From: a virus
Length of the DNA: 64,000 bases
Virus record (IMG/VR): IMGVR_UViG_3300042434_002493
Span: 16,436-80,435 of that record
Reading direction: 5' to 3' (one strand)
Below are positions 1 through 64,000 of the stretch, one piece after another. The notes beneath the pieces were generated by a model. That model did not search any database and was not told the origin of the DNA. It worked only from the letters and a program-made list of their open reading frames with translations. A program made the translations under genes and the position numbers. Position 1 is the first letter of the stretch. The number at the start of each line of letters is the position of its first letter.

Positions 1-3000
1 TACTTCACGCGCCCGGACATCGCCGCGTCCATGTGGGATCTCCTCGCCCATCACGGCCTCGCGCCGGACGCAAAGGTGCTTGAGCCCGCGTGCGGTTCGG
101 GCGTGTTTATGCAGACCGCCCCCGAGGGCGTGACCATGACCGCCGTGGAGATCGACCCCGAGGTGGCCCTGGTTGCGTCGAGCCTGCACGGAGCCCGGCA
201 CACGGTCCACGCCCAGAGCTTCGAGGAGTTCGCGGTGGCCCGCGAGCGAGGGGTGGGCGACCGCTTCGACGCGGTCATCACGAACGCGCCGTTCTGCACA
301 CGCACCGGCGACGGGGCCCGCATCCACAAGCCCGAGTACACGAGCGCCGACGCCTATTTCGTGGACACGGCGCTCGACCAGGTGAAGGAGGGCGGTCTCG
401 TTGCGATGATCGTCCACCGCGGCGTCATGTCGAACGACGGCATGCAGGAGTTCCGGCGCCGAATCGGAGATCGCGCCGAGCTGGTCGATGCGTTCCGGTT
501 GCCCGTCGAGGCGTTCAAGCACGCCGACACCACCGTCGTTTCCGACGTGATCATCCTGCGGAAGCGCCCCGAGGTGGTCGCGACCGCGCTCGCCCGCGGC
601 GGCGAGGAAGTCGGGCGAGCCCTCGGGGTGAACGACGAAGACCTCATCTACGGCCGCTGGTTCGACGACAAGCCCGACCGCGTCCTGGGGACGGTCGGCA
701 AGGACTGGCGCGGTTCGGATCTCGTCGAGGGCAGCGCCGACGCATGCGCGCCGCTCATCCGCGCCCGCGGGGTTGCATCGTGGGCGCACGGCCCGGCCGG
801 CAAGACGATCACGGCCGAGGAGATGGCCGCGCACTCCGACGAGCGCGTGCGCGCCGCCCTGGACGCCGCGAAGGCCGACGTCGCGATTCCGACGCCGGTG
901 CGCGGCAGCCAGACGGTGATCGCCGGGAAGACGTACATCCTCACCCCGGGCGAGAGCGGGGCCCTGCGCTGGCGCCGGCTCGACAGCATCGACGACGCAC
1001 GCGAACTGCTGCACAGCGGAGACGCGGCCCTCAAGAGTGCCGGGGATCTTGCGCTGCGGTACGGGGATCTGCGCTCCGCGATGGCCCGAGGCGACTACCT
1101 GCGGGCCCGTGGCATCCGCCGCAAGCTCCAGAAGGACCTGAACGCCTGGGTCGAGAACTACGGCGTGCCCGCCAGGCACCCCGAGATCAACGCGCTCGCC
1201 GGCCAGGACGCGAACATCGCGCACCTGGTCGCCGCGGTGAATCCCGACAAGACGATGGCCGACATCCTGACCTCGGACCCGGTCATCCCGCCCGCCGCCA
1301 CCGGCGACCGGGCGGTCCCGGCGACGAGCGTCAGCGAGGCCGCCAGCCACCTCGCCACCCACAATCCCGGCCAGCCGATCACGGTCGCCAAGCTCCGCGA
1401 AGCGTTCCCGAGCACGGCCGAGGACGATGAGATCGTCGCCGGCCTGGTGGAGAGCGGCGAGTACGTGGACGCCCGCGGGGCCTTCGGTGTCGAGAGCGAC
1501 GCGCCTGGTGTCTTGCACGCGGACGACTACGCGAGCGGGGATCTCTTCGCTCTGCGCGACCACGAGTTCGAGCAGGCCGCGAGCGAGGACGACGCGACCC
1601 GCCAGCGCGCCGAGGCCCGCCTTGCCCTCGTGCAACGCCACATCGACGAGCGGTGGCGTCCGCTCGACCAGGTCGAGGTCTCCGTCCGCAGCGGGTGGAT
1701 TCCGCCCCACGTCATCGAGGCGTGGCTCAACAGCCCCGACGTGATCGCCGACTGGCACAAGGCCAGTCAGTTCAAGGTCACGGAGGCCGGGGGCGTCTAC
1801 ACGGTCTCCTACTTCGACGAGGCCAAGGGCAAGCGCGTCAAGCACAGCGGAGAGCCGGACCACGTCCCCGCCCGCAACATCCTGCGCTACATGAACCGCC
1901 TACCCCTGCACGGAGAGCGAGCCCGCGACGAGGCCGAGGCTGAGGACGAGAAGTTCCGCTCGTGGCTCGCCTCTTCGGACCTCCGAGGGGACGTCGAGGA
2001 GATTTACAACCGCCGCTTCACCGGGCAGGTCCCGAGGCGTTTGAACAGCACGCCGATGAAGATCGACGGGTTGCAGAAGGAGTTGTGGCCCTACCACTAC
2101 GAACAGATCCGATGGAACACAGACCGCCGGGGCGGGATCGTCGCGATGGACGTCGGACTGGGCAAGACGTTCAACACCATCGCAACCGCGCGCCAGATGC
2201 GCGTCACAGGCCAGGCCCGCAAGGTGGCCGTCACCTGCCCGAAGTCGGTGATCATCAACTGGAGCAAGGAGATCGAGGACCTGCACCCGGGCGCGAAGGT
2301 CATGATCGTGGGGGCGACGAGCAAGGAGAAACCCAAGAAGACCTGGCGCGACCCCACCGTGCCCGAGTACGTGGCCGTCACCGACAACGACGAGACCTTG
2401 ACGAAGAAGCTCGCCGACATCGCCGCCAACGACTACGACCTCGTTCTCTTCACCTACGAAGCGCAGGCCCGCATCCCCGTCCGCGACGACAACGTCACGC
2501 GCTTCGAGGGCGATGATTTCTGGTCTCGACGAGCGTCGAAGTTGAGCGACAGCGAGGCCACGGTCGCCCAGTCCGCCGAGACCCGCCAGAAGAAGCTCGC
2601 CCAGGCGCTCGCCTCCTACCAAGCCGAGCGCGCCAAGCTCGGTTTCAACGTGAAGCAGTCCATCATCCACTGGGAGGATCTGGGCATCGACACGATGTTC
2701 GTGGACGAGGCCCACAACTTCGCCAACCTCGGGAGCCCGCGCTCCCGAGGAGGGCAGGTCAAGATGATGGGGAGCAGCTCCGACAACGTGAAGCGGGCTC
2801 ACGACCTGCAATTGAAGGCCGCTCTGGTGCGCGAGCGCCGCAAGCCCGACGAGACCGACGACGCCTACCAGCGCCGCATGGACGAGAACAAGGAGCAGGG
2901 CCTCGGCGTCAACGGCAACGGCGTCTTCATGCTGACCGCGACGCCTGCGAAGAACAGCCCGATGGACGTCTACCACCTCATGCTCCAGGCCACCCCGCAG

Positions 3001-4956
3001 GTCTGGCGCGAGGTCGGCGTGCGCAACCTCGAAGAGTTCATCGACCGCTACGTGGACATCGAGGAGCGGCCGATCATCAACACCGAGCAGAAGGCCGAGA
3101 TGGCGAACTGCGCGGTCGGATTCAAGAACCTCATCGAATTGCGCGCGGTCATGGAGCGCGGACTGAGGCGCCGCACCGCCAAAGAGGTCAACCTCAAGGT
3201 GCCGCAGACCGAGCGCGAGGAGCACCTCGTGGACATGACGCCGCAGCAGCACAAGGCGTTCCGCGACATCCGCGACGAGTTCGAGCGCCGCAAGCTCGAC
3301 AAGGACGAGCGGGTCGCCAATTCCGCGACCCTTTGGCTTCTGCACCAGCTCAACGCCGCCGGCACCGATCTGTCCCTACTCTCCGATGAGCACCCAGAGC
3401 ACGCGGGCGAGTGGCGGCACAGCCCGAAGTACCACGAGGCCGTGGGCACCATCGTGAAGAACCTCAAGAGCGGGCGTGGCGGCCAGGTCGTATTCATCGA
3501 CCGCAACGCCAGCCACACGCACATGAAGAATCTCCTGGTGGAGGCAGGCATCCCCGAGAGCGAAATCGAGATCCTGAACGCCACGACCGCGGCCGACGCG
3601 GACAAGCGGTACGCGGTCAGCGAACGCTTCAACCTGGGCAAGACCCGGGTCGTCATCGGGAACACCGGGACGATGGGCGAGGGCGTCAACCTCCAGAAGA
3701 ACACGAGCGATCTGCACCACCTCGACCTACCGTGGAGCCCCGGCAAGTACCACCAGCGCGAGGGCCGCGCCGTCCGACAAGGCAACAAGTACGGCAAGGT
3801 GCGGATTCACACCTACTTCTCGAAGCGCAGCTTCGACAGCTACCGCCACGCCATCTTGAGCGGCAAGCAGGGGTGGGTCTCGAACCTGTACAGCGGAGGC
3901 GATTACGCGGAGAACACCGAGGAGGGGGAGGACTTCAGCCCCGAAGAGTTGCAGATCATGTTGGCCGACGACCCCGACGAGGCCCGCAAGGTCTTCGAGG
4001 CGAACAAGGGGGCCCGCGTGGCCGCCCTCCAGGATGCGGCCCGCGCGAAGGCCATGCGCGACTGGCAGGGAGTCATCAAGCGCCGCAGCGCGCTGGCGAA
4101 GATGGCCGACAAGACCAGTCACGCGGCCCGGCGCCTCGAAGACACCATCCGCCTCGACACCGCGCGACTGAAGCGGGTGACGGAGTTGCCCAAGCCGCTG
4201 CGCGCCGCGCTCGACTCCGACCTCCCATGCGTCGCCGTGCCCACCACCGGGGCGATCATCAAGGTCGGCGACGTCATCCTCCCGAAGAACGGCAACGTGC
4301 TCGAAGACGCGCACGTCGTAACCGACGTGGACCCAGTCAAGGGCGCGGTCTCGATTCGACCGTTCGGCCGCAAGCGCCCCGCCTACTACGGCAAGCACAC
4401 TCTCACAGCGGCCGAATTGCCGGCCTACGTCCACCACGAGGGCCCGGAGACGGAGGCGGACGCTTACAGGCCGCAGGTCCGGGAGAAGCTCGCCGCTGCG
4501 GCGAAGTTCCCGACGCTGGCCGGGCACGACCTCGCAGAGATGCGAGACTGGCCGGAGGCGATCCGGCGCGAGTTCGAGCCCGAGGCCCGACAGATCGCCG
4601 CCGCCGCCGTCTCGCACGTCAACCCATACGGCCACGTTTTCGTGCGCCATGGCGACACAGTGAAGGCTGTCCGCGGCGACAGCCCGGAGGCCAAGAACGC
4701 CGCCCCCCTTCTACCGTGGGGCGAAGACCGCGAGGCCATCCTGCGGGGCCTGGTGACTCACCTGCGCACCGAGGGCAAGAAGCAGGTGGTCACGCAGGGC
4801 AAGCGCGGCTCCATGAATTACACCGGGCGCTACGAGTACCAGCCGAGCTACGAATGGAAAAATGCTCACGCCCGCGTCGTCGGCGGGCGGGGAGACGACT
4901 ACGGGCTTGAGCAGGAGGCCATCAGGCGCATCCACCAGGAGGACCAGGCGAAATGA
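1..4956 (+). CDS. DarB-like DNA adenine methyltransferase-SNF2 helicase (5' truncated)
   Basis: The reading frame is open from base 1, before the first ATG at 31, so the gene starts outside the window. Residues before that ATG (YFTRPDIAAS) fit the FTP-type entry into an N6-adenine methyltransferase. Counting from the ATG, motif I is LEPACGSGVF (17-26) and the catalytic motif is NAPF (85-88), a variant of the usual NPPY/F. A helicase follows: Walker A GLGKT at 709-713, DEAH at 892-895, TATP at 969-972 and motif VI QREGRAVRQG near 1243. This methyltransferase-helicase fusion is the architecture of phage P1 DarB, an injected protein that protects DNA from restriction. The stop overlaps the next gene (ATGA). 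The architecture is secure; the antirestriction role is inferred. Confidence 0.85.
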   Translation, partial: YFTRPDIAASMWDLLAHHGLAPDAKVLEPACGSGVFMQTAPEGVTMTAVEIDPEVALVASSLHGARHTVHAQSFEEFAVARERGVGDRFDAVITNAPFCTRTGDGARIHKPEYTSADAYFVDTALDQVKEGGLVAMIVHRGVMSNDGMQEFRRRIGDRAELVDAFRLPVEAFKHADTTVVSDVIILRKRPEVVATALARGGEEVGRALGVNDEDLIYGRWFDDKPDRVLGTVGKDWRGSDLVEGSADACAPLIRARGVASWAHGPAGKTITAEEMAAHSDERVRAALDAAKADVAIPTPVRGSQTVIAGKTYILTPGESGALRWRRLDSIDDARELLHSGDAALKSAGDLALRYGDLRSAMARGDYLRARGIRRKLQKDLNAWVENYGVPARHPEINALAGQDANIAHLVAAVNPDKTMADILTSDPVIPPAATGDRAVPATSVSEAASHLATHNPGQPITVAKLREAFPSTAEDDEIVAGLVESGEYVDARGAFGVESDAPGVLHADDYASGDLFALRDHEFEQAASEDDATRQRAEARLALVQRHIDERWRPLDQVEVSVRSGWIPPHVIEAWLNSPDVIADWHKASQFKVTEAGGVYTVSYFDEAKGKRVKHSGEPDHVPARNILRYMNRLPLHGERARDEAEAEDEKFRSWLASSDLRGDVEEIYNRRFTGQVPRRLNSTPMKIDGLQKELWPYHYEQIRWNTDRRGGIVAMDVGLGKTFNTIATARQMRVTGQARKVAVTCPKSVIINWSKEIEDLHPGAKVMIVGATSKEKPKKTWRDPTVPEYVAVTDNDETLTKKLADIAANDYDLVLFTYEAQARIPVRDDNVTRFEGDDFWSRRASKLSDSEATVAQSAETRQKKLAQALASYQAERAKLGFNVKQSIIHWEDLGIDTMFVDEAHNFANLGSPRSRGGQVKMMGSSSDNVKRAHDLQLKAALVRERRKPDETDDAYQRRMDENKEQGLGVNGNGVFMLTATPAKNSPMDVYHLMLQATPQVWREVGVRNLEEFIDRYVDIEERPIINTEQKAEMANCAVGFKNLIELRAVMERGLRRRTAKEVNLKVPQTEREEHLVDMTPQQHKAFRDIRDEFERRKLDKDERVANSATLWLLHQLNAAGTDLSLLSDEHPEHAGEWRHSPKYHEAVGTIVKNLKSGRGGQVVFIDRNASHTHMKNLLVEAGIPESEIEILNATTAADADKRYAVSERFNLGKTRVVIGNTGTMGEGVNLQKNTSDLHHLDLPWSPGKYHQREGRAVRQGNKYGKVRIHTYFSKRSFDSYRHAILSGKQGWVSNLYSGGDYAENTEEGEDFSPEELQIMLADDPDEARKVFEANKGARVAALQDAARAKAMRDWQGVIKRRSALAKMADKTSHAARRLEDTIRLDTARLKRVTELPKPLRAALDSDLPCVAVPTTGAIIKVGDVILPKNGNVLEDAHVVTDVDPVKGAVSIRPFGRKRPAYYGKHTLTAAELPAYVHHEGPETEADAYRPQVREKLAAAAKFPTLAGHDLAEMRDWPEAIRREFEPEARQIAAAAVSHVNPYGHVFVRHGDTVKAVRGDSPEAKNAAPLLPWGEDREAILRGLVTHLRTEGKKQVVTQGKRGSMNYTGRYEYQPSYEWKNAHARVVGGRGDDYGLEQEAIRRIHQEDQAK

Positions 4957-5273
4957 CCCCCACGAAGGAGTCCGCGACCATCCTGGTGCAGATGCTTCAG
5001 ACGCACCCGGCCTACTACCTGAACTTCGGGCCCTACTGGTGGATCGTGAAGCGGTGGTTGCTGCGCCTGGGGTTTACGCGCGCCAACACCCGCCACCTGG
5101 GAACGTACACGGACCCGCAGGCCCGCGCCTGGTACACCGACCGGCCGTTTCTCAGCGCCATCGAGCAGGCGTTCGCCTACCAGGCCGAGCGCGCCCAGAA
5201 CTGCCCCGGCTCGCCGTTCTGCCAGACGCCAGACGGTGAGGACTACATCCTGGAAGACCAGGACGCCGAATGA
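4953..5273 (+). CDS. Small hypothetical protein between giant genes
   Basis: A 106-residue protein with no domain I recognise. Its ATG overlaps the stop of the methyltransferase-helicase by four bases, and its own stop overlaps the next start in the same way, so the three are translated as a coupled unit. The N-terminal half is aromatic-rich (HPAYYLNFGPYWWIVKRW), which could be a short amphipathic or membrane-associated helix. The C-terminus is acidic and contains CPGSPFC, a possible metal-binding or disulphide pair. It may be a partner of the injected proteins on either side, but only its position supports that. Confidence 0.7.
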   Translation: MTPTKESATILVQMLQTHPAYYLNFGPYWWIVKRWLLRLGFTRANTRHLGTYTDPQARAWYTDRPFLSAIEQAFAYQAERAQNCPGSPFCQTPDGEDYILEDQDAE

Positions 5274-8200
5274 ACCCCGCCGCCCTGTTGCTCCAGCTCC
5301 AAGCCAACCGGGAAGCCGGCAAGGCCATCGACCGCAGCGACACCGCGACCGCATCCCTGCTTCCCGCGCTGGACGCCGCCGGTGACATCGACCACGGCGG
5401 GCGGCTCCACGCCGAGATGCGAACGGACAAGCGCGGGCGGACCCAGCATCGGCACGTCCGATGGGAGGAATTGAAGGGCGAAGACCTGGTTCACCAGGGC
5501 TACGTCAAGGCAGGCAGCCCCGCCGCGTTCGAGGCCCTGGGGGGGGACGAGTTCGCCGATCCGTCATGCGCGCGGTGCGGGGCACGGATCAAGCACGCCT
5601 ACCTGACCAACCACGGGCCCCTGGGGGGCGACTGCCTGGCGACGTTGACTGGCGACGACAGTTCGCGCGCCGCGGCGCGCCGGTTCGTGGAGAAGCTCGA
5701 CAAGGCGCAGGACAGCGCCCACCGGAGCAAGCGTACCCTGGCCGTTCTGACACTCAGCTTCGACCAGCACGCCGGCCAGATTCGTGCCGACTTCCAGCTC
5801 ACCAACGGCCGCCCGTGGTACGGCGCCGCTGGTGACGCTCGCCACGCGGTCATGTTCCACGCCGCCGCTTCCCAGTGGGCCGAGGCCCGAGGCTTGGAGG
5901 TGGACGAGCATCTCTCCGGGGACGAGAGCGCGCTCGCCGCCGCCAAGCGCATCGCCAGGGAGCGCCGGGCCGAGTTACAGGCCCGTGCCACCAGCAAGGC
6001 CGAGCAGGAAGTAGCCCGCATCCGCAGCGAGTCCCTCCGCCGCCTAGACGGCGTCCTGGCATTCCTGAAAGCGCCGCAGAACTACCGCCGGGCGCCCGTC
6101 GAAGCCGACTGGTTTTTCGGGCCCCTGAAAGCCCAGGCGGCAGACGCGATCCGAGAGCAGGTTGGCTTCCGCGTTCGCAGGTTCCGCAACAGTCGCGGCG
6201 ACGAACTGACGGAGGTGTCCGCGCGTCAACAGGGGCGCGGCCCCATCGTCGGCATGTTCCCGCCCGACGACTACGACGACCTCATCGACCGAATCCAGAG
6301 CGCAGGCTTTGAGGTGGAGAGCCAGGAAGCCGCCAAGGCCCTGCCGCTCGACCCCCCGCCGCAGGTCCGCCGGCCGCAGGAGCACCACCACCACGGCAGC
6401 GTGAAGGTGCCGGGTCTGCCGACGGTGGACGTCGAGACGCCCGAGGGCACCGTGCGCCGGGGAAAGGGCAAGGACGGGGAGCCGTGGGCCGTGCTCATGC
6501 CCGCGCACTACGGCGAGTTTCGCGGCACGCTGGGCGTGGACGGCGACGCCGTGGACGTGTTCGTGGGCCCCGAGCGCGACGCGCCGACCGCGTGGGTCAT
6601 CCGCGCGAAGGACCCGACGACAGGACGCTACGACGAGGACAAGGTCATGGTGGGGTTCGCCACCCGCACCGAGGCCATTCGCACCTTCCGCGCCTCGTAC
6701 AACGTGCGCGGCGTGCTGGGCGAGGTCACGGGCGTCCCGGTCGCCCGTCTTGGGGCGCTCCTCGCCGATGCGAGGCACCGCGGTCTCCCGCTCAACATGC
6801 ACAAGGCCGAGAGCCGCGAGCCGCCGCCGGCCGGGCCCGACTCTTCCCTGGACGACGCCTGGCGACGCCTGGAGCATGTCCGCCAGCAGATCGCCGAGCT
6901 GGCCGACACGCACGAGGGGGGGAAAGCCATCGACAAGAAGGACACCGCCACCACGAGCATGTTCGACCTCATGGGCGTGGGCGATCCGAGCCACGCCGGC
7001 CGACTTCACGAGGAGACCCGGACGGACGCGACCGGGCGCACCCAGAAGCGGTGGATCGCGTCGCAAGAGGCGGAGCCCGAAGGCACCATCCGGCATGGCG
7101 ACCTTGTTTCGCGCCCCGCCACGGTGCGAAGTGAGCACGGCGAAATGATGGGCGGTTCTGGCAACGCCTACACCCCAGACGGCGAGGCGTTGATCGCGCT
7201 CCCGCAACCGGGATTCGTGATCGGTGACGTGGAGATCGACGCAGCGCACCGTGGAAAGGGCCACGGACAGGCCCTCTATCTCCGGGCGATGGCCGAGCAC
7301 GGGAGGCTCTACTCCTCGTGGCCAGTGAGTAAGGATGCGTTTCGCGTTCACGACGCCCTCGTCCGCAAGGGTCTGGCCACGCGCCGCAACGTCGAGACCG
7401 ACGGCACCACGTTCACCGTTCTGGAGCCGACTGGGCAAGCCACGACGCCGCCCGAGGGTCTGGTGCAGATCGGCGAGCGAGCGCCCCGCGGGCGCGCGCC
7501 GACGCCCACGACCCCAGGCATGCGCGCCCAGGGCCGTCTCGACGGACTGGGCCACGAGCCGAGCCCGCCGCCGGCTCACCCCGAGCCGTCTCTGCGCGAC
7601 TACGACACGATCCTGGTGAACAGCTCCGCCGGCAAAGACAGCCAGGCGATGCTCGACTACGTCGTCGCGAAGGCGCGCGCCGAGGGTGTGCTCGACCGCG
7701 TCGTCGTCGTGCATGCCGATCTGGGCAGGGTCGAATGGGAAGGCACACGCGAGCTGGCCGAGGCGCAGGCCAAGCACTACGGACTGCGCTTCGAGGTGGT
7801 GACGAAGACCAAGGGCGACCTCATCGAGCAGATCGACCAGCGCGCCGTGGACCTTCAGCAGCGCAGTCACGACGCGGCCACCCTCGCCGCGGCCGGGTTT
7901 CGCACTTGGGGCGATCTGGCGGGGGCGAGCGCCGAGACACTGGCCGGGCTGATCGGCAAGGCCCAGGCGGACGCAGCGCAGCCGACCGAGGAGCGAGCTG
8001 CCAAGCTCAAGCAGGCCGCAGAGCGCAAGCTCAAGGGCGGCAAGGCCGCGACAGACCCGGTGGACTTCGGCAAGGAGATCGCGTGGCCGTCGAGCGCGTC
8101 GCGCTACTGCACCTCCGACCACAAGCGCGGTCCCATCCGCACGCTCATGACGCGCCTGACCAGCGAGTTCGACCGCAAGGGCGCGCCGGTGCGCATCCTG

Positions 8201-9799
8201 AACTGTATGGGCCTGCGGGGCGACGAGAGCAGCAACCGCGCCAAGATGCCGACGTTCGAGCACGACGACGCGGCGAGCAACGGCAAGCGTCATGTGGACG
8301 AGTGGTTGCCGATCCACCACTGGAATGAGGGCGACGTCTGGCGCCGCATCCGCGACGCCGGCACCCCCTACCACGGCGCCTACGACCTCGGGATGCGCCG
8401 GCTTTCGTGCGTGTTCTGCGTGTTTGCCACCCGCGACGACCTGAAGATCGCCGCCCACGCCAACCCGGCCCTGTTCCGCGAGTATGTCGCCCTGGAGCGC
8501 CGCGTGGGGCACAAGTTCCGGGCGGACCTCGCGCTGGCCGAACTGCACGACGCGATGGCCGCGGACGACGACCGCACCGAGGCATCGAAGGCCGCCGAGC
8601 AGATGCGCCTCTTCGGTGACCCGACCCACGGCGGCCACCTGCACGTCGAGGTCCGCACCGACAAGAGCGGCCGCACCGAGCGCCGCCACGTCCGCACCGG
8701 CTCGTTGCACACCGAGATGGGCCACGCGGGGGCGCCCGCGCCAGGCGAGCGCGGGCACATCACCCTCACGCCCGAGCGAGCCGAAGCCGAGCGCCGGGCC
8801 GGCAACATCATGGAGCACGTCGGGCGCATCTTCGACGGGGGCGAGGTACACCTCATCGAGGGCGCCATGCACGACGCCGGGCACACCCGAGAGTGGGCGC
8901 CGGACGAGAGCGGGGACGAAACTCCGTTGACCATTCGAGACGACGAGCTGCCCGGTCTGCTTGGGATGCCCGAGTGGAGCCCGGAGGACGCCGCCGACGC
9001 TGTTGCTCTGGTTGCCGATTCAACCGCGCACGGTGGGGTCATGCCCGGCGCCGTCGTGCGCGAGGTATTGGCGGACGCCATCGCGCCGGCCGGCAAGCTG
9101 CGACTCGTCAACGTGTCGCTCGACGAGGCCCGCGACTTTGTCGCCAAGCACCACAGCCAGATGCCCGAGATGAACCCCCGCGGGCTGATCTACGCCGTGG
9201 GGTGCATGAAGGGCGGGCGCCTGGTGGCCGTCGCGACCGCCGGCACGCCGACCGGGCGATGGGGCAACGGGCGGGTGGACCCGCGCAACATTCTGGAGCT
9301 GACCCGCATCGCGTCCGACGGCACCACGAAGGGGGCGTCGTCGAAGCTCGCCGCGCGCATGATTGACCTCCTCGACCGCTCCAAGCGGGGCGACGCCGAT
9401 GCCCCCGCGCTGTTCGTGACATACAGCCTGGGGACCGAGGACGGCACGACCTACCGCGCGCTGCGAGAGAAAGGTCTGCGACCCGTGGCGCTGGTCCACG
9501 GCAAGGCCGCCGGTGGGGGCGGGGCCCGGTCAGGCAACCGCCTGGGATACGCCGAGCCCGACAAGATCCGATGGGAGGCCGGCGCCGCGGCAGGCCCGGC
9601 CCGCTGGGATCTGCTCGAAGGCGCGAAGGCCGGACCCATCGCCAACGCCCCCGGCACTGATCCGCTACTTCCGCCCGACGAGGCTGCCAAGAGCTTCGGC
9701 GTCGTCGTCGCGTTCAAGGCCATCGACGAGGCAGATCGGGCAATGGCCCGAGGTACTGCTCCAGGTCGCCCTGCGGTTCAAGTAGCCGCGGGCGATTGA
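5270..9799 (+). CDS. Giant multi-enzyme polyvalent protein (InPase, GNAT, PAPS reductase, XF1762-like)
   Basis: A 1509-residue multidomain protein. Residues 75-120 hold a Cys cluster (CARCGARI, then GGDC). Residues about 381-505 match the phage pyrophosphatase-like domain (YGEFRGTLGVDGDAVDVFVG). Residues about 630-715 look like a GNAT acetyltransferase (VEIDAAHRGKGHGQALYLRA). Residues about 775-1105 are a PAPS-reductase/DndC-type ATP pyrophosphatase with the P-loop variant NSSAGKDSQ near 783 and a CVFC pair. Residues about 1277-1405 follow the XF1762-type pattern (SLDEARDFVAKHH, LELTRIASDGT, TYSLGTEDG). A 26-residue motif recurs at 38, 571 and 1116, near the starts of modules. This build is typical of the 'polyvalent' proteins that phages co-inject. 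Substrates are unknown. Confidence 0.8.
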   Translation: MNPAALLLQLQANREAGKAIDRSDTATASLLPALDAAGDIDHGGRLHAEMRTDKRGRTQHRHVRWEELKGEDLVHQGYVKAGSPAAFEALGGDEFADPSCARCGARIKHAYLTNHGPLGGDCLATLTGDDSSRAAARRFVEKLDKAQDSAHRSKRTLAVLTLSFDQHAGQIRADFQLTNGRPWYGAAGDARHAVMFHAAASQWAEARGLEVDEHLSGDESALAAAKRIARERRAELQARATSKAEQEVARIRSESLRRLDGVLAFLKAPQNYRRAPVEADWFFGPLKAQAADAIREQVGFRVRRFRNSRGDELTEVSARQQGRGPIVGMFPPDDYDDLIDRIQSAGFEVESQEAAKALPLDPPPQVRRPQEHHHHGSVKVPGLPTVDVETPEGTVRRGKGKDGEPWAVLMPAHYGEFRGTLGVDGDAVDVFVGPERDAPTAWVIRAKDPTTGRYDEDKVMVGFATRTEAIRTFRASYNVRGVLGEVTGVPVARLGALLADARHRGLPLNMHKAESREPPPAGPDSSLDDAWRRLEHVRQQIAELADTHEGGKAIDKKDTATTSMFDLMGVGDPSHAGRLHEETRTDATGRTQKRWIASQEAEPEGTIRHGDLVSRPATVRSEHGEMMGGSGNAYTPDGEALIALPQPGFVIGDVEIDAAHRGKGHGQALYLRAMAEHGRLYSSWPVSKDAFRVHDALVRKGLATRRNVETDGTTFTVLEPTGQATTPPEGLVQIGERAPRGRAPTPTTPGMRAQGRLDGLGHEPSPPPAHPEPSLRDYDTILVNSSAGKDSQAMLDYVVAKARAEGVLDRVVVVHADLGRVEWEGTRELAEAQAKHYGLRFEVVTKTKGDLIEQIDQRAVDLQQRSHDAATLAAAGFRTWGDLAGASAETLAGLIGKAQADAAQPTEERAAKLKQAAERKLKGGKAATDPVDFGKEIAWPSSASRYCTSDHKRGPIRTLMTRLTSEFDRKGAPVRILNCMGLRGDESSNRAKMPTFEHDDAASNGKRHVDEWLPIHHWNEGDVWRRIRDAGTPYHGAYDLGMRRLSCVFCVFATRDDLKIAAHANPALFREYVALERRVGHKFRADLALAELHDAMAADDDRTEASKAAEQMRLFGDPTHGGHLHVEVRTDKSGRTERRHVRTGSLHTEMGHAGAPAPGERGHITLTPERAEAERRAGNIMEHVGRIFDGGEVHLIEGAMHDAGHTREWAPDESGDETPLTIRDDELPGLLGMPEWSPEDAADAVALVADSTAHGGVMPGAVVREVLADAIAPAGKLRLVNVSLDEARDFVAKHHSQMPEMNPRGLIYAVGCMKGGRLVAVATAGTPTGRWGNGRVDPRNILELTRIASDGTTKGASSKLAARMIDLLDRSKRGDADAPALFVTYSLGTEDGTTYRALREKGLRPVALVHGKAAGGGGARSGNRLGYAEPDKIRWEAGAAAGPARWDLLEGAKAGPIANAPGTDPLLPPDEAAKSFGVVVAFKAIDEADRAMARGTAPGRPAVQVAAGD
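5381..5458 (+). repeat. Module-boundary motif, copy a
   Basis: Encodes residues 38-63 of the 1509-residue protein. The pattern is G-D-x-x-H-x-G-x-L-H-x-E-x-R-T-D-x-x-G-R-T, with 13 positions invariant over four copies in two genes. It is preceded by GKAIDRSDTATASL, which is repeated before copy b. This copy lies ahead of the Cys-cluster and pyrophosphatase-like region. Confidence 0.8.
6980..7057 (+). repeat. Module-boundary motif, copy b
   Basis: Encodes residues 571-596 of the 1509-residue protein (GDPSHAGRLHEETRTD and on). The preceding GKAIDKKDTATTSM matches the segment ahead of copy a, so about 45 residues are duplicated in all. It lies just before the GNAT-like module. Confidence 0.8.
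8615..8692 (+). repeat. Module-boundary motif, copy c
   Basis: Encodes residues 1116-1141 of the 1509-residue protein (GDPTHGGHLHVEVRTD and on). It follows QMRLF, which resembles a sliding-clamp-binding pentapeptide. It lies between the PAPS-reductase-like and XF1762-like modules. Confidence 0.8.
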
Positions 9800-9824
9800 G
9801 CCGCGGCGCGGCGCAGGGTACAAC
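9796..9824 (+). promoter_or_regulatory. Candidate leaderless promoter before the 2831-residue helicase
   Basis: TTGAGC (9796-9801), a 17-base spacer and TACAAC (9819-9824), each matching consensus at 4 of 6 positions. The next ATG begins six bases after the -10, so a transcript would start at or next to the start codon. There is no good Shine-Dalgarno sequence before that ATG. The -35 overlaps the stop codon of the preceding gene. Confidence 0.4.
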
Positions 9825-9830
9825 GGCCGC

Positions 9831-12800
9831 ATGGCCCAGCCCGCGCAGCTCAACATTTTCGGCGGTCAAGATCCCATCCGCAACGGCGGCGATCCTTCGC
9901 ACGGCGGGGCCCTTCACCAGGAGCGGCGCACCGACAGCCGAGGAAGGACCGAGACGAAGTGGGTCCGTGACCCCAACGACCGACGCACCGTGGACTTGGA
10001 GAAGCTGATCGCACTCAAGGAAATGGGCCGCCGGGTGGACCGGCCGACCCTGTTCCGGTGGGCAGCCGGCCGGGTGAAGCACGACCCGGACACCTGGACG
10101 GCCTACCGCAAGTCCACAGCCGAGGAGACCCGCCAGGAAGGCGAGCAAGAACTGCGTCGCCGGTACGCCTGGCATCAGACGTTCGGCGAGCACACGCCGT
10201 TTCACCCCGCAGCGATGAGCGATCACATCACCGGCAGCTTCGAGGCGGAGGCCGCGAAGGCCGTCACGTTCTACCTCGCCGTGATCTTCGCCGAGGGTGG
10301 CAAGGCCGGCCCCATCGCCAACCGGCCGGGCCTGGTATTCGACTACATGAGCCGCCGTTGGAAGCGGGTCGAGCCCCACGAGGAGGGCGTTCACCTCGAC
10401 GAAGAGGCCGGGCAGGCTCACGTCGTCCCTTGGAAGCCGAAGCGCGACAAGAATGAGACGATGAGCCAGGAGGACTGGCAGGGCTTCATCGACGACGCGA
10501 ACGAGCCACTCCACGAGCGGGCCGCGAAAATGAACGCCACACTGGCGCACTACAAGGCGGGGCACCTGGAGTTCAAGAACCCCAGGGGCGACGGCCACGC
10601 GGTCATCATCCCGGATGCGAGCGAGCCGGGCCGCTGGCGTTACTCCGAGTACGACAAGAGTGGTTTCTCATCGCACACGACTCACGACACCCCAATGCAG
10701 GCCGCCGCCGCCGCCGGGGAGGCCGGTTTCACCGAGCCGGCGCCCGGCAGCCTGGATCGGCTTTCGCAGACCGAGGAGTGGGATCGCGGGACTCGCTCCG
10801 CCAAGATCAACCAGCTTGGCGGAGAACTGAACTGGAAGGGGCACCACGAGGCCGACCTGGCGGTGCGCAATCACTACGCCCGCCACGGCTGGAGCGCCGA
10901 AGCCTACCAGCGCATCATGCAGCCCGACGTCCTGGCCGCCGTCCGCGCCGGCCAGGTGCATCCCGAACTGCTCAAGGCCATCGCCGATCACCGCGAGGGT
11001 TTCAAGGCCGCGCCGAAGCTAGACTTCGGCGAGACGGCCCCGTCCGGCGAGCGGTGGATTACCGTCCGCCCCAACGGACCCGACGCCAAGGGTGTCCCGG
11101 TCCTGGTGCAGGTCCACCCCCACAACCCGCGCCAGGGCCACATCATCGGCGGCGCCGGGGGCAAGATGAACCTGCGCCGGCTCAACCTCAAGACCCCGGA
11201 GGAGTACCGGGCCGCCGCCGCCGCGCGACGCAAGAACCGACGCAAGAGCGAGAGCACGCAGGTTGACACAGGCCAGAGGGCCGCGCTCGAAGAGGTCAAG
11301 GGCGAGCACCAACAGCGCCGCAGGGCCGCCGCCGCCCAGGTACTCCGCCACGCCGGGCATCACGAGCTGGCCGACAAGATCGCCGCCGGCCCGCTGGCAG
11401 GCCAGGAGAGCGAGCACAAGGAGGCCGTCGCCGACGGCTACCGCAAGGTTCGCGTGCTCATGGCCAACGCCCGCCGAACGCTCGCCCAGGACACCGACGC
11501 CCGCGAGGCCGCAGGTCTGGGGGAGCTTCCGGCGACGAGCGGAGACGGGGGAATCGGGGCGAGCGACATCGCCGGCAGGCAGGTCATGCAGGGGGGCCTC
11601 GACTACAAGCGCGACCGGGCCGCCCTGAGCGACCAACAGGCCGATCTCGCCCGCGCCCAGGCCCTTCGCTCGCGCCTGGACGCCGATCTGCAACACGGCG
11701 AGCCCATCGACGCGCTCACCACAGCGCAGCGGTACGCCCGCGCCGCGAACCTTACCCACCGCGACATCGAGGCCGCGGGCCCCGTCGAGATCGCCGCGTT
11801 CGCCCGGCTGGCCAGCCGGCGCCTGAAAGCGTTCCGGCGGCTCCAGGAGGCCGTCACCGAGGCCGGCGGGGACAACACCGCGCCCACCATGCCCGACGAG
11901 GCTCGCGAGGCGATGGACGACATGGCCGCGGTCGTCAGCGGCAGCGGGCAGGATGCCATCGACGCCATGACCGATCCCGCGCGGAACGAAACCGCGCGCA
12001 AGGGACTACAGGCCGCCGTGGACCACGGCCTCATGGACCCGCAGCGCGAGCGGGACATGACGGCCCGTATCGAGCAGGCGCGCCGACAGTCCGCCGGGGC
12101 TCCCGAGCTTTCGCAGCTCAACCAGGAGCACGTCGAGTCTCTCCCGGCCCGCGCCATCGCCATCGTGGCCAACGACGCCGCGCACGCGATCCGCCGCATG
12201 CGCACCGCGGCCCCCGAGGATCTGCGCAAGCTCGCCGAGCAGGTGGGCGAGGAGGTGCCGACCATCAAGGGCGCCGCCGATGCGCTCGGCGAAGAGGCCC
12301 TGATCTCCGGCGAAGCCACCGACGCACAGCGCCGCTCGTTCTTGCGCCAGGCGCTCGCGTCCGGCGTGCTCACCGGCGACGCCACACCGCCGAAGGCTGC
12401 CGCCGATCCGTCCCTCGAAGTGAACGACGGGGCAAAGGCCCGCGCGATCTTCGAGGCCGGGTTGAAGGTCAAGGGTCTCGACAAGGAGGCCCGGCGCCGC
12501 CGCAACGCCATCATGGCCGGAGACCTGGCGGGCGCCGCCTCGCAACAGTGGGAGGCCCCCCGCGGCGGAGCCAACGACCCGACGCAGCAGCTCGCCGACC
12601 ACCCTTCGACCGAGATGGTCGCCGCGGTGCAAGGCGAGGTCCGCACCCAGCGCGCCCGCGCGTTTCTGGGGCAGGTCAATCAGACCTACCAGGACATCGG
12701 CCAGATGCTCGACGAGGACCAGGACGCGGCGCACGCCGATCTGGGCCGCCACATGAGCCGGGGCAGCTTCGACGCGGTCAACCACCACGCTCAAGAGATC

Positions 12801-15800
12801 CTGCGCAGCGCGACCATCGACCGCAACGTCGTAGACCTCCTCGGTTCGGAGGGGGCCGCACAACTCCTCGCTTGGCAGATCCGTCAGACGCACCCGGAGC
12901 AGGCCGAGGCATTGACGCAGGCGGTCGGCGACTATCACCTGCGCCTCCAGGACACCCACATCCCCGAGGCGATGGACACCTCGCGCGACGCCTACGAGGC
13001 CGCCCACGAGGTTCACCAGGGCATGCAGGAGCAGGGCGACCTGCGCGAGTGGCAGGCGCTCAACCGCCAGCGCATCGAGCACCTCGACCAGTCGCGGCAA
13101 ACGCTGGGCCGGACCTTGGGTTACCTGGAAACGTCCGCGGCTTTGCACGCCGCGATGCTTTCGCCGGCAGCGCACCCGATCCGCGTCTCCGCCGGGCCGG
13201 TCGATGCGACGCAGCTCGCAGCCCACGCGCGCGCCGCCGGACTCGGAGACGACGACTTCCACATCGAGCACGACGGCAAGAACGGGTGGTTGACGGTGCA
13301 GCCGGCAGCGTTCGGCAAACTTGTCCGCCCGGTCGATGCCGAAGAGGTCCGCCTCGACCGTGACATGGAGGCCATCCGCACGGGCCAGCAGGACGACCCG
13401 ACGTGGCGCCCGGCCGGGTTTATGCAGCGCACCGACGTCCGCCCCGAGCAGCGTTTCAAGGGTGAGGTCCCGCAGAACGCGCAGCCCTTCGACTACGGAC
13501 TCGCCGAGCACGCGAACATGCACGAGGCGATGGGCACCTACATCGCCCAGCGCGTCCACGACGGGTGGCGGCCCGTGGACATCATGCGCGATCTCCAGAA
13601 CACCGGCGAGCACATGGGCGGCATCGCCGCGGGGGTCGGCGAGGCCGACCTCCAGAGCCCGCAGGTGCAGGCGTGGCAGGAGTTGCACCCCGAGCCGCCG
13701 AAGACCGTGGCAGCCCAGGACGACGGGCAGGCGCGAATGCCCTGGGACCCCGAGCCCGAGCCCGGACCCAACCCCGCCCACGCCAGTTGGGAGCAGGACC
13801 GGCGCGAGATCGCGGCCAAGGGCAAGCTTGCCGCGTTCCACGAGGCTTTGGCCGCCCACATGCCATCGAGAGCGCAGGACAAGAATCAGAGCCTCCAGCA
13901 GGCCGAGGAGCACGCCCCGCACTTCATGGAGCTGGCCAGGCAGCACGCCGAGCGGGTGGGCACAGCGGGGACGTTGCACCACCAGCAACTCGACCCGACG
14001 TTGGCGAATGACCTCGCCTTTCGGGTGCTGGGCCGGCACCCGGCCGCGGTGGGCGCGTGGAAGCCCGTCGAACAGTTGGGCCACCACGAGCGCGCCGCTT
14101 TGCGCGAGTCGTTCTACCGCTACTTCCACAGCCGACAGGGGGAGATGCCGCAGGAGCTTCACCCCGAGGCCGTCATGGCAAAGTGGGCGAGCAAGAACCC
14201 GGAGCCGGCCCGCGACAACACCGCGCAGGGCGATCTCCTCGGTTTCGGCAGTCTCCCCGGCATGGGGGGATTCGGCGCGCCGTCGCCGGAGGACATCGAA
14301 GCCGCCGAGGCCGAAGCTGGCCACGCGCACGAGCGATGGGAACAAGCCCTCGTTGAGCACGAGCGCGCCCAGGCGGGCATCGCCGATCCCAAGGCCGCGT
14401 TTCTCTCCCAGGCGAAAGAGCACGTCGAAAGCGTCGCCCGCCACCTGGCCAAGACGACGAAGACGCACAACGACGACGCCCACCCCGAGGTCGCCGCGGC
14501 CCGGGAACGACACAGGCACGCGCAGGACGTGGCCGCGTTGCGCGCCGAGCCCGACGCGGCCACGCCCGACGCGCTCCGCGCAGCGCACGGAGCCTACCGA
14601 TCCGCCACAGGTGCGGCTCAGAGCGCCGTCGTGCAGTTGGCGCGAGCCGAAGACGCGCGGAGCCGCTCCGCCGCGCAGGCGTTCGATGCCCGTCACCACG
14701 ACGCGAGCCCGGAGTGGAAGGCGTGGCGCAAGGAGCGCGACGAAGCCGAGCGCGCCGCACACCGGGCAGCCTCGCGCTACGACGCCCCCGACTGGAACAC
14801 CTACGTCGCCAGCCACGGCGGCGCGCCGCAGGCGTACCAGGCGCTTCAGGATTTCGTGCGCTCCCGGTTCGTGCAGGAGTTCCGCACGCTCTACCAGGAC
14901 CACGCCCAGAGCCCGCTCCAGATCGGCGTGCAGGCGGTGGCCGGCGCCGCAGGCCACCGCCTCGCCTTCGACCCAGACTGGCGCGACCGTGTGCGCCGCA
15001 CCGCCAACGCAGCCGGCGCGACCGCGCGCACACGCGCAGCCGGCGGGCGGTTCAGTTCGGACCCGTACAAGGAGGCGCGCGAGCGGTTCCAGGCCCAGGC
15101 CCGCGAGATGGCCAATCGACAGACCAGCAACGTGGGCGAGGTCAATCCCGATCCGCGGCGAGCGCCCGACCTGGACGAGCGATACACCCTCGGGCAGGCC
15201 GCCGAGGGCCAGCTCGCCAACATCGTCGGGCAGCACGCGAGCATCATCGACCCGAGGCAGACGTTCGAGGCTCGCTCCGCTGACTTTTCGGGGCCGGGCG
15301 CCAAGCGGCAGCGCGCGATCAAGGCGTGGAAGCGCAGCCGCAAGATCGGGATGTTCCTCGGGACGGGCCAGGGCAAGACGACCGTCGCGTTCGGCACCTT
15401 CGCCGACCTCAAAGGCGAGGGCCGGGTCCAGCGGGGCGTGTTCGCCGTGCCCAGCATCGTGCAGGGCCAGTTCGGAGGCGAGGCGTTGTCCTTTGTGGAC
15501 CCCGCCCACATGCGCTGGCACGCGAAGCCCGGCGAGGGCAAGGCCGAGCGCATGGCCGCCTACGCCGACCCGGAGAAGCACGTTGTCGTCGTGACGCACC
15601 AGGCGCTTCGCGACGACGTCACCGAGATGGTCGCGAAGCACCTCGGGATGAGCCGCGAGCAGGTCGCCGCACACATGACGGACGGCGAGGTGCAAGCCCA
15701 GGCGCCGGAGGTCCCCCACCTCGACAAGATGCGCGACCTGGCGAGGATCACGCCCGAGCAGATGCTCCGAGACAGCGACTACGACAAGGCGATGCGCAAC

Positions 15801-18326
15801 GCCTACGTCGGCGGCGCGAGCAGCCGCACTACGCCCGCCCAGGTGCCGAGCTACCCGGTGGGCACCTGGAAGGTGGACGACACCTTCCGCGGCTTGTACG
15901 GGTCCGACGTCGAGCACCTCCAGGAGTTCGACCCCGACGATCTTGTCGCGACGGAGAACAACGTCGCCACGAACGCAGAGGGCCGCGGCACCGACGCCGA
16001 CCGCTATGCCGAGTGGGCCCGCAGCGGAGAGCACGGGGAGCCGCCCCCGATCCGCGTCGTCCAGGCCGAGGACGGCAGCATGCGCATCACCGACGGACAC
16101 CGTCGCCACGCCGCGGCGAAGAAGAACGGCCAGAAGATCAAGGCGTGGGTCAGCTATGCAGCGCACACCGGGCGCCTCGACAGCAACGGCAAACCCATCG
16201 TGACCGGACTGACGCACGAGATGGCAATCCACCGAGCCCGAGAAGCCGGCGACCCCGCCGAGGCGTGGCATGCCCAGACGTTCCCGGACCTCGCGGAGAA
16301 GATGCAGACGGCCGACGTGCAGCCGGTCAAGGGGGCCGCCGCGCGCACCGTCCAGCCGTGGACAGAGGACGAGACCGACCAGCACGTCAGGGCAGCCCTC
16401 ACGGCCCACGAGGCCCACGGACTCCTCGACTACATGGCCGTGGACGAGGGGCACGTCGCCTTGAACCGAAAGGGCAAGCAGGACAGCCACCTCGCCCGCG
16501 TCATCGACAGCCTGGGCCGCTTGGCGAAGTACGCCGGCTACATGACCGGGACGCCCGTCAAGAACGACACCAGCGAGCTGTACGACCAGCTCCGCAAGGT
16601 CGCGCCCCACAAGTACGGCGACGGGGAGGGTAAGACCAGCCTCCAGGAGTTCACCCGGCGCTACGGGACCGATCCGACGACCGCCGGGCCCGCCCTGCGC
16701 ACAGAGATGCGGCGTCACGCCTTCATGGCCGAGGCGCCCATGCCCTTCGAGCCGAACTACCACACCGACAAGCTCGACCCCACCCCCGAGCAGTCGCGAG
16801 ACCTCGACGACGTGCATCGGTCATACGAGCGGGTGGCAGCCGCCCGCCGGGCCGGTACGCTCAACATCGAGGCCGCCCGCGCGCTCGCCCCGAGCGCCTT
16901 CGCCAGCGTCGCGCCGGGGGACGAAGAGGCCGCCCGCGCCGTGGCCGAGAAGGTCCACCGCAGCCCGGTGACGTTCCGCGAGGCCGCGCTCAACCGCCAC
17001 ATCAACATGCACGCCCAGGGCGCCAAGCTCGCCCACCTCGACCAGTTGATCGGAGGCTACCGCTCGCAGCCGCTCCCCAGGGGCGCCCGCGAGAGCGAGG
17101 CCGCCTACCAGGCACGCACCGCCGCGGGCGACACGCACCGCCGCGCCGGAGTCATCTTCGCCCACAACCACGAGGCCGTGGCCCAGATCGCCGAGCACCT
17201 CAAAGCCAAGGGGCACCGCGTCGAGACCATCACCGGCAAGGACACCGGGCAGCTCAAGACCAGGAAGCGCGAGGCGTTCGACAGGGGCGAGCACGACATC
17301 CTCATCCTCAGCGACGCCGGAGCCACCGGCGCGAACCTTCAGTCGCGGGCGAGTTGGATCATCAACCACGACACCCCGGCGACCTACCACACCTGGAAGC
17401 AACGCAACGCGCGCATCCTCCGCGTGGGGCAGCGCATGGACCGCCCCGACGTCCACACGCTCCAGGTAGACCACCCCTGGGAGCACGACGCCGCCGCGCG
17501 CATGGAGCGCAAGCGCAGCCTGCACGACCCCCTGTACGCCGAGGACGACGAGAGCCAGGACGAGGGCGGACTCGCCCACATCATCCGCCAACACCTGCAC
17601 GAGGCCGCTTCGCCGCTCACGCCGCAGTCCTACGGGCCGCCGGCCCGCGAGACGCCCACGTCGGCGCCCGCGCGTGCCGAGCCTCACACGTTCCACGGCA
17701 GCAAAGAACAGTGGGATGCGTTGCCCGTCGCCTACCACACGACCGTGGACGAGGCCGGCGTGCGCGCTCACGGGTTCAAGCCAGACGCCTTCGCCGAGCA
17801 AGGGTACGGCGGGGGGCGCCAGCCTGGCGCGGTGTGGGCACACCACGGGCCGGGAGCCGCAGAGAGAGCGCAGGCGATGGCCGACTACATGAACGACGTG
17901 CAGGACATCGCCAGGCACCCCGAGCCGATGAAGCACGCACGCGAGAAGTTGCAACAGCTCGCCGCGAGAACACCCGGCGCAACCCCGCGAGACATGGACA
18001 ACGCCACCTCGACGGGCGATTTTTTGATGAAGTACGGCGACAGCCACGCGTCCGAGTTCCCGCACCTGCAACCAAAGACAGACGCCCAACGCGCGGCCAT
18101 GTGGTACGGCCACGCGCGCGGCTCTGCAAACGGTGGGCGACTGGGGGGGCAGAATGCGCCCGTGACACCCGAGGCCGTGGATCGTGCAGCCGCGCGCACG
18201 TCGCGCGCGTCCGTCGTACAGATCCGCCACACCCCCATTGGAAGCCAGAAGGGCGTCGGGATCGAGCACAACAGCGACCGCGCTATCGAGCCCAATCACA
18301 TATTCCTGCGGCACGGGGGCGGGTAG
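9831..18326 (+). CDS. Giant SNF2-type helicase with ParB-like insert (polyvalent protein)
   Basis: A 2831-residue protein. It opens with QLNIFGG and the module-boundary motif (20-45), then a domain common in phage polyvalent proteins (WITVRPNG at 409, ending in GGAGGKMNLRRL). Residues about 460-1800 are mostly charged, Ala-rich and probably helical. The helicase has Walker A GTGQGKT (1844-1850), a DEGH Walker B at 2205-2208, LSDAGATGANLQ near 2493 and RNARILRVGQR near 2525. Between Walker A and DEGH sits a ParB-like domain (ITDGHRRHAAAKKNG from 2086). The C-terminus from about 2625 begins VAYHTTVDEAGVRAHGF, which resembles the start of an ADP-ribosyltransferase fold; that is tentative. It probably enters the cell with the DNA and acts on DNA there. 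Confidence 0.8.
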   Translation: MAQPAQLNIFGGQDPIRNGGDPSHGGALHQERRTDSRGRTETKWVRDPNDRRTVDLEKLIALKEMGRRVDRPTLFRWAAGRVKHDPDTWTAYRKSTAEETRQEGEQELRRRYAWHQTFGEHTPFHPAAMSDHITGSFEAEAAKAVTFYLAVIFAEGGKAGPIANRPGLVFDYMSRRWKRVEPHEEGVHLDEEAGQAHVVPWKPKRDKNETMSQEDWQGFIDDANEPLHERAAKMNATLAHYKAGHLEFKNPRGDGHAVIIPDASEPGRWRYSEYDKSGFSSHTTHDTPMQAAAAAGEAGFTEPAPGSLDRLSQTEEWDRGTRSAKINQLGGELNWKGHHEADLAVRNHYARHGWSAEAYQRIMQPDVLAAVRAGQVHPELLKAIADHREGFKAAPKLDFGETAPSGERWITVRPNGPDAKGVPVLVQVHPHNPRQGHIIGGAGGKMNLRRLNLKTPEEYRAAAAARRKNRRKSESTQVDTGQRAALEEVKGEHQQRRRAAAAQVLRHAGHHELADKIAAGPLAGQESEHKEAVADGYRKVRVLMANARRTLAQDTDAREAAGLGELPATSGDGGIGASDIAGRQVMQGGLDYKRDRAALSDQQADLARAQALRSRLDADLQHGEPIDALTTAQRYARAANLTHRDIEAAGPVEIAAFARLASRRLKAFRRLQEAVTEAGGDNTAPTMPDEAREAMDDMAAVVSGSGQDAIDAMTDPARNETARKGLQAAVDHGLMDPQRERDMTARIEQARRQSAGAPELSQLNQEHVESLPARAIAIVANDAAHAIRRMRTAAPEDLRKLAEQVGEEVPTIKGAADALGEEALISGEATDAQRRSFLRQALASGVLTGDATPPKAAADPSLEVNDGAKARAIFEAGLKVKGLDKEARRRRNAIMAGDLAGAASQQWEAPRGGANDPTQQLADHPSTEMVAAVQGEVRTQRARAFLGQVNQTYQDIGQMLDEDQDAAHADLGRHMSRGSFDAVNHHAQEILRSATIDRNVVDLLGSEGAAQLLAWQIRQTHPEQAEALTQAVGDYHLRLQDTHIPEAMDTSRDAYEAAHEVHQGMQEQGDLREWQALNRQRIEHLDQSRQTLGRTLGYLETSAALHAAMLSPAAHPIRVSAGPVDATQLAAHARAAGLGDDDFHIEHDGKNGWLTVQPAAFGKLVRPVDAEEVRLDRDMEAIRTGQQDDPTWRPAGFMQRTDVRPEQRFKGEVPQNAQPFDYGLAEHANMHEAMGTYIAQRVHDGWRPVDIMRDLQNTGEHMGGIAAGVGEADLQSPQVQAWQELHPEPPKTVAAQDDGQARMPWDPEPEPGPNPAHASWEQDRREIAAKGKLAAFHEALAAHMPSRAQDKNQSLQQAEEHAPHFMELARQHAERVGTAGTLHHQQLDPTLANDLAFRVLGRHPAAVGAWKPVEQLGHHERAALRESFYRYFHSRQGEMPQELHPEAVMAKWASKNPEPARDNTAQGDLLGFGSLPGMGGFGAPSPEDIEAAEAEAGHAHERWEQALVEHERAQAGIADPKAAFLSQAKEHVESVARHLAKTTKTHNDDAHPEVAAARERHRHAQDVAALRAEPDAATPDALRAAHGAYRSATGAAQSAVVQLARAEDARSRSAAQAFDARHHDASPEWKAWRKERDEAERAAHRAASRYDAPDWNTYVASHGGAPQAYQALQDFVRSRFVQEFRTLYQDHAQSPLQIGVQAVAGAAGHRLAFDPDWRDRVRRTANAAGATARTRAAGGRFSSDPYKEARERFQAQAREMANRQTSNVGEVNPDPRRAPDLDERYTLGQAAEGQLANIVGQHASIIDPRQTFEARSADFSGPGAKRQRAIKAWKRSRKIGMFLGTGQGKTTVAFGTFADLKGEGRVQRGVFAVPSIVQGQFGGEALSFVDPAHMRWHAKPGEGKAERMAAYADPEKHVVVVTHQALRDDVTEMVAKHLGMSREQVAAHMTDGEVQAQAPEVPHLDKMRDLARITPEQMLRDSDYDKAMRNAYVGGASSRTTPAQVPSYPVGTWKVDDTFRGLYGSDVEHLQEFDPDDLVATENNVATNAEGRGTDADRYAEWARSGEHGEPPPIRVVQAEDGSMRITDGHRRHAAAKKNGQKIKAWVSYAAHTGRLDSNGKPIVTGLTHEMAIHRAREAGDPAEAWHAQTFPDLAEKMQTADVQPVKGAAARTVQPWTEDETDQHVRAALTAHEAHGLLDYMAVDEGHVALNRKGKQDSHLARVIDSLGRLAKYAGYMTGTPVKNDTSELYDQLRKVAPHKYGDGEGKTSLQEFTRRYGTDPTTAGPALRTEMRRHAFMAEAPMPFEPNYHTDKLDPTPEQSRDLDDVHRSYERVAAARRAGTLNIEAARALAPSAFASVAPGDEEAARAVAEKVHRSPVTFREAALNRHINMHAQGAKLAHLDQLIGGYRSQPLPRGARESEAAYQARTAAGDTHRRAGVIFAHNHEAVAQIAEHLKAKGHRVETITGKDTGQLKTRKREAFDRGEHDILILSDAGATGANLQSRASWIINHDTPATYHTWKQRNARILRVGQRMDRPDVHTLQVDHPWEHDAAARMERKRSLHDPLYAEDDESQDEGGLAHIIRQHLHEAASPLTPQSYGPPARETPTSAPARAEPHTFHGSKEQWDALPVAYHTTVDEAGVRAHGFKPDAFAEQGYGGGRQPGAVWAHHGPGAAERAQAMADYMNDVQDIARHPEPMKHAREKLQQLAARTPGATPRDMDNATSTGDFLMKYGDSHASEFPHLQPKTDAQRAAMWYGHARGSANGGRLGGQNAPVTPEAVDRAAARTSRASVVQIRHTPIGSQKGVGIEHNSDRAIEPNHIFLRHGGG
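9888..9965 (+). repeat. Module-boundary motif, copy d
   Basis: Encodes residues 20-45 of the 2831-residue helicase (GDPSHGGALHQERRTD and on). This copy is in a different gene from copies a-c and sits at the extreme N-terminus, just after QLNIFGG. Confidence 0.8.
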
Positions 18327-18327
18327 G

Positions 18328-18621
18328 ATGGACCCGATGGACGCCGATCACACCCGCGAAGCGCGCGACCGCGTCGAGGCGAACCTCGCCCGCGTCGAGG
18401 CCGTGCGCCGCCGCGCCGTTCAACACGGCCACATTCACCGGGTCGGAGTCATCGGGCCGCGAATCGAGGCCCTGCGCGAGGAGCGTGCCGCGATGGAGCG
18501 CCAGATCGGGACCGACCCCCGACACTGGCACGAGGACGACGTGCGCGCGCTCCAGGCCATCGACCAGGAGTTGCGCGGGCTGATGCTGACCTACCACGCC
18601 GATCACACGAAGGGGACTTGA
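18328..18621 (+). CDS. Small charged helical hypothetical protein
   Basis: A 97-residue protein rich in Arg, Glu and Ala, predicted by eye to be mostly helical and possibly coiled-coil (REERAAMERQIG). No family is recognised. The first ATG (18328) follows the TAG stop of the giant helicase by one base. A second in-frame ATG at 18337 lies seven bases after TAGGAT and could be a leaderless start. The end overlaps the region of the next start. It may be a small head or injected-protein accessory. Confidence 0.65.
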   Translation: MDPMDADHTREARDRVEANLARVEAVRRRAVQHGHIHRVGVIGPRIEALREERAAMERQIGTDPRHWHEDDVRALQAIDQELRGLMLTYHADHTKGT

Positions 18622-18623
18622 GG

Positions 18624-18905
18624 ATGCCGATCTACGAGTACCGCTGTGCCGAGGGGCACACGCACGAGGCGATCCGCAGCGTCGCCCACCGCAACGAGCC
18701 GACCGAGTGCCCAACGTGCCACGGGCCGGCCGGGCGGGCCGGCGTGGAGCGGTGCTTCTTCGACCTCGTGGACAACGCCTTTCAGAGCTGCGGGTGGACG
18801 CGCCCCGGCATGAGCGGGGTGAACTACCAGAGCGGCAGGGCCCCCGATGGCATCCGCCGCCGAGAACTGCATCCCCTGGAGCGTGGCGCGGCGCGAGGGG
18901 ACTGA
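18624..18905 (+). CDS. FmdB-type zinc-ribbon protein
   Basis: A 93-residue protein starting MPIYEYRC, the hallmark opening of the FmdB family of regulatory zinc ribbons. Likely ligands are C8 and the CPTC pair at C29/C32, with GH after C8. I chose the ATG at 18624 because the family opening begins there; an in-frame TTG at 18618 is two codons upstream. FmdB-like ribbons are frequent in phages, but the function is usually unknown; a DNA or protein contact role is plausible. The stop overlaps the next start (TGATG). Confidence 0.75.
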   Translation: MPIYEYRCAEGHTHEAIRSVAHRNEPTECPTCHGPAGRAGVERCFFDLVDNAFQSCGWTRPGMSGVNYQSGRAPDGIRRRELHPLERGAARGD

Positions 18906-19123
18906 TGGACTTGACCTGCGGCGGATGCGGGTGGCGCTTGGGGGCCGTGGAGGCCGCCAAGGGCGACGAGCCCGCCGAGGGCTACAGCGTGGCCCGCACC
19001 CTGCACTTCCGGGCCGGCCAAGTGGTCGCCCGGTGCGGCAAGTGCAAGGCAGATACGCCCTTGCCGCTCCAGGTCCGCGTCATGTTCGGTCGCGGCGCGG
19101 CCGACGAGCCGCCCGCAGCCTGA
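18905..19123 (+). CDS. Small zinc-finger protein, Com-like
   Basis: A 72-residue protein with two CxxC knuckles, CGGC (C5, C8) and CGKC (C44, C47). The spacing and the sequence VARCGKCKA resemble the small zinc-finger translational activators of the Mu Com type. No mom-like gene is seen here, so the comparison is structural only. It is translationally coupled to the FmdB-like gene upstream. It ends the run of small genes before the capsid cluster. Confidence 0.65.
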   Translation: MDLTCGGCGWRLGAVEAAKGDEPAEGYSVARTLHFRAGQVVARCGKCKADTPLPLQVRVMFGRGAADEPPAA

Positions 19124-19132
19124 TCAGACCGC

Positions 19133-19162
19133 TTGCGCGCGGCCGAATGGCGCCGTTAGAGT
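19133..19162 (+). promoter_or_regulatory. Weak candidate promoter for the capsid cluster
   Basis: In the 84-base gap before the protease gene, TTGCGC (19133-19138) and TAGAGT (19157-19162) are 18 bases apart. Matches to consensus are partial (about 4 of 6 each). It is the only sizeable gap between the giant genes and the capsid genes, so a promoter here would make sense. Confidence 0.3.
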
Positions 19163-19207
19163 CGCACGCAAGCCCAATGGCGGATCGCCGGGCATCGAGG
19201 AGATTCG

Positions 19208-20239
19208 ATGCGCGCGACCCCACACCAGAGCCACGTTGAATACAGCCATGCCCACGCCGACGTGGACATCGAGCTGCTCACGCGCCGCGTGGCCGTGTTC
19301 GACGGGTTCGAGGCGTTCAAGGCCGCGACCGGCGAGTTGCCGATGCACCGGCCGGACCTGAAGCGGGAGCGCCGCGATGGCGCCGACGTCTGGACGCGCA
19401 ACGGCATCATCGTGCCGCACCCGGACAAGGTCCGCTGGTTGTGGGCGCGTTTCAGCGACCCGTCGCCGGACCTCGAAGGCGAGAGTGTGTCCGCCGCGCC
19501 GTTCCGCCAGTTCGCCGACGACAGCGTCCGCAAGTGGGGCGGGTGGATCGACATGAACCACTGGTCTCGCCCTCAGCGGTTCCCCGAGCAGATGGCCAAG
19601 GCCGGCCGGTCCCCCGAAGAGTACGTCATCGGCAAGCTCACGGAGATCCGTGTGAGCGGCGACGACACAAGCTACGCCGAGGGCTACCTCTGGCCCGAGG
19701 GCGTCAACGAGCACGCCGACACCGCCGCCGGTTGGCTCCGGTACGCCCCCGACATGGTCCACTGTTCCGCCGGTGGGCCCATCGTGAAGGGGCACCCGCA
19801 GATCGTCGGTGGCCGCAAGGTCGTGCCCGTTCAGATTTTCCTGAACCACCTGGCCATCGCGCTCCAGGGTGTTCACAACGAGACCGCCGTCAAGACCACG
19901 CCCTTCGGGGAGTTCTACAAGGCACTGGCCGATGGGATCTCCGAGACCGAATGCGCGGGTGACAGCAGTTTCGCCAAGCACGTCCGCGGCATGCCCGAGG
20001 GCACCAAGGCCATGACGGCCGCCGCCGTGGCGCCCGCCGTGCCCGAGGATCTGGAGGGCGCCAAGACCACGAAGCCGGCAGGCCCGCGAGACGTGACCGA
20101 CGTGACCGACTGCGACCACTGGATCGCCGGCACCCGGAAGTTCCATTCCACCGCCGCCGCGCACGAACACCTGACGCGATGTTGCGGCTGGCCAGCGACG
20201 CGCGCGCGCGATTACCTCGCCGCCGCCACCCGATCCTGA
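19208..20239 (+). CDS. Probable prohead maturation protease
   Basis: A 343-residue protein directly upstream of the scaffold and capsid genes, where phage prohead serine proteases normally lie. Features that fit: a histidine in MNHWS (H118), a serine in HCSAGG (S187), and a following strand LNHLAIALQG near 220, like the conserved end of HK97/U35-type proteases. It would cleave the scaffold and capsid N-termini during head maturation. The C-terminal 100 residues are Ala/Pro-rich and end in a Cys/His-containing tail. GAGGAG stands before the ATG. The assignment rests on context plus these motifs and is not certain. Confidence 0.6.
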   Translation: MRATPHQSHVEYSHAHADVDIELLTRRVAVFDGFEAFKAATGELPMHRPDLKRERRDGADVWTRNGIIVPHPDKVRWLWARFSDPSPDLEGESVSAAPFRQFADDSVRKWGGWIDMNHWSRPQRFPEQMAKAGRSPEEYVIGKLTEIRVSGDDTSYAEGYLWPEGVNEHADTAAGWLRYAPDMVHCSAGGPIVKGHPQIVGGRKVVPVQIFLNHLAIALQGVHNETAVKTTPFGEFYKALADGISETECAGDSSFAKHVRGMPEGTKAMTAAAVAPAVPEDLEGAKTTKPAGPRDVTDVTDCDHWIAGTRKFHSTAAAHEHLTRCCGWPATRARDYLAAATRS

Positions 20240-20253
20240 AGGAGACGACCCCT

Positions 20254-21063
20254 ATGTCCAACACCGTCGAGTCCATCCAGCGCAACCTCGCCGTACTGCG
20301 TGACGCGCTGCCCGAGGGGGCCAAGGCGATGCCGCCTGGCATGCCTCCGATGGGCGCCCCCCCCGGCGGCGCCCCGCCTGGCGGCGCTCCCGGGCCGAGC
20401 CCCATGCCCGCGCTCCCCGGCTCCCCCCCGCCCGGCATGGGGATCTCGCCCCCGCCCCCCACCCCCGAAGGGGACGAGGAGGAGAATCCCGAAGGGGACG
20501 AGGAAGAGAATCCCGAGGACGAGGAGGGCACCAAGGCTTTCTACGAGGGGTGCAAGAGCGCCGAGTGCGGTCGATGCTTGCCGTGCATCAACGCCGAGGC
20601 CGAGAACGAGGGCGCCAAGTCCTACCAGGACGGCCAGGCCGCCGCCCAGGTCGGCAGCACCGTGCTCGCGCGCCTCATCGAGGGCGCCGTTCACGCGGCC
20701 GTGGGGTCGCGCCTGCGTCGCATCGAGCGGCAGCTCGAAGCCGTCGCGCAGGGCGTGGACGGCAACCTGACGCTGGGGCTCAAGAGCGCCGAGAGCCTGG
20801 GCGCTCTGCGCCGGGCCCCCGGCGTGCTCCCCCGCGGCCCCGGCGTCGCGGTCGCCAACGCCCGTGGCGGGAATCCCGCGCCGGGCGTTCACCTGCCGCC
20901 TCCGGTCGAGGAGGGTGGTAAGTGCCCCTACAACGAGCAGCAGCTTCTCATCGCCGTGCAGAAGGGCGTCCTGACGGGCGCCGAGGCGCAGCTCTGGATG
21001 AACCGTGACCAGCCCCCTGCCCGTCTGCGCAACCCCGTCGAAGCCGTGAAGTCCGTCCTCTGA
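20254..21063 (+). CDS. Probable scaffold/head assembly protein
   Basis: A 269-residue protein between protease and capsid genes, the usual scaffold position. The N-terminus is helical; residues 25-70 are Pro/Gly/Met-rich (PPGGAPPGGAPG); two copies of an acidic EGDEEENP unit follow; then a Cys cluster at C100, C105, C108 and C111, odd for a scaffold. The middle (about 120-185) is helical with RLRRIERQLEAVAQG, typical of coiled-coil scaffolds. AAGGAGA lies just before the chosen ATG at 20254. It could instead be a capsid-associated structural protein. Confidence 0.55.
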   Translation: MSNTVESIQRNLAVLRDALPEGAKAMPPGMPPMGAPPGGAPPGGAPGPSPMPALPGSPPPGMGISPPPPTPEGDEEENPEGDEEENPEDEEGTKAFYEGCKSAECGRCLPCINAEAENEGAKSYQDGQAAAQVGSTVLARLIEGAVHAAVGSRLRRIERQLEAVAQGVDGNLTLGLKSAESLGALRRAPGVLPRGPGVAVANARGGNPAPGVHLPPPVEEGGKCPYNEQQLLIAVQKGVLTGAEAQLWMNRDQPPARLRNPVEAVKSVL

Positions 21064-21101
21064 GGCCACAGGCCCAATTTCAGAAAGAAGGAGAGAACAG
21101 C

Positions 21102-22589
21102 ATGAACACCCCCGCTGGCCTGTACCTGCCGCTCACCCCCGACCTCATGCACCTGGTCGGAGGCGAGCAGGGCCTCAAGGCGATGACCGCCGAAGTCGGC
21201 AGCCGCGCCATCAACGTCATGGGCGCCGTCCCCGAGAACCTGGAGATGCAGGCGCACGTCGCCCTCTGGGATCGCGACGACCTCCGCCTCCTCCGCGAAC
21301 TGCCGAGCGTGGACGCCGAGAGCATCTCGCACGAGTTCGGCGTCGTGGACTCCTACGGCAACGTGCAGGGCACCTCCCTGTTCGCGCCCGAGGGCGGTCT
21401 CGGCATGCAGACCGGCTACAGCCTGGCCAAGCTCATGACGCGGATCGTCACGCTCCAGCTCGTGAACAAGGTGACGGGCACCGCCCGCGCGCAGAAGACC
21501 ATGTCGGTCCTGGGGAGCACGGATGCGCTCGTGAGCAACCGCGAGGCGATCATGAGGAACTTCCTCATGGTCAAGTCCATCGCGACGATCCACGCGCGAG
21601 CCGGCGCCTCGACCTCGACCCTGCGATTCTCCGGTCTCCTGGAGCAGTTCCAGGTGCGCAACCAGTCCGCGGACTTCGCGCACCGGCTCTACTCCTGCGA
21701 CCCGACCCTCGTCATCGACAAGCGCGGCACCTGGATGAACCGATCCGACGTCAAGAGCGCCGGCACCCAGATGTACAAGAACGGGTGGGGCAAGCTGAAC
21801 CGGATCTTCATGACGCCGGAGACGAGCGAGAACTTCCAGGGCGAGGTGGAGACGAACTTCCCCATCGAGCGCGCGGACATCAAGGACATCGGCGACAACG
21901 GTCTCATCATCGGTGCGACCATCGCCGGCATCCGTCACCAGGGCGGCGTCGCCCTGTTCATGACGGACAACAGCTTGGACCCGGGCCTCACCCACGGCGA
22001 GTTCAAGGGCGATCCCCCGCCCAACAGCCCGGTGCGCCCCGACGCCCCCACCATCGTGACCGCGAACAACGTCGCCAACTCGAAGTGGGAAGCCATCGAC
22101 GTCCCCGCTGACGCGGGCGTGATCAAGTACAAGGTGTGCTTCGAGAACGACTTCGGGCCCAGCCAGCCCAGCGTCGCGTCGGCCGGGACCAACCCGGTCG
22201 CCGGGTGCCGCCAGCGCCTCACGATCAACACCCGCGCCGACGCCAAGAGCGTGAAGATCCTGCGCAACAGCGCGCAGCGTCCGACCGAGTTCTACGTCAT
22301 CGGCGAGATCCCCAACAGCGGCGCCGTGCTCACGTTCGACGACCTGAACTGGAAGATCCCCGGTTCCGCCGTGGCCATCGGCCTGGAGATGATGTACGGC
22401 AAGAGCCAGACGAACCGGCTCAACGCCCGCGCCCGGGACAACGCGGTGCGCTTCGCGCAGCTCGAAGAGATGCACAGCGTCCCCCTCGCCAAGATCGGCG
22501 ACTTCGACTGGGAGATGATCATCGAGCGCACCGCGCCCGAGCTGGTCCAGAAGCTCCGCATGGTGGTCTGGGAGAACATCGGCCGCTAG
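21102..22589 (+). CDS. Major capsid protein with Ig/FN3-like insertion
   Basis: A 495-residue protein with a very strong ribosome site (AGAAGGAGAG). Position after protease and scaffold, length, and a Met/Arg-rich middle (HRLYSCDPTLVIDKRG) suit an HK97-fold major capsid protein. Residues about 303-414 (from PPNSPVRPDAPTIVTANN to TFDDLNW) read as a beta-sandwich, Ig- or FN3-like, including YKVCFENDFGPSQPS. That domain interrupts the capsid chain and probably projects from the head surface. The C-terminus (ERTAPELVQKLRMVVWENIG) resumes the core fold. It ends with TAG, uncommon here. Confidence 0.75.
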   Translation: MNTPAGLYLPLTPDLMHLVGGEQGLKAMTAEVGSRAINVMGAVPENLEMQAHVALWDRDDLRLLRELPSVDAESISHEFGVVDSYGNVQGTSLFAPEGGLGMQTGYSLAKLMTRIVTLQLVNKVTGTARAQKTMSVLGSTDALVSNREAIMRNFLMVKSIATIHARAGASTSTLRFSGLLEQFQVRNQSADFAHRLYSCDPTLVIDKRGTWMNRSDVKSAGTQMYKNGWGKLNRIFMTPETSENFQGEVETNFPIERADIKDIGDNGLIIGATIAGIRHQGGVALFMTDNSLDPGLTHGEFKGDPPPNSPVRPDAPTIVTANNVANSKWEAIDVPADAGVIKYKVCFENDFGPSQPSVASAGTNPVAGCRQRLTINTRADAKSVKILRNSAQRPTEFYVIGEIPNSGAVLTFDDLNWKIPGSAVAIGLEMMYGKSQTNRLNARARDNAVRFAQLEEMHSVPLAKIGDFDWEMIIERTAPELVQKLRMVVWENIGR

Positions 22590-22644
22590 TCTGCGGCCCT
22601 GCACCCTGACCTGAATCGTCGCCGACACCCCGAGGAAGCCGACC

Positions 22645-23427
22645 ATGAAGCACTGTATCATCCGAGCCCTGCGACCCTTCGAGGGCTCCATCATCTTTGC
22701 CCACGTCGAGACGCGATGCCGGGCCGATGGCCTGGTGGAGGCCGTCATGACGGGGCAAACCGAACTGCCCATCGAGTGCGCCACGTTCGCGCAGGCGTAC
22801 TCGCAATTCGAGGTCCAGGTGGTCGATGGCGCCGCCCCGCCTCTGGTCCCCCAGGGGCTCCGCATCGCCCAGCCCTGGCACGGCATGGTGCCCACGGTGC
22901 CCACCCTGGACGAACTGGTGACGAGCGGCGTCGCCGAGGCCGACGCCGAGGCCATCCGCGACCACGAGGCTCGTTGCGCCGAGGCCGGTCTCTGGCCCTA
23001 CGGTGTCAACCCGCCCCCCGCAATCTGGACGGAGCACCTGGCGCAGCGCGACCCGCCCGTCGAGGCGCCCGGCGAGGTGTTCACCCCGGAGCCTGGCGAG
23101 ATTGCCGATCCCGTGGCCTACGAGGCCGCCTTGGCGGCCGGCGCCATCGGGGAGATCCCGGCCGGCGACCTGCCCGCCGCGGCACCCGCCGCCGAGGACG
23201 GCCCCAAGCTCGACCTGCCCGCCGCGGCACCCGCACCCGCCGCGGAACCCGCCGCAGGGGTGTCTCACTTCGAGGCGCGGCGCGCCGAACTGATGCGCCT
23301 CGCCGAGCTTCCCGACCGTGGAGGTGCGCTGCGGGAGATCGTCCGCAACCACAACATGACCGGGGTCGGCAACGCCAAGACCGAAATGATTGAGGCGATC
23401 CTCGCGCAAGAGTTCCCGAACGGGTGA
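22645..23427 (+). CDS. Head-region hypothetical protein with Ala/Pro linker
   Basis: A 260-residue protein, unrecognised. The first 130 residues appear folded. Residues about 145-205 are an Ala/Pro/Glu-rich linker with a near-duplicate (DLPAAAPA twice). The last 50 residues are helical and end in a possible SAP/HeH-like fold (NHNMTGVGNAKTEMIEAIL), a small helix-extension-helix motif often seen at the end of phage structural proteins. GAGGAAG lies before the ATG. Location after the capsid gene suggests a head-completion or neck role. Confidence 0.6.
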   Translation: MKHCIIRALRPFEGSIIFAHVETRCRADGLVEAVMTGQTELPIECATFAQAYSQFEVQVVDGAAPPLVPQGLRIAQPWHGMVPTVPTLDELVTSGVAEADAEAIRDHEARCAEAGLWPYGVNPPPAIWTEHLAQRDPPVEAPGEVFTPEPGEIADPVAYEAALAAGAIGEIPAGDLPAAAPAAEDGPKLDLPAAAPAPAAEPAAGVSHFEARRAELMRLAELPDRGGALREIVRNHNMTGVGNAKTEMIEAILAQEFPNG

Positions 23428-23435
23428 GGTGAGAC

Positions 23436-23930
23436 GTGTCGAACAATCGCGACCCGCATGAACTGCTCCAGCGGGGATTCCAGGTCCCCGGCGCCGATGC
23501 GCTGGCCGTCCGCCAGACGGGCGGCGCGGTGCGTCACGCGCTCCAGAGCGCCAGCCACCAGCGGGCCGTCGTGGTCGCCGCCGGTGGCAACCTGGGGGAC
23601 GACGAGCCCGCAGCCCCGACGTCGATTGCCGACCACACCACCACCACGCGCAGCATGGTCAGCGGTGTCACCGAGCACTTCGACGCGGCGCGCCTGTTTC
23701 TGCGCGCACCGGACGGCGGCGCCGCCTTCGAGGCCGACATCGAGGTCTACCGCGTGACCGACCTGGGGGACATCGTGCGAGCCGGCACGCTGACCGGCGT
23801 GCCGGCTCTGACCGAGGTGCGCGATGCCGGAATCGGGCATCGCCGGAGCCTCTACCGCCTCACGAACATCACCCTCGACGGCGCCTCCGGGATCACGCTC
23901 TGCGTGGCCGGCGAGGGCGCCCCGCTCTAA
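23436..23930 (+). CDS. Head/neck-region hypothetical protein
   Basis: A 164-residue protein starting at GTG behind GAGGTGA. The second half is rich in beta-forming residues (YRLTNITLDGASGITLCVAGEG), as in small virion structural proteins. No family is recognised. It lies in the run between capsid and fibre-like genes, so a decoration or neck function is possible. Confidence 0.6.
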   Translation: MSNNRDPHELLQRGFQVPGADALAVRQTGGAVRHALQSASHQRAVVVAAGGNLGDDEPAAPTSIADHTTTTRSMVSGVTEHFDAARLFLRAPDGGAAFEADIEVYRVTDLGDIVRAGTLTGVPALTEVRDAGIGHRRSLYRLTNITLDGASGITLCVAGEGAPL

Positions 23931-23939
23931 CTGGGGAAG

Positions 23940-24224
23940 ATGCGCCGTCGCAACCCGCCACCGCCGGCAGCCGCCTCGACCGCCGACGACTGGCAGCGCA
24001 TCTCTCTCACCGTCGAGTCGGACGATCAGCGAGCGTTCACCCTGGATGCCGCCGCGGCCCTGGACGAGGATGGCGACCCGAAGGCACGCATCGAATACAG
24101 CGGGGGCACCTACAACGCTCCCGACGATTTCACGACCGCGGGCACCACGCTGACGTGGGCCGGAACGATTCCCCTGGTTGTGGGGGAGTCGTTGACCCTC
24201 TGGATTGTGCCGCAGCGCACATAA
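23940..24224 (+). CDS. Small beta-rich hypothetical virion protein
   Basis: A 94-residue protein. After a Pro/Ala-rich start it reads as a beta-sandwich (QRISLTVESDDQRAFTL, TTLTWAGTIPLVVGESLTLWIV). This resembles small carbohydrate- or fibre-associated modules in phages. It sits immediately before the repeat-containing fibre-like gene and may work with it. The start codon is not well supported: GGGGAAG is almost adjacent to the ATG. Confidence 0.5.
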   Translation: MRRRNPPPPAAASTADDWQRISLTVESDDQRAFTLDAAAALDEDGDPKARIEYSGGTYNAPDDFTTAGTTLTWAGTIPLVVGESLTLWIVPQRT

Positions 24225-24243
24225 CAAGCACAGGAGAAGGAAC

Positions 24244-26034
24244 ATGGGGAAGATCAAGGCCAAGCAGCTCGCGCTCGTCGCGGCATTCGTTTCCGGCACG
24301 GGCGGGGCGCTCGACCTCGCGGACGAAGGCATCGCCGCATCGAAGCTGGCGGGCAACATCGGAGCCGACAAGCTCAGTCAGGCGTTGCTCAACCAGATCG
24401 TCACCGGCCAGCGCCAGCGCGAGAGCGTGCTGGTGGAGCAGCAACTCCTCGGCAGCAGCGGGGCGGGCGTCGCTCCCGCGACGGTGATCAAGATCGCGAC
24501 GAACCCCAACCAGAACGAGAACATCTACATCAAAAACTCGGAGCAGACCGAGAATTTCGTATTCAAGAACGCCGAGGCCGCGGCGTTCGACGTGCTCATC
24601 GGCGCCAACGCGGATGAGACCGCGGCGAACCTCGCCGCCGCGATCAACGCGGACTCCGCCGGCTGGTCGGCCGTGGTGAAGACGAACCTGGACGCCATCG
24701 CCGGGACCGTCGTCATCATCTACCGCAAGACCACCACGGCCGGCCTCGCCGACCGCGTCTACAAGCTCACCGGCGGTGGCCTCCGCACCGTCAACTTCGC
24801 GGGCGGCCGGTACGACGCGACGGTCAGCTCCGAGGGCGTGATGACCGCCATCGACGCGGACAACCTCACCACCCTGAGCCCGTCGGACCCGGCGACGGCG
24901 ACCTTCGGTTTCGGGCGCGTCGCGGCCGATCTCATCGACGGCGATCTGCGCTTCGTGATGGCCGGCGGCGCTTCGTATGTCTACGACGCGGACGCGGCAC
25001 AGTGGGACAACGCCGGGGCGGCCATCATCGGCGAGGGCGCGGTCGGGGTGGACGAGATCAGCAGCGCCATCGCGGGCGCCGGTCTGCTGGGCGGCTCCGG
25101 CTCCGCCCTGTCGGTCAACGTGGACGACACGGGCATCGAGATCAGCTCGGATGCCCTTCGCCTGAAGGACGGCGGCGTCTCGGCCGGCAAGCTGGGCACC
25201 AACGCCGTGACGACCGCGAAGATCGCCGACGCGAACGTGACGACGGCGAAGCTCGCCGACGACGGCGTGACCACGGCGAAGATCCTCGACGCGAACGTGA
25301 CGACGGCGAAGCTCGCCGACGCGAACGTCACCACGGCGAAGATCGCCGACGCGAACGTGACGACGGCGAAGCTCGCCGACGACGGCGTGACCACGGCGAA
25401 GATCCTCGACGCCAACGTGACGACGGCGAAGCTCGCCGACGCGAACGTGACGACGGCGAAGATCGCCGACGCGAACGTGACCGCCGCGAAGCTCGCCAGC
25501 GACGCCGTGACCACGGCGAAGATCCTCGACGCCAACGTGACGACGGCGAAGCTCGCCGACGCAAACGTGACGACGGCCAAGCTCGCCGCGACGTGCGTCA
25601 CCGCGGCCAAGCTCGGCAGCGACGTTGCCGGCAACGGCCTCACCGGGGGCAACGGCGCGGCCCTCGCCGTGCTCGCCGCCAACACGTCGGTCAACGTCGC
25701 CACTGGCGGCGTCAAGGCCGCCGTGCCCGTCCTGGACGACAAGGCGCGCGCCCCGAGCGGCGCGGTCACGACGGACGAGGCCACCACCGGGCTCACCATC
25801 ACGAAGACCCCGGCCGCCGGCAGCTACATCCGCGTGTCGCTCAACGGCGTCGGTGTGGAGCTGGGCGGCGACAAGACGAAGGACTGTTACTTCAGCGACG
25901 ACGGAGGCACCACCGCGCGTGCCCTCGCCAGTGTGGTCGCGGGTGACACGCTCTACTGGAATGCCGTGATCAGCGGTGTCAATCTCTCGACCGACGATGA
26001 GATCGACTTCGACTACCTCAACACCACCGCCTGA
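24244..26034 (+). CDS. Fibre-like virion protein with decapeptide repeats
   Basis: A 596-residue protein. Residues 319-458 are 14 tandem decapeptides of the form D-A-N-V-T-T-A-K-(L/I)-A. This repeat is well known in phage fibres, where it is likely to form a trimeric shaft. The N-terminal third contains a globular segment (ENIYIKNSEQTENFVFKN) and an anchor. After the repeats, a beta-rich head (residues about 480-596) may be the binding or capping end. AGGAGAAGG supports the ATG at 24244. Because it follows the capsid gene and not the baseplate genes, it may be a head fibre or decoration fibre. Confidence 0.65.
   Translation: MGKIKAKQLALVAAFVSGTGGALDLADEGIAASKLAGNIGADKLSQALLNQIVTGQRQRESVLVEQQLLGSSGAGVAPATVIKIATNPNQNENIYIKNSEQTENFVFKNAEAAAFDVLIGANADETAANLAAAINADSAGWSAVVKTNLDAIAGTVVIIYRKTTTAGLADRVYKLTGGGLRTVNFAGGRYDATVSSEGVMTAIDADNLTTLSPSDPATATFGFGRVAADLIDGDLRFVMAGGASYVYDADAAQWDNAGAAIIGEGAVGVDEISSAIAGAGLLGGSGSALSVNVDDTGIEISSDALRLKDGGVSAGKLGTNAVTTAKIADANVTTAKLADDGVTTAKILDANVTTAKLADANVTTAKIADANVTTAKLADDGVTTAKILDANVTTAKLADANVTTAKIADANVTAAKLASDAVTTAKILDANVTTAKLADANVTTAKLAATCVTAAKLGSDVAGNGLTGGNGAALAVLAANTSVNVATGGVKAAVPVLDDKARAPSGAVTTDEATTGLTITKTPAAGSYIRVSLNGVGVELGGDKTKDCYFSDDGGTTARALASVVAGDTLYWNAVISGVNLSTDDEIDFDYLNTTA
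25198..25617 (+). repeat. 14 tandem 30-bp coding repeats
   Basis: In-frame tandem 30-base units coding decapeptides that alternate KLA, KIA and KIL endings. Units also group into a 120-base higher-order repeat (NV-KLA, DG-KIL, NV-KLA, NV-KIA). Several units are identical at the DNA level, so recent expansion or contraction by recombination is likely. Confidence 0.9.
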
Positions 26035-26067
26035 GCCCGCCCGTGAGGCGCGGCAGGAGGAAGCACC

Positions 26068-26874
26068 TTGCCGCGCCTCGCCCGCCTCGCCCGCGATCCA
26101 TTCAATCTCCCAGGCCGCATCGTGAACGACGCGCAAACGTCGTGCAAACCGGCCTCGCGAGTTCTCGTGTCCGACCCAGCGTTGGTCGCCGCGTTCGGCG
26201 TGGCCGGCCGGTGGGACGAGTCGGCCCGCCGCGTCGAGTACGGCGCGGACCCCTCCGAGCCGGGCGCCATGCTCGACATGGAGACGGCCCTGCGCATCCT
26301 GATCAACGAGCTACGCAGGCTCGAACGCGACCGGGCCACCACGGCCCTGTTGCTGCGAGCCATCCTGAACGGGGCCATCGCCGAGGGCCTGCGGTTGCAG
26401 GCGGTCAAGGGCTCGCGCCAACTTCACATGAGCGGGGGCACCGCGATCCTCTTCGAGCGCGACCCCGTGACCGGCGGCTACGACATCAACCGCTACATGA
26501 TTCCGGTGCTGAACCCGCTCAAGTTCTACACGGCCTCCGGTTCCGCCCTCATCGACCCGAGCCTGTTCCACACGCTCCCGAGCGTGTGCGCTGGCGAAGG
26601 CCCAGGCGAGATTGTGGCATGGCCCGCCAAGACGTACCGCGTGGACACGCTCGCGCTGATACCCAAGGGCGAAGACCCGGTGCCCGAGTGGTATCTCTTC
26701 CTGGGTCGGCCGACCCAGGCGCGCACCGTGGACGAGATCCCGAGCGTGCCCACGCCCGCCATCCCGGCAGAGCACGCGGGCGAGTGCCTGCCCCTCTACC
26801 GCATCGTGACGCGCCAAGGGGACAAGGGGATCTGGGGGGTCGAGCAGATCGCCAACCGCGTCAACGGGGTGTAG
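26068..26874 (+). CDS. Hypothetical structural/neck protein
   Basis: A 268-residue protein. I chose a TTG start because GGAGGAAG lies at the right distance; the next in-frame ATG is about 200 bases downstream and has no such site. The N-terminal part is helical (LDMETALRILINELRRLERDRATTALLLRAIL), the rest beta-rich. No family is recognised. It lies between the fibre-like gene and the neck genes and ends with TAG, which forms part of a possible -10 element for the next gene. Confidence 0.6.
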   Translation: MPRLARLARDPFNLPGRIVNDAQTSCKPASRVLVSDPALVAAFGVAGRWDESARRVEYGADPSEPGAMLDMETALRILINELRRLERDRATTALLLRAILNGAIAEGLRLQAVKGSRQLHMSGGTAILFERDPVTGGYDINRYMIPVLNPLKFYTASGSALIDPSLFHTLPSVCAGEGPGEIVAWPAKTYRVDTLALIPKGEDPVPEWYLFLGRPTQARTVDEIPSVPTPAIPAEHAGECLPLYRIVTRQGDKGIWGVEQIANRVNGV

Positions 26875-26877
26875 GGT
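26872..26877 (+). promoter_or_regulatory. TANNNT element (leaderless-type -10) before a neck gene
   Basis: TAGGGT, whose first three bases are the stop codon of the previous gene, lies exactly six bases before the next ATG (26884). There is no usable Shine-Dalgarno spacing. The arrangement matches TACAAC at 9819 and TAGGTT at 37117. Confidence 0.3.
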
Positions 26878-26883
26878 AAGGAC

Positions 26884-28383
26884 ATGCCGAAGGTCGGGAC
26901 CGCCATCACCGTCAGCTTCGCCCTTTTCGAGGCCGACGCCTTCACGCGCCTGACGGGCCGCGCCGCCGCCGTGGACGTCGAGTTGTGGCGCGCCGACGAC
27001 GACGGCGGGCGGGTGACGATCTACCGGCGGGACGCCGGTGTCGTGGAGGTTGACGACCTCATCGTCACCGTCACCGAGACCGCGACGGCCGGCGAGTACG
27101 ACGCCGTCTTCACCCCGGCGACCGCCGGGCGATACTTCCTGGTGGTCCGCGACGGGCAGAGCCAGACGGACCTCGACGAGTCGCCCATCGACGTCACCGC
27201 GTTGAGCATCGACGACATCGGGGCGCCGGGCTACCTGGTCGCACTGGACGGGGCCGCCTACGGCATCGGCGCCCCCCTGGTGCTCACCTGGCAGTTCCGC
27301 TCGAACCGCGCGCCGTACAACGTCGTCGGAGCCCCGGCGATCACCCGCGCCGAGCTGATCGCGCGCGACGCCGTGACTGTGCTCCAGACGATCCAGGGAG
27401 CCGCGTTCGAGGCGCCAAGCCCGACCCTGCGCCGGGCGACGTTCGCCCAGGTCGCCCAGATCGGCACCTACTTTGTCCGCCTGATCTTCGCGGGCAACCC
27501 CGGCGAGGTCATCGACCGAGTTCCGGTGGACAACCTCGACGCCGAGCCCGTGGCCGGCGTCATGAGCCTGGCGACGTTCTTCGAGCAGTTCTGCGGGGCG
27601 TTCCCTGGAGAGCCGCCCGGACGCGACCTCTTGCGTGGGGACAACGGCGAGCAACTCATCGGCGACGAGGGGGTCGCCGCCGCCATCCGCGGCGAGTCCG
27701 TCTACGTCGGCCGGCGCATGGGCGTCACGCTGGCCTCGACCCGCTACGCCACCCACCCAGGCGTCGCCAGCCCCGGAGGCGCTCCCCTGGTGCAGGGCAG
27801 CGACTACGACGTCGAGGAGGACCCCTACGACTGGAGCGTCCACAACAGCCTGCGACTGGGCATCTTGACCCTCCGCCACGGCCCGCTCATCCGCATCAAC
27901 CGCATCCGCCTGTTCCACGGGCATACGCCCCTGTTCCAGCTCCCGACGCGGTGGGGCGTCATCCGCCGCAAGGCCGCCGTGGTCGAGATCATCGTGGACC
28001 GGGGCGATCTGATCTCCTACGGCGAGAGCGTGCTCGCGCCCGCCGTGACCGGCATGATTCAGAGCGTGATCGCGTTCAACCGCATGCCCGCCGTCTGGTG
28101 CCTCGACTACGAGGCCGGCCTGGAGACGGTGCCCGACGACGTCGTCGCGGTCATCGGCATGCGCGCCCTGGCCCGCATCCTGACCATCATCGGGACGAAG
28201 GCGAACAAGATGGGCGTCTCGTCGCAGAGCACGGGCAAGGACGGACTCTCCCGATCCGTCAGCGTCACCGCCGACCGCTACCAGCGCATCATGCAGAGCC
28301 CGTACATGCAGGCGATGATTTCGGAGGACCAGCTCAACCGGCTCCGAAAGAGCCTCAAGCCCGGGATCAAGGTGTTCTCGTGA
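26884..28383 (+). CDS. Neck/connector virion protein with N-terminal Ig-like domains
   Basis: A 499-residue protein. Residues 1-110 and about 115-220 read as two beta-sandwich domains (FTPATAGRYFLVVRDGQ; FAQVAQIGTYFVRLIFAG). The C-terminal 270 residues appear to be the functional core and end with KDGLSRSVSVTADRYQRIMQ, a pattern seen near the end of phage head-tail connector or adaptor proteins. Its place between head and tail genes agrees. Overlaps the next gene by GTGA. The exact neck role is inferred. Confidence 0.6.
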   Translation: MPKVGTAITVSFALFEADAFTRLTGRAAAVDVELWRADDDGGRVTIYRRDAGVVEVDDLIVTVTETATAGEYDAVFTPATAGRYFLVVRDGQSQTDLDESPIDVTALSIDDIGAPGYLVALDGAAYGIGAPLVLTWQFRSNRAPYNVVGAPAITRAELIARDAVTVLQTIQGAAFEAPSPTLRRATFAQVAQIGTYFVRLIFAGNPGEVIDRVPVDNLDAEPVAGVMSLATFFEQFCGAFPGEPPGRDLLRGDNGEQLIGDEGVAAAIRGESVYVGRRMGVTLASTRYATHPGVASPGGAPLVQGSDYDVEEDPYDWSVHNSLRLGILTLRHGPLIRINRIRLFHGHTPLFQLPTRWGVIRRKAAVVEIIVDRGDLISYGESVLAPAVTGMIQSVIAFNRMPAVWCLDYEAGLETVPDDVVAVIGMRALARILTIIGTKANKMGVSSQSTGKDGLSRSVSVTADRYQRIMQSPYMQAMISEDQLNRLRKSLKPGIKVFS

Positions 28384-28670
28384 GCCGCCTCACCCGCGCC
28401 ATCGGCGCCGCCATCCTGCTTGGGGTCCAGGGCACCCCTCTGCGCCGCCCCGTGGAGACCCGCGCGTCCCTGGGCCCGCCCGTCGAGGGCCCGCCCACGG
28501 GCCGATGCACCTGCGGGGCGGAGATGCTCCCGGCCGAGACTGTCAACGAGCAGGACCCGCGGGCGTCTCTGGCCGCCTGTGGCGTCGTGCGGTGCCCGAA
28601 CTGCGGCATGGTGGGGACCGCGCCGGACATCCGCCCGGACGTCGTCGCCGCCCTGCGCCGGGGGATCTGA
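28380..28670 (+). CDS. Small zinc-ribbon protein
   Basis: A 96-residue protein from a GTG that overlaps the previous stop by four bases. A likely zinc ribbon is formed by CTC (C43, C45) and CPNC (C72, C75), with C67 nearby. The N-terminus (RLTRAIGAAILLGVQG) is mildly hydrophobic. Function unknown; the coupled position suggests a virion accessory or assembly factor. Confidence 0.6.
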   Translation: MSRLTRAIGAAILLGVQGTPLRRPVETRASLGPPVEGPPTGRCTCGAEMLPAETVNEQDPRASLAACGVVRCPNCGMVGTAPDIRPDVVAALRRGI

Positions 28671-28672
28671 CC

Positions 28673-29392
28673 GTGTTGCCGTGGCCGCCGTTTCCTCACG
28701 GCCTGGTGCTCGACGGCGCCGACTTCGACGACCAGCTCACGCGCAACGACGGCGAGGCGACCCTGGTTCGGCGCGCCGTGACCTGCACCTGTATCACCCA
28801 CGGTGGCCGACAGGTGGCCACCTGCGCGCTCTGTAACGGGTTCGGGTGGCGCTACCCCGAGGAGTTGACGCTCCCCGATCTCATGGTCCAGTGGGTCGGC
28901 CCCAACCCCAAGCACCAGATCATCCCCGGCGGCAGTCACGACGGCGCCGACTACGGCGTGACGTGGCCTTCGACCCAGCCGCTTGGGGTGGGCGACGTGT
29001 TCGTCCACCCCCACGAGGAGGGCGTCACCGACGAGTCCCTGCGGCGTGGCATGCAGGACCCGACCGGGGCCACGCTGGAGCGACTTCGCTACCACTTCCC
29101 GACCGTGCTGGAGGACGTGCGCGACAGCACGCGCCGGTACACGCGCGGGGTCGAGTTCGACCTGGGGGAGGACGGGCGCACCGTCGAGTGGGTCGTTGGC
29201 CAACCCGCGCCGGCCGAGGGCGCCGCCTACACGATCCGCTATCGGCACCGCTCCGAGTACGTGATCTTCAAGGAGCCCGCGAAGGCTCGCCACGACGTCG
29301 CGAACGTGCTCCCATTCACCGCCCGTGTGACCCGCCTGGTGCCGATGGGGCGCCAGCAGGGAACCCAACTGACCGAGGGCGTCGAGCCGTGA
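28673..29392 (+). CDS. Neck-region protein with DnaJ-like Cys motif
   Basis: A 239-residue protein from a GTG two bases after the previous stop. Residues about 35-60 carry CTC, then CALCNGFGW, a DnaJ-type CxxCxGxG knuckle probably binding zinc. The C-terminal half is beta-rich (FDLGEDGRTVEWVVGQPAP; YTIRYRHRSEYVIF). Small proteins of this make-up occur between portal/neck and tail genes in several phages. Specific function unknown. Coupled by GTGA to the following gene. Confidence 0.6.
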   Translation: MLPWPPFPHGLVLDGADFDDQLTRNDGEATLVRRAVTCTCITHGGRQVATCALCNGFGWRYPEELTLPDLMVQWVGPNPKHQIIPGGSHDGADYGVTWPSTQPLGVGDVFVHPHEEGVTDESLRRGMQDPTGATLERLRYHFPTVLEDVRDSTRRYTRGVEFDLGEDGRTVEWVVGQPAPAEGAAYTIRYRHRSEYVIFKEPAKARHDVANVLPFTARVTRLVPMGRQQGTQLTEGVEP

Positions 29393-30408
29393 CCAACTTC
29401 CCCGCCTACGTCATCGACGTTGACCTTCCGCAGGCCGAAAGCGGGGCGCCCGTCGAGTTCCGCGCGTTGCGCGCCGCCGTCTTCCAGGCGGGGCAGTTCA
29501 TCAAGGCCGCCTGGTTGCGCGCCGCCGACGGGCAGGTCGTCAACCGTTCGAGCGGCGACTACATCGCCGGCCTGCGGGGCGCCGGCAGTCTCCGCTACCC
29601 CCTGGACGGCGACCGCTTCGCCGTGGGCGTCTTCAACGTCGCCCGCCACGCCGCGGTCATCGAGGACGGCCACCCCGCGTTCAACCTCGCCACGGCAATC
29701 GACTGGGGCAACACCCCCAAGAGCAAGCCGACGAAGGCAGGGTCCTGGTACATCGTGATCCCGTTCCGGCACTACACCCCGCCCCGGAACGGCGAGGGCG
29801 CGACGGTGTCGCGTTTCAAGAAGTCGATGCCCGCGGCGGTCCACCGGGTCGCGAAGAAGCTCGAACCGGGCGAGCACATGACGTTCCGCGACCGAGAGAG
29901 CCACGAGAAGGTGGCCGACGTCACAGCGGGGCGCCACGGCGCCATCAAACTCGGCGAGCGCCGCATCGGTCCCGGGGGCGGGCGCTACCTGCACGTCACC
30001 TCGGCAGCCGCCCGATCCGCAGCGTTCGCCGGACGCACCGAGGTGGACGCGGGCGGTGGCAAGACGGTCATCCGCCACCCCGGCCAGATCAAGAGCCCCG
30101 CCAGCCACCGGGCCCACGTCCAGCACTGGAAGGACACCGGCAAGGACGGCCCCGAGCCCAGCGCCGCGCGCAAAGCGTGGAGCATCTACGAGGGCATGGT
30201 GAAAAGCGGGTCGAAGGGGCACACCCAGTACATGACGTTCCGGGTCATCACTCCCAGGTCGAACTGGTGGATTCCTGCCCGCCGCGGGTTGCGGGTTGCC
30301 GAGGCCGTCCACGCCCAGACCGCGCCGACAGTCCGGGCCATGTTCCAGAGCGCCTTCCGCCAGGACGTCGAGCGCGCGCTGGCGCGAGCCCTCAGCGGAG
30401 CCGCGTGA
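29389..30408 (+). CDS. Probable tail completion/minor tail protein
   Basis: A 339-residue protein just upstream of the sheath cluster. The fold looks like a gp10/Z-like minor tail or tail terminator partner: a helical start (FRALRAAVFQAGQFIKAAWL), then a mixed core with YPLDGDRFAVGVFN and YIVIPFRHYTPP, ending in a helical FQSAFRQDVERALARAL. Length is longer than the usual 150-200 residues because of a middle insertion with basic, Gly-rich sequence (190-260). Assignment is from position and general composition. Confidence 0.5.
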   Translation: MTNFPAYVIDVDLPQAESGAPVEFRALRAAVFQAGQFIKAAWLRAADGQVVNRSSGDYIAGLRGAGSLRYPLDGDRFAVGVFNVARHAAVIEDGHPAFNLATAIDWGNTPKSKPTKAGSWYIVIPFRHYTPPRNGEGATVSRFKKSMPAAVHRVAKKLEPGEHMTFRDRESHEKVADVTAGRHGAIKLGERRIGPGGGRYLHVTSAAARSAAFAGRTEVDAGGGKTVIRHPGQIKSPASHRAHVQHWKDTGKDGPEPSAARKAWSIYEGMVKSGSKGHTQYMTFRVITPRSNWWIPARRGLRVAEAVHAQTAPTVRAMFQSAFRQDVERALARALSGAA

Positions 30409-31256
30409 TGGAGCGCACCCTCATGCGCCTCATCGAAGGGGGCCTGGACAGCCTCCGCGGCAATCCAGGCGCCATGCTCGCCGCCATCGTGGGCGAGGAG
30501 CCATACGAGCTGACGGGGACCGTCACGGGCATCGACGGGGCCGTGCTCACCGACACCGATCAGGCGTGGGTCTACGACGTCTTCGGCCGCCAGGCGAGCA
30601 ACGGAACGCCTCGACCAGCATGCGCGCTGACCTTCCTCGACGGCGCCGCCGTGGGCGAGGTCTTCGAGGTGGTCGAGGTGGACGGACAGCAGCTTGAGGC
30701 TGGCGAAGACCTCGAAGCGGCCGGTGTCGCCGTCGGCGACCGCTACCAGATCCTCCGCCCAGAGGACATGGCCGCTCAAGAGTGGGTCACGACTCGTGCG
30801 TTGCGGGTGACCATCGAGTACCCCGTCGAGGCCGAGCAACTGCCCTGTTACGTCGTGAGGCCGGGCCCAGCGAACAAGCTCCCCGTGGACGCCATTGGGC
30901 GCGTCCACGCCGAGCACGAGGACGCGAGCGGCGTCGCGCGCGTCGAGCGTCACCCCTGGCATCGCCAGTACCAGATCGAGATCGTGTCGGTGTCCGAGGA
31001 CGAGCTGCTTTGGATGAGCGCGGCCCTCGAACGCATCCTCGAAGAGTCGTCGTTCTTCTTCGAGCGCCTGTTCGAGCCTGGTTTCGACATCCAGGGCAGC
31101 CCGATCATGCGCACCGAGGACGTACAGCCCACCGGGGCGTTCAACCGCACCTACACGATTTCGGGCGTGAAGCTCCGATTCCTCACCAGGAGACCCGCAT
31201 GGACGAACGGCCCACCCCCACTGGCAGCTCCCCGCCCGATCCGCGTCCGCCCGTGA
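30408..31256 (+). CDS. Hypothetical tail-region protein
   Basis: A 282-residue protein whose ATG overlaps the previous stop by one base (TGATG). The first 120 residues are beta-rich and acidic. The middle (QYQIEIVSVSEDELLWMSAALERIL) resembles tail terminator or neck proteins of contractile phages, which sit just before the sheath gene. The last 20 residues are Pro/Arg-rich and overlap the start of the next gene in another frame. Confidence 0.5.
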   Translation: MERTLMRLIEGGLDSLRGNPGAMLAAIVGEEPYELTGTVTGIDGAVLTDTDQAWVYDVFGRQASNGTPRPACALTFLDGAAVGEVFEVVEVDGQQLEAGEDLEAAGVAVGDRYQILRPEDMAAQEWVTTRALRVTIEYPVEAEQLPCYVVRPGPANKLPVDAIGRVHAEHEDASGVARVERHPWHRQYQIEIVSVSEDELLWMSAALERILEESSFFFERLFEPGFDIQGSPIMRTEDVQPTGAFNRTYTISGVKLRFLTRRPAWTNGPPPLAAPRPIRVRP

Positions 31257-31411
31257 TGATGGCCGCAGACGCCGCCACGACGCTCAACGCCGTGGACTCC
31301 GCAGCCGTCCGAGGGTACGTTTCGCGCACGGGCGACCGCCGCCCCCGCACGCGACAGGAGTGGGCCGACCTGGCCCGCCTGGAGCGCGTTCGACCCATCG
31401 CTCAGGAGTGA
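31199..31411 (+). CDS. Small overlapping protein before the sheath gene
   Basis: A 70-residue protein whose first 58 bases overlap the end of the preceding gene in a different frame. A good ribosome site (CAGGAG) precedes its ATG, which is the main argument that it is real. Sequence: Pro-rich start, then Arg-rich (GDRRPRTRQEWADLARLER). It has no recognisable domain. Confidence 0.5.
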   Translation: MDERPTPTGSSPPDPRPPVMMAADAATTLNAVDSAAVRGYVSRTGDRRPRTRQEWADLARLERVRPIAQE

Positions 31412-31416
31412 CTCAG

Positions 31417-33249
31417 ATGGCAAACCCTCTCGACGTGCTCGACGACGACGGCCGACCCCATGTGTTCCCGAGCGTCCGGTCGCGCATTCGGGTCATCGAG
31501 TCCGCACCGTCCGGTGTCGCCAATCCGTTCCCCGCGATCTTCCTCGGGAAGCTCAACGCCGGCCCGCAGACGCTTTCGGACTGCGGCTCACTCGCGGTGT
31601 TCAAGGAGACGCACAACCCGGAGGACGTCGCCGACGTTGCGACGGACGCCGTCGCCCACGCTTTCCGGCCGTCGCCCGATCCAGACACGGCCGGCGCGCC
31701 GTTCGTGCGGGTCGCCCGCGTCGGGCAGCCGACGGCCGCGTACATCGACCTGATCGACTCCGAAGATGATGCCGCGTGCATCCGTGTGACGAGCCTCGAC
31801 AAGGGCGACATCTACAACGGCCTGCGCCTACGGGTGGACAACACGGACGACCAGGCCCTCGCCGCCGGGCGTAACGTCTCCGTCGGGTTCCGCCAGCGGC
31901 CCGCCGACGTCAAGGTGGGGCGCCGTCTCGGGCCCGTCATGACGGTGCAGTACACGGCCGGAGCGACGACCGCGACCCTGACGATCACGGCCGCCACGCC
32001 CGGGGCCGCGACCCGGTTGCAGACGGCACTCACCGACGGCGCCGCCGGCACCGCAGCCCTCGACATCGACCTCACCCGGCCCGAGTTCCGCACCTGCAAG
32101 CAGGTGCTCGACTACATCAACAGCCAGGCCGGCTACACCGCCACGTTCCGCAGCACCGACGCGCCGGTCGCCGAGATGAGCGCGCGCGAGTTGGACGCCG
32201 TCAACGCCGGCAGTATCGACGGCGTCGATCTCCTTCTCAGCGCGAAGATCGGCGCGATCTGCGCGTGGATCAACAGCGCGTGCAGAGTGATCGGGCCGGT
32301 CAAGGGCATCGTGGCCACACGCACGGCAGGCGCGACGCTCTACCCTCTGGAGACCGAGGTGTGGGTCCCCTTTGCCCACGGAAGCAATCCCGCAGCCGTG
32401 CTCGCGGACTACGTCGCCGCACTCGCCGTGCTCGCGGCCACCCCGGTCAAGAGCGGGGTGATCTTCCTCGACACCCAGGACGTCACGGTGCAGGGCGCCG
32501 TGCTCGACTGGACGGACGACCAGAGGGCCCAGCATGGACGCCGGTTCCGCGCGGTTTTCGGGTGCGACCCGACCTTGACGGACGCGGTCATCCAGGCCCG
32601 CGCCGCGGCCATCGGCCGCACCGAGGTCGCGCTCTATTGCCAGCGCGTCGTCGATGCGGTGGACCCCACGCGCGTCCACCAGCCCCTCGTCACGGCCGCC
32701 GCCGTGGCCGGACTGACCGCGGGCATGAATCCCGAGCTGGACGTCAACAGCCTGGTGATCACCGACCGGCTGCTTCGCGGCTCCGCCATCTACCCGGCCG
32801 ACGTGCGCGAGATCCGCACCGGCGAGGACAACGCCCGCGGGGGCGTCTCGATGCTTCAGTACGACGGCGGCGTCCGCATCGCCCTCGCCCTCAGCACGAG
32901 CCAGTCCCCGAAGGTCGCCTACCGGAAGTGGTCCGAGACGGTCTGCATCGACTTCCTCGCCTACAACATCGAGGCCGGCGTCTACGCCATCAAGACCGCA
33001 TGGGCCACGCCTCAGTGGGTCAAGGCCGTTCTCCGCCGCGCCGCGAAGGTGCTCCAGGCCGCCGAGAAGGTGGGCATGATCACGCCGGGCATCGACGTCG
33101 AGACGAACATCCCCGTGGACGCGTGGACCGTGAACGGGGTGGAGACCTACAACGGCCGCACCGTCGTGGATTTCAACGCCTCGCTTGCGGGCGAGAACGA
33201 CCACATCCAGATTCGCGGCACGGTTCTGAAGGTGGCCCTTCAGGGCTAA
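31417..33249 (+). CDS. Contractile tail sheath protein
   Basis: A 610-residue protein with the layout of myovirus sheaths: an N-terminal arm, a central variable domain (about 100-260) and a C-terminal conserved domain. Typical segments are LETEVWVPFAHGSNP, an NPELDVNSLVITD stretch before the C-terminal domain, and a terminal DIETNIPVDAWTVNG-like region. The tube-sized gene right after it confirms the assignment. CAGGAG precedes the chosen ATG. It forms the contractile outer layer of the tail. Confidence 0.85.
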   Translation: MANPLDVLDDDGRPHVFPSVRSRIRVIESAPSGVANPFPAIFLGKLNAGPQTLSDCGSLAVFKETHNPEDVADVATDAVAHAFRPSPDPDTAGAPFVRVARVGQPTAAYIDLIDSEDDAACIRVTSLDKGDIYNGLRLRVDNTDDQALAAGRNVSVGFRQRPADVKVGRRLGPVMTVQYTAGATTATLTITAATPGAATRLQTALTDGAAGTAALDIDLTRPEFRTCKQVLDYINSQAGYTATFRSTDAPVAEMSARELDAVNAGSIDGVDLLLSAKIGAICAWINSACRVIGPVKGIVATRTAGATLYPLETEVWVPFAHGSNPAAVLADYVAALAVLAATPVKSGVIFLDTQDVTVQGAVLDWTDDQRAQHGRRFRAVFGCDPTLTDAVIQARAAAIGRTEVALYCQRVVDAVDPTRVHQPLVTAAAVAGLTAGMNPELDVNSLVITDRLLRGSAIYPADVREIRTGEDNARGGVSMLQYDGGVRIALALSTSQSPKVAYRKWSETVCIDFLAYNIEAGVYAIKTAWATPQWVKAVLRRAAKVLQAAEKVGMITPGIDVETNIPVDAWTVNGVETYNGRTVVDFNASLAGENDHIQIRGTVLKVALQG

Positions 33250-33261
33250 GGAGCACACGAG

Positions 33262-33708
33262 ATGGCAACGAAAGTCGAATCGGGATCTACCTGCATCCTC
33301 GTGGTCTACGCGGCCGGCGACGACGCGGGCGTCACCTGGGGCCTCGTGGACAACGTCACGATCAACGACCGCCACATCAGCGAGTTCTTGACCGGGATCG
33401 GCGCGATGGAGCCGCAGGAGCCCGTGTACCACGGCAAGGGCCCGGTGTCCGTCTCGTGGGGCCGCGCCGTGACCACCATCCAGGAGAGCCCGCAGTCCGT
33501 GGGCATCGTGCCCCTCCGGCGCAACATGGTGGGCCACGAGCCCTGTGACCTGGAGTTCCAGAGCCTCAAGAGCGGGCGGACGATCCTGCGCGTCTCCGAC
33601 GTCCTCCCCGGCAGCTTCAGCACCCAGGTCGGCGAACAAAAGGCCATCCGCCAGAACGGTGATTGCCAGGGCCGGATCTCCGAACACATGGCCGATCTCG
33701 CTTCCTGA
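33262..33708 (+). CDS. Tail tube protein
   Basis: A 148-residue protein immediately after the sheath gene with an AAGGAG ribosome site. Size, a beta-rich sequence (GVTWGLVDNVTINDRH; CDLEFQSLKSGRTILRVSDV) and position are those of a contractile-tail tube protein, which polymerises into the inner rigid tube. A hairpin follows in the gap downstream. Confidence 0.8.
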   Translation: MATKVESGSTCILVVYAAGDDAGVTWGLVDNVTINDRHISEFLTGIGAMEPQEPVYHGKGPVSVSWGRAVTTIQESPQSVGIVPLRRNMVGHEPCDLEFQSLKSGRTILRVSDVLPGSFSTQVGEQKAIRQNGDCQGRISEHMADLAS

Positions 33709-33715
33709 TACCCAC

Positions 33716-33752
33716 GAGGCGGGGCCGAGCCGCTCCCAGGCGGCCTCCCCTC
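33716..33752 (+). terminator. Terminator-like hairpin after the tube gene
   Basis: GAGGCGGGGCCG (33716-33727) and CGGCCTCCCCTC (33741-33752) can pair at 10 of 12 positions around a 13-base loop. There is no T-tract. In many phages a partial terminator or mRNA-stabilising stem follows the highly expressed tube gene. The 81-base gap holds this stem and a GAGAGGA ribosome site for the next gene. Confidence 0.4.
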
Positions 33753-33789
33753 GCCCAGTCTGACCTGACAGAGAGGACCATTCGACGTC

Positions 33790-34194
33790 ATGAGCATCCA
33801 GCCTAAGCTCCTGCCCAAGAGCATCACCCTCGACACCGGCGCCACAATCGAGGTGGTCTTCCGCCGCCCCGGCTACGAGGGCATCAAGCGCATCGCGAAG
33901 CACTACGCGAGCGCGGTCGCCGACCCCAACCCGTTCGCGGGCGGGGCGCCGTCCAACCTGGTCGAGAGCGAGGTGGGCCGCGGCGCCCTCATGGAGGCCG
34001 TGCTCATCGAGTACCTCGTCGAAGCGCCGGCCCACTGGTGGATCGGCGGCAAGCAGCCCGCCGCGGGCGAGCGCGGGCGCGTGAACACGGATCAGGACGT
34101 TGCCGAGTTCCTGGCCGTGGGCAAGGAGGCGTTGACGTTCCACGAGTCCTTTCGCGTCGTGGACGTTGGCCTCCGCGCTACCCGCGGCGCGTGA
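33790..34194 (+). CDS. Probable tail assembly chaperone (G-like)
   Basis: A 134-residue protein between tube and tape-measure genes, exactly where tail assembly chaperones lie. It starts with MSIQPKLLPKSITLDTG, a substrate-like beta start, and continues as a helical domain. The end overlaps an open downstream frame by 59 bases, as in the G/GT pairs that use programmed frameshifting. The ribosome site GAGAGGA is rather far from the ATG. Confidence 0.6.
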   Translation: MSIQPKLLPKSITLDTGATIEVVFRRPGYEGIKRIAKHYASAVADPNPFAGGAPSNLVESEVGRGALMEAVLIEYLVEAPAHWWIGGKQPAAGERGRVNTDQDVAEFLAVGKEALTFHESFRVVDVGLRATRGA

Positions 34195-34567
34195 CGAGAG
34201 GGCCCAGTGGGCCGTCTACCGGACGTTCCCGCAGCTCCTCACCGCGCCGGACGGTCTGACGCCCGAGCAGGAAGTGTCGATGCAGATTCACATGGCCCTC
34301 GACAGGGGCATGGTGATCTGCACGCCATGCGCGACCGTCGTGCCCAGCGGGAAGTTCTGCGGCCGGTGCGGGCAGCCGTTCCACGCGACCGAGACGGCGC
34401 CGATGCTCAAGTGCCAGTCCTGCGAGACGTGGGCCTCGACGACGTTCTGCCCCGGGTGCGGGGAGCGCCTGGTGTCGGACGCCATGCTGGAAATTGGCAG
34501 CGACGTGGACAAGGCGCGAGACCTCATCGCCCAGGCTCAGGCCCGCGCGAGGAGTGAGAAGGGGTGA
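34166..34567 (+). CDS. Double zinc-ribbon protein in the chaperone 'T' position
   Basis: A 133-residue frame that may start at TTG 34166 or be fused to the preceding gene by frameshifting; the frame is open from 34136. It is in the -2/+1 phase relative to the upstream gene. Residues 52-68 (CTPC, CGRC) and 83-98 (CQSC, CPGC) form two zinc ribbons. The start (AQWAVYRTFPQLL) and location fit the 'T' half of a tail chaperone, while zinc ribbons there are unexpected. No convincing slippery heptamer is visible, so independent translation is possible. GTGA overlap with the tape-measure gene. Confidence 0.55.
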   Translation: MASALPAARDERAQWAVYRTFPQLLTAPDGLTPEQEVSMQIHMALDRGMVICTPCATVVPSGKFCGRCGQPFHATETAPMLKCQSCETWASTTFCPGCGERLVSDAMLEIGSDVDKARDLIAQAQARARSEKG

Positions 34568-37119
34568 AGACGAAGCCAGACCGCACGGTCGGCATCATCG
34601 CCCGCGCCGATCTCGCCGACAGCGAACAGAATCTCTCCGCGCTCCAGCAGTTCGCTCAGGGCGTGCCGGAGAACCTCGCCGAAGCCGAGGACCACGTCCG
34701 CGACGCCGCGGACAGCGTGCGGGCCCTCGACAGCATGCAGGGGGCCGAGGGACTCCCGACCCGATACAGGCCCGTCCTGCGCGAGGCGATGGAGGCGCTG
34801 CGCAAAGAGGAGTTGTTCCGCGAGGCGAAGATGGGCGAGGCGTCCGACGCTCTGCGCGACATGCAGGGGCGACAGGACATCGCCGAGTGGCGCGCGCTCA
34901 ACATGGACGTCCGCGCCCACGGGTTACAGCTCGCCCGCGTCAGGGCCGCGTTGCAGCTCGCCGAGCGCCTTCAGATGCGGCGCATCCCCTGGGGGCGCAT
35001 CGCCAGGCGCATCATGTTCGGGCAGACGGGCACACTCGGGGGGTTCGTCCGCGAAGGCGCCGCCCACGCCTACAACCGCTTGCGCTCCCTGGCCGACTAC
35101 GCCCAGCAGGCCGCCGTCTTCGCCATCATCAGCGAGGTGCGCAAGGCCGCCGACGTCGCCGAGGACTACGAGGAGGGCCTGGGAGCGTTCGCCGTGGGTC
35201 ACGGAATGACCGACCCGGGCCGGGGCAACGCCTGGACGGATGCCCCGTGGGTCACGGGCGACGACCGCGTCCTGGTGGGCGACGAGTACCAGGTGGGCTT
35301 GGGGGGGATCGGCCGGTTGCGCTCCGCCATGATGGCCATGCGCCAGGGGTTCCTGGCCACCGGCGCCGAGGCGCTCTCGACCTTCGGTGGACTCGGGGAC
35401 CGCTACACGAAGACCCGCGCCATCGCCGCGATGCAGTTCGCCCGCCGCACCGGAGAGGACCCCGGCAACGTGGCCGCCCGATACGGGCGGACCCTCATGT
35501 ACGCCCACGAGTCGGTGACGGGCTTCTTGCCCGAGCAGCGCGAGCCGGCGCCCGAGGTCCACTTCGAGGTGCCGGAGAGGACACACATGGGCCTGGGCGC
35601 GGGCGATGGGGGCACCGGGTCCACCTTCGCGCTGGGGGAGGGGCTCGTCACCAAGACCCGGACCATGAGCTTGCAGCAGCTCATCGGCGACGCCGCGGTC
35701 GATGCAGGCGAGGGCGCCCGCGTCCCCCTCTTCGCCGAACGGGTCTCCGACTACGCCGAGGACATGGGCCGCCGGGCGGGCATGACCGACGCCGTCGCCC
35801 CCGTGGGCCTCGCCAGGTGGTCGGCGCAGGCCGGCCTCTTTGGGCGCCCCGAGATCGTCCGGGGCATGTTGGCCGGGACGGCCAACATCGGCAGCGACAC
35901 GATGCTCGCCGCCAAGCTCGCCGCGGTGCGCCGGTTCATGCCGTCGCAGGTCGGGATCGGCGGAGGCTCGTATGCCCAGGTGCTCAGGCCGGGCAACTTC
36001 CGCCAGGCGCGCACCCTCATCGAGTCGGGCGATCCGCAGGTGATCCTCGCCTTCGCCAAGTACGCCGGAGCAGCCGCGGCCGAAAACGGTCTCGGCGAAG
36101 ACGGGCGCTCGCTCATCTTCGAGCGCCTGACGGGACTGGGGCCGATGGCCGCCTCGCGCGTGCTCGCACACGTCGAGCAGTTGGCCGACGTGCGCGCCGT
36201 CTCGCCCGAGAAGGGCCTCACCGACCGATGGGTCGAGGGCCCGATGTACCGCGGAGTGTCCGGCGGGTCGTGGGATAGTGTCGCTCGCGTCCGCAGCGAG
36301 CGCGACGCGATGGGTCACGAGTTGGGGCTCCAGGTTCTACAAGTGACCTGGAACATGCGCGAGGCGATGTTCGTCCTTCGCGACGGCATCAAGGAGGGAA
36401 AGCCCTTCACCGACGCCATCGCCGAGGCCGTCGGGAGTCTCTCCGAGACGTCGGTCGCGTGGCTTACTGCCAGCCAGGCAGCGAACGGCAAGGTCGGCAC
36501 GGCCGGCGCTACAGGGGTGACGTGGGCGAGCCAGCAGGCGGGCAAGCCCGGGAACGACTGGGGTGCGTTCAAGGCGAGCATCGGCAGCCTCTTCGGAGGC
36601 CCAGAGCCGAGGCAACCATGGGAGCAGGAGCGAATCGAGCAGAGCCCCGGCCCGAGCGGGCTGATCAACCCGGTGCCCGGTGCCCGACTCGGCGACGATC
36701 TCGGCGCGCCGCGGAGGCGCAACGGGACCGTCGTGCATCACCATGGCCTCGACCTATTCGCCGACGTCGGCACGCCCGTTCAGGCCGCAGCGGCGGGCCA
36801 GGTGTATCTCGCCCGAGACCGCTCGACCTGGGAGACCGCCAACACGAGTAGCAGCCGCTCGGCGGGGATCACCGTTTGGCTCAACCACGCGGACGGAACG
36901 CAGACCAGGTACATGCACCTCGACCAGATCGCGATCAACCCGAGAACCGGGGCGCCATTTCGGCAGGGCGACACCGTGACGCAGGGGCAGGACATCGGCA
37001 CGGTCGGCACCACGGGCATCCACAACTCACGGTCTCACCTGCACTTCGAGGTCCGGGGCCAATACGACCAGGGCCAGCGCCCGGTGATTTCGCCACGCGC
37101 AGCACTGGGCATCGAGTAG
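34564..37119 (+). CDS. Tape-measure protein with C-terminal M23 peptidase
   Basis: An 851-residue helical protein after the chaperone genes, the place of the tape measure. Residues about 1-600 are helical with Ala-rich repeats and a hydrophobic stretch (RSLADYAQQAAVFAIISEV). Residues about 700-851 form an M23 metallopeptidase: zinc ligands H727 and D730 in HHHGLDLF, H785 in RYMHLD, and H825/H827 in HLHFEV. M23 domains on tape measures cut peptidoglycan cross-links during DNA entry. Starts at GTG coupled to the upstream stop; ends with TAG. Confidence 0.75.
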   Translation: MKTKPDRTVGIIARADLADSEQNLSALQQFAQGVPENLAEAEDHVRDAADSVRALDSMQGAEGLPTRYRPVLREAMEALRKEELFREAKMGEASDALRDMQGRQDIAEWRALNMDVRAHGLQLARVRAALQLAERLQMRRIPWGRIARRIMFGQTGTLGGFVREGAAHAYNRLRSLADYAQQAAVFAIISEVRKAADVAEDYEEGLGAFAVGHGMTDPGRGNAWTDAPWVTGDDRVLVGDEYQVGLGGIGRLRSAMMAMRQGFLATGAEALSTFGGLGDRYTKTRAIAAMQFARRTGEDPGNVAARYGRTLMYAHESVTGFLPEQREPAPEVHFEVPERTHMGLGAGDGGTGSTFALGEGLVTKTRTMSLQQLIGDAAVDAGEGARVPLFAERVSDYAEDMGRRAGMTDAVAPVGLARWSAQAGLFGRPEIVRGMLAGTANIGSDTMLAAKLAAVRRFMPSQVGIGGGSYAQVLRPGNFRQARTLIESGDPQVILAFAKYAGAAAAENGLGEDGRSLIFERLTGLGPMAASRVLAHVEQLADVRAVSPEKGLTDRWVEGPMYRGVSGGSWDSVARVRSERDAMGHELGLQVLQVTWNMREAMFVLRDGIKEGKPFTDAIAEAVGSLSETSVAWLTASQAANGKVGTAGATGVTWASQQAGKPGNDWGAFKASIGSLFGGPEPRQPWEQERIEQSPGPSGLINPVPGARLGDDLGAPRRRNGTVVHHHGLDLFADVGTPVQAAAAGQVYLARDRSTWETANTSSSRSAGITVWLNHADGTQTRYMHLDQIAINPRTGAPFRQGDTVTQGQDIGTVGTTGIHNSRSHLHFEVRGQYDQGQRPVISPRAALGIE

Positions 37120-37122
37120 GTT
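37117..37122 (+). promoter_or_regulatory. TANNNT element before the second tape-measure-like gene
   Basis: TAGGTT, beginning with the TAG stop of the tape-measure gene, lies six bases before the ATG at 37129. No clear Shine-Dalgarno or -35 is seen. It is one of four starts without a Shine-Dalgarno sequence that have this element. Confidence 0.25.
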
Positions 37123-37128
37123 TGGGGC

Positions 37129-38997
37129 ATGGAGCAGGCCAACGTCACCCTCAACCTCCAGACGCAGGACTCCCACCTGCGGCTCGCGAGACTGGCCCTC
37201 GACTCCGCCACCGTGCGGCAGAGCTGGGCCGCCCTCCCCGCCGACGTTCGACAGGCCCACAACGAGCTTTTCCGCCTGACCCAGGAGCAGACGCGACTCG
37301 GGCACCTGCGCAGCCAGGAGCGCCAGAGCGTCGAGATGCACTTGGGGTACGTCAACCAGCACCGCGACCGGGTCCGCAGCCAGGCCGAGGAACTGCGGCA
37401 GACGATGGAGTCGCACGACAGGTTCGGCGACTTCCGCAAGAGCGTCAGCGCCGGCACCATCGACAAGGACGTCCGCTCCGACCCTGCGCTGGCGCACCTT
37501 CAGGCCCTCGACAACGAGGCGCGCCACTTCGAGGGGCAGGCCCAGGTCATCGGCCAGACGCAGCAGGTCTTCGGCCGGTACGGGCTGAGTCCCGACTTCA
37601 ACATGGGCAACGCCGCAGGCTACTACGGCCGGCGCGCGATGTTCGGGACCAACCAGGATGGCAGCCCCCGCACGCCCGGCGAGTGGGCCACGAAGGGCGC
37701 TTCGGAGACCTTCGGCCGGATGCGCAACACGGCCCGCCAGGCCGCCGGCATCTTCGCCGCCTTCGAGGGGATCAGCCTCATCACGAACAGCATGCGCGCC
37801 TTCGAGGAGCGCGCCGAGACCGTTCAGCGTCTCGGCACTTCGATGGGCGCGAACTTCGGCGAGGTCGGCACCCGACTGGGCCTCTTGCGCGACGTCTTCC
37901 GGTACTCCCGCGCCGAGATGGTCCCGGCCATGCAGGAGTTGGCGCACCACATGGGCAGTCTGTACGACTCCCCCGCGGTGCTGCACATGGCCCGCGTGAC
38001 CGGCATGGACCCGGCAGCGGTGGCGAGCATCGCCGGCAAGGCCCACCCCTACGGGCACATGGACTACAACCTCGTTCAGCGCATGACCAACTTCGCCGGG
38101 ATGGGTTCTCGCCGGCAGATGGCCGTGCAAATGTGGAGCGCCGCTCAGGGGACGCTGGGGCCGGGCTACTACGAGACGCCCGACGACGCCGCGGCCCGGT
38201 ACGTCGCCCTCACGTCTCGCGCGATGGGGGAGCCCTACCAGAGCGAGCGCGGCGCCGAGTTCGTGCAGCGGTTGATCTCCGGCGTGCGGGCGCCCGGCGG
38301 GCAGATGATGCACGCCCTGAAGATGAACGCGGTGCGGGGCCTGAAGGTGCCCGGCCTCGACATGGACACCAACAGCTACCGGGGCATGCGCGCGGCCCTG
38401 GAGACGGGCGGGCCCGAGGTCCTCGAAGCCCTGTTTCGCATGAGCACGCAGCAGGGCGGCACGGGCGAGATCGGCGCGGAGTTCTTCCAGCAGGCCACCG
38501 GCCTTTCGACCATCGAGAGCGACCGCCTGTTCCAGGACATGCAGAAGGGCGGAGGCCGGATGCCGACCGGCGCAGCGATCCGCCAGGCGCCCGACATGCG
38601 AGACACCTGGAAGCAGGTCACGAACGAGACCTTGAATCCCGCGTGGCGATCCGCCGGGATCAAGACGGGCATGGAGAGCGTGCACGAGGAGGTGGGTCAG
38701 TACGTCGTGCCCATCGCTCAAGATTTCCGGTCGGCGATGGTGGACTTCCTGGGGGGCCTGACCCGGACGGGCGACATCCTTCTGAGCCTGAAGAACGCCA
38801 TGGGCCACCTCACAGGAGATCAAGCGTCGTCGCCCTACACCATGCCCCTGTTCCACGCCATGCAGGCCCTCAACAGCGACAGCCTCATGGGGTTCCTCAC
38901 TCGCGAGATGGCAGCCGGCGGCGCGGCCCACGGTTACGACGCCTGGGAAGGCGCAAAGCGCGCCTGGAAATCGGCGTTCGGAGGATCGAAGCCATGA
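37129..38997 (+). CDS. Second tape-measure-like structural protein
   Basis: A 622-residue, mainly helical protein with coiled-coil character in the first 180 residues (LRSQERQSVEMHLGYVNQ; RVRSQAEELRQTMESHD). A hydrophobic helix follows (RQAAGIFAAFEGISLI, near 205-220). Later parts are amphipathic. It looks like another tape-measure or ejection-type tail-lumen protein. Two long helical genes in tandem at this spot may together set tail length. Assignment is from composition and position. Confidence 0.5.
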   Translation: MEQANVTLNLQTQDSHLRLARLALDSATVRQSWAALPADVRQAHNELFRLTQEQTRLGHLRSQERQSVEMHLGYVNQHRDRVRSQAEELRQTMESHDRFGDFRKSVSAGTIDKDVRSDPALAHLQALDNEARHFEGQAQVIGQTQQVFGRYGLSPDFNMGNAAGYYGRRAMFGTNQDGSPRTPGEWATKGASETFGRMRNTARQAAGIFAAFEGISLITNSMRAFEERAETVQRLGTSMGANFGEVGTRLGLLRDVFRYSRAEMVPAMQELAHHMGSLYDSPAVLHMARVTGMDPAAVASIAGKAHPYGHMDYNLVQRMTNFAGMGSRRQMAVQMWSAAQGTLGPGYYETPDDAAARYVALTSRAMGEPYQSERGAEFVQRLISGVRAPGGQMMHALKMNAVRGLKVPGLDMDTNSYRGMRAALETGGPEVLEALFRMSTQQGGTGEIGAEFFQQATGLSTIESDRLFQDMQKGGGRMPTGAAIRQAPDMRDTWKQVTNETLNPAWRSAGIKTGMESVHEEVGQYVVPIAQDFRSAMVDFLGGLTRTGDILLSLKNAMGHLTGDQASSPYTMPLFHAMQALNSDSLMGFLTREMAAGGAAHGYDAWEGAKRAWKSAFGGSKP

Positions 38998-40511
38998 GCA
39001 GCTCGCGCGTGCGCACAACCTGGTGCCAGGTGCGCATCATCACCCCGCAGATCGGCGTCGGCCCGTCTGAAGAGTTCACCTTTCGCACTGGCCGCTCCGG
39101 GCCTCTTCGGCAGGTGACGACCAACAGCAACACCGAGTCGTGGTCCGGCTCATTCACGTTGCAGTTCGCGCCCGAGGGCATCGGCAGCGGCGAGGCCATC
39201 GCCGCCCGCGTGCCGCCCTACAGCCTGGTGATCATCGAGGCAGGCAGTTCCGAGGGCGAGGGCGACGACCCGACACTCATGGTGGGCCTCACGAGCCCGG
39301 CCGACTCGTCAGAGACCTACGGGCCGAGCCCGCAGCGCAGCTTGACGATCTCCGGCCGCGGCATCGAGTGTGTGCTCGAAGACGCGAAGGTCTGGCACGC
39401 CCCCTACCTCGAAGGCCAGAGCATCGACGCATTCCTCGACCGCACAGTGCGTCCCGCCTACCTCGACGACCTGACCGGCACGCTCACATGGGCCCGTGGC
39501 TTCTGGGGGGGCGCCATCGACCCGCGCGAGGCCATGCTGCGCATCCTGCTCTACTATCTCGGACACCGCGCGACCGGCGTGGTCTCGCTACTCCTGCCCC
39601 AGGGATACCAGCTTCGGCGACTCCTGGTGCCCGGCACGCTCGATTCGCTCCCCGGAGGCATCGAGGCGTGGGCGCCCGTGCTGGACACCATCGGCGACAT
39701 CGTGCCCGCGGTGCGCGTGCTGGCCACCCTCACGACCGCGCCGCAGATCCCGCCCAACTGGACGATGCTGCGCCCGGACTTCAAGATCCTGACCTCGCAA
39801 TTGTCGCCGCAGCCCGGCGACATCGTGAACATGCTCCGCCAGGTACACGACAACACGTTTCACGAGCTGTTCGTGCGCCACGAGGACGGGGCCGCCCGCA
39901 TCATCCACCGCACCCGCCCGTTCCTGCGACAGACACCCACGGTGGGCGCGTCAGCGTTCGCCCCGGGCGTGACCGACCTCCCCACGGTCCACATCGGCGC
40001 CGACGACCTGCGCGCGATGCAGCTCCGCCACGGCGTCGAGCCGGTATTCAACCTGTTTTATGTGACGCCGGCCGCCGGCACCACGTTCAATTGGGAGAGC
40101 TTCAAGGCCCTCGTGTCACCCTCGTTTTGCGGCCGCTCCGACGAGCCCGCGTTCGTCGGACGCTACGGCGTCCGTCCCTTGGACGTGCAGAGCCCGTACA
40201 TCAGCGCGGACAACGAGAGCGACCCCAACACGACCCCCGAGATCATCGAGATGGCGAAGGACATGGCCGAGACCCTCCGCGCCTGGTACTCGCCGCACCC
40301 GTCGATGAAGCAGGGCCGGATCAGCGTCCGAGGCCGGAGCACGATGCGTCCGGGCGTCCGCGTCGTCCGCGACGCCGTTGGGTCCAGGCCGGCCGAGGAG
40401 TTCTACGCGACCGCCGCCGGCCATACCATCGACCTGCACACGGGCGAGTGGAGCGCCACGCTCCAGATCACTCGCGGGTGGCCGCTCCGCAGCCAGGAGA
40501 TCACGCCATGA
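38994..40511 (+). CDS. Probable baseplate hub protein (gp27/gpD-like)
   Basis: A 505-residue protein whose ATG overlaps the previous stop. Location directly after the tape-measure genes and length fit a hub protein of the phage T4 gp27 / P2 gpD group. The sequence opens with a beta-barrel-like strand set (WSGSFTLQFAPEG; YSLVIIEAGSSEGEGDD) and has a second half suited to another barrel (ISVRGRSTMRPGVRVVRDAVG). The final part (FYATAAGHTIDLHTGEWSAT) is characteristic of hub proteins. Not verified by search. Confidence 0.6.
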   Translation: MSSSRVRTTWCQVRIITPQIGVGPSEEFTFRTGRSGPLRQVTTNSNTESWSGSFTLQFAPEGIGSGEAIAARVPPYSLVIIEAGSSEGEGDDPTLMVGLTSPADSSETYGPSPQRSLTISGRGIECVLEDAKVWHAPYLEGQSIDAFLDRTVRPAYLDDLTGTLTWARGFWGGAIDPREAMLRILLYYLGHRATGVVSLLLPQGYQLRRLLVPGTLDSLPGGIEAWAPVLDTIGDIVPAVRVLATLTTAPQIPPNWTMLRPDFKILTSQLSPQPGDIVNMLRQVHDNTFHELFVRHEDGAARIIHRTRPFLRQTPTVGASAFAPGVTDLPTVHIGADDLRAMQLRHGVEPVFNLFYVTPAAGTTFNWESFKALVSPSFCGRSDEPAFVGRYGVRPLDVQSPYISADNESDPNTTPEIIEMAKDMAETLRAWYSPHPSMKQGRISVRGRSTMRPGVRVVRDAVGSRPAEEFYATAAGHTIDLHTGEWSATLQITRGWPLRSQEITP

Positions 40512-41353
40512 TGATGCCCGACCCCGCCCGCTTGATGCTCACCGTGCGCTTGGCGCGCGTGCTGCGCGTGAAGGCCGGCGAAGGCCGTTCGCCTGGACAG
40601 AAAGCGTCCCAGTGGATCGTGGACCTCGAAGACCTCGACTCCGGGGCCATCGTGGTCGGGGCCCTGGTGGTCGGCAGCCGGCGGCCAATCGCTACGTCGA
40701 AGACCCGCGCGAGCATCGGGGTCTACACCGCGCTCGCGGGAAACTCCGCGAAGTGCGTCTTCTGGGCGCTCACCTGGCCGTCGTGCAGCAAGCGCGACAT
40801 CGCGAGTCACGACCTCCTCGACGAGCACGAGACCATCACCTTCCACATCGAGCGCGGGGCCCGGTCGGGGAACACGGCCTACACGATCAAGAAGCCGGAC
40901 CTCGACCGCTCCGACGACAACGAGTTCGAGGCCGGCCAGGTCTACCAGCGCGACTACATGCAGGAGCGATACCTCCAGATCCTCGCCGACAAGGAGGGGC
41001 GCGGCGTCTCGTTCGAGATGCTCGGAGGCAGCCGCCGCATGGCCCGCGCAGGCACGACCGACGAGGGCGGGAAGGGCGACTACGTCCAGATCGACGCCGA
41101 GACCTCGCCCAACTTTGCCGCGTGGATGACGTGGGTCACGAGCGCGATCACCGCGTTGTCGGGCGTCTCCCAGGGTGGTGGCGGTCCCATCCCGCCCGCG
41201 GTCATTCCCCCGTTTCCGACTCTGGGGCCCGATGGCAGCCCGGCGGGCGACCCCGTGCCCGCGGTAGACGGAGCCGAACCAGGGCCGCCGCCGGTCGGCG
41301 CGAGCGTCGTCGGCGCCATCGTCACCGGCTCACCCAGCACGAGAGGGAAGTAA
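40508..41353 (+). CDS. Baseplate-region protein (possible spike/hub accessory)
   Basis: A 281-residue protein coupled to the hub gene by an ATGA overlap. The first 210 residues are beta-rich and may form an OB-like barrel as in baseplate spike proteins (ASQWIVDLEDLDSGAIVVGALVVG). The last 70 residues are a Pro/Gly-rich tail (GGGGPIPPAVIPPFPTLGP). The usual gpV glycine repeat is not evident. Spike is possible by position only. Confidence 0.4.
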   Translation: MMMPDPARLMLTVRLARVLRVKAGEGRSPGQKASQWIVDLEDLDSGAIVVGALVVGSRRPIATSKTRASIGVYTALAGNSAKCVFWALTWPSCSKRDIASHDLLDEHETITFHIERGARSGNTAYTIKKPDLDRSDDNEFEAGQVYQRDYMQERYLQILADKEGRGVSFEMLGGSRRMARAGTTDEGGKGDYVQIDAETSPNFAAWMTWVTSAITALSGVSQGGGGPIPPAVIPPFPTLGPDGSPAGDPVPAVDGAEPGPPPVGASVVGAIVTGSPSTRGK

Positions 41354-41357
41354 GGCC

Positions 41358-43259
41358 ATGCCCGGCTACCTCGACCAGGCCGCAGCCATCCTCGGACTGA
41401 CCAAGCCGAAGAAGGTCAACCCCGCCGCGTTCGACCCGTTGGCGCCCAACCGACGCGGCTACCCCCTGCACATGGAGTTCCGCCTGGTACAGCGCCAGCC
41501 GTGGAAGATCGTGCGCGCCCACCAGCTCGAAATGGTCGTCAACAGCTACCAGCGCATCCCCGAGGTGCGCGCGACGATCCACCCCACGGCCGGCGGGTTC
41601 CATGTGGACATGCCCGAGGGTGACGCGCGGGGCCTCGTGCATTACATCATCCAGGGTGTCGCCGGCCTGTGGCCGGGCGGCAGCCGGCCGGGGCACGCAG
41701 AGACCGGGAAGGGCGACGGGCAGGCCCAACTCTACGCCCTGCAAGCCCTCTTCGACGACTACACGCAGGGCACCATCGACGGGCGCCCCCGCAGCGAGTT
41801 TCAGTTGGAGTTTTTGAACTTCGACGAGCCCGTCACCGCCACCGACCGCGTCGGGCACAGCGCCTACATCATCATCCCCGAGCGCAGCCTGGTCGAGACG
41901 ACTCGCAGCTCCGCCCGACCGCAGGTGTGGACGTGGACGCTGCGGATTGCCGGTCTCGCCGAGGCCAAGGGCGAGGCTCACGCGGTCAAGCGCGACAAGG
42001 AGAAGAAGCGCAACTGGCTCGAAAAGGGCCTCGCCTTCCTCGACGCCGTGGATACGTTCACGACGCGGTACAGCTTCGGTGCGATGTTCTCGAAGTACCA
42101 GCGCCTCATGGCGCCGTTCGTCCGCGTCCAGGACAGCATCGGGAGAACCGGCGACTTCGTCGAGGGGTGGGCCTCCGGCGCGAAGACGTTCGTGGACTAC
42201 CACAAGGCCATGTTCGACCGGACGGCGACCGACCTCAGCGGTCTCGTGGCCGTGTTCACCCGCGAGGAGTTCGACGCGAAGGCCGCGGCCGGTGTGCGCG
42301 TGCGACTGGGCCAGACCGGGCCCAACAGTCGATTCCAAGGCGGCATGGCCCGCGGCGTGGACCAGATGCGCCGCAGCGTGGACCGCGTGCGCTTCGGCGC
42401 CCGCGTGCAGATCGGGCAGACGTCGGCCGGACTCCAGTCCCCAGGAGACGAGATCGGTGCCCGCGGGATCGACAGCGCCGCCCGAGGCCCCGCCGGGCCC
42501 CTGGAGGCCGCCGCCCAGTCTACCGCGCTCATGGCCCGCGACAGACTCAACGGAACGCCCCGCGCCGCCCAGGCGGGGCGCGCGCTGGCCACCGTGGCCG
42601 CCGTCGTCCGGCCGGGGGACACCATCGAGCAGTTTGTTCCACCGGGCTTCACCATCTACGACGTGATCCGCGCGAACCCCGGTCTCGTCTGGCCGTTCGT
42701 GGACGGCGGGCGCCTGCGACCGGGCGGAGGCGCCCGCCCGACCGATCCGCGCGTCGAGTGGACCGCCTACGTCGGCGACCAGATCCTCGTGCCGACCACA
42801 GAGGGGCCGCCGCAGACCGTGTCCGGGCAGGACTCGCCCCAAGCCGCGCGCGCCCGGCGCCTCGACACGGCCGACGAACGCATCTTCGGCCGCGACCTCT
42901 ACATCGACTCCGAGACGCGATCCCTTGAGTTCGACCCGGCGGCCGGCGACCTGCGCACCGTCGGGGGGGCCCCCAACCTGGTGCAGCGCCTCGAAACGTT
43001 GTGCCTGATCCCGATGGGCAGCCTCACCTACGCGCCCGACATCGGCAGCCTCATCGGCGCCGAGGGCGCGGGAGCATGGTCGAGCGACATCCGCCGCCGC
43101 GCGCTGGCGCTGGCGACCGAGCGCACACTCCGGCAGGATGCGGGCGTCGAGCGAATCGACAGGGTGACGGTGCATCAGGCCAACGGCCAGACCGTCATCG
43201 ACTTCCAGGTGGTAGCGATCTCCGGTGCGGCTTTGGGCCGTTCCGGCTTGGCGGTGTGA
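41358..43259 (+). CDS. Baseplate protein fusing a LysM-like module to a gp25-like wedge
   Basis: A 633-residue protein with a GGAAGTAAGG ribosome site. Residues 1-210 look like a tail-hub region, with a hydrophobic strand-rich core. Residues about 417-478 resemble a LysM/gpX-type module (VRPGDTIEQF, ending DQILVPT). Residues about 510-633 match the T4 gp25 / P2 gpW wedge family (FGRDLYIDSETRSLEFDP, then RRRALALATERTLRQD). Gp25-like proteins are normally about 120-130 residues and separate, so this is a fusion. It would connect the tail hub to the baseplate wedges. Confidence 0.65.
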   Translation: MPGYLDQAAAILGLTKPKKVNPAAFDPLAPNRRGYPLHMEFRLVQRQPWKIVRAHQLEMVVNSYQRIPEVRATIHPTAGGFHVDMPEGDARGLVHYIIQGVAGLWPGGSRPGHAETGKGDGQAQLYALQALFDDYTQGTIDGRPRSEFQLEFLNFDEPVTATDRVGHSAYIIIPERSLVETTRSSARPQVWTWTLRIAGLAEAKGEAHAVKRDKEKKRNWLEKGLAFLDAVDTFTTRYSFGAMFSKYQRLMAPFVRVQDSIGRTGDFVEGWASGAKTFVDYHKAMFDRTATDLSGLVAVFTREEFDAKAAAGVRVRLGQTGPNSRFQGGMARGVDQMRRSVDRVRFGARVQIGQTSAGLQSPGDEIGARGIDSAARGPAGPLEAAAQSTALMARDRLNGTPRAAQAGRALATVAAVVRPGDTIEQFVPPGFTIYDVIRANPGLVWPFVDGGRLRPGGGARPTDPRVEWTAYVGDQILVPTTEGPPQTVSGQDSPQAARARRLDTADERIFGRDLYIDSETRSLEFDPAAGDLRTVGGAPNLVQRLETLCLIPMGSLTYAPDIGSLIGAEGAGAWSSDIRRRALALATERTLRQDAGVERIDRVTVHQANGQTVIDFQVVAISGAALGRSGLAV

Positions 43260-43260
43260 C

Positions 43261-44436
43261 ATGGCGGACCTCAAAACGCGAACCGACGACGAGATGCGGG
43301 ACGACGCGGTCAACGCAGTCATCGCCCAGACCGACGGCGTGACCGACCTCAACCCCCACGCCGTACTGACGATGCTCGCGGGGGCGATGGCCGGCGAGGT
43401 GGCCGGCGTCCAGGTGGGCGTGATCGAAGCGATGGCCCGCTTCTACGTCACCACCGCGGAGGGCGTCGCCCTCGACCGACGCCTGGCAGACTTCGGCCTC
43501 GTCCGCACGCCGGCCCGTGCTTCTTACGGCCGGGTGACGTTCCGCCGCGCCGACGACGCCAACCTCGACTTCGAGATCGCCATCAGCGCCGGCTTCCGCG
43601 TCTCTGCCCAGACCTACAACGGCGTGCAGGTGATGTACACGGTGCGCGAGGCCGCGGTCATCCCGGCGAACGCCGCTTCGGTGTCCGTCGTTGTGGACGC
43701 GGTGCAGGCCGGACGCGAGGGCAACGCCGGGTCCGGCGCCATCGACACCCTGGTGGACGCCCCCCCGAACGGACTCGGCACGGTCACAAACCTTTCGGCA
43801 TTCACGTCGGGGCGAGACCTCGCCACCGACGAAGAGTTCCGCGCCGCGTTCTGGGCGTTTTGGGATGCCCGCCGCCGCACGACCCCGACGGCCGCCAAGT
43901 ACGGCGCGGCTACCTACTCCGAGACGGGCGCAGACGGCGTCACGCGCGAGCCGGTCGCGTCCGCAGCCATCGTCGAGTACCTCGACGCGGTCGGCCCCGA
44001 CAACGTCGCCATGGACGTGCTCATCATCGGCCACGGCGCCGACGCCGAGAACCCGGGCCTCACCGACCAGCAGGTCGCCAACGTGCAACTCCGCATCGAC
44101 GGCTACACCGACTCCGAGGGCGTCGAACAGGAGGCGTGGCGCCCCGCGGGGTGCAAGGCCCGCGTCATGGTCGCCTCGCGGCAGGCCATGGACATCCGCG
44201 TTCGCCTCGACCCAACCCCCACCGCGCCCGCCACCCTGCGGGCCCGCGTCCGGCAGGCGTTCAGCCTGGCCATCGCCGCACGGCCCATCGGGGCGCCCGG
44301 TGCGATCAAGATCCTGTACGACACCCTCGCCCAGTTCAGCGCGGACCTGGACAACGCCACCATCATCGAGCCCGCGGGCGACGTCGTCGTCGGCCCCACG
44401 GTCAAGCTCGTCCCCGGCGCCATCGAGGTGCTGTAA
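43261..44436 (+). CDS. Baseplate J-like wedge protein
   Basis: A 391-residue protein following the gp25-like gene, as gpJ does in phage P2-type clusters. Its N-terminal half (YVTTAEGVALDRRLADFG, RASYGRVTFRR) and the central strand set are typical of the baseplate J family. The end (FSADLDNATIIEPAGDV) also fits. It joins the wedge and forms the ring that triggers sheath contraction. The ATG follows the upstream stop by one base; the stop overlaps the next ATG (TAATG). Confidence 0.8.
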   Translation: MADLKTRTDDEMRDDAVNAVIAQTDGVTDLNPHAVLTMLAGAMAGEVAGVQVGVIEAMARFYVTTAEGVALDRRLADFGLVRTPARASYGRVTFRRADDANLDFEIAISAGFRVSAQTYNGVQVMYTVREAAVIPANAASVSVVVDAVQAGREGNAGSGAIDTLVDAPPNGLGTVTNLSAFTSGRDLATDEEFRAAFWAFWDARRRTTPTAAKYGAATYSETGADGVTREPVASAAIVEYLDAVGPDNVAMDVLIIGHGADAENPGLTDQQVANVQLRIDGYTDSEGVEQEAWRPAGCKARVMVASRQAMDIRVRLDPTPTAPATLRARVRQAFSLAIAARPIGAPGAIKILYDTLAQFSADLDNATIIEPAGDVVVGPTVKLVPGAIEVL

Positions 44437-47400
44437 TGCCGCGCTGGCGCCGCTACCGACGATCCGACCAGGTCAACGACTTCGCTCGCGACTTGCCCTT
44501 CAACGGCCGGGCCCGCATCCCATACCCGCCCGTCGAGGCAGATGCCGATTTCGTGACCCCCGACGGCGTCGAAGGGTGGCATGGGTATGGCGCGGACGGG
44601 TGGTATCGGGCGGACGGCCGCAAGGTCGAGGCCGAGGTGAGCGAGGAGTTTTTCGACGACAGTTGGCCGTTCAACACGAGCAAGTGGACCATCACGACGC
44701 CGTCGAACTGGTTGACCGCCTACGGGACCGGCCTCGCCGCCACGACGGGCGGACTGAGCGCGAGCACCTGGCAGTCACGCGCGAAGCGGTGGGATCTACG
44801 GGGCGACTTTTTCCTGCGCCTGGTGATCCGCGCCCCCAGCATGCGCAACGGCAGCCTGGACGCGACCGAGGGCGCCGACAACGCCGTCTGGTTGGGCGTG
44901 ACGCCCCGGAGTGACTCCGGCGGGTTCGTCCGGGTGAAGCAGTATTTCGGGAAGGTGGACAAGGGTTTCGCCGTCGAGGTGGATGGCGACGCCTTTTCGG
45001 GCGACACGCAGATCGACGGCGACTTCCCGCCTATCGTCTGGTTGGAGCTTCAGCGCAGCAACGGGCAGATCAGCGCGCGCTACCGGGACGCCACGCCGGG
45101 GCAGCCTCCGGGCGACCCGGTTGCCTTGTTCGGCCCTGTCGCCTTGCCCGGCATCGTCGAGGTGGACTTCGGCGCCCGGAACGCCAGCAGCAGCGGCCCG
45201 TGGGGCTGCATCTTCAACGCCTTTCGCGTGTTCCACGGCTCGCACACTTACAGCCCCGTCGCGAGTTGGCGCCGCGAGACGACGCACGGTTCGGTGCTCG
45301 ACCTGTTCCCCGGCGACCAGCTCGACCCGGACCTCTACACCGTCGAGACCACGGGCACCGCGACAGCGGCGCCGATCCCCGGCGTGGACGCAGCCCCGGG
45401 CGCCGGACTGCGCATGCACTGTGCCGGAGGGACCGCCACCGTCGAGACCCGGCCAATCCACGGCGACATGGCCGCCCAGATCGAGGTGACACTCGCGGCC
45501 GAGACGTTGAGCGCCAACAACAGCGGCGTGGCCATCGGCCTGCACGCTTACGTCCCCATCGCCGACGCGACCCTGCGCGTCGAGGTGCGCACGGGCGACA
45601 CAGGCGTTCTGACCGCCCGCATCGACTACGCCGGAGCCGAGGACCCCGAGGCCGAAGCGGAGATCGACGTCGATGCCGACATCGCGTTGATCCTGCGCAT
45701 CGAGCGCCAGGCGACCCTCACCTTCTGCGCCATCTACGGCCGCAACGGCCGAGAGATCGTCAGCGCGCGCGTGACCGACCTGCCCACCCTGCCCACCCAC
45801 CTGCGTTTCCACCAGGCGCAGCAGAGCGCGTCCGACCCAGTCACAGCTCACGTCCGCCGCTTCCACGTCACGAGCCCGTGGGCCCTGCGCATGGAGGCGT
45901 GGCCGGCGACGACCTACGCGACCGCAGCCAACGCCCACCCCTACGAACTGTCCGTGCTCACCCAGGCGAGCGACGTCACGCTCATCGACCCCGAGACGCG
46001 GGCGACCGCGTGGGCGATCTACGCCTGCAACGAAGCCGGCGAGGCCATCGAAGACGCCGAGCGCCCCGCGATGCAGCCGGGGCAGATCGGCCGGCCTTAC
46101 TTCGACCCCCGAGAGGTCGCGCTCTGGTTGCCCGTCACCGAGCCAGGCAGCACGACGACGGGCGCGTTCGTCGAAGTGAACCTGCGCGAGGACCTCATCC
46201 GCAGCCACACGCACGACGGCGTCGAAGAGTTCGTCGGCCGCGTGGGCCGCCGCCATTGGGGACTCGGGTACACCGCCGGCACGACCACGGTGCCACGGCC
46301 GCCGGAGGGCGCGCCCGTCACCTTCCATCGGCTCACTACCGCACGCGGCGACCTCTTGCTCTGGGCGACGAAGACCGGCGGAGTCTCCGCGTGGCAGTAC
46401 CTCGCCGGAGACTGGCGCGAAGCCGGCGTCGCCGTGGACGCCACCGACGACGACCCCGACCTCACCTTGCCCTTCGAGGTGGGCGACGTCCGCGTCTACT
46501 CCGAGAGCCCGAACGCTGGGATCGTGGTCTCCGCGCTCGCGTTCGGCGTCGAGCGGGTGATCTGCGTCTACCGCGACCTCGAAATGCTGATCGACGGGGG
46601 GCTGGTTCTCGCGCCCGCCAACCGCCACGCCCACGCCAGCTACGGGGGCGCGGACCCTGACGCCCGGTGGGCGTCACGCGAGGCCGCAGGCCGCTCGGGG
46701 CCCGCGCCGCACGCCCGCCTGAACGGAGACGCCGCAGACGGCGGGGCCCCGCTCCTGGACGTCATCGTGCCGCCCGCGCATGCTCTCCCCGATGGCGACG
46801 GCCTACCGCTCATCGCAACCGTCCGCCCGCTCGCCGTGACCCTGATCCAGGACTCCGAGGTTCCCGCCGACGCGCCGGTCGCGAGTTGGGGCACCCCGGA
46901 CGCGCCCGAGCCCGTGGCCCATGCCCTTGTCCGTGCGCCCACGAGCGCGGCCCTCTCCCCGCGCGCCGACATCGAGACCCGCGCCGGTTACCTGGCCGTC
47001 GGCGAGCGTCTCTCCGAAGGGTTCGGTTACCTGACCACGATCTCGCTCGCCCAGGGGAACGTCCGGCAGCGCCTCACGCCGGCAGGCATCGACCCGAGCA
47101 TGGCCTCGACCGGCTCCGCGGTGTCCGGCCTGGTCTCGCTCGGAGCCCCACCCGACACGCTCGCGGGGTGGCGCATCGCCGCGGGGTTCTCCCGGTTCAT
47201 CCAGACGAGGCCCGGAAGCGGCATCGGGATCGGCGGCGGGGTCGTCATCGTGCTCAAGCCCACGCTGGTGCTCGAATACGACGTCTACGCCGTGAACGCG
47301 CCCGACGGCGAGACGTACCCGCCCAGCGGGCCCCACATCGGCGGGGACCGGGTCGGGCTGGTCGGATACGACTGGACGGGCGAGGAGCGCGTCTACACGC

Positions 47401-48239
47401 GCCGCGCCGGCCGCGACGTCGAGGCTTTCCGCGTGGCCATCGAGGACGTCACGCCGGGCGCCCCGCCGGAAGCCCCGAAGCTCCTTTCCGCCGTCGTCCG
47501 GGCGCTGGGGTGGCATGAGCACGCCAACACCCCGGTCATGGGCGACGACGAGCTGGCCGCCACCGCCGAGTGGCCGGCCGACGTCATCGTGGTCATGCGC
47601 GACGGCGCCGTGGTCGAACTGCCCGGAGGGTGGGTCTACCAGAGCGCCCCCTGTATCGAGTTCGCCGCGCGCCGCATCCTGGCCCGCCTTCCCCGGGCGC
47701 GCTTCGACGCGGACCCCAAGCACGACCGCTGGCAACGTCACCTCGCCATCGCCATCGCGCGCCTGATCTGCCGCCTACAGGGCGACGTGCTGACGCCCGC
47801 CGTGGCCGACACCTACCGGGCGACCGCCACCGGCGAGGCCCTCGACGAATGGGGCCGCTCCTACGCCCTGGTGCGCCCCTACGTCACCATGCCCGACGGC
47901 GACTGTCGCGACTTCTTCGCCGAGGCCGTGCTCGCCCAGCCGACCCCCCAGCGGTGCCGCCGCATCCTCGAAGCGATCCTCGGGGGCGTCGTGACCATCG
48001 TCGAGGGCTACCGCGAGTTCACCGCGTACTGGGAGCCCCCGGTCAACCCGGAGGCGACCGAGGTCAGAAGCAATTTCTGGGGCGCCATCGGCGAGGCAGA
48101 GCCGTTGCAGACCGCGTTCTACAACCGCGACTTCTACGGCGGCGTGGACGCCCGCGTCGTGGTCGCCCGCGAGGCGCTCGAACTGTTCCGCCCGGCCGGC
48201 GTGCGCGCCAACATCAGGATCGGAGAGCCACCCGCATGA
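44436..48239 (+). CDS. Large baseplate/receptor-contact protein with gpI-like C-terminus
   Basis: A 1267-residue protein. Residues about 70-275 and 290-485 look like two concanavalin-A/laminin-G-type sandwiches (FFDDSWPFNTSKWTI; GVAIGLHAYVPIADATL). The centre is beta-rich. The C-terminal part, about 1080-1240, resembles the tail protein I/YmfQ group (DALDE-like: ATATGEALDEWGRSY; FFAEAVLAQPTPQRCRRIL), the wedge that follows J in other phages. So a normal gpI-type wedge appears extended by large, possibly sugar-binding domains at its N-terminus. Confidence 0.6.
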   Translation: MPRWRRYRRSDQVNDFARDLPFNGRARIPYPPVEADADFVTPDGVEGWHGYGADGWYRADGRKVEAEVSEEFFDDSWPFNTSKWTITTPSNWLTAYGTGLAATTGGLSASTWQSRAKRWDLRGDFFLRLVIRAPSMRNGSLDATEGADNAVWLGVTPRSDSGGFVRVKQYFGKVDKGFAVEVDGDAFSGDTQIDGDFPPIVWLELQRSNGQISARYRDATPGQPPGDPVALFGPVALPGIVEVDFGARNASSSGPWGCIFNAFRVFHGSHTYSPVASWRRETTHGSVLDLFPGDQLDPDLYTVETTGTATAAPIPGVDAAPGAGLRMHCAGGTATVETRPIHGDMAAQIEVTLAAETLSANNSGVAIGLHAYVPIADATLRVEVRTGDTGVLTARIDYAGAEDPEAEAEIDVDADIALILRIERQATLTFCAIYGRNGREIVSARVTDLPTLPTHLRFHQAQQSASDPVTAHVRRFHVTSPWALRMEAWPATTYATAANAHPYELSVLTQASDVTLIDPETRATAWAIYACNEAGEAIEDAERPAMQPGQIGRPYFDPREVALWLPVTEPGSTTTGAFVEVNLREDLIRSHTHDGVEEFVGRVGRRHWGLGYTAGTTTVPRPPEGAPVTFHRLTTARGDLLLWATKTGGVSAWQYLAGDWREAGVAVDATDDDPDLTLPFEVGDVRVYSESPNAGIVVSALAFGVERVICVYRDLEMLIDGGLVLAPANRHAHASYGGADPDARWASREAAGRSGPAPHARLNGDAADGGAPLLDVIVPPAHALPDGDGLPLIATVRPLAVTLIQDSEVPADAPVASWGTPDAPEPVAHALVRAPTSAALSPRADIETRAGYLAVGERLSEGFGYLTTISLAQGNVRQRLTPAGIDPSMASTGSAVSGLVSLGAPPDTLAGWRIAAGFSRFIQTRPGSGIGIGGGVVIVLKPTLVLEYDVYAVNAPDGETYPPSGPHIGGDRVGLVGYDWTGEERVYTRRAGRDVEAFRVAIEDVTPGAPPEAPKLLSAVVRALGWHEHANTPVMGDDELAATAEWPADVIVVMRDGAVVELPGGWVYQSAPCIEFAARRILARLPRARFDADPKHDRWQRHLAIAIARLICRLQGDVLTPAVADTYRATATGEALDEWGRSYALVRPYVTMPDGDCRDFFAEAVLAQPTPQRCRRILEAILGGVVTIVEGYREFTAYWEPPVNPEATEVRSNFWGAIGEAEPLQTAFYNRDFYGGVDARVVVAREALELFRPAGVRANIRIGEPPA

Positions 48240-49717
48240 GCTTCCCCCAGGTCTTCGACAACGAGCGGGTCATCCCGCAGGACTTCCGCGCCCAGACCGA
48301 CGCCATCGAGGACGCGGTCGGCACCGTCATCAGCCGCCTGATCTCGACCGCGCAGTCGGGAAAGGGCATCGTGGTCGAGGGGTGCAGGCCGTCGGCGAGC
48401 TTCGACGCGGCCGATCCGCGGCGTGTGCGCATCGAGCCCGGTTACATCCTCATGCCGCCATCGGCCGGGGACGCCGGCCCGTGGCGCCTCGCCTACATCC
48501 CGGCCATCACCTACCTGCACCCCGACGCCGGCCCGACGCCTCGCACGGACTGCATCTGCGTGGCCATGTCGCGCGTGGACGGCCCGACATTCGAGCGGGA
48601 GTACCGCGTGGTGGACGCGGCGGGCGTCGAGTCGGTGGACCCGAGCGTGCAGACCGCGACGACCTACACCGCCGAGGGCGCTCCTTTGCTGGTGAAGTCC
48701 GCCGGGAACGTGCCCGCCGTCGGGACCGTCCGCCTGGGGACCGTGACCGTCAACGCCAACGGGACCATCACCGTCGTCGATCTCCGCGAGCACGCTTTCC
48801 CCGTGCCGACCTACGGCAACCCGGCGACGCCGTGGGATACGAACGTGGCCACGGTCAACGAGGGGGGGCGATTCTGGCGCACGGCCGGGCAGGCCGTCGC
48901 CGCGTTATCCGGGGCCCTGAAGCAGGTCGCGACCCGCGCAGGGGAGTTGCAGCGCACGCTCACCACGGCCGACGGGGGGCCATCGTTGAGCCTCACGAAC
49001 CAGGGCCTCGACTTCATCTTGGGCCTGGGTCTTCGGCACCTCATGGCGCGCGCCGTGACGGCCACGGGCGAACCCGGCTCCGGGGACGTCACTTCCCAGA
49101 ACGGCGACGTCAAGGCGCCGCTGGGCCGGGCCATCGCCCAACAGTTCCGGTTTATCGAGGTGGCCGACAGCTTCCTCGTTGACCCGACCGGCCGCACCAT
49201 GACGCCCGCCAACACCCAGCGCGCGACCGTGCAGGTGGACCTCAACGTGGACAACGACGACGCCTACGTGGACGGGTCCGCGCGCTGGGTTGGGCAGAAC
49301 ATCGAGAGCGTCCAGCGTATCGAGCCGGGCCACTGGCGGATTGTCTTCGACATGAACCAGATGCCCGACAACCTCAACAACCGCCGGTGGCGCATCGCCG
49401 TGCACGCCAACCGGGCCGTGGGCGCAGCGAACAGCTACCCGACCGGCCTGGAGAGCGCCGGGATCATCCACCAGATCGGGAAGGGGCCGTCGGACGACAG
49501 CATCGACGTCTGGTTCTTCGCCGTTCGCTTCCTGGATACGCTCGCAGTCGTGACCGACGTGGACGCGGAGTTGGTGGCGGGGGTCGTCGAGGTCACCACG
49601 ACGACCGAGAACTTGAACCCGCTGCACATGCAGTCGTGGGATTGCCCGTTCAGCGTCCATTTGTACGGTCCCCTGCCGTCCGGCAATGGGGCGTGGGCGC
49701 CGGTCGAGGGCGCCTGA
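48236..49717 (+). CDS. Tail fibre/baseplate appendage protein
   Basis: A 493-residue protein, last of the structural operon and coupled to the wedge gene by ATGA. It starts with a baseplate-attachment-like segment (MSFPQVFDNERVIPQDFRAQ), continues with beta-rich repeats (VGTVRLGTVTVNANGTITVV) and has a beta-rich C-terminal domain. Position and character suit a tail fibre or fibre-adaptor. No chaperone gene follows it. Confidence 0.55.
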   Translation: MSFPQVFDNERVIPQDFRAQTDAIEDAVGTVISRLISTAQSGKGIVVEGCRPSASFDAADPRRVRIEPGYILMPPSAGDAGPWRLAYIPAITYLHPDAGPTPRTDCICVAMSRVDGPTFEREYRVVDAAGVESVDPSVQTATTYTAEGAPLLVKSAGNVPAVGTVRLGTVTVNANGTITVVDLREHAFPVPTYGNPATPWDTNVATVNEGGRFWRTAGQAVAALSGALKQVATRAGELQRTLTTADGGPSLSLTNQGLDFILGLGLRHLMARAVTATGEPGSGDVTSQNGDVKAPLGRAIAQQFRFIEVADSFLVDPTGRTMTPANTQRATVQVDLNVDNDDAYVDGSARWVGQNIESVQRIEPGHWRIVFDMNQMPDNLNNRRWRIAVHANRAVGAANSYPTGLESAGIIHQIGKGPSDDSIDVWFFAVRFLDTLAVVTDVDAELVAGVVEVTTTTENLNPLHMQSWDCPFSVHLYGPLPSGNGAWAPVEGA

Positions 49718-49782
49718 CGCCGTTGACCAGGGGGCCCCGCCCTGCCACGATGGCATCACCTCCTCGGAGGTGTCGGCACGTT

Positions 49783-49824
49783 CCCCAGGCCCGACGTTGA
49801 ATGGTCCTCGCGTCGGGCCTGGGG
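49783..49824. terminator. Perfect 14-bp inverted repeat ending the late operon
   Basis: CCCCAGGCCCGACG (49783-49796) and CGTCGGGCCTGGGG (49811-49824) pair perfectly around a 14-base loop. A smaller perfect hairpin (CACCTCC-TC-GGAGGTG, 49757-49772) stands just before it. The gap from 49718 to 49877 lies between converging transcription units, so both stems may act as a bidirectional terminator. There is no T-run after either arm. The rest of the gap shows no gene. Confidence 0.65.
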
Positions 49825-49877
49825 GGCAACTTCGCGATCCCACAGCCAATCAGCCAAGCGGTCGAAGTCAACAGTTC

Positions 49878-50183
49878 TCAACATCCGCCTACTCCGAACC
49901 CCGCACCGGGGCGCGGAAACCGCCACCCGCAGGGGACGCAGACGTTAGTACAGATGGGGAGCGGGAAGAAGACCTCCCCCCAGCACATGCGCGCCGTCGC
50001 TCGACCGTAGCTCCAGCCGTCCCCGTGCGGGTAGACGCCCAGGTCGCGAGGCCGCTTCCTGGCCGCGTTCGAGCGCCGCCGCAAGTAGTCGGTCAGCGCC
50101 GCATCGAGCGACCAGTGCGCCGCCCAGATGGGCGAGCCCATGATTCGAGGCGAGCGGTAGCGCCAGGACGTCATGAAGGTCAT
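49878..50183 (-). CDS. Small Cys-rich hypothetical protein
   Basis: A 101-residue protein, last gene of the leftward operon. I chose the ATG at 50183 because it overlaps the upstream stop by four bases, as nearly all its neighbours do. The middle is basic (YLRRRSNAARKRPRDLGVY). The C-terminal part has C-x(n)-C with CTNVCVPC, a likely metal-binding cluster. Function unknown. Confidence 0.6.
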   Translation of the reverse strand: MTFMTSWRYRSPRIMGSPIWAAHWSLDAALTDYLRRRSNAARKRPRDLGVYPHGDGWSYGRATARMCWGEVFFPLPICTNVCVPCGWRFPRPGAGFGVGGC

Positions 50184-50602
50184 GGGCCACCGCGTCGAAG
50201 CCAACTCGGGGCGACGCCCACGACCACGCGCCGACTTGGCGAGAGCCGCCCCCAGCGCAGCCCAGGCCCGCGCAGGGTCATCCGCGGGTCTGGCGCGTCC
50301 CGCCGCACGGTCACAGCAGCTCGCAGCACATCGGGCCCGTGCTCCGCTCCCAGGCGGTCCAGCAGGCGAAGGTAGGCCGCAGCCACGAGGAGATCGCCAT
50401 CGCCGCCGCTGGGCAGGCGGTCAGCGTCGGCGATCTCCATGTGCAGGGGATCAGCTTCGGCGCAGCCGCTCGCGAGGTGCCACCGCAGGACCACCCACGG
50501 CCCCCGGCCCGGCTCGCTCAGGTTGAGCGTGAAGGTCGCGGCCGAGTCGTGCGGGTCCACGGGCGCAGCGCAGAAGCAGCATACAGGTGGCGGGTGTCTC
50601 AC
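50180..50602 (-). CDS. Hypothetical protein with N-terminal CCFC
   Basis: A 140-residue protein. An N-terminal CCFC (C8, C9, C11) and later Cys/His residues (WHLASGCAE) could bind zinc. The central part reads as an alpha/beta fold; the C-terminal 40 residues are Arg-rich. Four-base overlaps at both ends put it in the same coupled unit. Not recognised. Confidence 0.6.
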   Translation of the reverse strand: MRHPPPVCCFCAAPVDPHDSAATFTLNLSEPGRGPWVVLRWHLASGCAEADPLHMEIADADRLPSGGDGDLLVAAAYLRLLDRLGAEHGPDVLRAAVTVRRDAPDPRMTLRGPGLRWGRLSPSRRVVVGVAPSWLRRGGP

Positions 50603-50877
50603 CGGCTCACTCCCCTTCGCCCTTCGACGCGCCGCACCGCCAGCGCGACGCGGCGACGTTCATGCGAGCCCAGGCGCCGAGGCCCCTGGATCGTCCCGTC
50701 GTCGAACACGACGACCTCGACCCGCAGGGCCGGGTCGCCCGGCGGGCGCTCCGCCCGAAGGTGGTAGGCGGTCCCGCCGGAGAAGCGGACACCCCGGCCG
50801 CCGAGGATCGCTCGCGGCGCCCCGAAGGTGCGGCGCAGCCAGGCCGAGGCCAACATGACCACTTCCGCAGGGACCAT
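50599..50877 (-). CDS. Small basic hypothetical protein
   Basis: A 92-residue basic protein with a strand-like middle (ALRVEVVVFDDGTIQGPRRLG) and an Arg-rich tail. ATGA overlaps on both sides. Could be nucleic-acid-binding given its charge; no family recognised. Confidence 0.55.
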   Translation of the reverse strand: MVPAEVVMLASAWLRRTFGAPRAILGGRGVRFSGGTAYHLRAERPPGDPALRVEVVVFDDGTIQGPRRLGSHERRRVALAVRRVEGRRGVSR

Positions 50878-51290
50878 CAGGCGCCCTCATGCGTCGCGTC
50901 GCCCTCGGGGGCGACCACGTTCAAGGTCACGAACGTGGTCGTGAACAGCAGCGCAGTCGCCATGCCCGAGAAAACCGCGAGGATCTCATCCTCCGAGCAC
51001 GTCTTCCGCAGTTCCGCCGCAGCTCCGGCCGGAGCCGAGAACAGGCGAGTCTCGCCGGCCCGGAAGAAGATGTTGCCATCCAGGCCGATCACCGCCAACT
51101 CGTGCCCAGCCTCCAGAGCCGCAGCAGCGAAGGGCTGCACCTGGCCGGCGGTGCCGTTCACCACCACGGCCCACCGTTCCCCCAGTCGGCAGACCGCTTC
51201 GACGCCGACCTCCAGCTCGACAGCGGCCTTCTCCGCGTCTTCCTTCGAGGCGACGACGAATCCGACGCGGTATCTCGGTTCCTTGCTCAC
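50877..51290 (-). CDS. Hypothetical protein with C-terminal hydrophobic segment
   Basis: A 137-residue protein. The N-terminal 90 residues look globular (YRVGFVVASKEDAEKAAVEL; RWAVVVNGTAG). Residues about 102-127 form a hydrophobic run (ILAVFSGMATALLFTTTFVT), possibly a single membrane anchor near the C-terminus. It might be a membrane-associated accessory or exclusion factor; there is no family match to prove it. Confidence 0.55.
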   Translation of the reverse strand: MSKEPRYRVGFVVASKEDAEKAAVELEVGVEAVCRLGERWAVVVNGTAGQVQPFAAAALEAGHELAVIGLDGNIFFRAGETRLFSAPAGAAAELRKTCSEDEILAVFSGMATALLFTTTFVTLNVVAPEGDATHEGA

Positions 51291-51580
51291 GGTTTTGCCT
51301 TCCAGGCTGCACGAACAGCCGCAGCGATTTCGACGAGGCGGGCCCGGCGCTCATGCACGAGAGCCCCGCCGCCAATTCCACGCCGGCCGAACAGCCGGAT
51401 TGTCATGTAAATGTGGTCGCTCGACCGATTGACCGCAACGCGCCACCCTTCAGCGGCCAGCCGCGCGACGTTCGCCACCATCACCCGCTCCGCTGCGTCC
51501 AGCTCCGCCGCGGACGACGCGTACACCTCCACAGAGCCGGACGACTTACGGTTGTCCCCGACGGCCGCGCTTCGCTTCAC
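51287..51580 (-). CDS. Small alpha/beta hypothetical protein
   Basis: A 97-residue protein. I chose GTG 51580 because it overlaps the upstream stop by four bases, matching the operon pattern; a longer frame upstream has Cys-rich, atypical sequence. The content (VEVYASSAAELDAAERVMV; AEGWRVAVNRS) suggests a small alpha/beta fold similar in flavour to the following gene. Basic C-terminus. Confidence 0.55.
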   Translation of the reverse strand: MKRSAAVGDNRKSSGSVEVYASSAAELDAAERVMVANVARLAAEGWRVAVNRSSDHIYMTIRLFGRRGIGGGALVHERRARLVEIAAAVRAAWKAKP

Positions 51581-52374
51581 GGAACCTCCACAGCAGCAGG
51601 CGGCCCGGGGAATACCCGAGCGTTGCAGTTGCACGGGCCTGCATCCGAGAACGCCCGGCCGGATGGGCGCTGCCACGCTTTGCAGCTCAGGGAGTGGTCA
51701 CGGTTTTTCACAGCGACGTAGAGCTGCGCCGGTGCGGTGTCCGGCCGGAAGAGGTGCCCGCCGACCGCCCAGAAGTAGCGTTCGGATTCGTCGTGGTAGC
51801 CTTTCGGGTCGAAGGCGATCCCGGCAAGGTAGCAGGCGTCGTCCGCGTCGCGATCCTCTGGGTCGCCGATTTCCAGTTCCGTGCGGCTCAACAACACTTC
51901 GAGGTCCTCGCGGTCAAGTTGACGCACCGCCTCGAATGCGTCGCCCTCGGACTCCGCGAGGATGAGCAGGTGTTGGACGCGCTTGACCTCGACCACGAAG
52001 GGCCGCGCCGGCTTTGCCGCCCGCACCGCGAGCGCAGCGCGCATGATGGGTTGCCAGAGCGCACCGAAACGCTCCCGGTGCGCCGCCCGATCCTCTGCGG
52101 TGCCAGACGACGGGAAGGGCTCCAGGACTGGCACCCGTTCGGCCAGCAGGCGGGCCGCCTCGACCGCGACCTCGCGACAGGCGCGCCAGCCCATCCACCC
52201 GTCATACGCCAGGCTGTAGATGCTCCAGGCCGCATCGCGCGCGCCCGGTTCGTCTCGCCCGTGCTGCGCGGCGACCCAGTCGCCGAAGCGCACCGACTCC
52301 TGGATCTCGACGTACTCCGCCGGCTCGCGGCCGGGATTCGTGCGGGCCTTCAGCGGGCCGATGATGCCATCCAT
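51577..52374 (-). CDS. Hypothetical protein with C-terminal Cys pair
   Basis: A 265-residue protein. The N-terminal 130 residues are helical (WSIYSLAYDGWMGWRACREV), the middle contains an alpha/beta stretch (FVVEVKRVQHLLILAESEGD), and the end carries CNC. Not recognised. It may be a fusion of two small phage domains. A weak AAAGGG ribosome site precedes the ATG. Confidence 0.6.
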   Translation of the reverse strand: MDGIIGPLKARTNPGREPAEYVEIQESVRFGDWVAAQHGRDEPGARDAAWSIYSLAYDGWMGWRACREVAVEAARLLAERVPVLEPFPSSGTAEDRAAHRERFGALWQPIMRAALAVRAAKPARPFVVEVKRVQHLLILAESEGDAFEAVRQLDREDLEVLLSRTELEIGDPEDRDADDACYLAGIAFDPKGYHDESERYFWAVGGHLFRPDTAPAQLYVAVKNRDHSLSCKAWQRPSGRAFSDAGPCNCNARVFPGPPAAVEVP

Positions 52375-52375
52375 T

Positions 52376-52789
52376 TCACACCCTTTCAGTGACTAGGGCG
52401 GACCATCCGCCAATGCGAGCTATGTCATCCGACAACCACGTCAGATCACACTCGTTGCGTTGCACGCGGACCTCGAAGAACCCTTCGAGGCGCGGTTCGA
52501 CCAAAGGAATCAGGCGAGCGTAGAAAGCGCGGTAATCGTTGTTGAGCCTGAAGTCATCACCAGTGGTGCGCAGAGACGACCAGCGCAACACCTCGAATGC
52601 GCCGTTGATCGACCATCCTTTGCGTCCGCGCTTGAACACATCCAGGCACAATCGAATCAGGCTGACGAGTACATGGGGATTAGCCTGGTGGAATGCCGCG
52701 AAGCGTTCCCCAGGCGTACCACCACGCTCATCCGGTTCAGTGAGCGGCGAGAAGATGAGGTCGAGCTGATCGTCATGGCAGTCGCTCAT
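52376..52789 (-). CDS. Conserved phage hypothetical protein, winged-helix-like
   Basis: A 137-residue protein. I chose the ATG at 52789, which overlaps the methyltransferase stop by four bases. The sequence resembles a widespread phage/prophage family of unknown function: FHQANPHV, an F-x-R-G-R-K helix, LRWSSLRTTGDDFRLNN, then YRAFYARL and GFFEVR. Many copies lie near replication and modification genes. It also starts with DDQLDLIF, like a sliding-clamp-binding motif. Function unknown. Confidence 0.7.
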   Translation of the reverse strand: MSDCHDDQLDLIFSPLTEPDERGGTPGERFAAFHQANPHVLVSLIRLCLDVFKRGRKGWSINGAFEVLRWSSLRTTGDDFRLNNDYRAFYARLIPLVEPRLEGFFEVRVQRNECDLTWLSDDIARIGGWSALVTERV

Positions 52790-53703
52790 GGTTTGCGCTC
52801 CCAAGGCTTAGCCATCACTCTATCCAGCCAATCGCGGGCCTCACTCCAGTGACCCCCATCGAGGAGGTCGAGCTGCGAGGCGTTGCGCGCCGCCCGAGCC
52901 GCCGCCACGAGGTCAATGTCAGAGCCGCCGGGCACCTCGTTGCCCCAGGCGTGCCAGCCCTTCGCCCGCTGGCGCGCGAACAGCTCGATTCGAGGGCGGT
53001 CGCCGAGGAGCTGGACGATTCGGTCTCGGACCTCGCCCGGCTTCTCAGAGTGCCGCCCAGGTGGCGCGAGCACGACCTGGTGGACTCCCCCGGACTCCCG
53101 CCCGAGCTTGCCCCTGACGCCGATGAGGCAGACCTCCGTGTTTGTCCGCGTGGACTGGCCCATGCCCCAGAAGAGGCCGCCCAGGTCGCCGCGGTCGAAG
53201 CCGGCCATCACCTGACGAGTGACGCCGATGGAGCGCACCTTGCGCAGGTTGGCGAGGACCTCTTCGAGGCCCGCGAAGTCGTACTTCTCTGCCAGGGCGG
53301 AGTAGTTGCGCAGGCAGTAGCGCACGCCCCGGAGAATGCCCTTTTCCAGGCGACCCCGGGCCGAGGACACCGGCACCAGCGCCGAGGCGACCCCGCGCTG
53401 AATCGTCCGCCGAGCCTCTTCCTGCGCCGAGCGCGGCGCCGTCTTGACCCACACGAACGCGCAGGTGCGGTACGAGAAGCCCCAGGCCCGCATCACCTCG
53501 AAGGCGTCGGGCAGCGTCGGCCAGGTCGCCCAGAGGAACAGCGCGCAGTCGTCCGCCACGAGGTCGGCCACCGGCAGCGCGGCAATCTCCGAGACCGGCA
53601 TCGTGGGGTACTTGAACGCGGCGCCCCGTTGGCCGGCGACCGCTTTGTCATCGTACTGCCAGGGCGGGTCCGCCAGCACGACGCTGTATCTCAGGGCCTC
53701 CAT
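52786..53703 (-). CDS. MT-A70 family DNA N6-adenine methyltransferase
   Basis: A 305-residue protein. The catalytic motif ADPPWQYDD (D12-P-P-W15) stands at the N-terminus, followed by LFLWATWPTLPDAFEVM and a late GMGQSTRTNTEVCLIGVRG, all typical of MT-A70 methyltransferases; the SAM site closes with RHSEKPGEVRDRI. About 65 residues (near 95-165, RRTIQRGVASALVPVSS and on) are inserted between the usual blocks. A QLDLL near the C-terminus resembles a clamp-binding peptide. The start is fixed by GGAGG six bases upstream. Likely modifies phage DNA against restriction. Confidence 0.85.
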   Translation of the reverse strand: MEALRYSVVLADPPWQYDDKAVAGQRGAAFKYPTMPVSEIAALPVADLVADDCALFLWATWPTLPDAFEVMRAWGFSYRTCAFVWVKTAPRSAQEEARRTIQRGVASALVPVSSARGRLEKGILRGVRYCLRNYSALAEKYDFAGLEEVLANLRKVRSIGVTRQVMAGFDRGDLGGLFWGMGQSTRTNTEVCLIGVRGKLGRESGGVHQVVLAPPGRHSEKPGEVRDRIVQLLGDRPRIELFARQRAKGWHAWGNEVPGGSDIDLVAAARAARNASQLDLLDGGHWSEARDWLDRVMAKPWERKP

Positions 53704-53738
53704 GTATCCTCCGATGTGCTCTGCGCCTGTTTTCTTTC

Positions 53739-53819
53739 GCATCATGCACACGGTTCGATGCGGTGTCAATCGAACGGGCGCGAGAAGGTGCGGTTTTCGC
53801 GCTTCCAGTGGCATCATGC
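53739..53819. promoter_or_regulatory. Operator-like dyad flanked by palindromic 9-mers
   Basis: GTTCGAT (53753-53759) and ATCGAAC (53769-53775) form a 7-bp dyad with a 9-base centre. GCATCATGC, a near-palindrome, occurs at 53739-53747 and 53811-53819. They lie between the divergent MT-A70 gene and the regulatory operon, with an XRE-type regulator two genes away, so they are good candidate operators. Confidence 0.5.
53741..53769 (-). promoter_or_regulatory. Leftward promoter for the MT-A70 operon
   Basis: On the minus strand, a perfect -35 TTGACA (53769-53764) is 17 bases from CATGAT (53746-53741). Transcription would begin near 53735, leaving a leader with GGAGG before the ATG at 53703. The -35 overlaps the right half of a dyad, and the -10 overlaps a palindromic 9-mer, so repression there would block the promoter. 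Confidence 0.6.
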
Positions 53820-53853
53820 CCACCGCCACACCATCCATGAGGAGAAGCCCCTC

Positions 53854-54153
53854 GTGCCCATCATCGCCCCGCTCACACCAGGCGACACCATCGAAGCGGT
53901 CATCGACACCCAGGGCGCCCAGGCCGGCACGCGCGCCGTCGTCATGGCCGTCGGATGGATGCCGCTCGACCACGGCTGGCAGGTCCGCCGCGTGGTCGCC
54001 CGCATCGTGACGCCGCCCCGCCGCGGTGGAACGCTCGCCGCCGACATCGAGCGGGGCGCGTGGCGAGGCGTGCCGCGTCACGCAGGCCCGGCAGAGATCG
54101 TGCCGAGCTTCCTGTCGATGGCCGAGCCCGATGGCCAGCGGGAGGCAGCATGA
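53854..54153 (+). CDS. Small hypothetical protein, first gene of the regulatory operon
   Basis: A 99-residue protein from GTG behind GAGGAGA. The sequence (GDTIEAVIDTQGAQAGTRAVVMAVGW) reads as a small beta-barrel, perhaps SH3/KOW-like. Arg-rich later part. It overlaps the HTH gene by four bases, so the two are co-translated and it may assist or modulate the regulator. Confidence 0.6.
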   Translation: MPIIAPLTPGDTIEAVIDTQGAQAGTRAVVMAVGWMPLDHGWQVRRVVARIVTPPRRGGTLAADIERGAWRGVPRHAGPAEIVPSFLSMAEPDGQREAA

Positions 54154-54458
54154 AGTCCGGCCGCCGCATGCTCGACTCGATTCGACTCATCGACGCCAGC
54201 GCCTCGACCGCCACTGGCCGAGACCTTCGCCAGTGGCGCCTGGAGATGGGGCTCGACCAGCGCAGCCTCGCAAAGACCCTTGGGGTCAGCCAGTCCACGG
54301 TCTCGCGCGCCGAGGCCCACAACAAGCGGGAGGAGTGGTACGCCCGGATGGTCTGGTTGCTCTGGTACGGGCTGGAACAACAGCAGCTCATCGCCAACCT
54401 GCGCCTCGCCCTCGGGGAGCAGATGGCCGCCCGCAGGAGCCCCGCGCCCCACGATTAG
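54150..54458 (+). CDS. XRE-family transcription regulator
   Basis: A 102-residue protein. A Cro/CI-type helix-turn-helix spans about residues 24-57 (GLDQRSLAKTLGVSQSTVSR). A helical C-terminal part with two Trp-rich helices (WYARMVWLLWYGLEQQQL) may allow dimerisation. It lies between the divergent control region and the first of two near-identical promoters, so it probably regulates one or both. Ends with TAG. Confidence 0.75.
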   Translation: MKSGRRMLDSIRLIDASASTATGRDLRQWRLEMGLDQRSLAKTLGVSQSTVSRAEAHNKREEWYARMVWLLWYGLEQQQLIANLRLALGEQMAARRSPAPHD

Positions 54459-54469
54459 CGGCGCGCGTG

Positions 54470-54517
54470 TTTTTTTGTGCGTAGCGGCTTGACGCGGGCG
54501 CTTTGCGGCACTAGATT
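54470..54517 (+). promoter_or_regulatory. Strong promoter P1
   Basis: T7-GTGCG (54470-54481), -35 TTGACG (54489-54494), 17-base spacer, -10 TAGATT (54512-54517). The 48-base block is 40/48 identical to P2 at 55059-55106. An in-frame ATG occurs five bases after the -10, upstream of the GTG with a ribosome site. Confidence 0.75.
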
Positions 54518-54543
54518 GGGTCATGAAAAGAAAGGAGCCGAAC

Positions 54544-54828
54544 GTGACCCAGCCCAACCCCAGCCTCGAAGCCGCTCAGGCCAACTGCTCCGCCGCGCTC
54601 GACGCCGCGTGGGCGCTTCCCCCGGCCGAACGCGCCCTCGCCCTCGCCCCCGCCGTTGCCGCCTTGCAGCGCGAAACCGACCGGCTGGCGCCGGAGGATC
54701 TCGAATGGGAGATCCTTGCCCTGGTGGGAGCGCGGGCGACGCTCGCCTACTTCGAGACTCTCCCCGCCCGTGGGCGCGGACTGCGCGCCCACGCCCGTGA
54801 ACTTCCCCGAAAGGAGGCTTTCCGATGA
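54544..54828 (+). CDS. Small helical early protein
   Basis: A 94-residue, Ala-rich helical protein. I favour GTG 54544 because AAAGGAG precedes it at good spacing; the ATG 54523 seven codons upstream lies right at the predicted transcription start and could be a leaderless alternative. No family recognised. First gene under P1 and coupled by ATGA to the next. Confidence 0.65.
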   Translation: MTQPNPSLEAAQANCSAALDAAWALPPAERALALAPAVAALQRETDRLAPEDLEWEILALVGARATLAYFETLPARGRGLRAHARELPRKEAFR

Positions 54829-55043
54829 ACAACAAGCCCGAACCCAGCCCCCTCGGTTACTTCGCCGACGCCGTCATCGCGTACATCGAGAGCATCGAGC
54901 TGGCCACGGCAGACGTGGTGACGGAACTCGAAGCGACAGAGACGCCCGAGGCCACTGTCGCCATCCGCGACCGCTTCTTCGACGCCATCAGACTGGCCGA
55001 CATCGCGCTGTCCGAGGCGCTCGCCGCCCCCAAGGTCTCCTGA
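54825..55043 (+). CDS. Small acidic helical early protein
   Basis: A 72-residue acidic protein, helical by appearance (AYIESIELATADVVTELEATE). It overlaps the previous gene by ATGA. Small acidic early proteins of this kind often bind host enzymes or mimic DNA, but nothing specific can be shown here. P2 follows immediately. Confidence 0.6.
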   Translation: MNNKPEPSPLGYFADAVIAYIESIELATADVVTELEATETPEATVAIRDRFFDAIRLADIALSEALAAPKVS

Positions 55044-55058
55044 TTGTCGTCCCGCCCA

Positions 55059-55106
55059 TTTTTTTGTGCGCAGCGCCTTGACGCATGGCCTTTGCGTCAC
55101 TACATT
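55059..55106 (+). promoter_or_regulatory. Strong promoter P2
   Basis: T7-GTGCG (55059-55070), -35 TTGACG (55078-55083), 17-base spacer, -10 TACATT (55101-55106). It is nearly identical to P1, including the T-run and the distance from T-run to -35. GTG 55113 lies six bases after the -10, 21 bases before the GTG with a ribosome site. Confidence 0.75.
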
Positions 55107-55133
55107 AAGGGCGTGACCACCAAGGAGCAGAAC

Positions 55134-55793
55134 GTGAACAAGACCCCCACCGCCGCCATCATCTCTATCGCGACCGAGCTGTTGCCCATCGAGGGCACTA
55201 CCCTGGATGCCATCCACGAAGCGATCCGCCAGGTCGCCGGCCTCAAGCCCGAGTGGGTCGCCGGCCTCGACCACAAGGCAGCGGTCGCCGAGCTGGCGCG
55301 TCGCCGCAACGTCGTGCTCCCGCCCGAGCCCTTGAACCGCGAGGCCGTCGAGAAGCTCCTGACCTTCGACGTTCGTATGGTGGACGTGGCCACCGCAGAC
55401 GAAGAGTGGACCGGCCCCGCGCTGGAACTGCTCCACAACAACTGCGAGGTCGAAGGCGACGGCGACAGCGTGCTCGAAGCCCTGGCGGAACTGGCCCGAC
55501 TGCCCGCTGGTAGTTCGGTTCTCTGCGGTTTCTTCAGTCTGACCCGGTTGCCTTCGAGTGAAGGCGACAACGTCGAAACCGAAGGCGACAACATCGAAAA
55601 CGACGGTTCCGAAGGCGTCCGCGTCTTCGCCGAGCATGACGACGGCGACGGCCTGGACGCCGCCGAGGGCATCGACGACGACCTGAACGACTACGACGAC
55701 GAATGCGGCTACTACGGCGACTCCAGCTACTCCCGGCGCATAGACCCAGACCAGCGGGCCGAGGCACGGCAGATGGGCTTCACGGACTTCTGA
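55134..55793 (+). CDS. Acidic early protein with repeated EGDN units
   Basis: A 219-residue protein. Residues 1-130 are globular and mainly helical. Residues about 140-205 are extremely acidic with repeated units (EGDNVETEGDNIENDGSEG) and end in a Tyr/Asp run. AAGGAG supports GTG 55134. The acidic tail could mimic nucleic acid, as in some anti-restriction or anti-nucleoid proteins; this is inference. Function unknown. Confidence 0.65.
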   Translation: MNKTPTAAIISIATELLPIEGTTLDAIHEAIRQVAGLKPEWVAGLDHKAAVAELARRRNVVLPPEPLNREAVEKLLTFDVRMVDVATADEEWTGPALELLHNNCEVEGDGDSVLEALAELARLPAGSSVLCGFFSLTRLPSSEGDNVETEGDNIENDGSEGVRVFAEHDDGDGLDAAEGIDDDLNDYDDECGYYGDSSYSRRIDPDQRAEARQMGFTDF

Positions 55794-55835
55794 CGAGCCC
55801 AGCCAGCCCACCACGACACACCAGAGGACCACCAC

Positions 55836-56042
55836 TTGAAGTTCATCACCCTGACAGCCGTTCTGCTCGCGGCCACCGGATGCCGGGACCGAGCCACCTA
55901 CCGCTGTGTTCTGCTTGACGGCCAGGTCGTCGAAACGCAGCTCCGCGAAGACGCGCTGACGCCCACCCCGTTTGGGCTCGTTGTCATGCCCGCCGAGGGC
56001 CGGCCGTTCGTCGCTTCCACATGCCAGGAGATCAACAAGTGA
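55836..56042 (+). CDS. Small lipoprotein
   Basis: A 68-residue protein from TTG with AGAGGA upstream. It begins MKFITLTAVLLAATGC, a type II signal peptide with lipobox LAATGC (C16). The mature part is about 50 residues with one further Cys pair. Phage lipoproteins of this size are often superinfection-exclusion proteins or outer spanins. An outer spanin would need an inner partner, not seen here, so exclusion is as likely. Confidence 0.65.
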   Translation: MKFITLTAVLLAATGCRDRATYRCVLLDGQVVETQLREDALTPTPFGLVVMPAEGRPFVASTCQEINK

Positions 56043-56569
56043 AGACCAGCAATCCCATCGGCATCGGGTCGCAAGGGTGGCGCCCGGCAGACCGGCGCGT
56101 CTACGTTCGAACAGGCAACGACGGCACGGGCGACGGCCGACTGCTTGCGCGCGGCCAGTGGGAGCGCGTTTGGGTCGTCGGGGAGACCACGCGTTCCTGG
56201 ATCTGTAGCTCGGTCGAGGGAGTCCGGCCGGACGACACCAGGCGGACGTTCAAGATCCCGAAATCTGGCGGCCACAACGTCTCCTTTGACGCGAGGGACG
56301 TAGAGCTGCGGATCTGGGCAGGCATCCACCGCCACGCGGTCCAGAAGCGCGTCTATGCCCTCTCGCCCGAGCAACTTGCGGTGATCGCCGCCGCCATGGG
56401 CTACGAAACCATGCCGAGCGAGCCGCGACCGGACGGTCAGCCGTGCCTCATCCATCGGGCCGAGGGCGGATGGCGCGGAGAGCCGCAGCGCCTTCTCGAC
56501 TTCGACGGCCGCCCCGTGGACGCGGACGGCCGACCCATCGCCGAGACGCGCGACGAGGTTCGTCCTTGA
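56039..56569 (+). CDS. Hypothetical early protein
   Basis: A 176-residue protein from GTG overlapping the previous stop. A basic, Trp-rich first half (RGQWERVWVVGETTRSWIC) reads like a small beta fold with possible nucleic-acid contacts. The end is charged with FDGRPVDADGRPI, a near-repeat. No family recognised. Confidence 0.6.
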   Translation: MKTSNPIGIGSQGWRPADRRVYVRTGNDGTGDGRLLARGQWERVWVVGETTRSWICSSVEGVRPDDTRRTFKIPKSGGHNVSFDARDVELRIWAGIHRHAVQKRVYALSPEQLAVIAAAMGYETMPSEPRPDGQPCLIHRAEGGWRGEPQRLLDFDGRPVDADGRPIAETRDEVRP

Positions 56570-56733
56570 GCACCTGCGCAGACGCCCAAGACTGCGCCGA
56601 CCTGCGTTACCCCGGTTCGAGACTGCGCCGCCTGGAGACCGGCGAGGACGCCGAGCCCTGCGACTGCCCATGCCACGACGACTTCGACCAGGACGACTGG
56701 AGCGAAGGCGACGACCCCAACCCGATGTCGTGA
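56566..56733 (+). CDS. Very small acidic Cys-rich protein
   Basis: A 55-residue protein from TTG, overlapping the upstream stop by four bases (TTGA). It has two CxxxxxC-like groups (CADAQDC, CDCPC) followed by an acidic tail (HDDFDQDDWSEGDD). The small size makes the call less certain; the coupled start and the clean fit between neighbours support it. Confidence 0.5.
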   Translation: MSTCADAQDCADLRYPGSRLRRLETGEDAEPCDCPCHDDFDQDDWSEGDDPNPMS

Positions 56734-56756
56734 CGAACGACACCAACGAGGACCAC

Positions 56757-57107
56757 ATGAACGAGAGCAAGACCTGTAGACAATGCTACGGGACGGGCAC
56801 CGTCCAGTACCGCGACGGCCAGCCCCCCAAGCCCTGCCCGGAGTGCGCCCCCGGGCCGGTCGCCGAGCCGTTGCGCTTCACGCGCGATGGCACCGTGGTC
56901 CAGATCGGTGCCTTCGACAAGGGCGAGCGCCCGATCATGCGCCGGCCCTCCGTGCTCCGCCTGGTGCAGAGCGGCCACGGGTACATCGTGGTGGACGTGC
57001 CCATCGAGGGCGTCGGCATCGCCACGGTACAGGCGGTCGCCCCGGTCGAGTTCATGCGCGGCGCCCTGGGCAAAAGCGTGCGCATCACCTTCGAGGTGCT
57101 CTCGTGA
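56757..57107 (+). CDS. DnaJ-type zinc-finger protein
   Basis: A 116-residue protein. The start is set by GAGGA before the ATG; an alternative GTG (56730) overlaps the upstream stop. An N-terminal CRQCYGTGTVQ and CPEC form a DnaJ-like zinc knuckle; the rest is beta-rich with IVVDVPIEGVGIATVQ. Small proteins of this kind are common in phage early regions, function unknown. GTGA coupling to the next gene. Confidence 0.65.
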   Translation: MNESKTCRQCYGTGTVQYRDGQPPKPCPECAPGPVAEPLRFTRDGTVVQIGAFDKGERPIMRRPSVLRLVQSGHGYIVVDVPIEGVGIATVQAVAPVEFMRGALGKSVRITFEVLS

Positions 57108-58072
57108 GCATGCAAGACTACCGCTGCATGTGCGGAGACACCGACTGCCCGAGCTGCGGGACTGCCCAGGGCACGCTGGTCGAGTGCCCGGACGGCGGGC
57201 ACTGTCACCACAACTGCGACCCGGCGGCGTGCTTTCGCGTGCGCCACGCATCGCCGCTCCCGGGCGTGTTCCCCGGGGACCGCTGGCCCGCTGAAGCTGG
57301 GGAGTCGAACGGTGGCGTCGATCCCTTTGCCGCTGACCCGCGCTCCGACCCGATGCCCGCGACGTGGCCGGGCGATGACCCGCTCGACCGGGCGCTTCAC
57401 GAGCTGCCGCCCCTCGACTTCGAGGCGCAGAGAGAGACGGCGCAGTACGTCGAGGACGTGCAGGCGGGCATCCGACCCGAGGACCCCGGGATCGGAGTGG
57501 TTGCTCGCAAGACCGAGCCGATCCCCCCGGTGACGGTCACGCCGCCCTACTGCGGCCCGGGGATGTTCGCGCGCAGGGTGCGCGACAACCTCGCACGCTT
57601 GGCCGTCGAGCCAGACCTCGGGGACACCCTGCGCGCCGTCGCGAGACACACACTGGAGATGGCCGAGCGTACCGTCGAAGAGGTCGCGCTCATCGAGGAC
57701 CAATCCGGCCCGAGGCTCCTCACGGTGCCGCACCACCTCGACGACGCCGACCTCGAAGCCCTACGCGCCGCCATGGAGCAGAGCGCCCACCAGCCGCTCA
57801 TGCTGATTCGGGACAACCCGCCGCCGGCCGCCGGCCCGCTGGCGCTGTCCGCTGGCGACATCGACGAACTGGCCACGAAGATCGGCGCGCGCGTAACCGA
57901 AATGCTGGCCGCCGAGCCCCTGCTGGCCCTGCTGGCGGCCGCGCGCGAGTGGGCCGACTGGTTCGAGGACGATCTTGGAGACGTGGTTGCAAGGAACCTC
58001 AAGGCCAGCGTCGAGGCGTGCGCCGGCATCGGCGCGCTCATCAATGACCAACCGGGCCCGGAGGTGACGTGA
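57104..58072 (+). CDS. Hypothetical protein with N-terminal Cys cluster
   Basis: A 322-residue protein from GTG (overlap with the previous stop); ATG 57110 is an alternative. The first 50 residues carry many Cys/His (CMCGDTDCPSCG; GHCHHNC), likely a metal-binding cluster. The middle is acidic and Pro-rich; the C-terminal 150 residues are helical with a hydrophobic stretch (MLAAEPLLALLAAAREWADW). No family recognised. Confidence 0.6.
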   Translation: MSMQDYRCMCGDTDCPSCGTAQGTLVECPDGGHCHHNCDPAACFRVRHASPLPGVFPGDRWPAEAGESNGGVDPFAADPRSDPMPATWPGDDPLDRALHELPPLDFEAQRETAQYVEDVQAGIRPEDPGIGVVARKTEPIPPVTVTPPYCGPGMFARRVRDNLARLAVEPDLGDTLRAVARHTLEMAERTVEEVALIEDQSGPRLLTVPHHLDDADLEALRAAMEQSAHQPLMLIRDNPPPAAGPLALSAGDIDELATKIGARVTEMLAAEPLLALLAAAREWADWFEDDLGDVVARNLKASVEACAGIGALINDQPGPEVT

Positions 58073-58305
58073 TGCCGTGGTCAACCGATGTTCCGCCGAA
58101 GTGCCGTATCTGCGGAAAGTTGCGTCCGCGCGTGCTCTACGGGTTCGGCAAGGCACACCGAAAGTGCATCGAGAAGGAGAAGAGGTTCGAGCTGACGAGT
58201 GGGCGACCGCAGAAAACCGAACGGCTCGACGAGCTTGGAGCCGTCATGGTGGAGGGCGTTCTGGTTGGCCCCGGCATCGACAGCAGCAAGGTAGGTGGCC
58301 AGTGA
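58072..58305 (+). CDS. Small zinc-binding hypothetical protein
   Basis: A 77-residue protein. CRICGK plus HRKC form a likely zinc knuckle near the start (residues 11-33). The ATG shares one base with the previous stop. The remainder is charged. Function unknown. Confidence 0.6.
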   Translation: MPWSTDVPPKCRICGKLRPRVLYGFGKAHRKCIEKEKRFELTSGRPQKTERLDELGAVMVEGVLVGPGIDSSKVGGQ

Positions 58306-58961
58306 GCGCCCGCCGCAAGTCCTACCAGGAGTGCCGCCGCCGATACGACCGCGACTTCGAGCGCCACGAGCTGCGCGTCGGCGTCGAGGGCCCCAAGGTC
58401 TTCGCCTTCACCCTGCGCAGGCCGGCCGAGTGGATGTACGGCGTCGAGATCCTGTTCACTCCGGTCGGGATTGTGATGCACGGAGACTTCACCCCTCCGT
58501 CGCACCGCGGGCCCTGCGGCGCGTACATGAAGGACCTCGCGTGGTTCGCCGCGGAGATGGACCCCGACTACCTGGCCGGCAAGTTCCTGGAGAAGGGGTG
58601 GACGCGCGAGGGCGCCGAGGACCACATCCGCGACAACATCGAGTCGTTGCGGTCGAGCATCTCCGATTCCAAGGCCGTGAGAGACAAGACGTTGGCGCGC
58701 TGCACCAGACTGGAAGCCATGGTGAACAACGGCGAGGGCCTGACGGATCTCGCCGAGTACGAAGCCACATGGGCGCAGGAGTGGTACGAGGACACCATCG
58801 GCGACGCCGAGTGGGTCTACCCGGACAGAGCCTACGACCCCGCCGGCATGGCAGCCCTCGCAACCATCCACGCGTGCTTTCGACGTCTCTTCTGGACGCG
58901 CTATGAGACCATCGAGCGCGTCAACGACGGGTTCGTCCTGACCGAACGGGCGAAGCCGTGA
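58302..58961 (+). CDS. Hypothetical early protein
   Basis: A 219-residue protein from GTG overlapping the previous stop. The first 90 residues look like a compact beta/alpha fold (VFAFTLRRPAEWMYGVEILF). The rest is helical with many charged residues and a coiled-coil-like region (RDNIESLRSSISDSKAVRD). It ends in a Tyr/Trp-rich segment. Not recognised. Confidence 0.6.
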   Translation: MSARRKSYQECRRRYDRDFERHELRVGVEGPKVFAFTLRRPAEWMYGVEILFTPVGIVMHGDFTPPSHRGPCGAYMKDLAWFAAEMDPDYLAGKFLEKGWTREGAEDHIRDNIESLRSSISDSKAVRDKTLARCTRLEAMVNNGEGLTDLAEYEATWAQEWYEDTIGDAEWVYPDRAYDPAGMAALATIHACFRRLFWTRYETIERVNDGFVLTERAKP

Positions 58962-59380
58962 CGAAGAAGATCAAGCGCATCGTGGACCCGAAGTGGGGGC
59001 CGTGGGAGCAGCGCCCCGCCGCCGTCGCCCAGGCCAACGCGGGCTTGTGGGGGTCCGAGCTTGTCGGCATGCTCGCCGCCTACGTCAACCGGGTGTACTC
59101 GGTTCAGGAGTTCGCCGAGGTACGCGAGCAAGGACTCCTTCGAGGTCAACTGGTGACGCACCTACTCATCCGCCGCCACGACGGCACGACCAACGTGCCG
59201 TGGGCGGACAAGCAGCGGATCAAGGACGACCTTGCCGGGCCAGACCGCCTGGCCGTCGAGGTGTTCCCGCCGACGGACGCGCTCGTTGACGAGCGCAACC
59301 TCTACCACCTTTGGGTTTTCCCCGCTGGCACGACCCTTGGGGTCTCGCTCACCAACCGCGGGACGTCTAAGGCGTGCTGA
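58958..59380 (+). CDS. Conserved phage protein (DUF7694-like)
   Basis: A 140-residue protein whose start overlaps the previous stop. The middle and end (DGTTNVPWADKQRIKDDL, AVEVFPPTDALVDERNLYHL, WVFPAGTTLG) match a conserved phage domain of unknown function that I know as DUF7694. Such proteins are common in phages and prophages but lack an established role. It ends the rightward operon. Confidence 0.65.
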   Translation: MTKKIKRIVDPKWGPWEQRPAAVAQANAGLWGSELVGMLAAYVNRVYSVQEFAEVREQGLLRGQLVTHLLIRRHDGTTNVPWADKQRIKDDLAGPDRLAVEVFPPTDALVDERNLYHLWVFPAGTTLGVSLTNRGTSKAC

Positions 59381-59396
59381 CCGGCTGATCTGACCG

Positions 59397-59420
59397 AGGC
59401 GTTTGACCGTCACGCCTTTC
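59397..59420. terminator. Terminator-like stem in the convergent gap
   Basis: AGGCGT (59397-59402) and ACGCCT (59412-59417) pair around a nine-base loop, followed by a short TTTC. The 84-base gap (59381-59464) separates two converging operons. Stem of only six base pairs, so weak evidence. Confidence 0.35.
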
Positions 59421-59519
59421 TGCAGGACGTCGTGAAGGTGTTCTTCATGCGTGAATACGAGTAGTTAGCCGCGCGCACTCGTGCCTTCCACCTTCCGTGC
59501 AGCGTCTTTCTGCAGGACG
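59417..59519. repeat. 13-bp direct repeat pair
   Basis: TTTCTGCAGGACG occurs at 59417-59429 and 59507-59519. The second copy lies in the 3' end of the leftward gene 59465-59752 and the first just beyond its stop, with similarity extending a few bases further. It looks like a short duplication of that gene's end. Confidence 0.5.
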
Positions 59520-59752
59520 CCGAGGTCAGCTTCAGCTTCGCGCAGTCGCGAAGCCCAGTGCGACTCCATCCCGCGGCTCACGCGCACCCGCAGCGCATCG
59601 ACGAACGCCAGGCGCGCGGACTCTTCCGCTTGTGCCTCCGCGGCGCGAGCCTCTTCAGCCGCCTGAGCGAGCGCGCGCCGTGCCTCGCTCACCTCGCGTC
59701 GCAGCAGTTCGATGGCGAGACGTCGCAGCGCACGCTTGAGGACGTCGTTCAT
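59465..59752 (-). CDS. Small coiled-coil protein
   Basis: A 95-residue highly helical protein (LRREVSEARRALAQAAEEA), likely a coiled coil. I chose ATG 59752, which overlaps the upstream stop by four bases; a longer frame exists but is Arg-rich and atypical. It is the last gene of the leftward replication-side operon. Confidence 0.6.
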   Translation of the reverse strand: MNDVLKRALRRLAIELLRREVSEARRALAQAAEEARAAEAQAEESARLAFVDALRVRVSRGMESHWASRLREAEADLGVLQKDAARKVEGTSARG

Positions 59753-60156
59753 CGGCGAGGCTCCCGCGCTGACGCCTGGCGCAGAAGGCGCGCCCACCAC
59801 ACGAGACGTTGCCGGACGCTTGGGGGCGCGCAGGCCCAGTCTCCGTGAAACGGTACATGCTGGCCGCCGCGAGGGTCGCTCCAGTGCTTGACCGCCGCGT
59901 CCACCGACGTCGCGAACGCTTCGACGGCGTCCCGCAGTTCGCTTTCGTTGCCCATCTCGACCTCCTTCGGCCCATCGACCGCGCCATGCTCGCCATCGGA
60001 CCACGGAATCGTCGGTTCTCGTGGTTCGGGTTCGTGCGCCTCGCAGCCAGCCGGGCACCGCTTGTCCGCGGTGCAGCTCTCCCGGCGGCAGAACGCGCAC
60101 CCGTGCAGGATCTTGCCGCTGGGCGAGGTGTGCTTGAGGATAGACCAGCGGCTCAT
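59749..60156 (-). CDS. Cys-rich hypothetical protein
   Basis: A 135-residue protein. The N-terminal 40 residues have five Cys (CAFCRRESC, then CPAGC), a likely zinc site. A helical middle (LRDAVEAFATSVDAAVKHW) follows. Coupled on both sides by ATGA. Not recognised. Confidence 0.6.
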   Translation of the reverse strand: MSRWSILKHTSPSGKILHGCAFCRRESCTADKRCPAGCEAHEPEPREPTIPWSDGEHGAVDGPKEVEMGNESELRDAVEAFATSVDAAVKHWSDPRGGQHVPFHGDWACAPPSVRQRLVWWARLLRQASAREPRR

Positions 60157-60554
60157 TTCTTCACCGCCAGCGGTCGCTCGCGCGGCTCATACGGCACCGA
60201 CCGGGCAGCCGTCAGGTCGCGCAGATACGCGGCCACGGCCTTCAAGGCCGTGCTGTAGTGCCCACCCGCGCCGGTGCCCGAGCAGAACCAGGGCGGGGCG
60301 TCACCCTTGGCCACGACGTAGACCGGCAGCCCGGCGCCCGCGGCGAAGGCCAGCTCGCCGACCGCCGAGGCATCCTCGGGCGACCAGACGCCGAAGACCG
60401 CCGAGGCGCCCTTGAGGACCGCTCGCGTCGCCTCCGGCTCGTTGCGGTGGACCAGCGTGGCGCAGGGCCCGCACGGCGCGCCGAAGACCTCTTCGAGGGC
60501 CTCGATGAGGGCCGCGTCCGACTGGGGATCAGTGAGCGCGAGGTAGATTTTCAA
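60153..60554 (-). CDS. Nucleoside 2-deoxyribosyltransferase-like protein
   Basis: A 133-residue Rossmann-type protein. It begins MKIYLALTDPQSDAALIEAL and contains AVFGVWSPEDASAVGELAFA followed by GLPVYVVAKGD, similar to nucleoside 2-deoxyribosyltransferase and related folds (acidic residue then a small-residue helix and strand). Members exchange bases on deoxynucleosides or cleave nucleotides; in phages they appear near nucleotide-metabolism genes. Without a search, TIR-like or other Rossmann proteins remain possible. Confidence 0.45.
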   Translation of the reverse strand: MKIYLALTDPQSDAALIEALEEVFGAPCGPCATLVHRNEPEATRAVLKGASAVFGVWSPEDASAVGELAFAAGAGLPVYVVAKGDAPPWFCSGTGAGGHYSTALKAVAAYLRDLTAARSVPYEPRERPLAVKK

Positions 60555-61459
60555 AGCATCACCCCCTGTAAGTCACGAACCTGAAGGGGCGCGGGACGCT
60601 CCTGGACGCGCAGAGCCTCCGGCCATTCGGCGGGGTCCGCGCCGGCCGGGTGGCGCAGGTGGATGCCGAGCCCCTCGCCGACAGACGGCCGCGCGCCCAT
60701 CTGTTTGACGAATGGGGATGCACCGGCCGCACGGCACTGGGCGATGGTATCGCGCGCCCATTCAACCCGAAACGGCCGGGCGTTCGGGCCGGACTCACCG
60801 CCCACAATCACCCAGTCGAGCTTGTGAATCACCACGCGGCGGACGCCGCCGTTTTCGATCTCGTCTGCCAGTACGCCCGGCCCCCACTCCTCCAGGTGTC
60901 GAGAGAAGTCCACCGCCTCCAGCGCCGGCTCGTAGCTCCCGAAGTGCCGCGGCGCCGGCAGGCGCAGCAGGTGGGAGCAGCGGGCGTCCGTCTCGCGCTG
61001 GTTTTCCATCGTGGCCCCCACCCAGGCGTTCGGCGGCCACGAGCCCCACATCCAGGCGTTCGGGACCATTTCGCCGACGAGATGGGGCCGTTTCGTGAGC
61101 AGCAGCCAGACCAGCCAGGGCGTCGCCTCGACCAGATCGAAGAGGCGCGTCCGCGCATCCTGCATCGCCGCCCAGGTCTCGTCCGAGATCGTTTCGCGCT
61201 CCTCGAACACGTCCGCCATCGAGGCGCAGAAGACGAAGGCCGGCTTGCCGAGTTTCTTCGCCTTTGCGTTCCAGGCCAGAGGCTCGCGCCAGTGTTTCTC
61301 ACCGAAGAAGCGCCGCGGCACATCCTTCCCCCAGCCATAGCCGAAGCGCCCCGCCCAGTCCGCCGCGTAACAGTGCTTGCAGGCGGGTGACACCTTGTGA
61401 CAGCCCCACCAGGGGTTGAAGGTGTGATCCGCCCACGAAATCCCCGTGTTCTCACTCAT
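60551..61459 (-). CDS. DUF5131 (phage Gp37/Gp68-type) protein
   Basis: A 302-residue protein starting MSENTGISWADHTFNPWWGC, a strong signature of the DUF5131/Gp37-Gp68 family. C20, C27 and C30 (C-x6-C-x2-C) resemble a radical-SAM-type cluster; later VIVGGESGPNARP is also characteristic. Family members occur in many phages and mobile elements; the reaction is unproved. ATG 61459 overlaps the upstream stop. Confidence 0.8.
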   Translation of the reverse strand: MSENTGISWADHTFNPWWGCHKVSPACKHCYAADWAGRFGYGWGKDVPRRFFGEKHWREPLAWNAKAKKLGKPAFVFCASMADVFEERETISDETWAAMQDARTRLFDLVEATPWLVWLLLTKRPHLVGEMVPNAWMWGSWPPNAWVGATMENQRETDARCSHLLRLPAPRHFGSYEPALEAVDFSRHLEEWGPGVLADEIENGGVRRVVIHKLDWVIVGGESGPNARPFRVEWARDTIAQCRAAGASPFVKQMGARPSVGEGLGIHLRHPAGADPAEWPEALRVQERPAPLQVRDLQGVML

Positions 61460-61857
61460 CGGATGGTCCTCCAGAAGACATGCACGGTGCCCGTGCGTTT
61501 GATGGGCCTGTACCCGAGCCGGCGCCAGCCGGCAGACACCCGCCGCGAGGCCGCAGGCGTCGCGAACGCGACCGCCCGCTTCGCCCACCGCGGCACCTTC
61601 ACCTTGCCGGCCAGAAAGCGCCGGGCCACCCCCTCGAAGCGCCGGGCCTCGACCGCCGGGCAGGTCGGACGAGCCCACTGGCCAGGCCGGCGCAGCTCCG
61701 CCACCAGGTCGCGCCCGTCTCGCCGCGCCCGGTTCTTCGCCACCTGCGCGATGGCCACGACCTCGCGCAGGCCGCCCGGCTTGTCGATGAGACCTCGGGC
61801 CTCAGCGCAGAGCACGCCGCCCAGGACGGACGCGACCGAGAGCGCGAGGCCAAGCAT
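61456..61857 (-). CDS. SleB-like cell-wall hydrolase with N-terminal signal
   Basis: A 133-residue protein. The first 16 residues (MLGLALSVASVLGGVL) are a hydrophobic export or anchor helix. Next come AEARGL (E19), LREVVAIAQVAKNRARRDG and QWARP, matching the SleB/cell-wall-hydrolase pattern (EA..., AVA-V-NR, QF/W). It would cut peptidoglycan and could be the lysis enzyme. The ATG overlaps the upstream stop. A GTG one codon earlier is an alternative start. Identification is by pattern, not search. Confidence 0.55.
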   Translation of the reverse strand: MLGLALSVASVLGGVLCAEARGLIDKPGGLREVVAIAQVAKNRARRDGRDLVAELRRPGQWARPTCPAVEARRFEGVARRFLAGKVKVPRWAKRAVAFATPAASRRVSAGWRRLGYRPIKRTGTVHVFWRTIR

Positions 61858-62354
61858 CACCCGATCCCCGGCAGCGCGTCGTGCGGAGGCAGGCCCGCCC
61901 GGTCGAGGTAGTCGTCCGCCTTCGCCCAGACCTTCTCGTCGAGGATGAGCCGCGCCAACTCCGCGCGAGCACGGTCCCCGTGGGCCAGAAACACCCGGCC
62001 GGCGACGTAGAGCGCCGAGGTCCCCGCCCGGCGCCCGAAGTCGGCCAGGCGAGCGCGCATCGTCGCCCGCACCTTGTCCGGCGTGTTGCAGGTAGAGACG
62101 TTGGCCGTATCCCGCTCCGCCATGACCTCGTAGGCCAGGCGGCCCAGCTCGCGGCGCCGCTCCGGCGTCGGGTCGCCCACGAGCAAGCACTGGCCGTCGG
62201 CCATCGGCACGACCTCCAGAGGGCCCAGCGGCAGGACACCCGACCCCTTTCCTGCCGCTGGCAACGGGGCGACCGTCAACACCCGCAACGGGCGTTGCAC
62301 CGGCGCCGCTTCGGTGGACGACTCTTCGGCCTCCGTGACAAGACGCAGACTCAT
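61857..62354 (-). CDS. Hypothetical protein upstream of the hydrolase
   Basis: A 165-residue protein. A Pro/Ala-rich start is followed by PLEVVPMADGQCLLVG and a helical second half (RARLADFGRRAGTSALYVAG). No family recognised. ATGA coupling on both sides shows it belongs to the replication-side operon. Confidence 0.6.
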   Translation of the reverse strand: MSLRLVTEAEESSTEAAPVQRPLRVLTVAPLPAAGKGSGVLPLGPLEVVPMADGQCLLVGDPTPERRRELGRLAYEVMAERDTANVSTCNTPDKVRATMRARLADFGRRAGTSALYVAGRVFLAHGDRARAELARLILDEKVWAKADDYLDRAGLPPHDALPGIG

Positions 62355-62908
62355 TTCGCCAACCTCCCCAGGGCTTCCGCCCAGTCAGTGCCCCGGCAGG
62401 CTACACCTGCCGCGAGCGCGTGCTCCTCCGACCACGAGCGAACGCCGTCCCGCAGAGCCCTACCGACGGCCGCCGCCGGCACGACGACGCAGTCGCCGAG
62501 CGGATTCGCGCCGAAGGCGACGACGTAGATCGCCGTCCCCCTGCACATGACCCACCAGTCCAGGAAGTCGAGCTGGTGGCGCTCGACCTTGCTCGCGTCT
62601 CCCAGGACGAGCCGCCCGGAGGCGCAACGCTTCGCCTCCAGCGCGACGTGGAAGCCATCCACGAAGCCGATGTAGTCCACCACCGCCCGGCCCTGAATGA
62701 CGCCGCCGCCCCGCTGGTAGATCGCCTGCGGGTACTGGCGCGCCATCACACCGCGCCGAGCCGTCTTATAGAACGCATGTTGAGCGTCGAGCCTTTGTTC
62801 AAGGTCGCGGCCGAGCCGCGACTGCGCCTTGCCATCGTCACGGCTTGACTTCCGCGGCGCGCTGGCGCCGATTGCTTCGACTTCTTTCATCGTCGGGCGT
62901 TTCGGCAT
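62351..62908 (-). CDS. RecU-like Holliday junction resolvase / PDDEXK nuclease
   Basis: A 185-residue protein. The nuclease core is visible: GRAVVDYIGFVDG (D78), FHVALEAKR (E91-A-K93), then KVERHQLDFL (H111, Q112), the RecU pattern with D, ExK and HQ. RecU-type enzymes resolve recombination junctions; phages use them in replication and DNA processing. The basic N-terminus (RPTMKEVEAIGASAPRK) fits. GGAGG precedes the ATG. Confidence 0.75.
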   Translation of the reverse strand: MPKRPTMKEVEAIGASAPRKSSRDDGKAQSRLGRDLEQRLDAQHAFYKTARRGVMARQYPQAIYQRGGGVIQGRAVVDYIGFVDGFHVALEAKRCASGRLVLGDASKVERHQLDFLDWWVMCRGTAIYVVAFGANPLGDCVVVPAAAVGRALRDGVRSWSEEHALAAGVACRGTDWAEALGRLAK

Positions 62909-62909
62909 G

Positions 62910-63686
62910 TCATCCTCCGTGCTTTGCGCGAAGTGTCGCGCTCTTAGGCCGGAGGTCTTCGCCGGCCATAATCGTGCAAGTCATGTTGCCGTTGATGCGG
63001 CTCCAGACGCGGTCGCCGACGTAGTCCTCGAAGTCGCCGGGGACCTCCGGTGTGGACACGCGCAGGTTCGTGGAGAACATGACGGTCTGACCCGCCGTGA
63101 GCCGGTCGCCGATCACCCGCTCTGCCACCCGCCGAGCGAAGTCGGAGTCTTGCGCAGCTCCCAGATCATCGACCGCCAGAATGTCTACCGCGAGCAGCGG
63201 CTCGACGATGGGAGAGTCGGGTTTCTTCTCGGCGTAGCAGTTGATCATGCTGTCAAGCAGCGTCCGCCAGTTGACCCACCTCGCACGGTGGCCACGCACG
63301 ATCAATTCATGGACCACACACCCCATGACCCAGCTCTTACCCACGCCAGGCGTGCCGAAGAGGCCGCGACCTTTCGTGCCTCGCTCCCATTCGTCGATGT
63401 ACTTCCGCAAGCCGGACGGGTTGGGGCGCTTCTTATTTGGCTCCCATGCGTCGAGCCGGGCGTCGATGAGATCGGCCGGCAGACGCGCTTCATCGAAACG
63501 CGCCACCAGAGCATCCAGTCGCTTGCAGGTAGGACACTTGCGCGCGTAACTGTACCCATTGACCTCGTACCGCTCGAAGCCAGCCCCGTGACAGACCTGG
63601 CAGGGGACCGCGACCCGCTGGGCGCGCAGGTAGGGTAGCCCCTGATCTGGCCGATGCACCGTCAGGGTGTACTCGCGCTCGCTCAT
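62910..63686 (-). CDS. DnaC-like helicase loader ATPase
   Basis: A 258-residue AAA+ protein. An N-terminal zinc site (C29, C32, C51, C54) precedes Walker A GTPGVGKS (111-118) and Walker B LAVDDLGA (D173, D174). This is the DnaC/IstB type that loads replicative helicases. Located beside a replication-type partial gene and a RecU-like nuclease, it marks this operon as replication-related. Start overlaps the upstream stop. Confidence 0.85.
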   Translation of the reverse strand: MSEREYTLTVHRPDQGLPYLRAQRVAVPCQVCHGAGFERYEVNGYSYARKCPTCKRLDALVARFDEARLPADLIDARLDAWEPNKKRPNPSGLRKYIDEWERGTKGRGLFGTPGVGKSWVMGCVVHELIVRGHRARWVNWRTLLDSMINCYAEKKPDSPIVEPLLAVDILAVDDLGAAQDSDFARRVAERVIGDRLTAGQTVMFSTNLRVSTPEVPGDFEDYVGDRVWSRINGNMTCTIMAGEDLRPKSATLRAKHGG

Positions 63687-64000
63687 TCGTCCTCGAAGCA
63701 GGTCACGGGGCGCGCCCCGACCTCGTAGAGGCCCCGGCCGAAGCCGGCGCGTGTGTCTTTGCCCGTGTCGGGCTTCAACTTTCCCTCCAAGACCTTGCGG
63801 GCGAAGAAGACAGGTTTCTCGGAGCCGCGCGCCTGTACGAGGGCCGCCTCGACCTTGCGACCGCCGTGCGCCTTGAACAGGTCCACCAGGACCGCCATTT
63901 GCCGCCCGTCGAGCATGAGCCCCGGCGCACGGATCGGCACCTGCCCCTTGTCGTTGGGCCGCTTCTTGCCGTCCGCATTGGACTGGGCCTGGAGAGCCAT
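63683..64000 (-). CDS. Partial protein upstream of the helicase loader
   Basis: At least 105 residues. An ATG lies exactly at the window edge (64000), so the true start may be further right and outside. Sequence: basic start (DGKKRPNDKGQ), then LDGRQMAVLVDLFKAHGGRK, which reads as a small helical domain. A replication initiator or primosome-type partner would suit its position just before DnaC, but I see no defining motif. Confidence 0.55.
   Translation of the reverse strand: MALQAQSNADGKKRPNDKGQVPIRAPGLMLDGRQMAVLVDLFKAHGGRKVEAALVQARGSEKPVFFARKVLEGKLKPDTGKDTRAGFGRGLYEVGARPVTCFEDE

Follow-up and report, generated by a model that had tools for sequence, protein, structure and literature searches.

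A repeated hairpin tag and a candidate prohead protease site suggest that giant phage proteins are chains of enzymatic modules cut apart before delivery

Results

Giant proteins and a repeated tag beside the head genes

We analysed the whole of the virus record IMGVR_UViG_3300042434_002493 (80,435 bp), which comes from an uncultured tailed phage, with positions given for the window, the complete stretch of 64,000 nucleotides that corresponds to record positions 16436-80435; all the features given window coordinates below lie on the + strand. The window codes for giant proteins that carry several enzymatic domains of the polyvalent set within one polypeptide, and that are encoded beside virion genes (terminase and portal upstream, capsid and sheath downstream). 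It opens with the C-terminal part (1..4956) of a methylase-helicase of 2385 aa, whose N-terminus lies upstream, from record position 14234 onward. Two polyvalent proteins follow: P0001 (1509 aa, 5270..9799), where tags alternate with modules in the order tag, InPase, tag, GNAT/PAPS reductase, tag, Mom-like module, and P0002 (2831 aa, 9831..18326), with an SF2/SNF2-type helicase close to its C-terminus. An earlier note, made from the letters of the window, had placed a recurring motif at the borders of these modules. This placement is broadly correct, with matches for InPase (Pfam PF18823), PAPS reductase (PF01507) and the Mom-like module (phrog_1384), and only a weak one for GNAT (E 0.17).

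Translation of the + strand frames confirmed the four copies of this 26-residue tag described earlier. Three are in P0001: copy 1, a type A hairpin (GDIDHGGRLHAEMRTDKRGRTQHRHV; 5381..5458, aa 38-63), copy 2 (GDPSHAGRLHEETRTDATGRTQKRWI; 6980..7057, aa 571-596), which precedes the GNAT/PAPS-reductase modules, and copy 3 (GDPTHGGHLHVEVRTDKSGRTERRHV; 8615..8692, aa 1116-1141), which precedes the Mom-like module. Copy 4 (GDPSHGGALHQERRTDSRGRTETKWV; 9888..9965) spans aa 20-45 of P0002, the helicase polyprotein. The shared GKAID-x3-DTAT block ahead of two of the copies is also present. Composition alone would yield 6e-10 occurrences of H.G.LH.E.RTD..GRT in P0001 and P0002 together, against the four seen. 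The count of four was nevertheless too low, as the whole record holds six good copies, one of the additional two being N-terminal in a protein of 1093 aa and the other in a zeta-toxin-like kinase, as well as a degenerate copy at the N-terminus of the methylase-helicase, upstream of the window; a further weak candidate lies downstream within that same protein.

All the copies fall in genes between portal and capsid, and the element does sit at module edges, restricted to putative virion-packaged giants adjoining the head genes. It is found either at or near the protein N-terminus or, when internal, 12-31 residues past a short motif, E-[GA]-x-K-[AS]. Internal copies retain the key residues of the N-terminal ones, and conservation extends across the 26 residues on both sides of an H-x-E that is present in 6/6 good copies; LHxE is not retained in the degenerate copy or in a copy from another genome (L020). 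AlphaFold predicts the tag region to be a beta-hairpin (pLDDT about 86-89).

A candidate cleavage motif upstream of the tags

P0001 contains six candidate sites of the form E-[GA]-x-K-[AS], none of them inside recognised domains. EAGK|A (5312..5326, aa 15-19) lies 23 aa before tag 1, EAAK|A (6326..6340, aa 353-357) directly ahead of the InPase module, EGGK|A (6914..6928, aa 549-553) 22 aa before tag 2, and EASK|A (8579..8593, aa 1104-1108), followed by QMRLF, 12 aa before tag 3. EGAK|A (9617..9631, aa 1450-1454) stands ahead of GPIANAPG, a type B boundary, and EAAK|S (9680..9694, aa 1471-1475) ahead of the C-terminal peptide SFGVVVAFKA. This peptide resembles the portal C-termini of cultured relatives. 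All three tags of P0001 are located at most 30 aa downstream of a site (permutation p 0.0009). P0002 has a pair of sites, EAAK|A and EGGK|A (10248..10307, aa 140-144 and 155-159), the second of which precedes GPIANRPGL (type B boundary), and EGFK|A (10995..11009, aa 389-393), which GERWITVRPNG, a type C boundary, follows after about 13 aa. The N-terminal tags of P0002 and of the zeta-toxin-like kinase have no preceding site.

E[GA]xK[AS] was counted 22 times in the 9,856 residues of the head-region proteins, which comprise the portal tail, the prohead protease, the scaffold with its five sites and the giants, as compared with none in the 8,017 residues that capsid, tail and terminase proteins add up to; 2,000 shuffles gave a mean of 1.4 and a maximum of 7. 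An unguided scan of three-residue patterns, a large set, ranked E..KA first and EG.K second, the count of the five-residue motif having followed its discovery by eye. Of the 22 sites, a few may be false because EAxKA also arises in alanine-rich helices; EALKA of a MuF-like protein is one possible case.

The motif-bearing proteins belong to classes in which maturation cuts are to be expected; they include the protease, the scaffold and the portal C-terminus, from all of which the tag is absent, and the capsid N-terminus has the similar QGLKA. The candidate prohead maturation protease (343 aa, 19208..20239), which itself has candidate sites at 19310-19324 and 19997-20011, the candidate scaffold (269 aa, 20254..21063) and the major capsid protein (phrog_752, 21102..22589) follow one another, and the order portal, protease, scaffold, capsid in 19208-22589 is matched in relatives; the effector genes sit here between portal and protease. 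The candidate protease has no direct PHROG or Pfam match. It conserves His118, Ser187 (in CSAGG) and His214 in three phages, N117-H118 and S187-x-G-G being invariant and aligned to DIDH and SVGG. Comparison with the proteases of Dolphis, a Pseudomonas putida phage, and PHB04, members of the head maturation protease family phrog_1028 that reach SPO1 gp3.2, gave an hhalign E of 3e-4 at a probability no higher than 38%, each side consisting of 2-3 sequences; the AlphaFold model of the candidate, weighed against an assemblin-like fold, had a pLDDT of 33 and was not usable.

The position of the putative cut is suggested by the capsid. The N-terminal EQGLK|AM of the capsid protein, which contains QGLKA, is placed comparably to K24|S25, where the 439-aa capsid chain of Staphylococcus phage 812 starts, and the LQK|A of the PHB04 capsid aligns to VVK|S of the homologous phage 812 protein. 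In the PDB, the phage 812 capsid is found as a 463-aa chain and as a 439-aa counterpart, taken from its length to be the mature form (PDB 9row), that is without residues 1-24 and begins with the aligned Ser. Given the restriction of the motif to head-region proteins and the start of this shorter chain just past the aligned Lys, we read the motif as a site of the maturation protease, with the cut at K|A or K|S. Two other positions were discarded on the strength of the Lys|Ser start of the phage 812 chain: a cut after Glu in E|[GA], initially favoured on the model of T4 and SPN3US, and a cut after Lys-Ala, as in the herpesvirus assemblin.

Related phages and sliding-clamp-like peptides

The tag occurs again in the giant proteins of related phages. 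In one of them (G001), the motif is present 18 times in head-region proteins and never in capsid, tail or terminase, and every internal tag is likewise preceded by a site. Pattern scans of the genome collection and of viruses returned mostly chance matches, the real ones being L008, L010 and L018 (all G001), L007, which is nearly identical, L020 and L057. A search with a profile built from the tag copies, as the earlier note had proposed, retrieved hypA of PHB04 (E 4.5e-4, best reversed decoy 0.39) and missed Lalka8; tblastn of the tag returned nothing significant from cultured phages or plasmids. The cultured phages PHB04, ST4, phiT5282EW and Lalka8, the last a Thermus phage, have a related layout of leader, site and hairpin, although the hairpin of Lalka8, having been missed by the profile, is only a resemblance, and several effector N-termini of cultured relatives show the succession leader, xKA, hairpin. 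In portal, protease and scaffold of five cultured relatives, [LMFVI]xK[AS] was observed 11-15 times against 1.6-2.7 after shuffling, with no enrichment in tail proteins except in Dolphis. Unlike the InPase of P0001, an internal module with a site ahead of it, that of PHB04 and of a further relative (G003, contig G003C1) has its own gene, whose product carries a leader site at the N-terminus.

Short peptides adjoining the tags (QLALF, QLDLF, QLNIF, QMRLF, QLGLF), of which QLDLF, QLALF and QLNIF match a QL[SD]LF-like consensus, resemble in sequence the bacterial sliding-clamp-binding peptide QL[SD]LF; head-region proteins contain four where 0.1 would be expected. The N-terminus of the methylase-helicase combines a site, EGLKA, with QLALF, QLDLF and the degenerate tag. 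Three tag copies in the record have SMFD or LLPAL in place of such a peptide, and one has neither.

Discussion

These observations suggest that the giants are chains of enzymes that are cut apart inside the head before injection. We consider it probable (roughly 0.6) that the giants are made as polyproteins and processed within the prohead, the tag becoming the N-terminal region of each released effector. Each giant carries E-[GA]-x-K-[AS] in hydrophobic peptides that form its leader and tail and in its internal linkers; once the giants are enclosed in the prohead, the maturation protease encoded just downstream would cut after Lys, as it would in the scaffold, the portal tail, the capsid N-terminus and itself. 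P0001 would thereby yield products of about 37, 21, 60 and 37 kDa, corresponding to a zinc/Cys module, InPase, GNAT with PAPS reductase, and the Mom-like module, all of which except InPase would have a short linker followed by the beta-hairpin tag at their start. Leader and hairpin probably double as a loading signal, and packaging or ejection is a plausible role for the hairpin. The earlier suggestion of a tag for proteolytic release thus stands insofar as release is the best-supported reading, with the difference that the tag is probably not where cleavage occurs, the predicted cut lying upstream of it.

Other explanations account for part of these data. Motif and tag might be uncleaved docking elements that bind scaffold or inner capsid during cargo loading, the proteins being injected whole, which would agree with their occurrence solely in head-region proteins; we hold this to be unlikely, given that the motif aligns with the start of the shortened phage 812 capsid chain and that both the protease and, with five copies, the scaffold contain it, as would be expected of cut sites. 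Cleavage within the tag is also conceivable. T4-like and phiKZ-like phages cut after x-x-E. A cut after the Glu of L-H-x-E would accord with the invariance of H-x-E among the good copies and has precedents in SPN3US, where cleavage follows A-x-E, and in the P1 capsid, cut between E120 and S121 (PMC10052503, PMC9024508). We nonetheless reject it as highly improbable because the tag sequence is missing from scaffold, protease and capsid; moreover, its 26 residues are conserved on either side and modelled as a hairpin, and LHxE is not retained in two copies.

The tags could instead be relics of gene fusion, left from a time when every module had a separate gene and an N-terminal hairpin, and without a role today. 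The stand-alone InPase of relatives and the N-terminal tags of stand-alone genes point this way, and such an origin would be compatible with polyprotein processing; that the copies are idle today seems quite unlikely, as internal ones retain key residues and an adjacent site in two phages, a degree of conservation that does not fit unused parts. The clamp-like peptides raise an unlikely extension of the polyprotein reading, whereby the capsid protease dices the giants and the freed segment of QLxLF and hairpin recruits DNA-acting enzymes to the host or phage sliding clamp after injection, on incoming or replicating DNA.

Processing of the giants in the prohead, if correct, touches on the open question of how very large multi-enzyme proteins are loaded into heads and pass through a narrow tail. 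If the cut site is shared with the head proteins, the giants would be shipped as a polyprotein, divided up in the head and delivered as individual enzymes, most of them with a common N-terminal tag, and a simple sequence rule would predict injected effectors in this clade. Such a site may have escaped notice because cuts at Lys|Ala/Ser resemble tryptic ends in standard proteomics.

Comparison with known systems

Release of domains by peptidases, by analogy with polyproteins, has been proposed for the polyvalent proteins that phages and conjugative elements encode (Iyer et al. 2017, PMC5512222), whose processing is attributed mainly to embedded zincin metallopeptidases. The giants described here are similar to those proteins in carrying InPase, PAPS reductase, GNAT, methylase-helicase and zeta-type kinase beside head genes; they differ in their repeated boundary tag and in a cut site apparently shared with scaffold and portal for a separate prohead protease, a combination for which we found no description in the parts of the literature available to us. 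Short N-terminal signals on injected antirestriction-type proteins are known in T4, where the capsid targeting sequence is removed by the prohead protease, and in P1, where DarB has an N-terminal packaging signal (PMC9024508); the first 80 residues of DarB show no arrangement of leader, site and tag. In contrast to these signals, the element studied here is repeated within one polypeptide and its conserved hairpin is predicted to remain on the product. As with the prohead proteases of T4, phiKZ/SPN3US and P1, capsid, scaffold, portal and ejected proteins would be cut at a short consensus; those proteases cut after Glu, whereas here the capsid chain of phage 812, of Herelleviridae type, leads us to predict cleavage at Lys|Ala/Ser.

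Distribution of the tag and gene context

Translation confirmed all four copies of the 26-residue tag that the earlier note had reported at window 5381-9965, each in its proposed frame, and the core pattern, seen four times, would be expected 6e-10 times from composition. That number was nonetheless too low, as a search of the whole 80,435-bp virus record, of which the window covers 16436-80435, yielded six good copies, the two additional ones lying at record 9614, in a 1093-aa protein, and at record 12844, in a zeta-toxin-type kinase. A degenerate tag (GDPTHGGHLVERVIFTKAGHQQTFHV) is found close to the N-terminus of a 2385-aa methylase-helicase. The genes are ordered terminase, portal, MuF-like protein, tagged genes, candidate protease, candidate scaffold, major capsid protein and tail sheath, so that all tag copies fall in the portal-to-protease block. 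We read the 419-aa gene after the portal as MuF-like, though it has no family match; the Ala/His/Lys-rich 1093-aa tagged protein (record 9473-12754) has none either. The final third of the 1509-aa polyvalent protein P0001 (window 8893-9799) is a Mom-like DNA modification module (phrog_1384) adjoining the PAPS-reductase module, and both possibly form a DNA-modification set.

A candidate cleavage site upstream of the tag

Internal tag copies are preceded by E-[GA]-x-K-A and, often, by a five-residue QLxLF-like or SMFD block between this motif and the tag. The earlier view of the tag as a module-edge element tied to processing is partly supported: the predicted cut lies ahead of the tag, at E-[GA]-x-K-[AS], and probably not within it. 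Counted over a hand-made gene list, this motif occurs 22 times in the head-region proteins (9,856 residues) and 0 times in terminase, capsid and tail proteins (8,017 residues). Shuffling the former 2,000 times gave a mean of 1.4 and a maximum of 7. Among all three-residue spaced patterns, E..KA ranked first and E-G-x-K second, and Lys-Ala alone showed no enrichment. The portal tail and the MuF-like protein carry one site each, the protease two and the scaffold five; the giant proteins and kinase account for the rest. The related contig G001, whose protease is 88% identical, shows the same protein split (18 versus 0). The Myxococcota contig G003C1, whose protease is 46% identical and contains EPGKG, has EPGKAM, EPGKAL and ETGKAI in its scaffold, the first two at matching positions.

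Two other boundary types follow candidate sites and recur in relatives: GPIANRPGLxxD...RW (window 10293-10350 and 9617-9670) and GERWITVxPxG...IIGGAGGK (11030-11180). The gene block of this phage also occurs on a 42-kb contig from a Myxococcota MAG (CAUJDF010000001), where three QLGLF repeats precede the tag; the contig's bin is possibly a host hint or a binning artefact. A low-GC phage encodes a polyvalent protein (L020, 4249-7917, minus strand) in which a ~30-aa helical repeat (xxIxKAFxxEQIsxxxFxxYL) occurs three times, twice with a hairpin-like segment after it.

In the cultured relatives Dolphis, Touem01, ST4, phiT5282EW and Lalka8, [LMFVI]xK[AS] occurs 11-15 times in portal, protease and scaffold versus 1.6-2.7 after shuffling. 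Of the five, Dolphis alone exceeds background in its tail proteins (11 versus 5.3). Effector N-termini of cultured relatives are ordered leader, xKA, hairpin: VIVFLKA-QVAGYTRQDGTVVSPYYR and MIILLTKA-QLALF...GAHVRKDGTVVKPHIR in PHB04, MDLMKA-HVKGYSRKDGTYVPPHER in ST4, MTKLFLKA-QVKGYRRSDGVWVKPH in phiT5282EW, and MDLVRLYQELLAKA-EQPALF in the DarB-like protein of Lalka8. This layout is not universal among effectors, as the PHB04 phosphatase lacks such a leader. A tag can also be recognised in a PHB04 protein adjacent to the portal. PHB04 and G003C1 encode InPase as a gene of its own, with an N-terminal site, whereas in P0001 it forms an inner module preceded by EAAKA; inner sites thus look like former N-termini.

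The candidate protease and the predicted bond

The motif-bearing proteins are the usual substrates of prohead proteases. The candidate protease (window 19208-20239) has His118, Ser187 (CSxGG) and His214 invariant in three phages. Profile alignment links it to the proteases of Dolphis and PHB04 (hhalign E 3e-4). This link is weak, as either side comprised two or three sequences, and structure prediction for the candidate gave no usable model. The Dolphis and PHB04 enzymes match the head maturation protease phrog_1028 (1e-23 and 4e-70) and reach SPO1 gp3.2 by tblastn.

The capsid protein provides the strongest anchor for the cut-site reading. That of PHB04 matches a PDB protein labelled just ‘Major capsid protein’, which presumably comes from Staphylococcus phage 812. 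It is represented by a 463-aa chain (5lii) and a 439-aa chain (9row, 9rox, 9roz) offset by 24, implying that the latter starts at Ser25, after Lys24. This Lys24-Ser25 pair aligns with Lys36-Ala37, the K-[AS] site of the PHB04 capsid protein, from which we infer that cutting would occur between Lys and Ala or Ser.

The C-terminal part of the protease (window 19997-20050) and the N-terminal arm of the capsid protein (21168-21240) share a post-site segment (KAMTAAAVAPAVPEDLE versus KAMTAEVGSRAINVMGAVPENLE); PHB04 and Dolphis have a different common segment at the equivalent place. The C-termini beyond the last site are hydrophobic in P0001 (SFGVVVAFKA, window 9680-9799) and the portal (GGFLVFE, record 8120-8212), resembling portal tails of cultured relatives (SFGFPVFKPEP). 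They are possibly C-terminal loading peptides lost on cutting.

Possible role of the tag and known systems

An alignment of 14 tag copies keeps D14, H17, G19, L21, D28 and G31, and AlphaFold predicts two strands and a turn (block pLDDT 86-89). After cutting, the tag would begin within ~30 residues of the new N-terminus. We favour a putative role in loading or ejection. Putative clamp recruitment through QLxLF is an alternative for this region: the sliding-clamp consensus is QL[SD]LF, and QLxLF-type peptides number 4 versus 0.1 expected.

The giant multi-enzyme proteins are polyvalent proteins as defined in PMC5512222, which already drew the comparison with viral polyproteins, with embedded metallopeptidases as the cutting enzymes. 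In the portions of the literature covered, we found no prior description of a site common to scaffold and giant proteins, repeated along a single chain ahead of a conserved hairpin. Comparable known systems include DarB of phage P1, with its 30-residue N-terminal packaging signal (PMC9024508), and SPN3US, whose ejected proteins are cut after A-x-E (PMC10052503).

Follow-up and report, generated by a model that had tools for sequence, protein, structure and literature searches.

Duplicated T-tract promoters, probably of the host sigma70 type, before small genes of a G+C-rich myovirus

The window analysed here, 64,000 nucleotides long, comprises bases 16436-80435 of an 80,435-base virus record. 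The phage is a myovirus with 70% G+C and genes for the large terminase (L002:3910), portal, major head protein, tail sheath and baseplate wedge. According to rough gene calls, the structural genes of the window occupy the + strand up to 49.7 kb and are followed first by a leftward block at 50.9-53.7 kb that includes an MT-A70 methyltransferase, then by small genes that form a rightward block (53.8-59.4 kb) and, beyond 60.1 kb, by leftward genes again. A DUF5131 (PF07505) phage gene lies at 60554-61321 on the - strand and a DnaC-like helicase loader at 62913-63506. A 13-kb contig of the same phage (L003) is 100% identical to the left end of the record over 7203 bases and adds 6012 bases (L003:1-6012) beyond it, with no join to the right end; the 80-kb record is incomplete. 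The phage DNA in hand thus amounts to 86,447 bases in three stretches. The relative G002 has a terminase that is 90% identical.

The two sites under study both lie within the rightward block. Upstream of the first is a gene for an XRE/HTH_3 protein of 102 aa (54150-54458, + strand), whose stop codon lies 11 nt upstream of the P1 T-run. With the first T of TTGACG counted as -35, P1 (54470-54517, + strand) consists of a T7 tract at 54470-54476 (-54 to -48), the stretch GTGCGTAGCG, a -35 hexamer TTGACG at 54489-54494, a 17-base spacer and a -10 hexamer TAGATT at 54512-54517. P2 (55059-55106, + strand) repeats this layout with T7 at 55059-55065, GTGCGCAGCG, TTGACG at 55078-55083, 17 bases and TACATT at 55101-55106. 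A first-pass annotation had described these as twin promoters 589 bp apart, each with T7-GTGCG, TTGACG and a 17-base spacer, and every one of these elements is present in both copies: the two 48-mers are identical at 40 of 48 positions without gaps, at an offset of exactly 589 bp. By comparison, the best 48-mer pair arising by chance reached at most 33/48 when the 4-kb region was simulated 40 times with a first-order Markov model. The only better same-strand pairs in the window are tandem repeats at 25.2-25.6 kb; these (25206-25613) are offset by multiples of 30 bases and fall within a tail-fibre-like gene (24244-26034).

Local alignment extends the likeness, with two small gaps, over the Shine-Dalgarno (SD) site and the start codon. 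Copy 1 (54453-54565, + strand) thereby takes in the end of the XRE gene, P1, the leader, the SD, the GTG start and the first codons, and copy 2 spans 55042-55157 on the same strand, so the unit originally noticed is part of a promoter-SD-start cassette. The stretch AAGGAGCnGAACGTGA lies inside this cassette and has no other match in the window with fewer than two mismatches. The 50 bases 5' of the promoter likeness agree at 12 of 50 positions, i.e. they show no likeness, and against such flanks the conserved parts of the cassette look selected.

Behind P1, an SD (AAAGGAG, 54531-54537) precedes a GTG start at 54544 (54531-54546, + strand), with an in-frame ATG at 54523; behind P2, AAGGAG (55122-55127) precedes a GTG at 55134 (55122-55136, + strand), with an in-frame GTG at 55113. 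Each upstream codon precedes its SD-led GTG by 21 bases and coincides with the predicted transcription start, which would make a leaderless start possible; however, the properly spaced SD, of the kind also found before neighbouring genes, favours the SD-led GTG in either case. The first of these starts opens a small ORF of 94 codons (54544-54828, + strand) that has no family match and a weak coding signal, its codon score being 12.8 versus 10.7 for the best frame on the other strand. A small gene for 72 aa (54825-55043, + strand), likewise with no family match, overlaps the stop of this ORF; P2 comes two ORFs after P1. The gene behind P2 (55134-55793, + strand) codes for 219 aa with an acidic C-terminal half and recovered neither a family match nor a relative; its product is unrelated to that behind P1 (E 0.09).

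Searches around this region returned few relatives. None was found for the XRE gene, including in a search against phages, nor for the gene at 58302, while those of the MT-A70 gene are 13 distant loci at 36-59%. The DNA of 52700-57100 had no match in three TerL relatives, all possibly fragments, and a distant DNA search of phages with 52000-58000 gave just two short unrelated matches. Rfam recovered nothing in 53500-56500, and the searches made here found no close phage record for this group of high-G+C myoviruses. TerL and the gene at 58958 had zero matches in the genome collection and hence did not identify a host. Scans of viral_contigs with exact 45-letter and 25-letter patterns recovered 0 stretches each; a 17-letter pattern recovered 10, none of which runs on into TTGACG at the right place, and these are accordingly chance matches. 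The first-pass annotation had proposed a search for further copies: the 80-kb record holds no other copy of the 48-mer, the 40 shared positions being matched elsewhere at no more than 22/40 in the window and 21/40 in L002, where pattern scans were also empty, but L003 yielded a third T7 promoter.

The hexamer pairs TTGACG/TAGATT and TTGACG/TACATT, 17 bases apart, each agree at 9 of 12 positions with TTGACA/TATAAT, a sigma70-type assignment that presumes the hexamer preference of a host not identified by the searches. Each -10 hexamer agrees with TATAAT at 4/6, and the hexamers alone would not mark P1 and P2 as the strong promoters they had been called. Their identity as promoters is nevertheless well supported by sequence and by comparison: TTGAC-N18-TANNTT has two matches in the window, P1 and P2, against 0.05 expected, which makes them the sole two such sites there, and the same class recurs in relatives. 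The two T7 tracts are also the only T/A runs of at least 7 in the window.

The third promoter, P3 (L003:226-265, within L003:209-289, + strand), has T7 at 226-232, 4 bases, TTGACG, 17 bases and TAAGGT; GGAAGGAGG and an ATG at 289 come next. The P3 tract is the only other T7 in the 86,447 bases besides those of P1 and P2. Small divergent genes flank P3, which lies some 9.7 kb upstream of terL, and the gene that follows P3 (L003:289-612) has been conserved in G002. A pattern search of four records, of which three matched (a reversed control pattern gave 0 matches), recovered its counterpart P3' in G002, close to the contig end. P3' keeps the tract (as T8), TTGACG, 17 bases and a TAGGGT, and its tract opens 11 bases before the -35 as in P3; the 17-base spacers share 9 of 17 bases, and TA-GGT is common to both. 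This conservation is a phylogenetic footprint of a T-tract promoter. Common to P1, P2, P3 and P3' are the T-tract, CTTGACG and TA---T, the tract beginning at -54 in P1 and P2 and at -46 in P3 and P3' (-46 to -40 in P3). Neither P3 nor P3' has the GTGCG box, which therefore does not belong to the general design. When P1, P2 and P3 were aligned with MAFFT, the T-runs were matched rather than the -35s, and the alignment was left out of the analysis.

Across the 86,447 bases, all three T/A runs of at least 7 stand 4 or 12 bases before TTGACG-N17-TANNNT; the chance of TTGAC falling within 20 bases of one such run is about 0.015. Conversely, only 4 of the 130 TTGAC sites on both strands are followed by TANNNT 15-19 bases past the hexamer, namely P1, P2, P3 and a site behind terL, each of which lies on the + strand and precedes an ORF. 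As P1 and P2 share descent they count together as one instance, which leaves two loci, P1/P2 and P3/P3', that independently support the T-tract. The site between terL and the next structural gene (L002:5811-5839; L004:11902-11931; L005:3162-3191) reads TTGACC-17-TACATT after the terminase gene in G000 and TTGACC-18-TAGAGT in L004 and L005, with no T-tract; TTGACC-N17/18-TASANT is thus retained in three of three distinct phages while the spacers have diverged. Retained hexamers with a free spacer are accordingly seen at P3/P3' and at this site, the relatives not covering the region of P1 and P2.

Taken together, these patterns make it probable that P1 and P2 are promoters of the host sigma70 type in which a T-tract forms an UP-like element, and that they are two copies from an old duplication of a promoter-SD-start cassette placed before small genes. 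The phage would then rely on the host housekeeping (sigma70-type) RNA polymerase, which would read TTGACG-17-TASATT. UP elements are described as having a distal zone at -58 to -45 and a proximal zone at -45 to -37 (PMC2613000), and on that account the tract positions -54 to -48 and -46 to -40 fit the distal and proximal zones, respectively. The -60 to -40 region accordingly holds A/T-rich DNA in all four promoters, T7 at -54 to -48 in P1 and P2 and T7 or T8 from -46 in P3 and P3', while the proximal zone of P1 and P2 is G+C-rich. The C-terminal domain of the alpha subunit might hold the narrow minor groove of the T7 in the distal zone, and the tract may thereby raise polymerase recruitment at promoters set in very G+C-rich DNA. 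At each copy transcription would start anew some 20 nt ahead of an SD-led small gene, once just behind the XRE gene and again two genes later. The use of these sites, the contact between T-tract and alpha and the early class of the genes are inferred. The T-run had initially been offered as either an UP-like element or a regulator site. An UP function is likely, as a third T7 promoter exists and a relative keeps the T-tract beside diverged DNA; a regulator site within the T-run is less likely, since P3 and P3' carry the tract without GTGCGnAGCG. We therefore assign the tract common to all four promoters, by inference, to polymerase recruitment and regard the blocks confined to P1 and P2 as possible regulator sites.

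These blocks, GTGCGnAGCG and the spacer CTTTGCGnCAC, are restricted to P1 and P2 among the four T-tract promoters, and neither sigma70 nor UP contacts explain their conservation. It is conceivable, if rather unlikely, that GTGCGnAGCG and TTGACGC-N-CTTTGCGnCAC are operators through which the XRE protein or another phage regulator binds and shuts both promoters, in which case the duplication would yield a small regulon. A gene for an HTH_3 protein lies directly upstream of P1, and P2 holds a perfect 7-bp dyad, TGACGCA-N7-TGCGTCA (55079-55099, + strand), over its -35 and spacer, of which 5 of 7 paired positions are kept in P1 (54490-54510). Among the 15 window matches to TGACGC-N9-GCGTCA with at most two mismatches, P2 alone is perfect and P1 is one of two with a single mismatch; moreover, the differences between P1 and P2 bunch in mid-spacer, 4 of 8 within 5 bases (permutation p 0.053). 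However, 7-bp inverted repeats with loops of 3-15 are not rare, at about 0.15 per 48 bases in the window, the dyad in P1 is not independent of that in P2, and both boxes are missing from P3 and P3'. As a sign of an XRE operator the dyad, perfect in P2 and imperfect in P1, is weak. A separate regulator site at P1 and P2, either GTGCGnAGCG or the spacer dyad, is possible, the dyad being the best candidate operator.

A broader proposal, which we consider unlikely, is that one homopolymer T-tract, placed in either of two slots 8 bases apart, the distal or the proximal UP zone, tags non-structural promoters phage-wide for recruitment as an A/T patch within 70% G+C DNA, and that box and dyad put P1 and P2 under one phage regulator. 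If the preferred reading of P1 and P2 is right, a simple signature (T-tract, TTGACG, 17, TANNNT) would make promoters recognisable in a group of high-G+C myoviruses, and a single genome would let distal and proximal T-tract UP elements be compared as they occur in nature; if not, what is described here is routine promoter anatomy. In itself the design of P1 and P2 is a tidy but ordinary promoter type. That P1 and P2 represent an inert scar of duplication or recombination between small genes, the copies being alike through gene conversion rather than use, is very unlikely: the SD and start codon are indeed repeated besides the promoter, but the flanks have fully diverged while the promoter elements stay, and the same element set occurs at an unrelated locus and is retained in a relative. 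Hardly credible is a reading in which the T-runs are the U-tracts of intrinsic terminators that end the preceding genes, since, even though the T7 tracts start 11-15 nt past the preceding stop codon and a weak G+C hairpin (z -1.3 to -1.5) abuts that of P1, P2 has no hairpin (z +1.1), a terminator scan was empty on the + strand at both, and P3 lies between divergent genes, where no + strand gene ends.

The preferred reading of P1 and P2 as UP-assisted promoters has parallels in known systems. The early promoters of T4 are a well-described case of phage promoters with UP elements (PMC2988021): in that account, several similar promoters are read by the host polymerase, and besides A/T-rich UP DNA they have conserved bases outside the hexamers. 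Unlike in T4, there are here three T-tract promoters in 86 kb, without a TGn extended -10, in a phage of 70% G+C whose host was not identified, and the T-tract is one homopolymer run in two alternative positions. In Helicobacter pylori, a T-tract near the -35 is reported to tune promoters by UP-like contacts (PMC4081817); the sabA tract resembles ours in standing close upstream of the -35, but is described there as length-variable and acting as a rheostat, whereas here it is T7, or T8 in the P3' of the relative. The SAS/ESAS motifs of cluster K mycobacteriophages are likewise repeated, have an SD-like core and immediately precede start codons, for the most part outside the structural module (PMC12699233). 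SAS is given as GGGATAGGAGCCC with at most two mismatches and many copies per genome (PMC12699233), in contrast to the two copies here, and the leaders of P1 and P2 differ from GGGATAGGAGCCC by 4 and 7 mismatches, counted by eye, which sets them apart from that family as so defined.

To the left of the XRE operon, where the genes diverge, a likely promoter of the MT-A70 gene, TTGACA-17-CATGAT (53741-53775, - strand), overlaps a perfect dyad, GTTCGAT-N9-ATCGAAC, which is an operator candidate.
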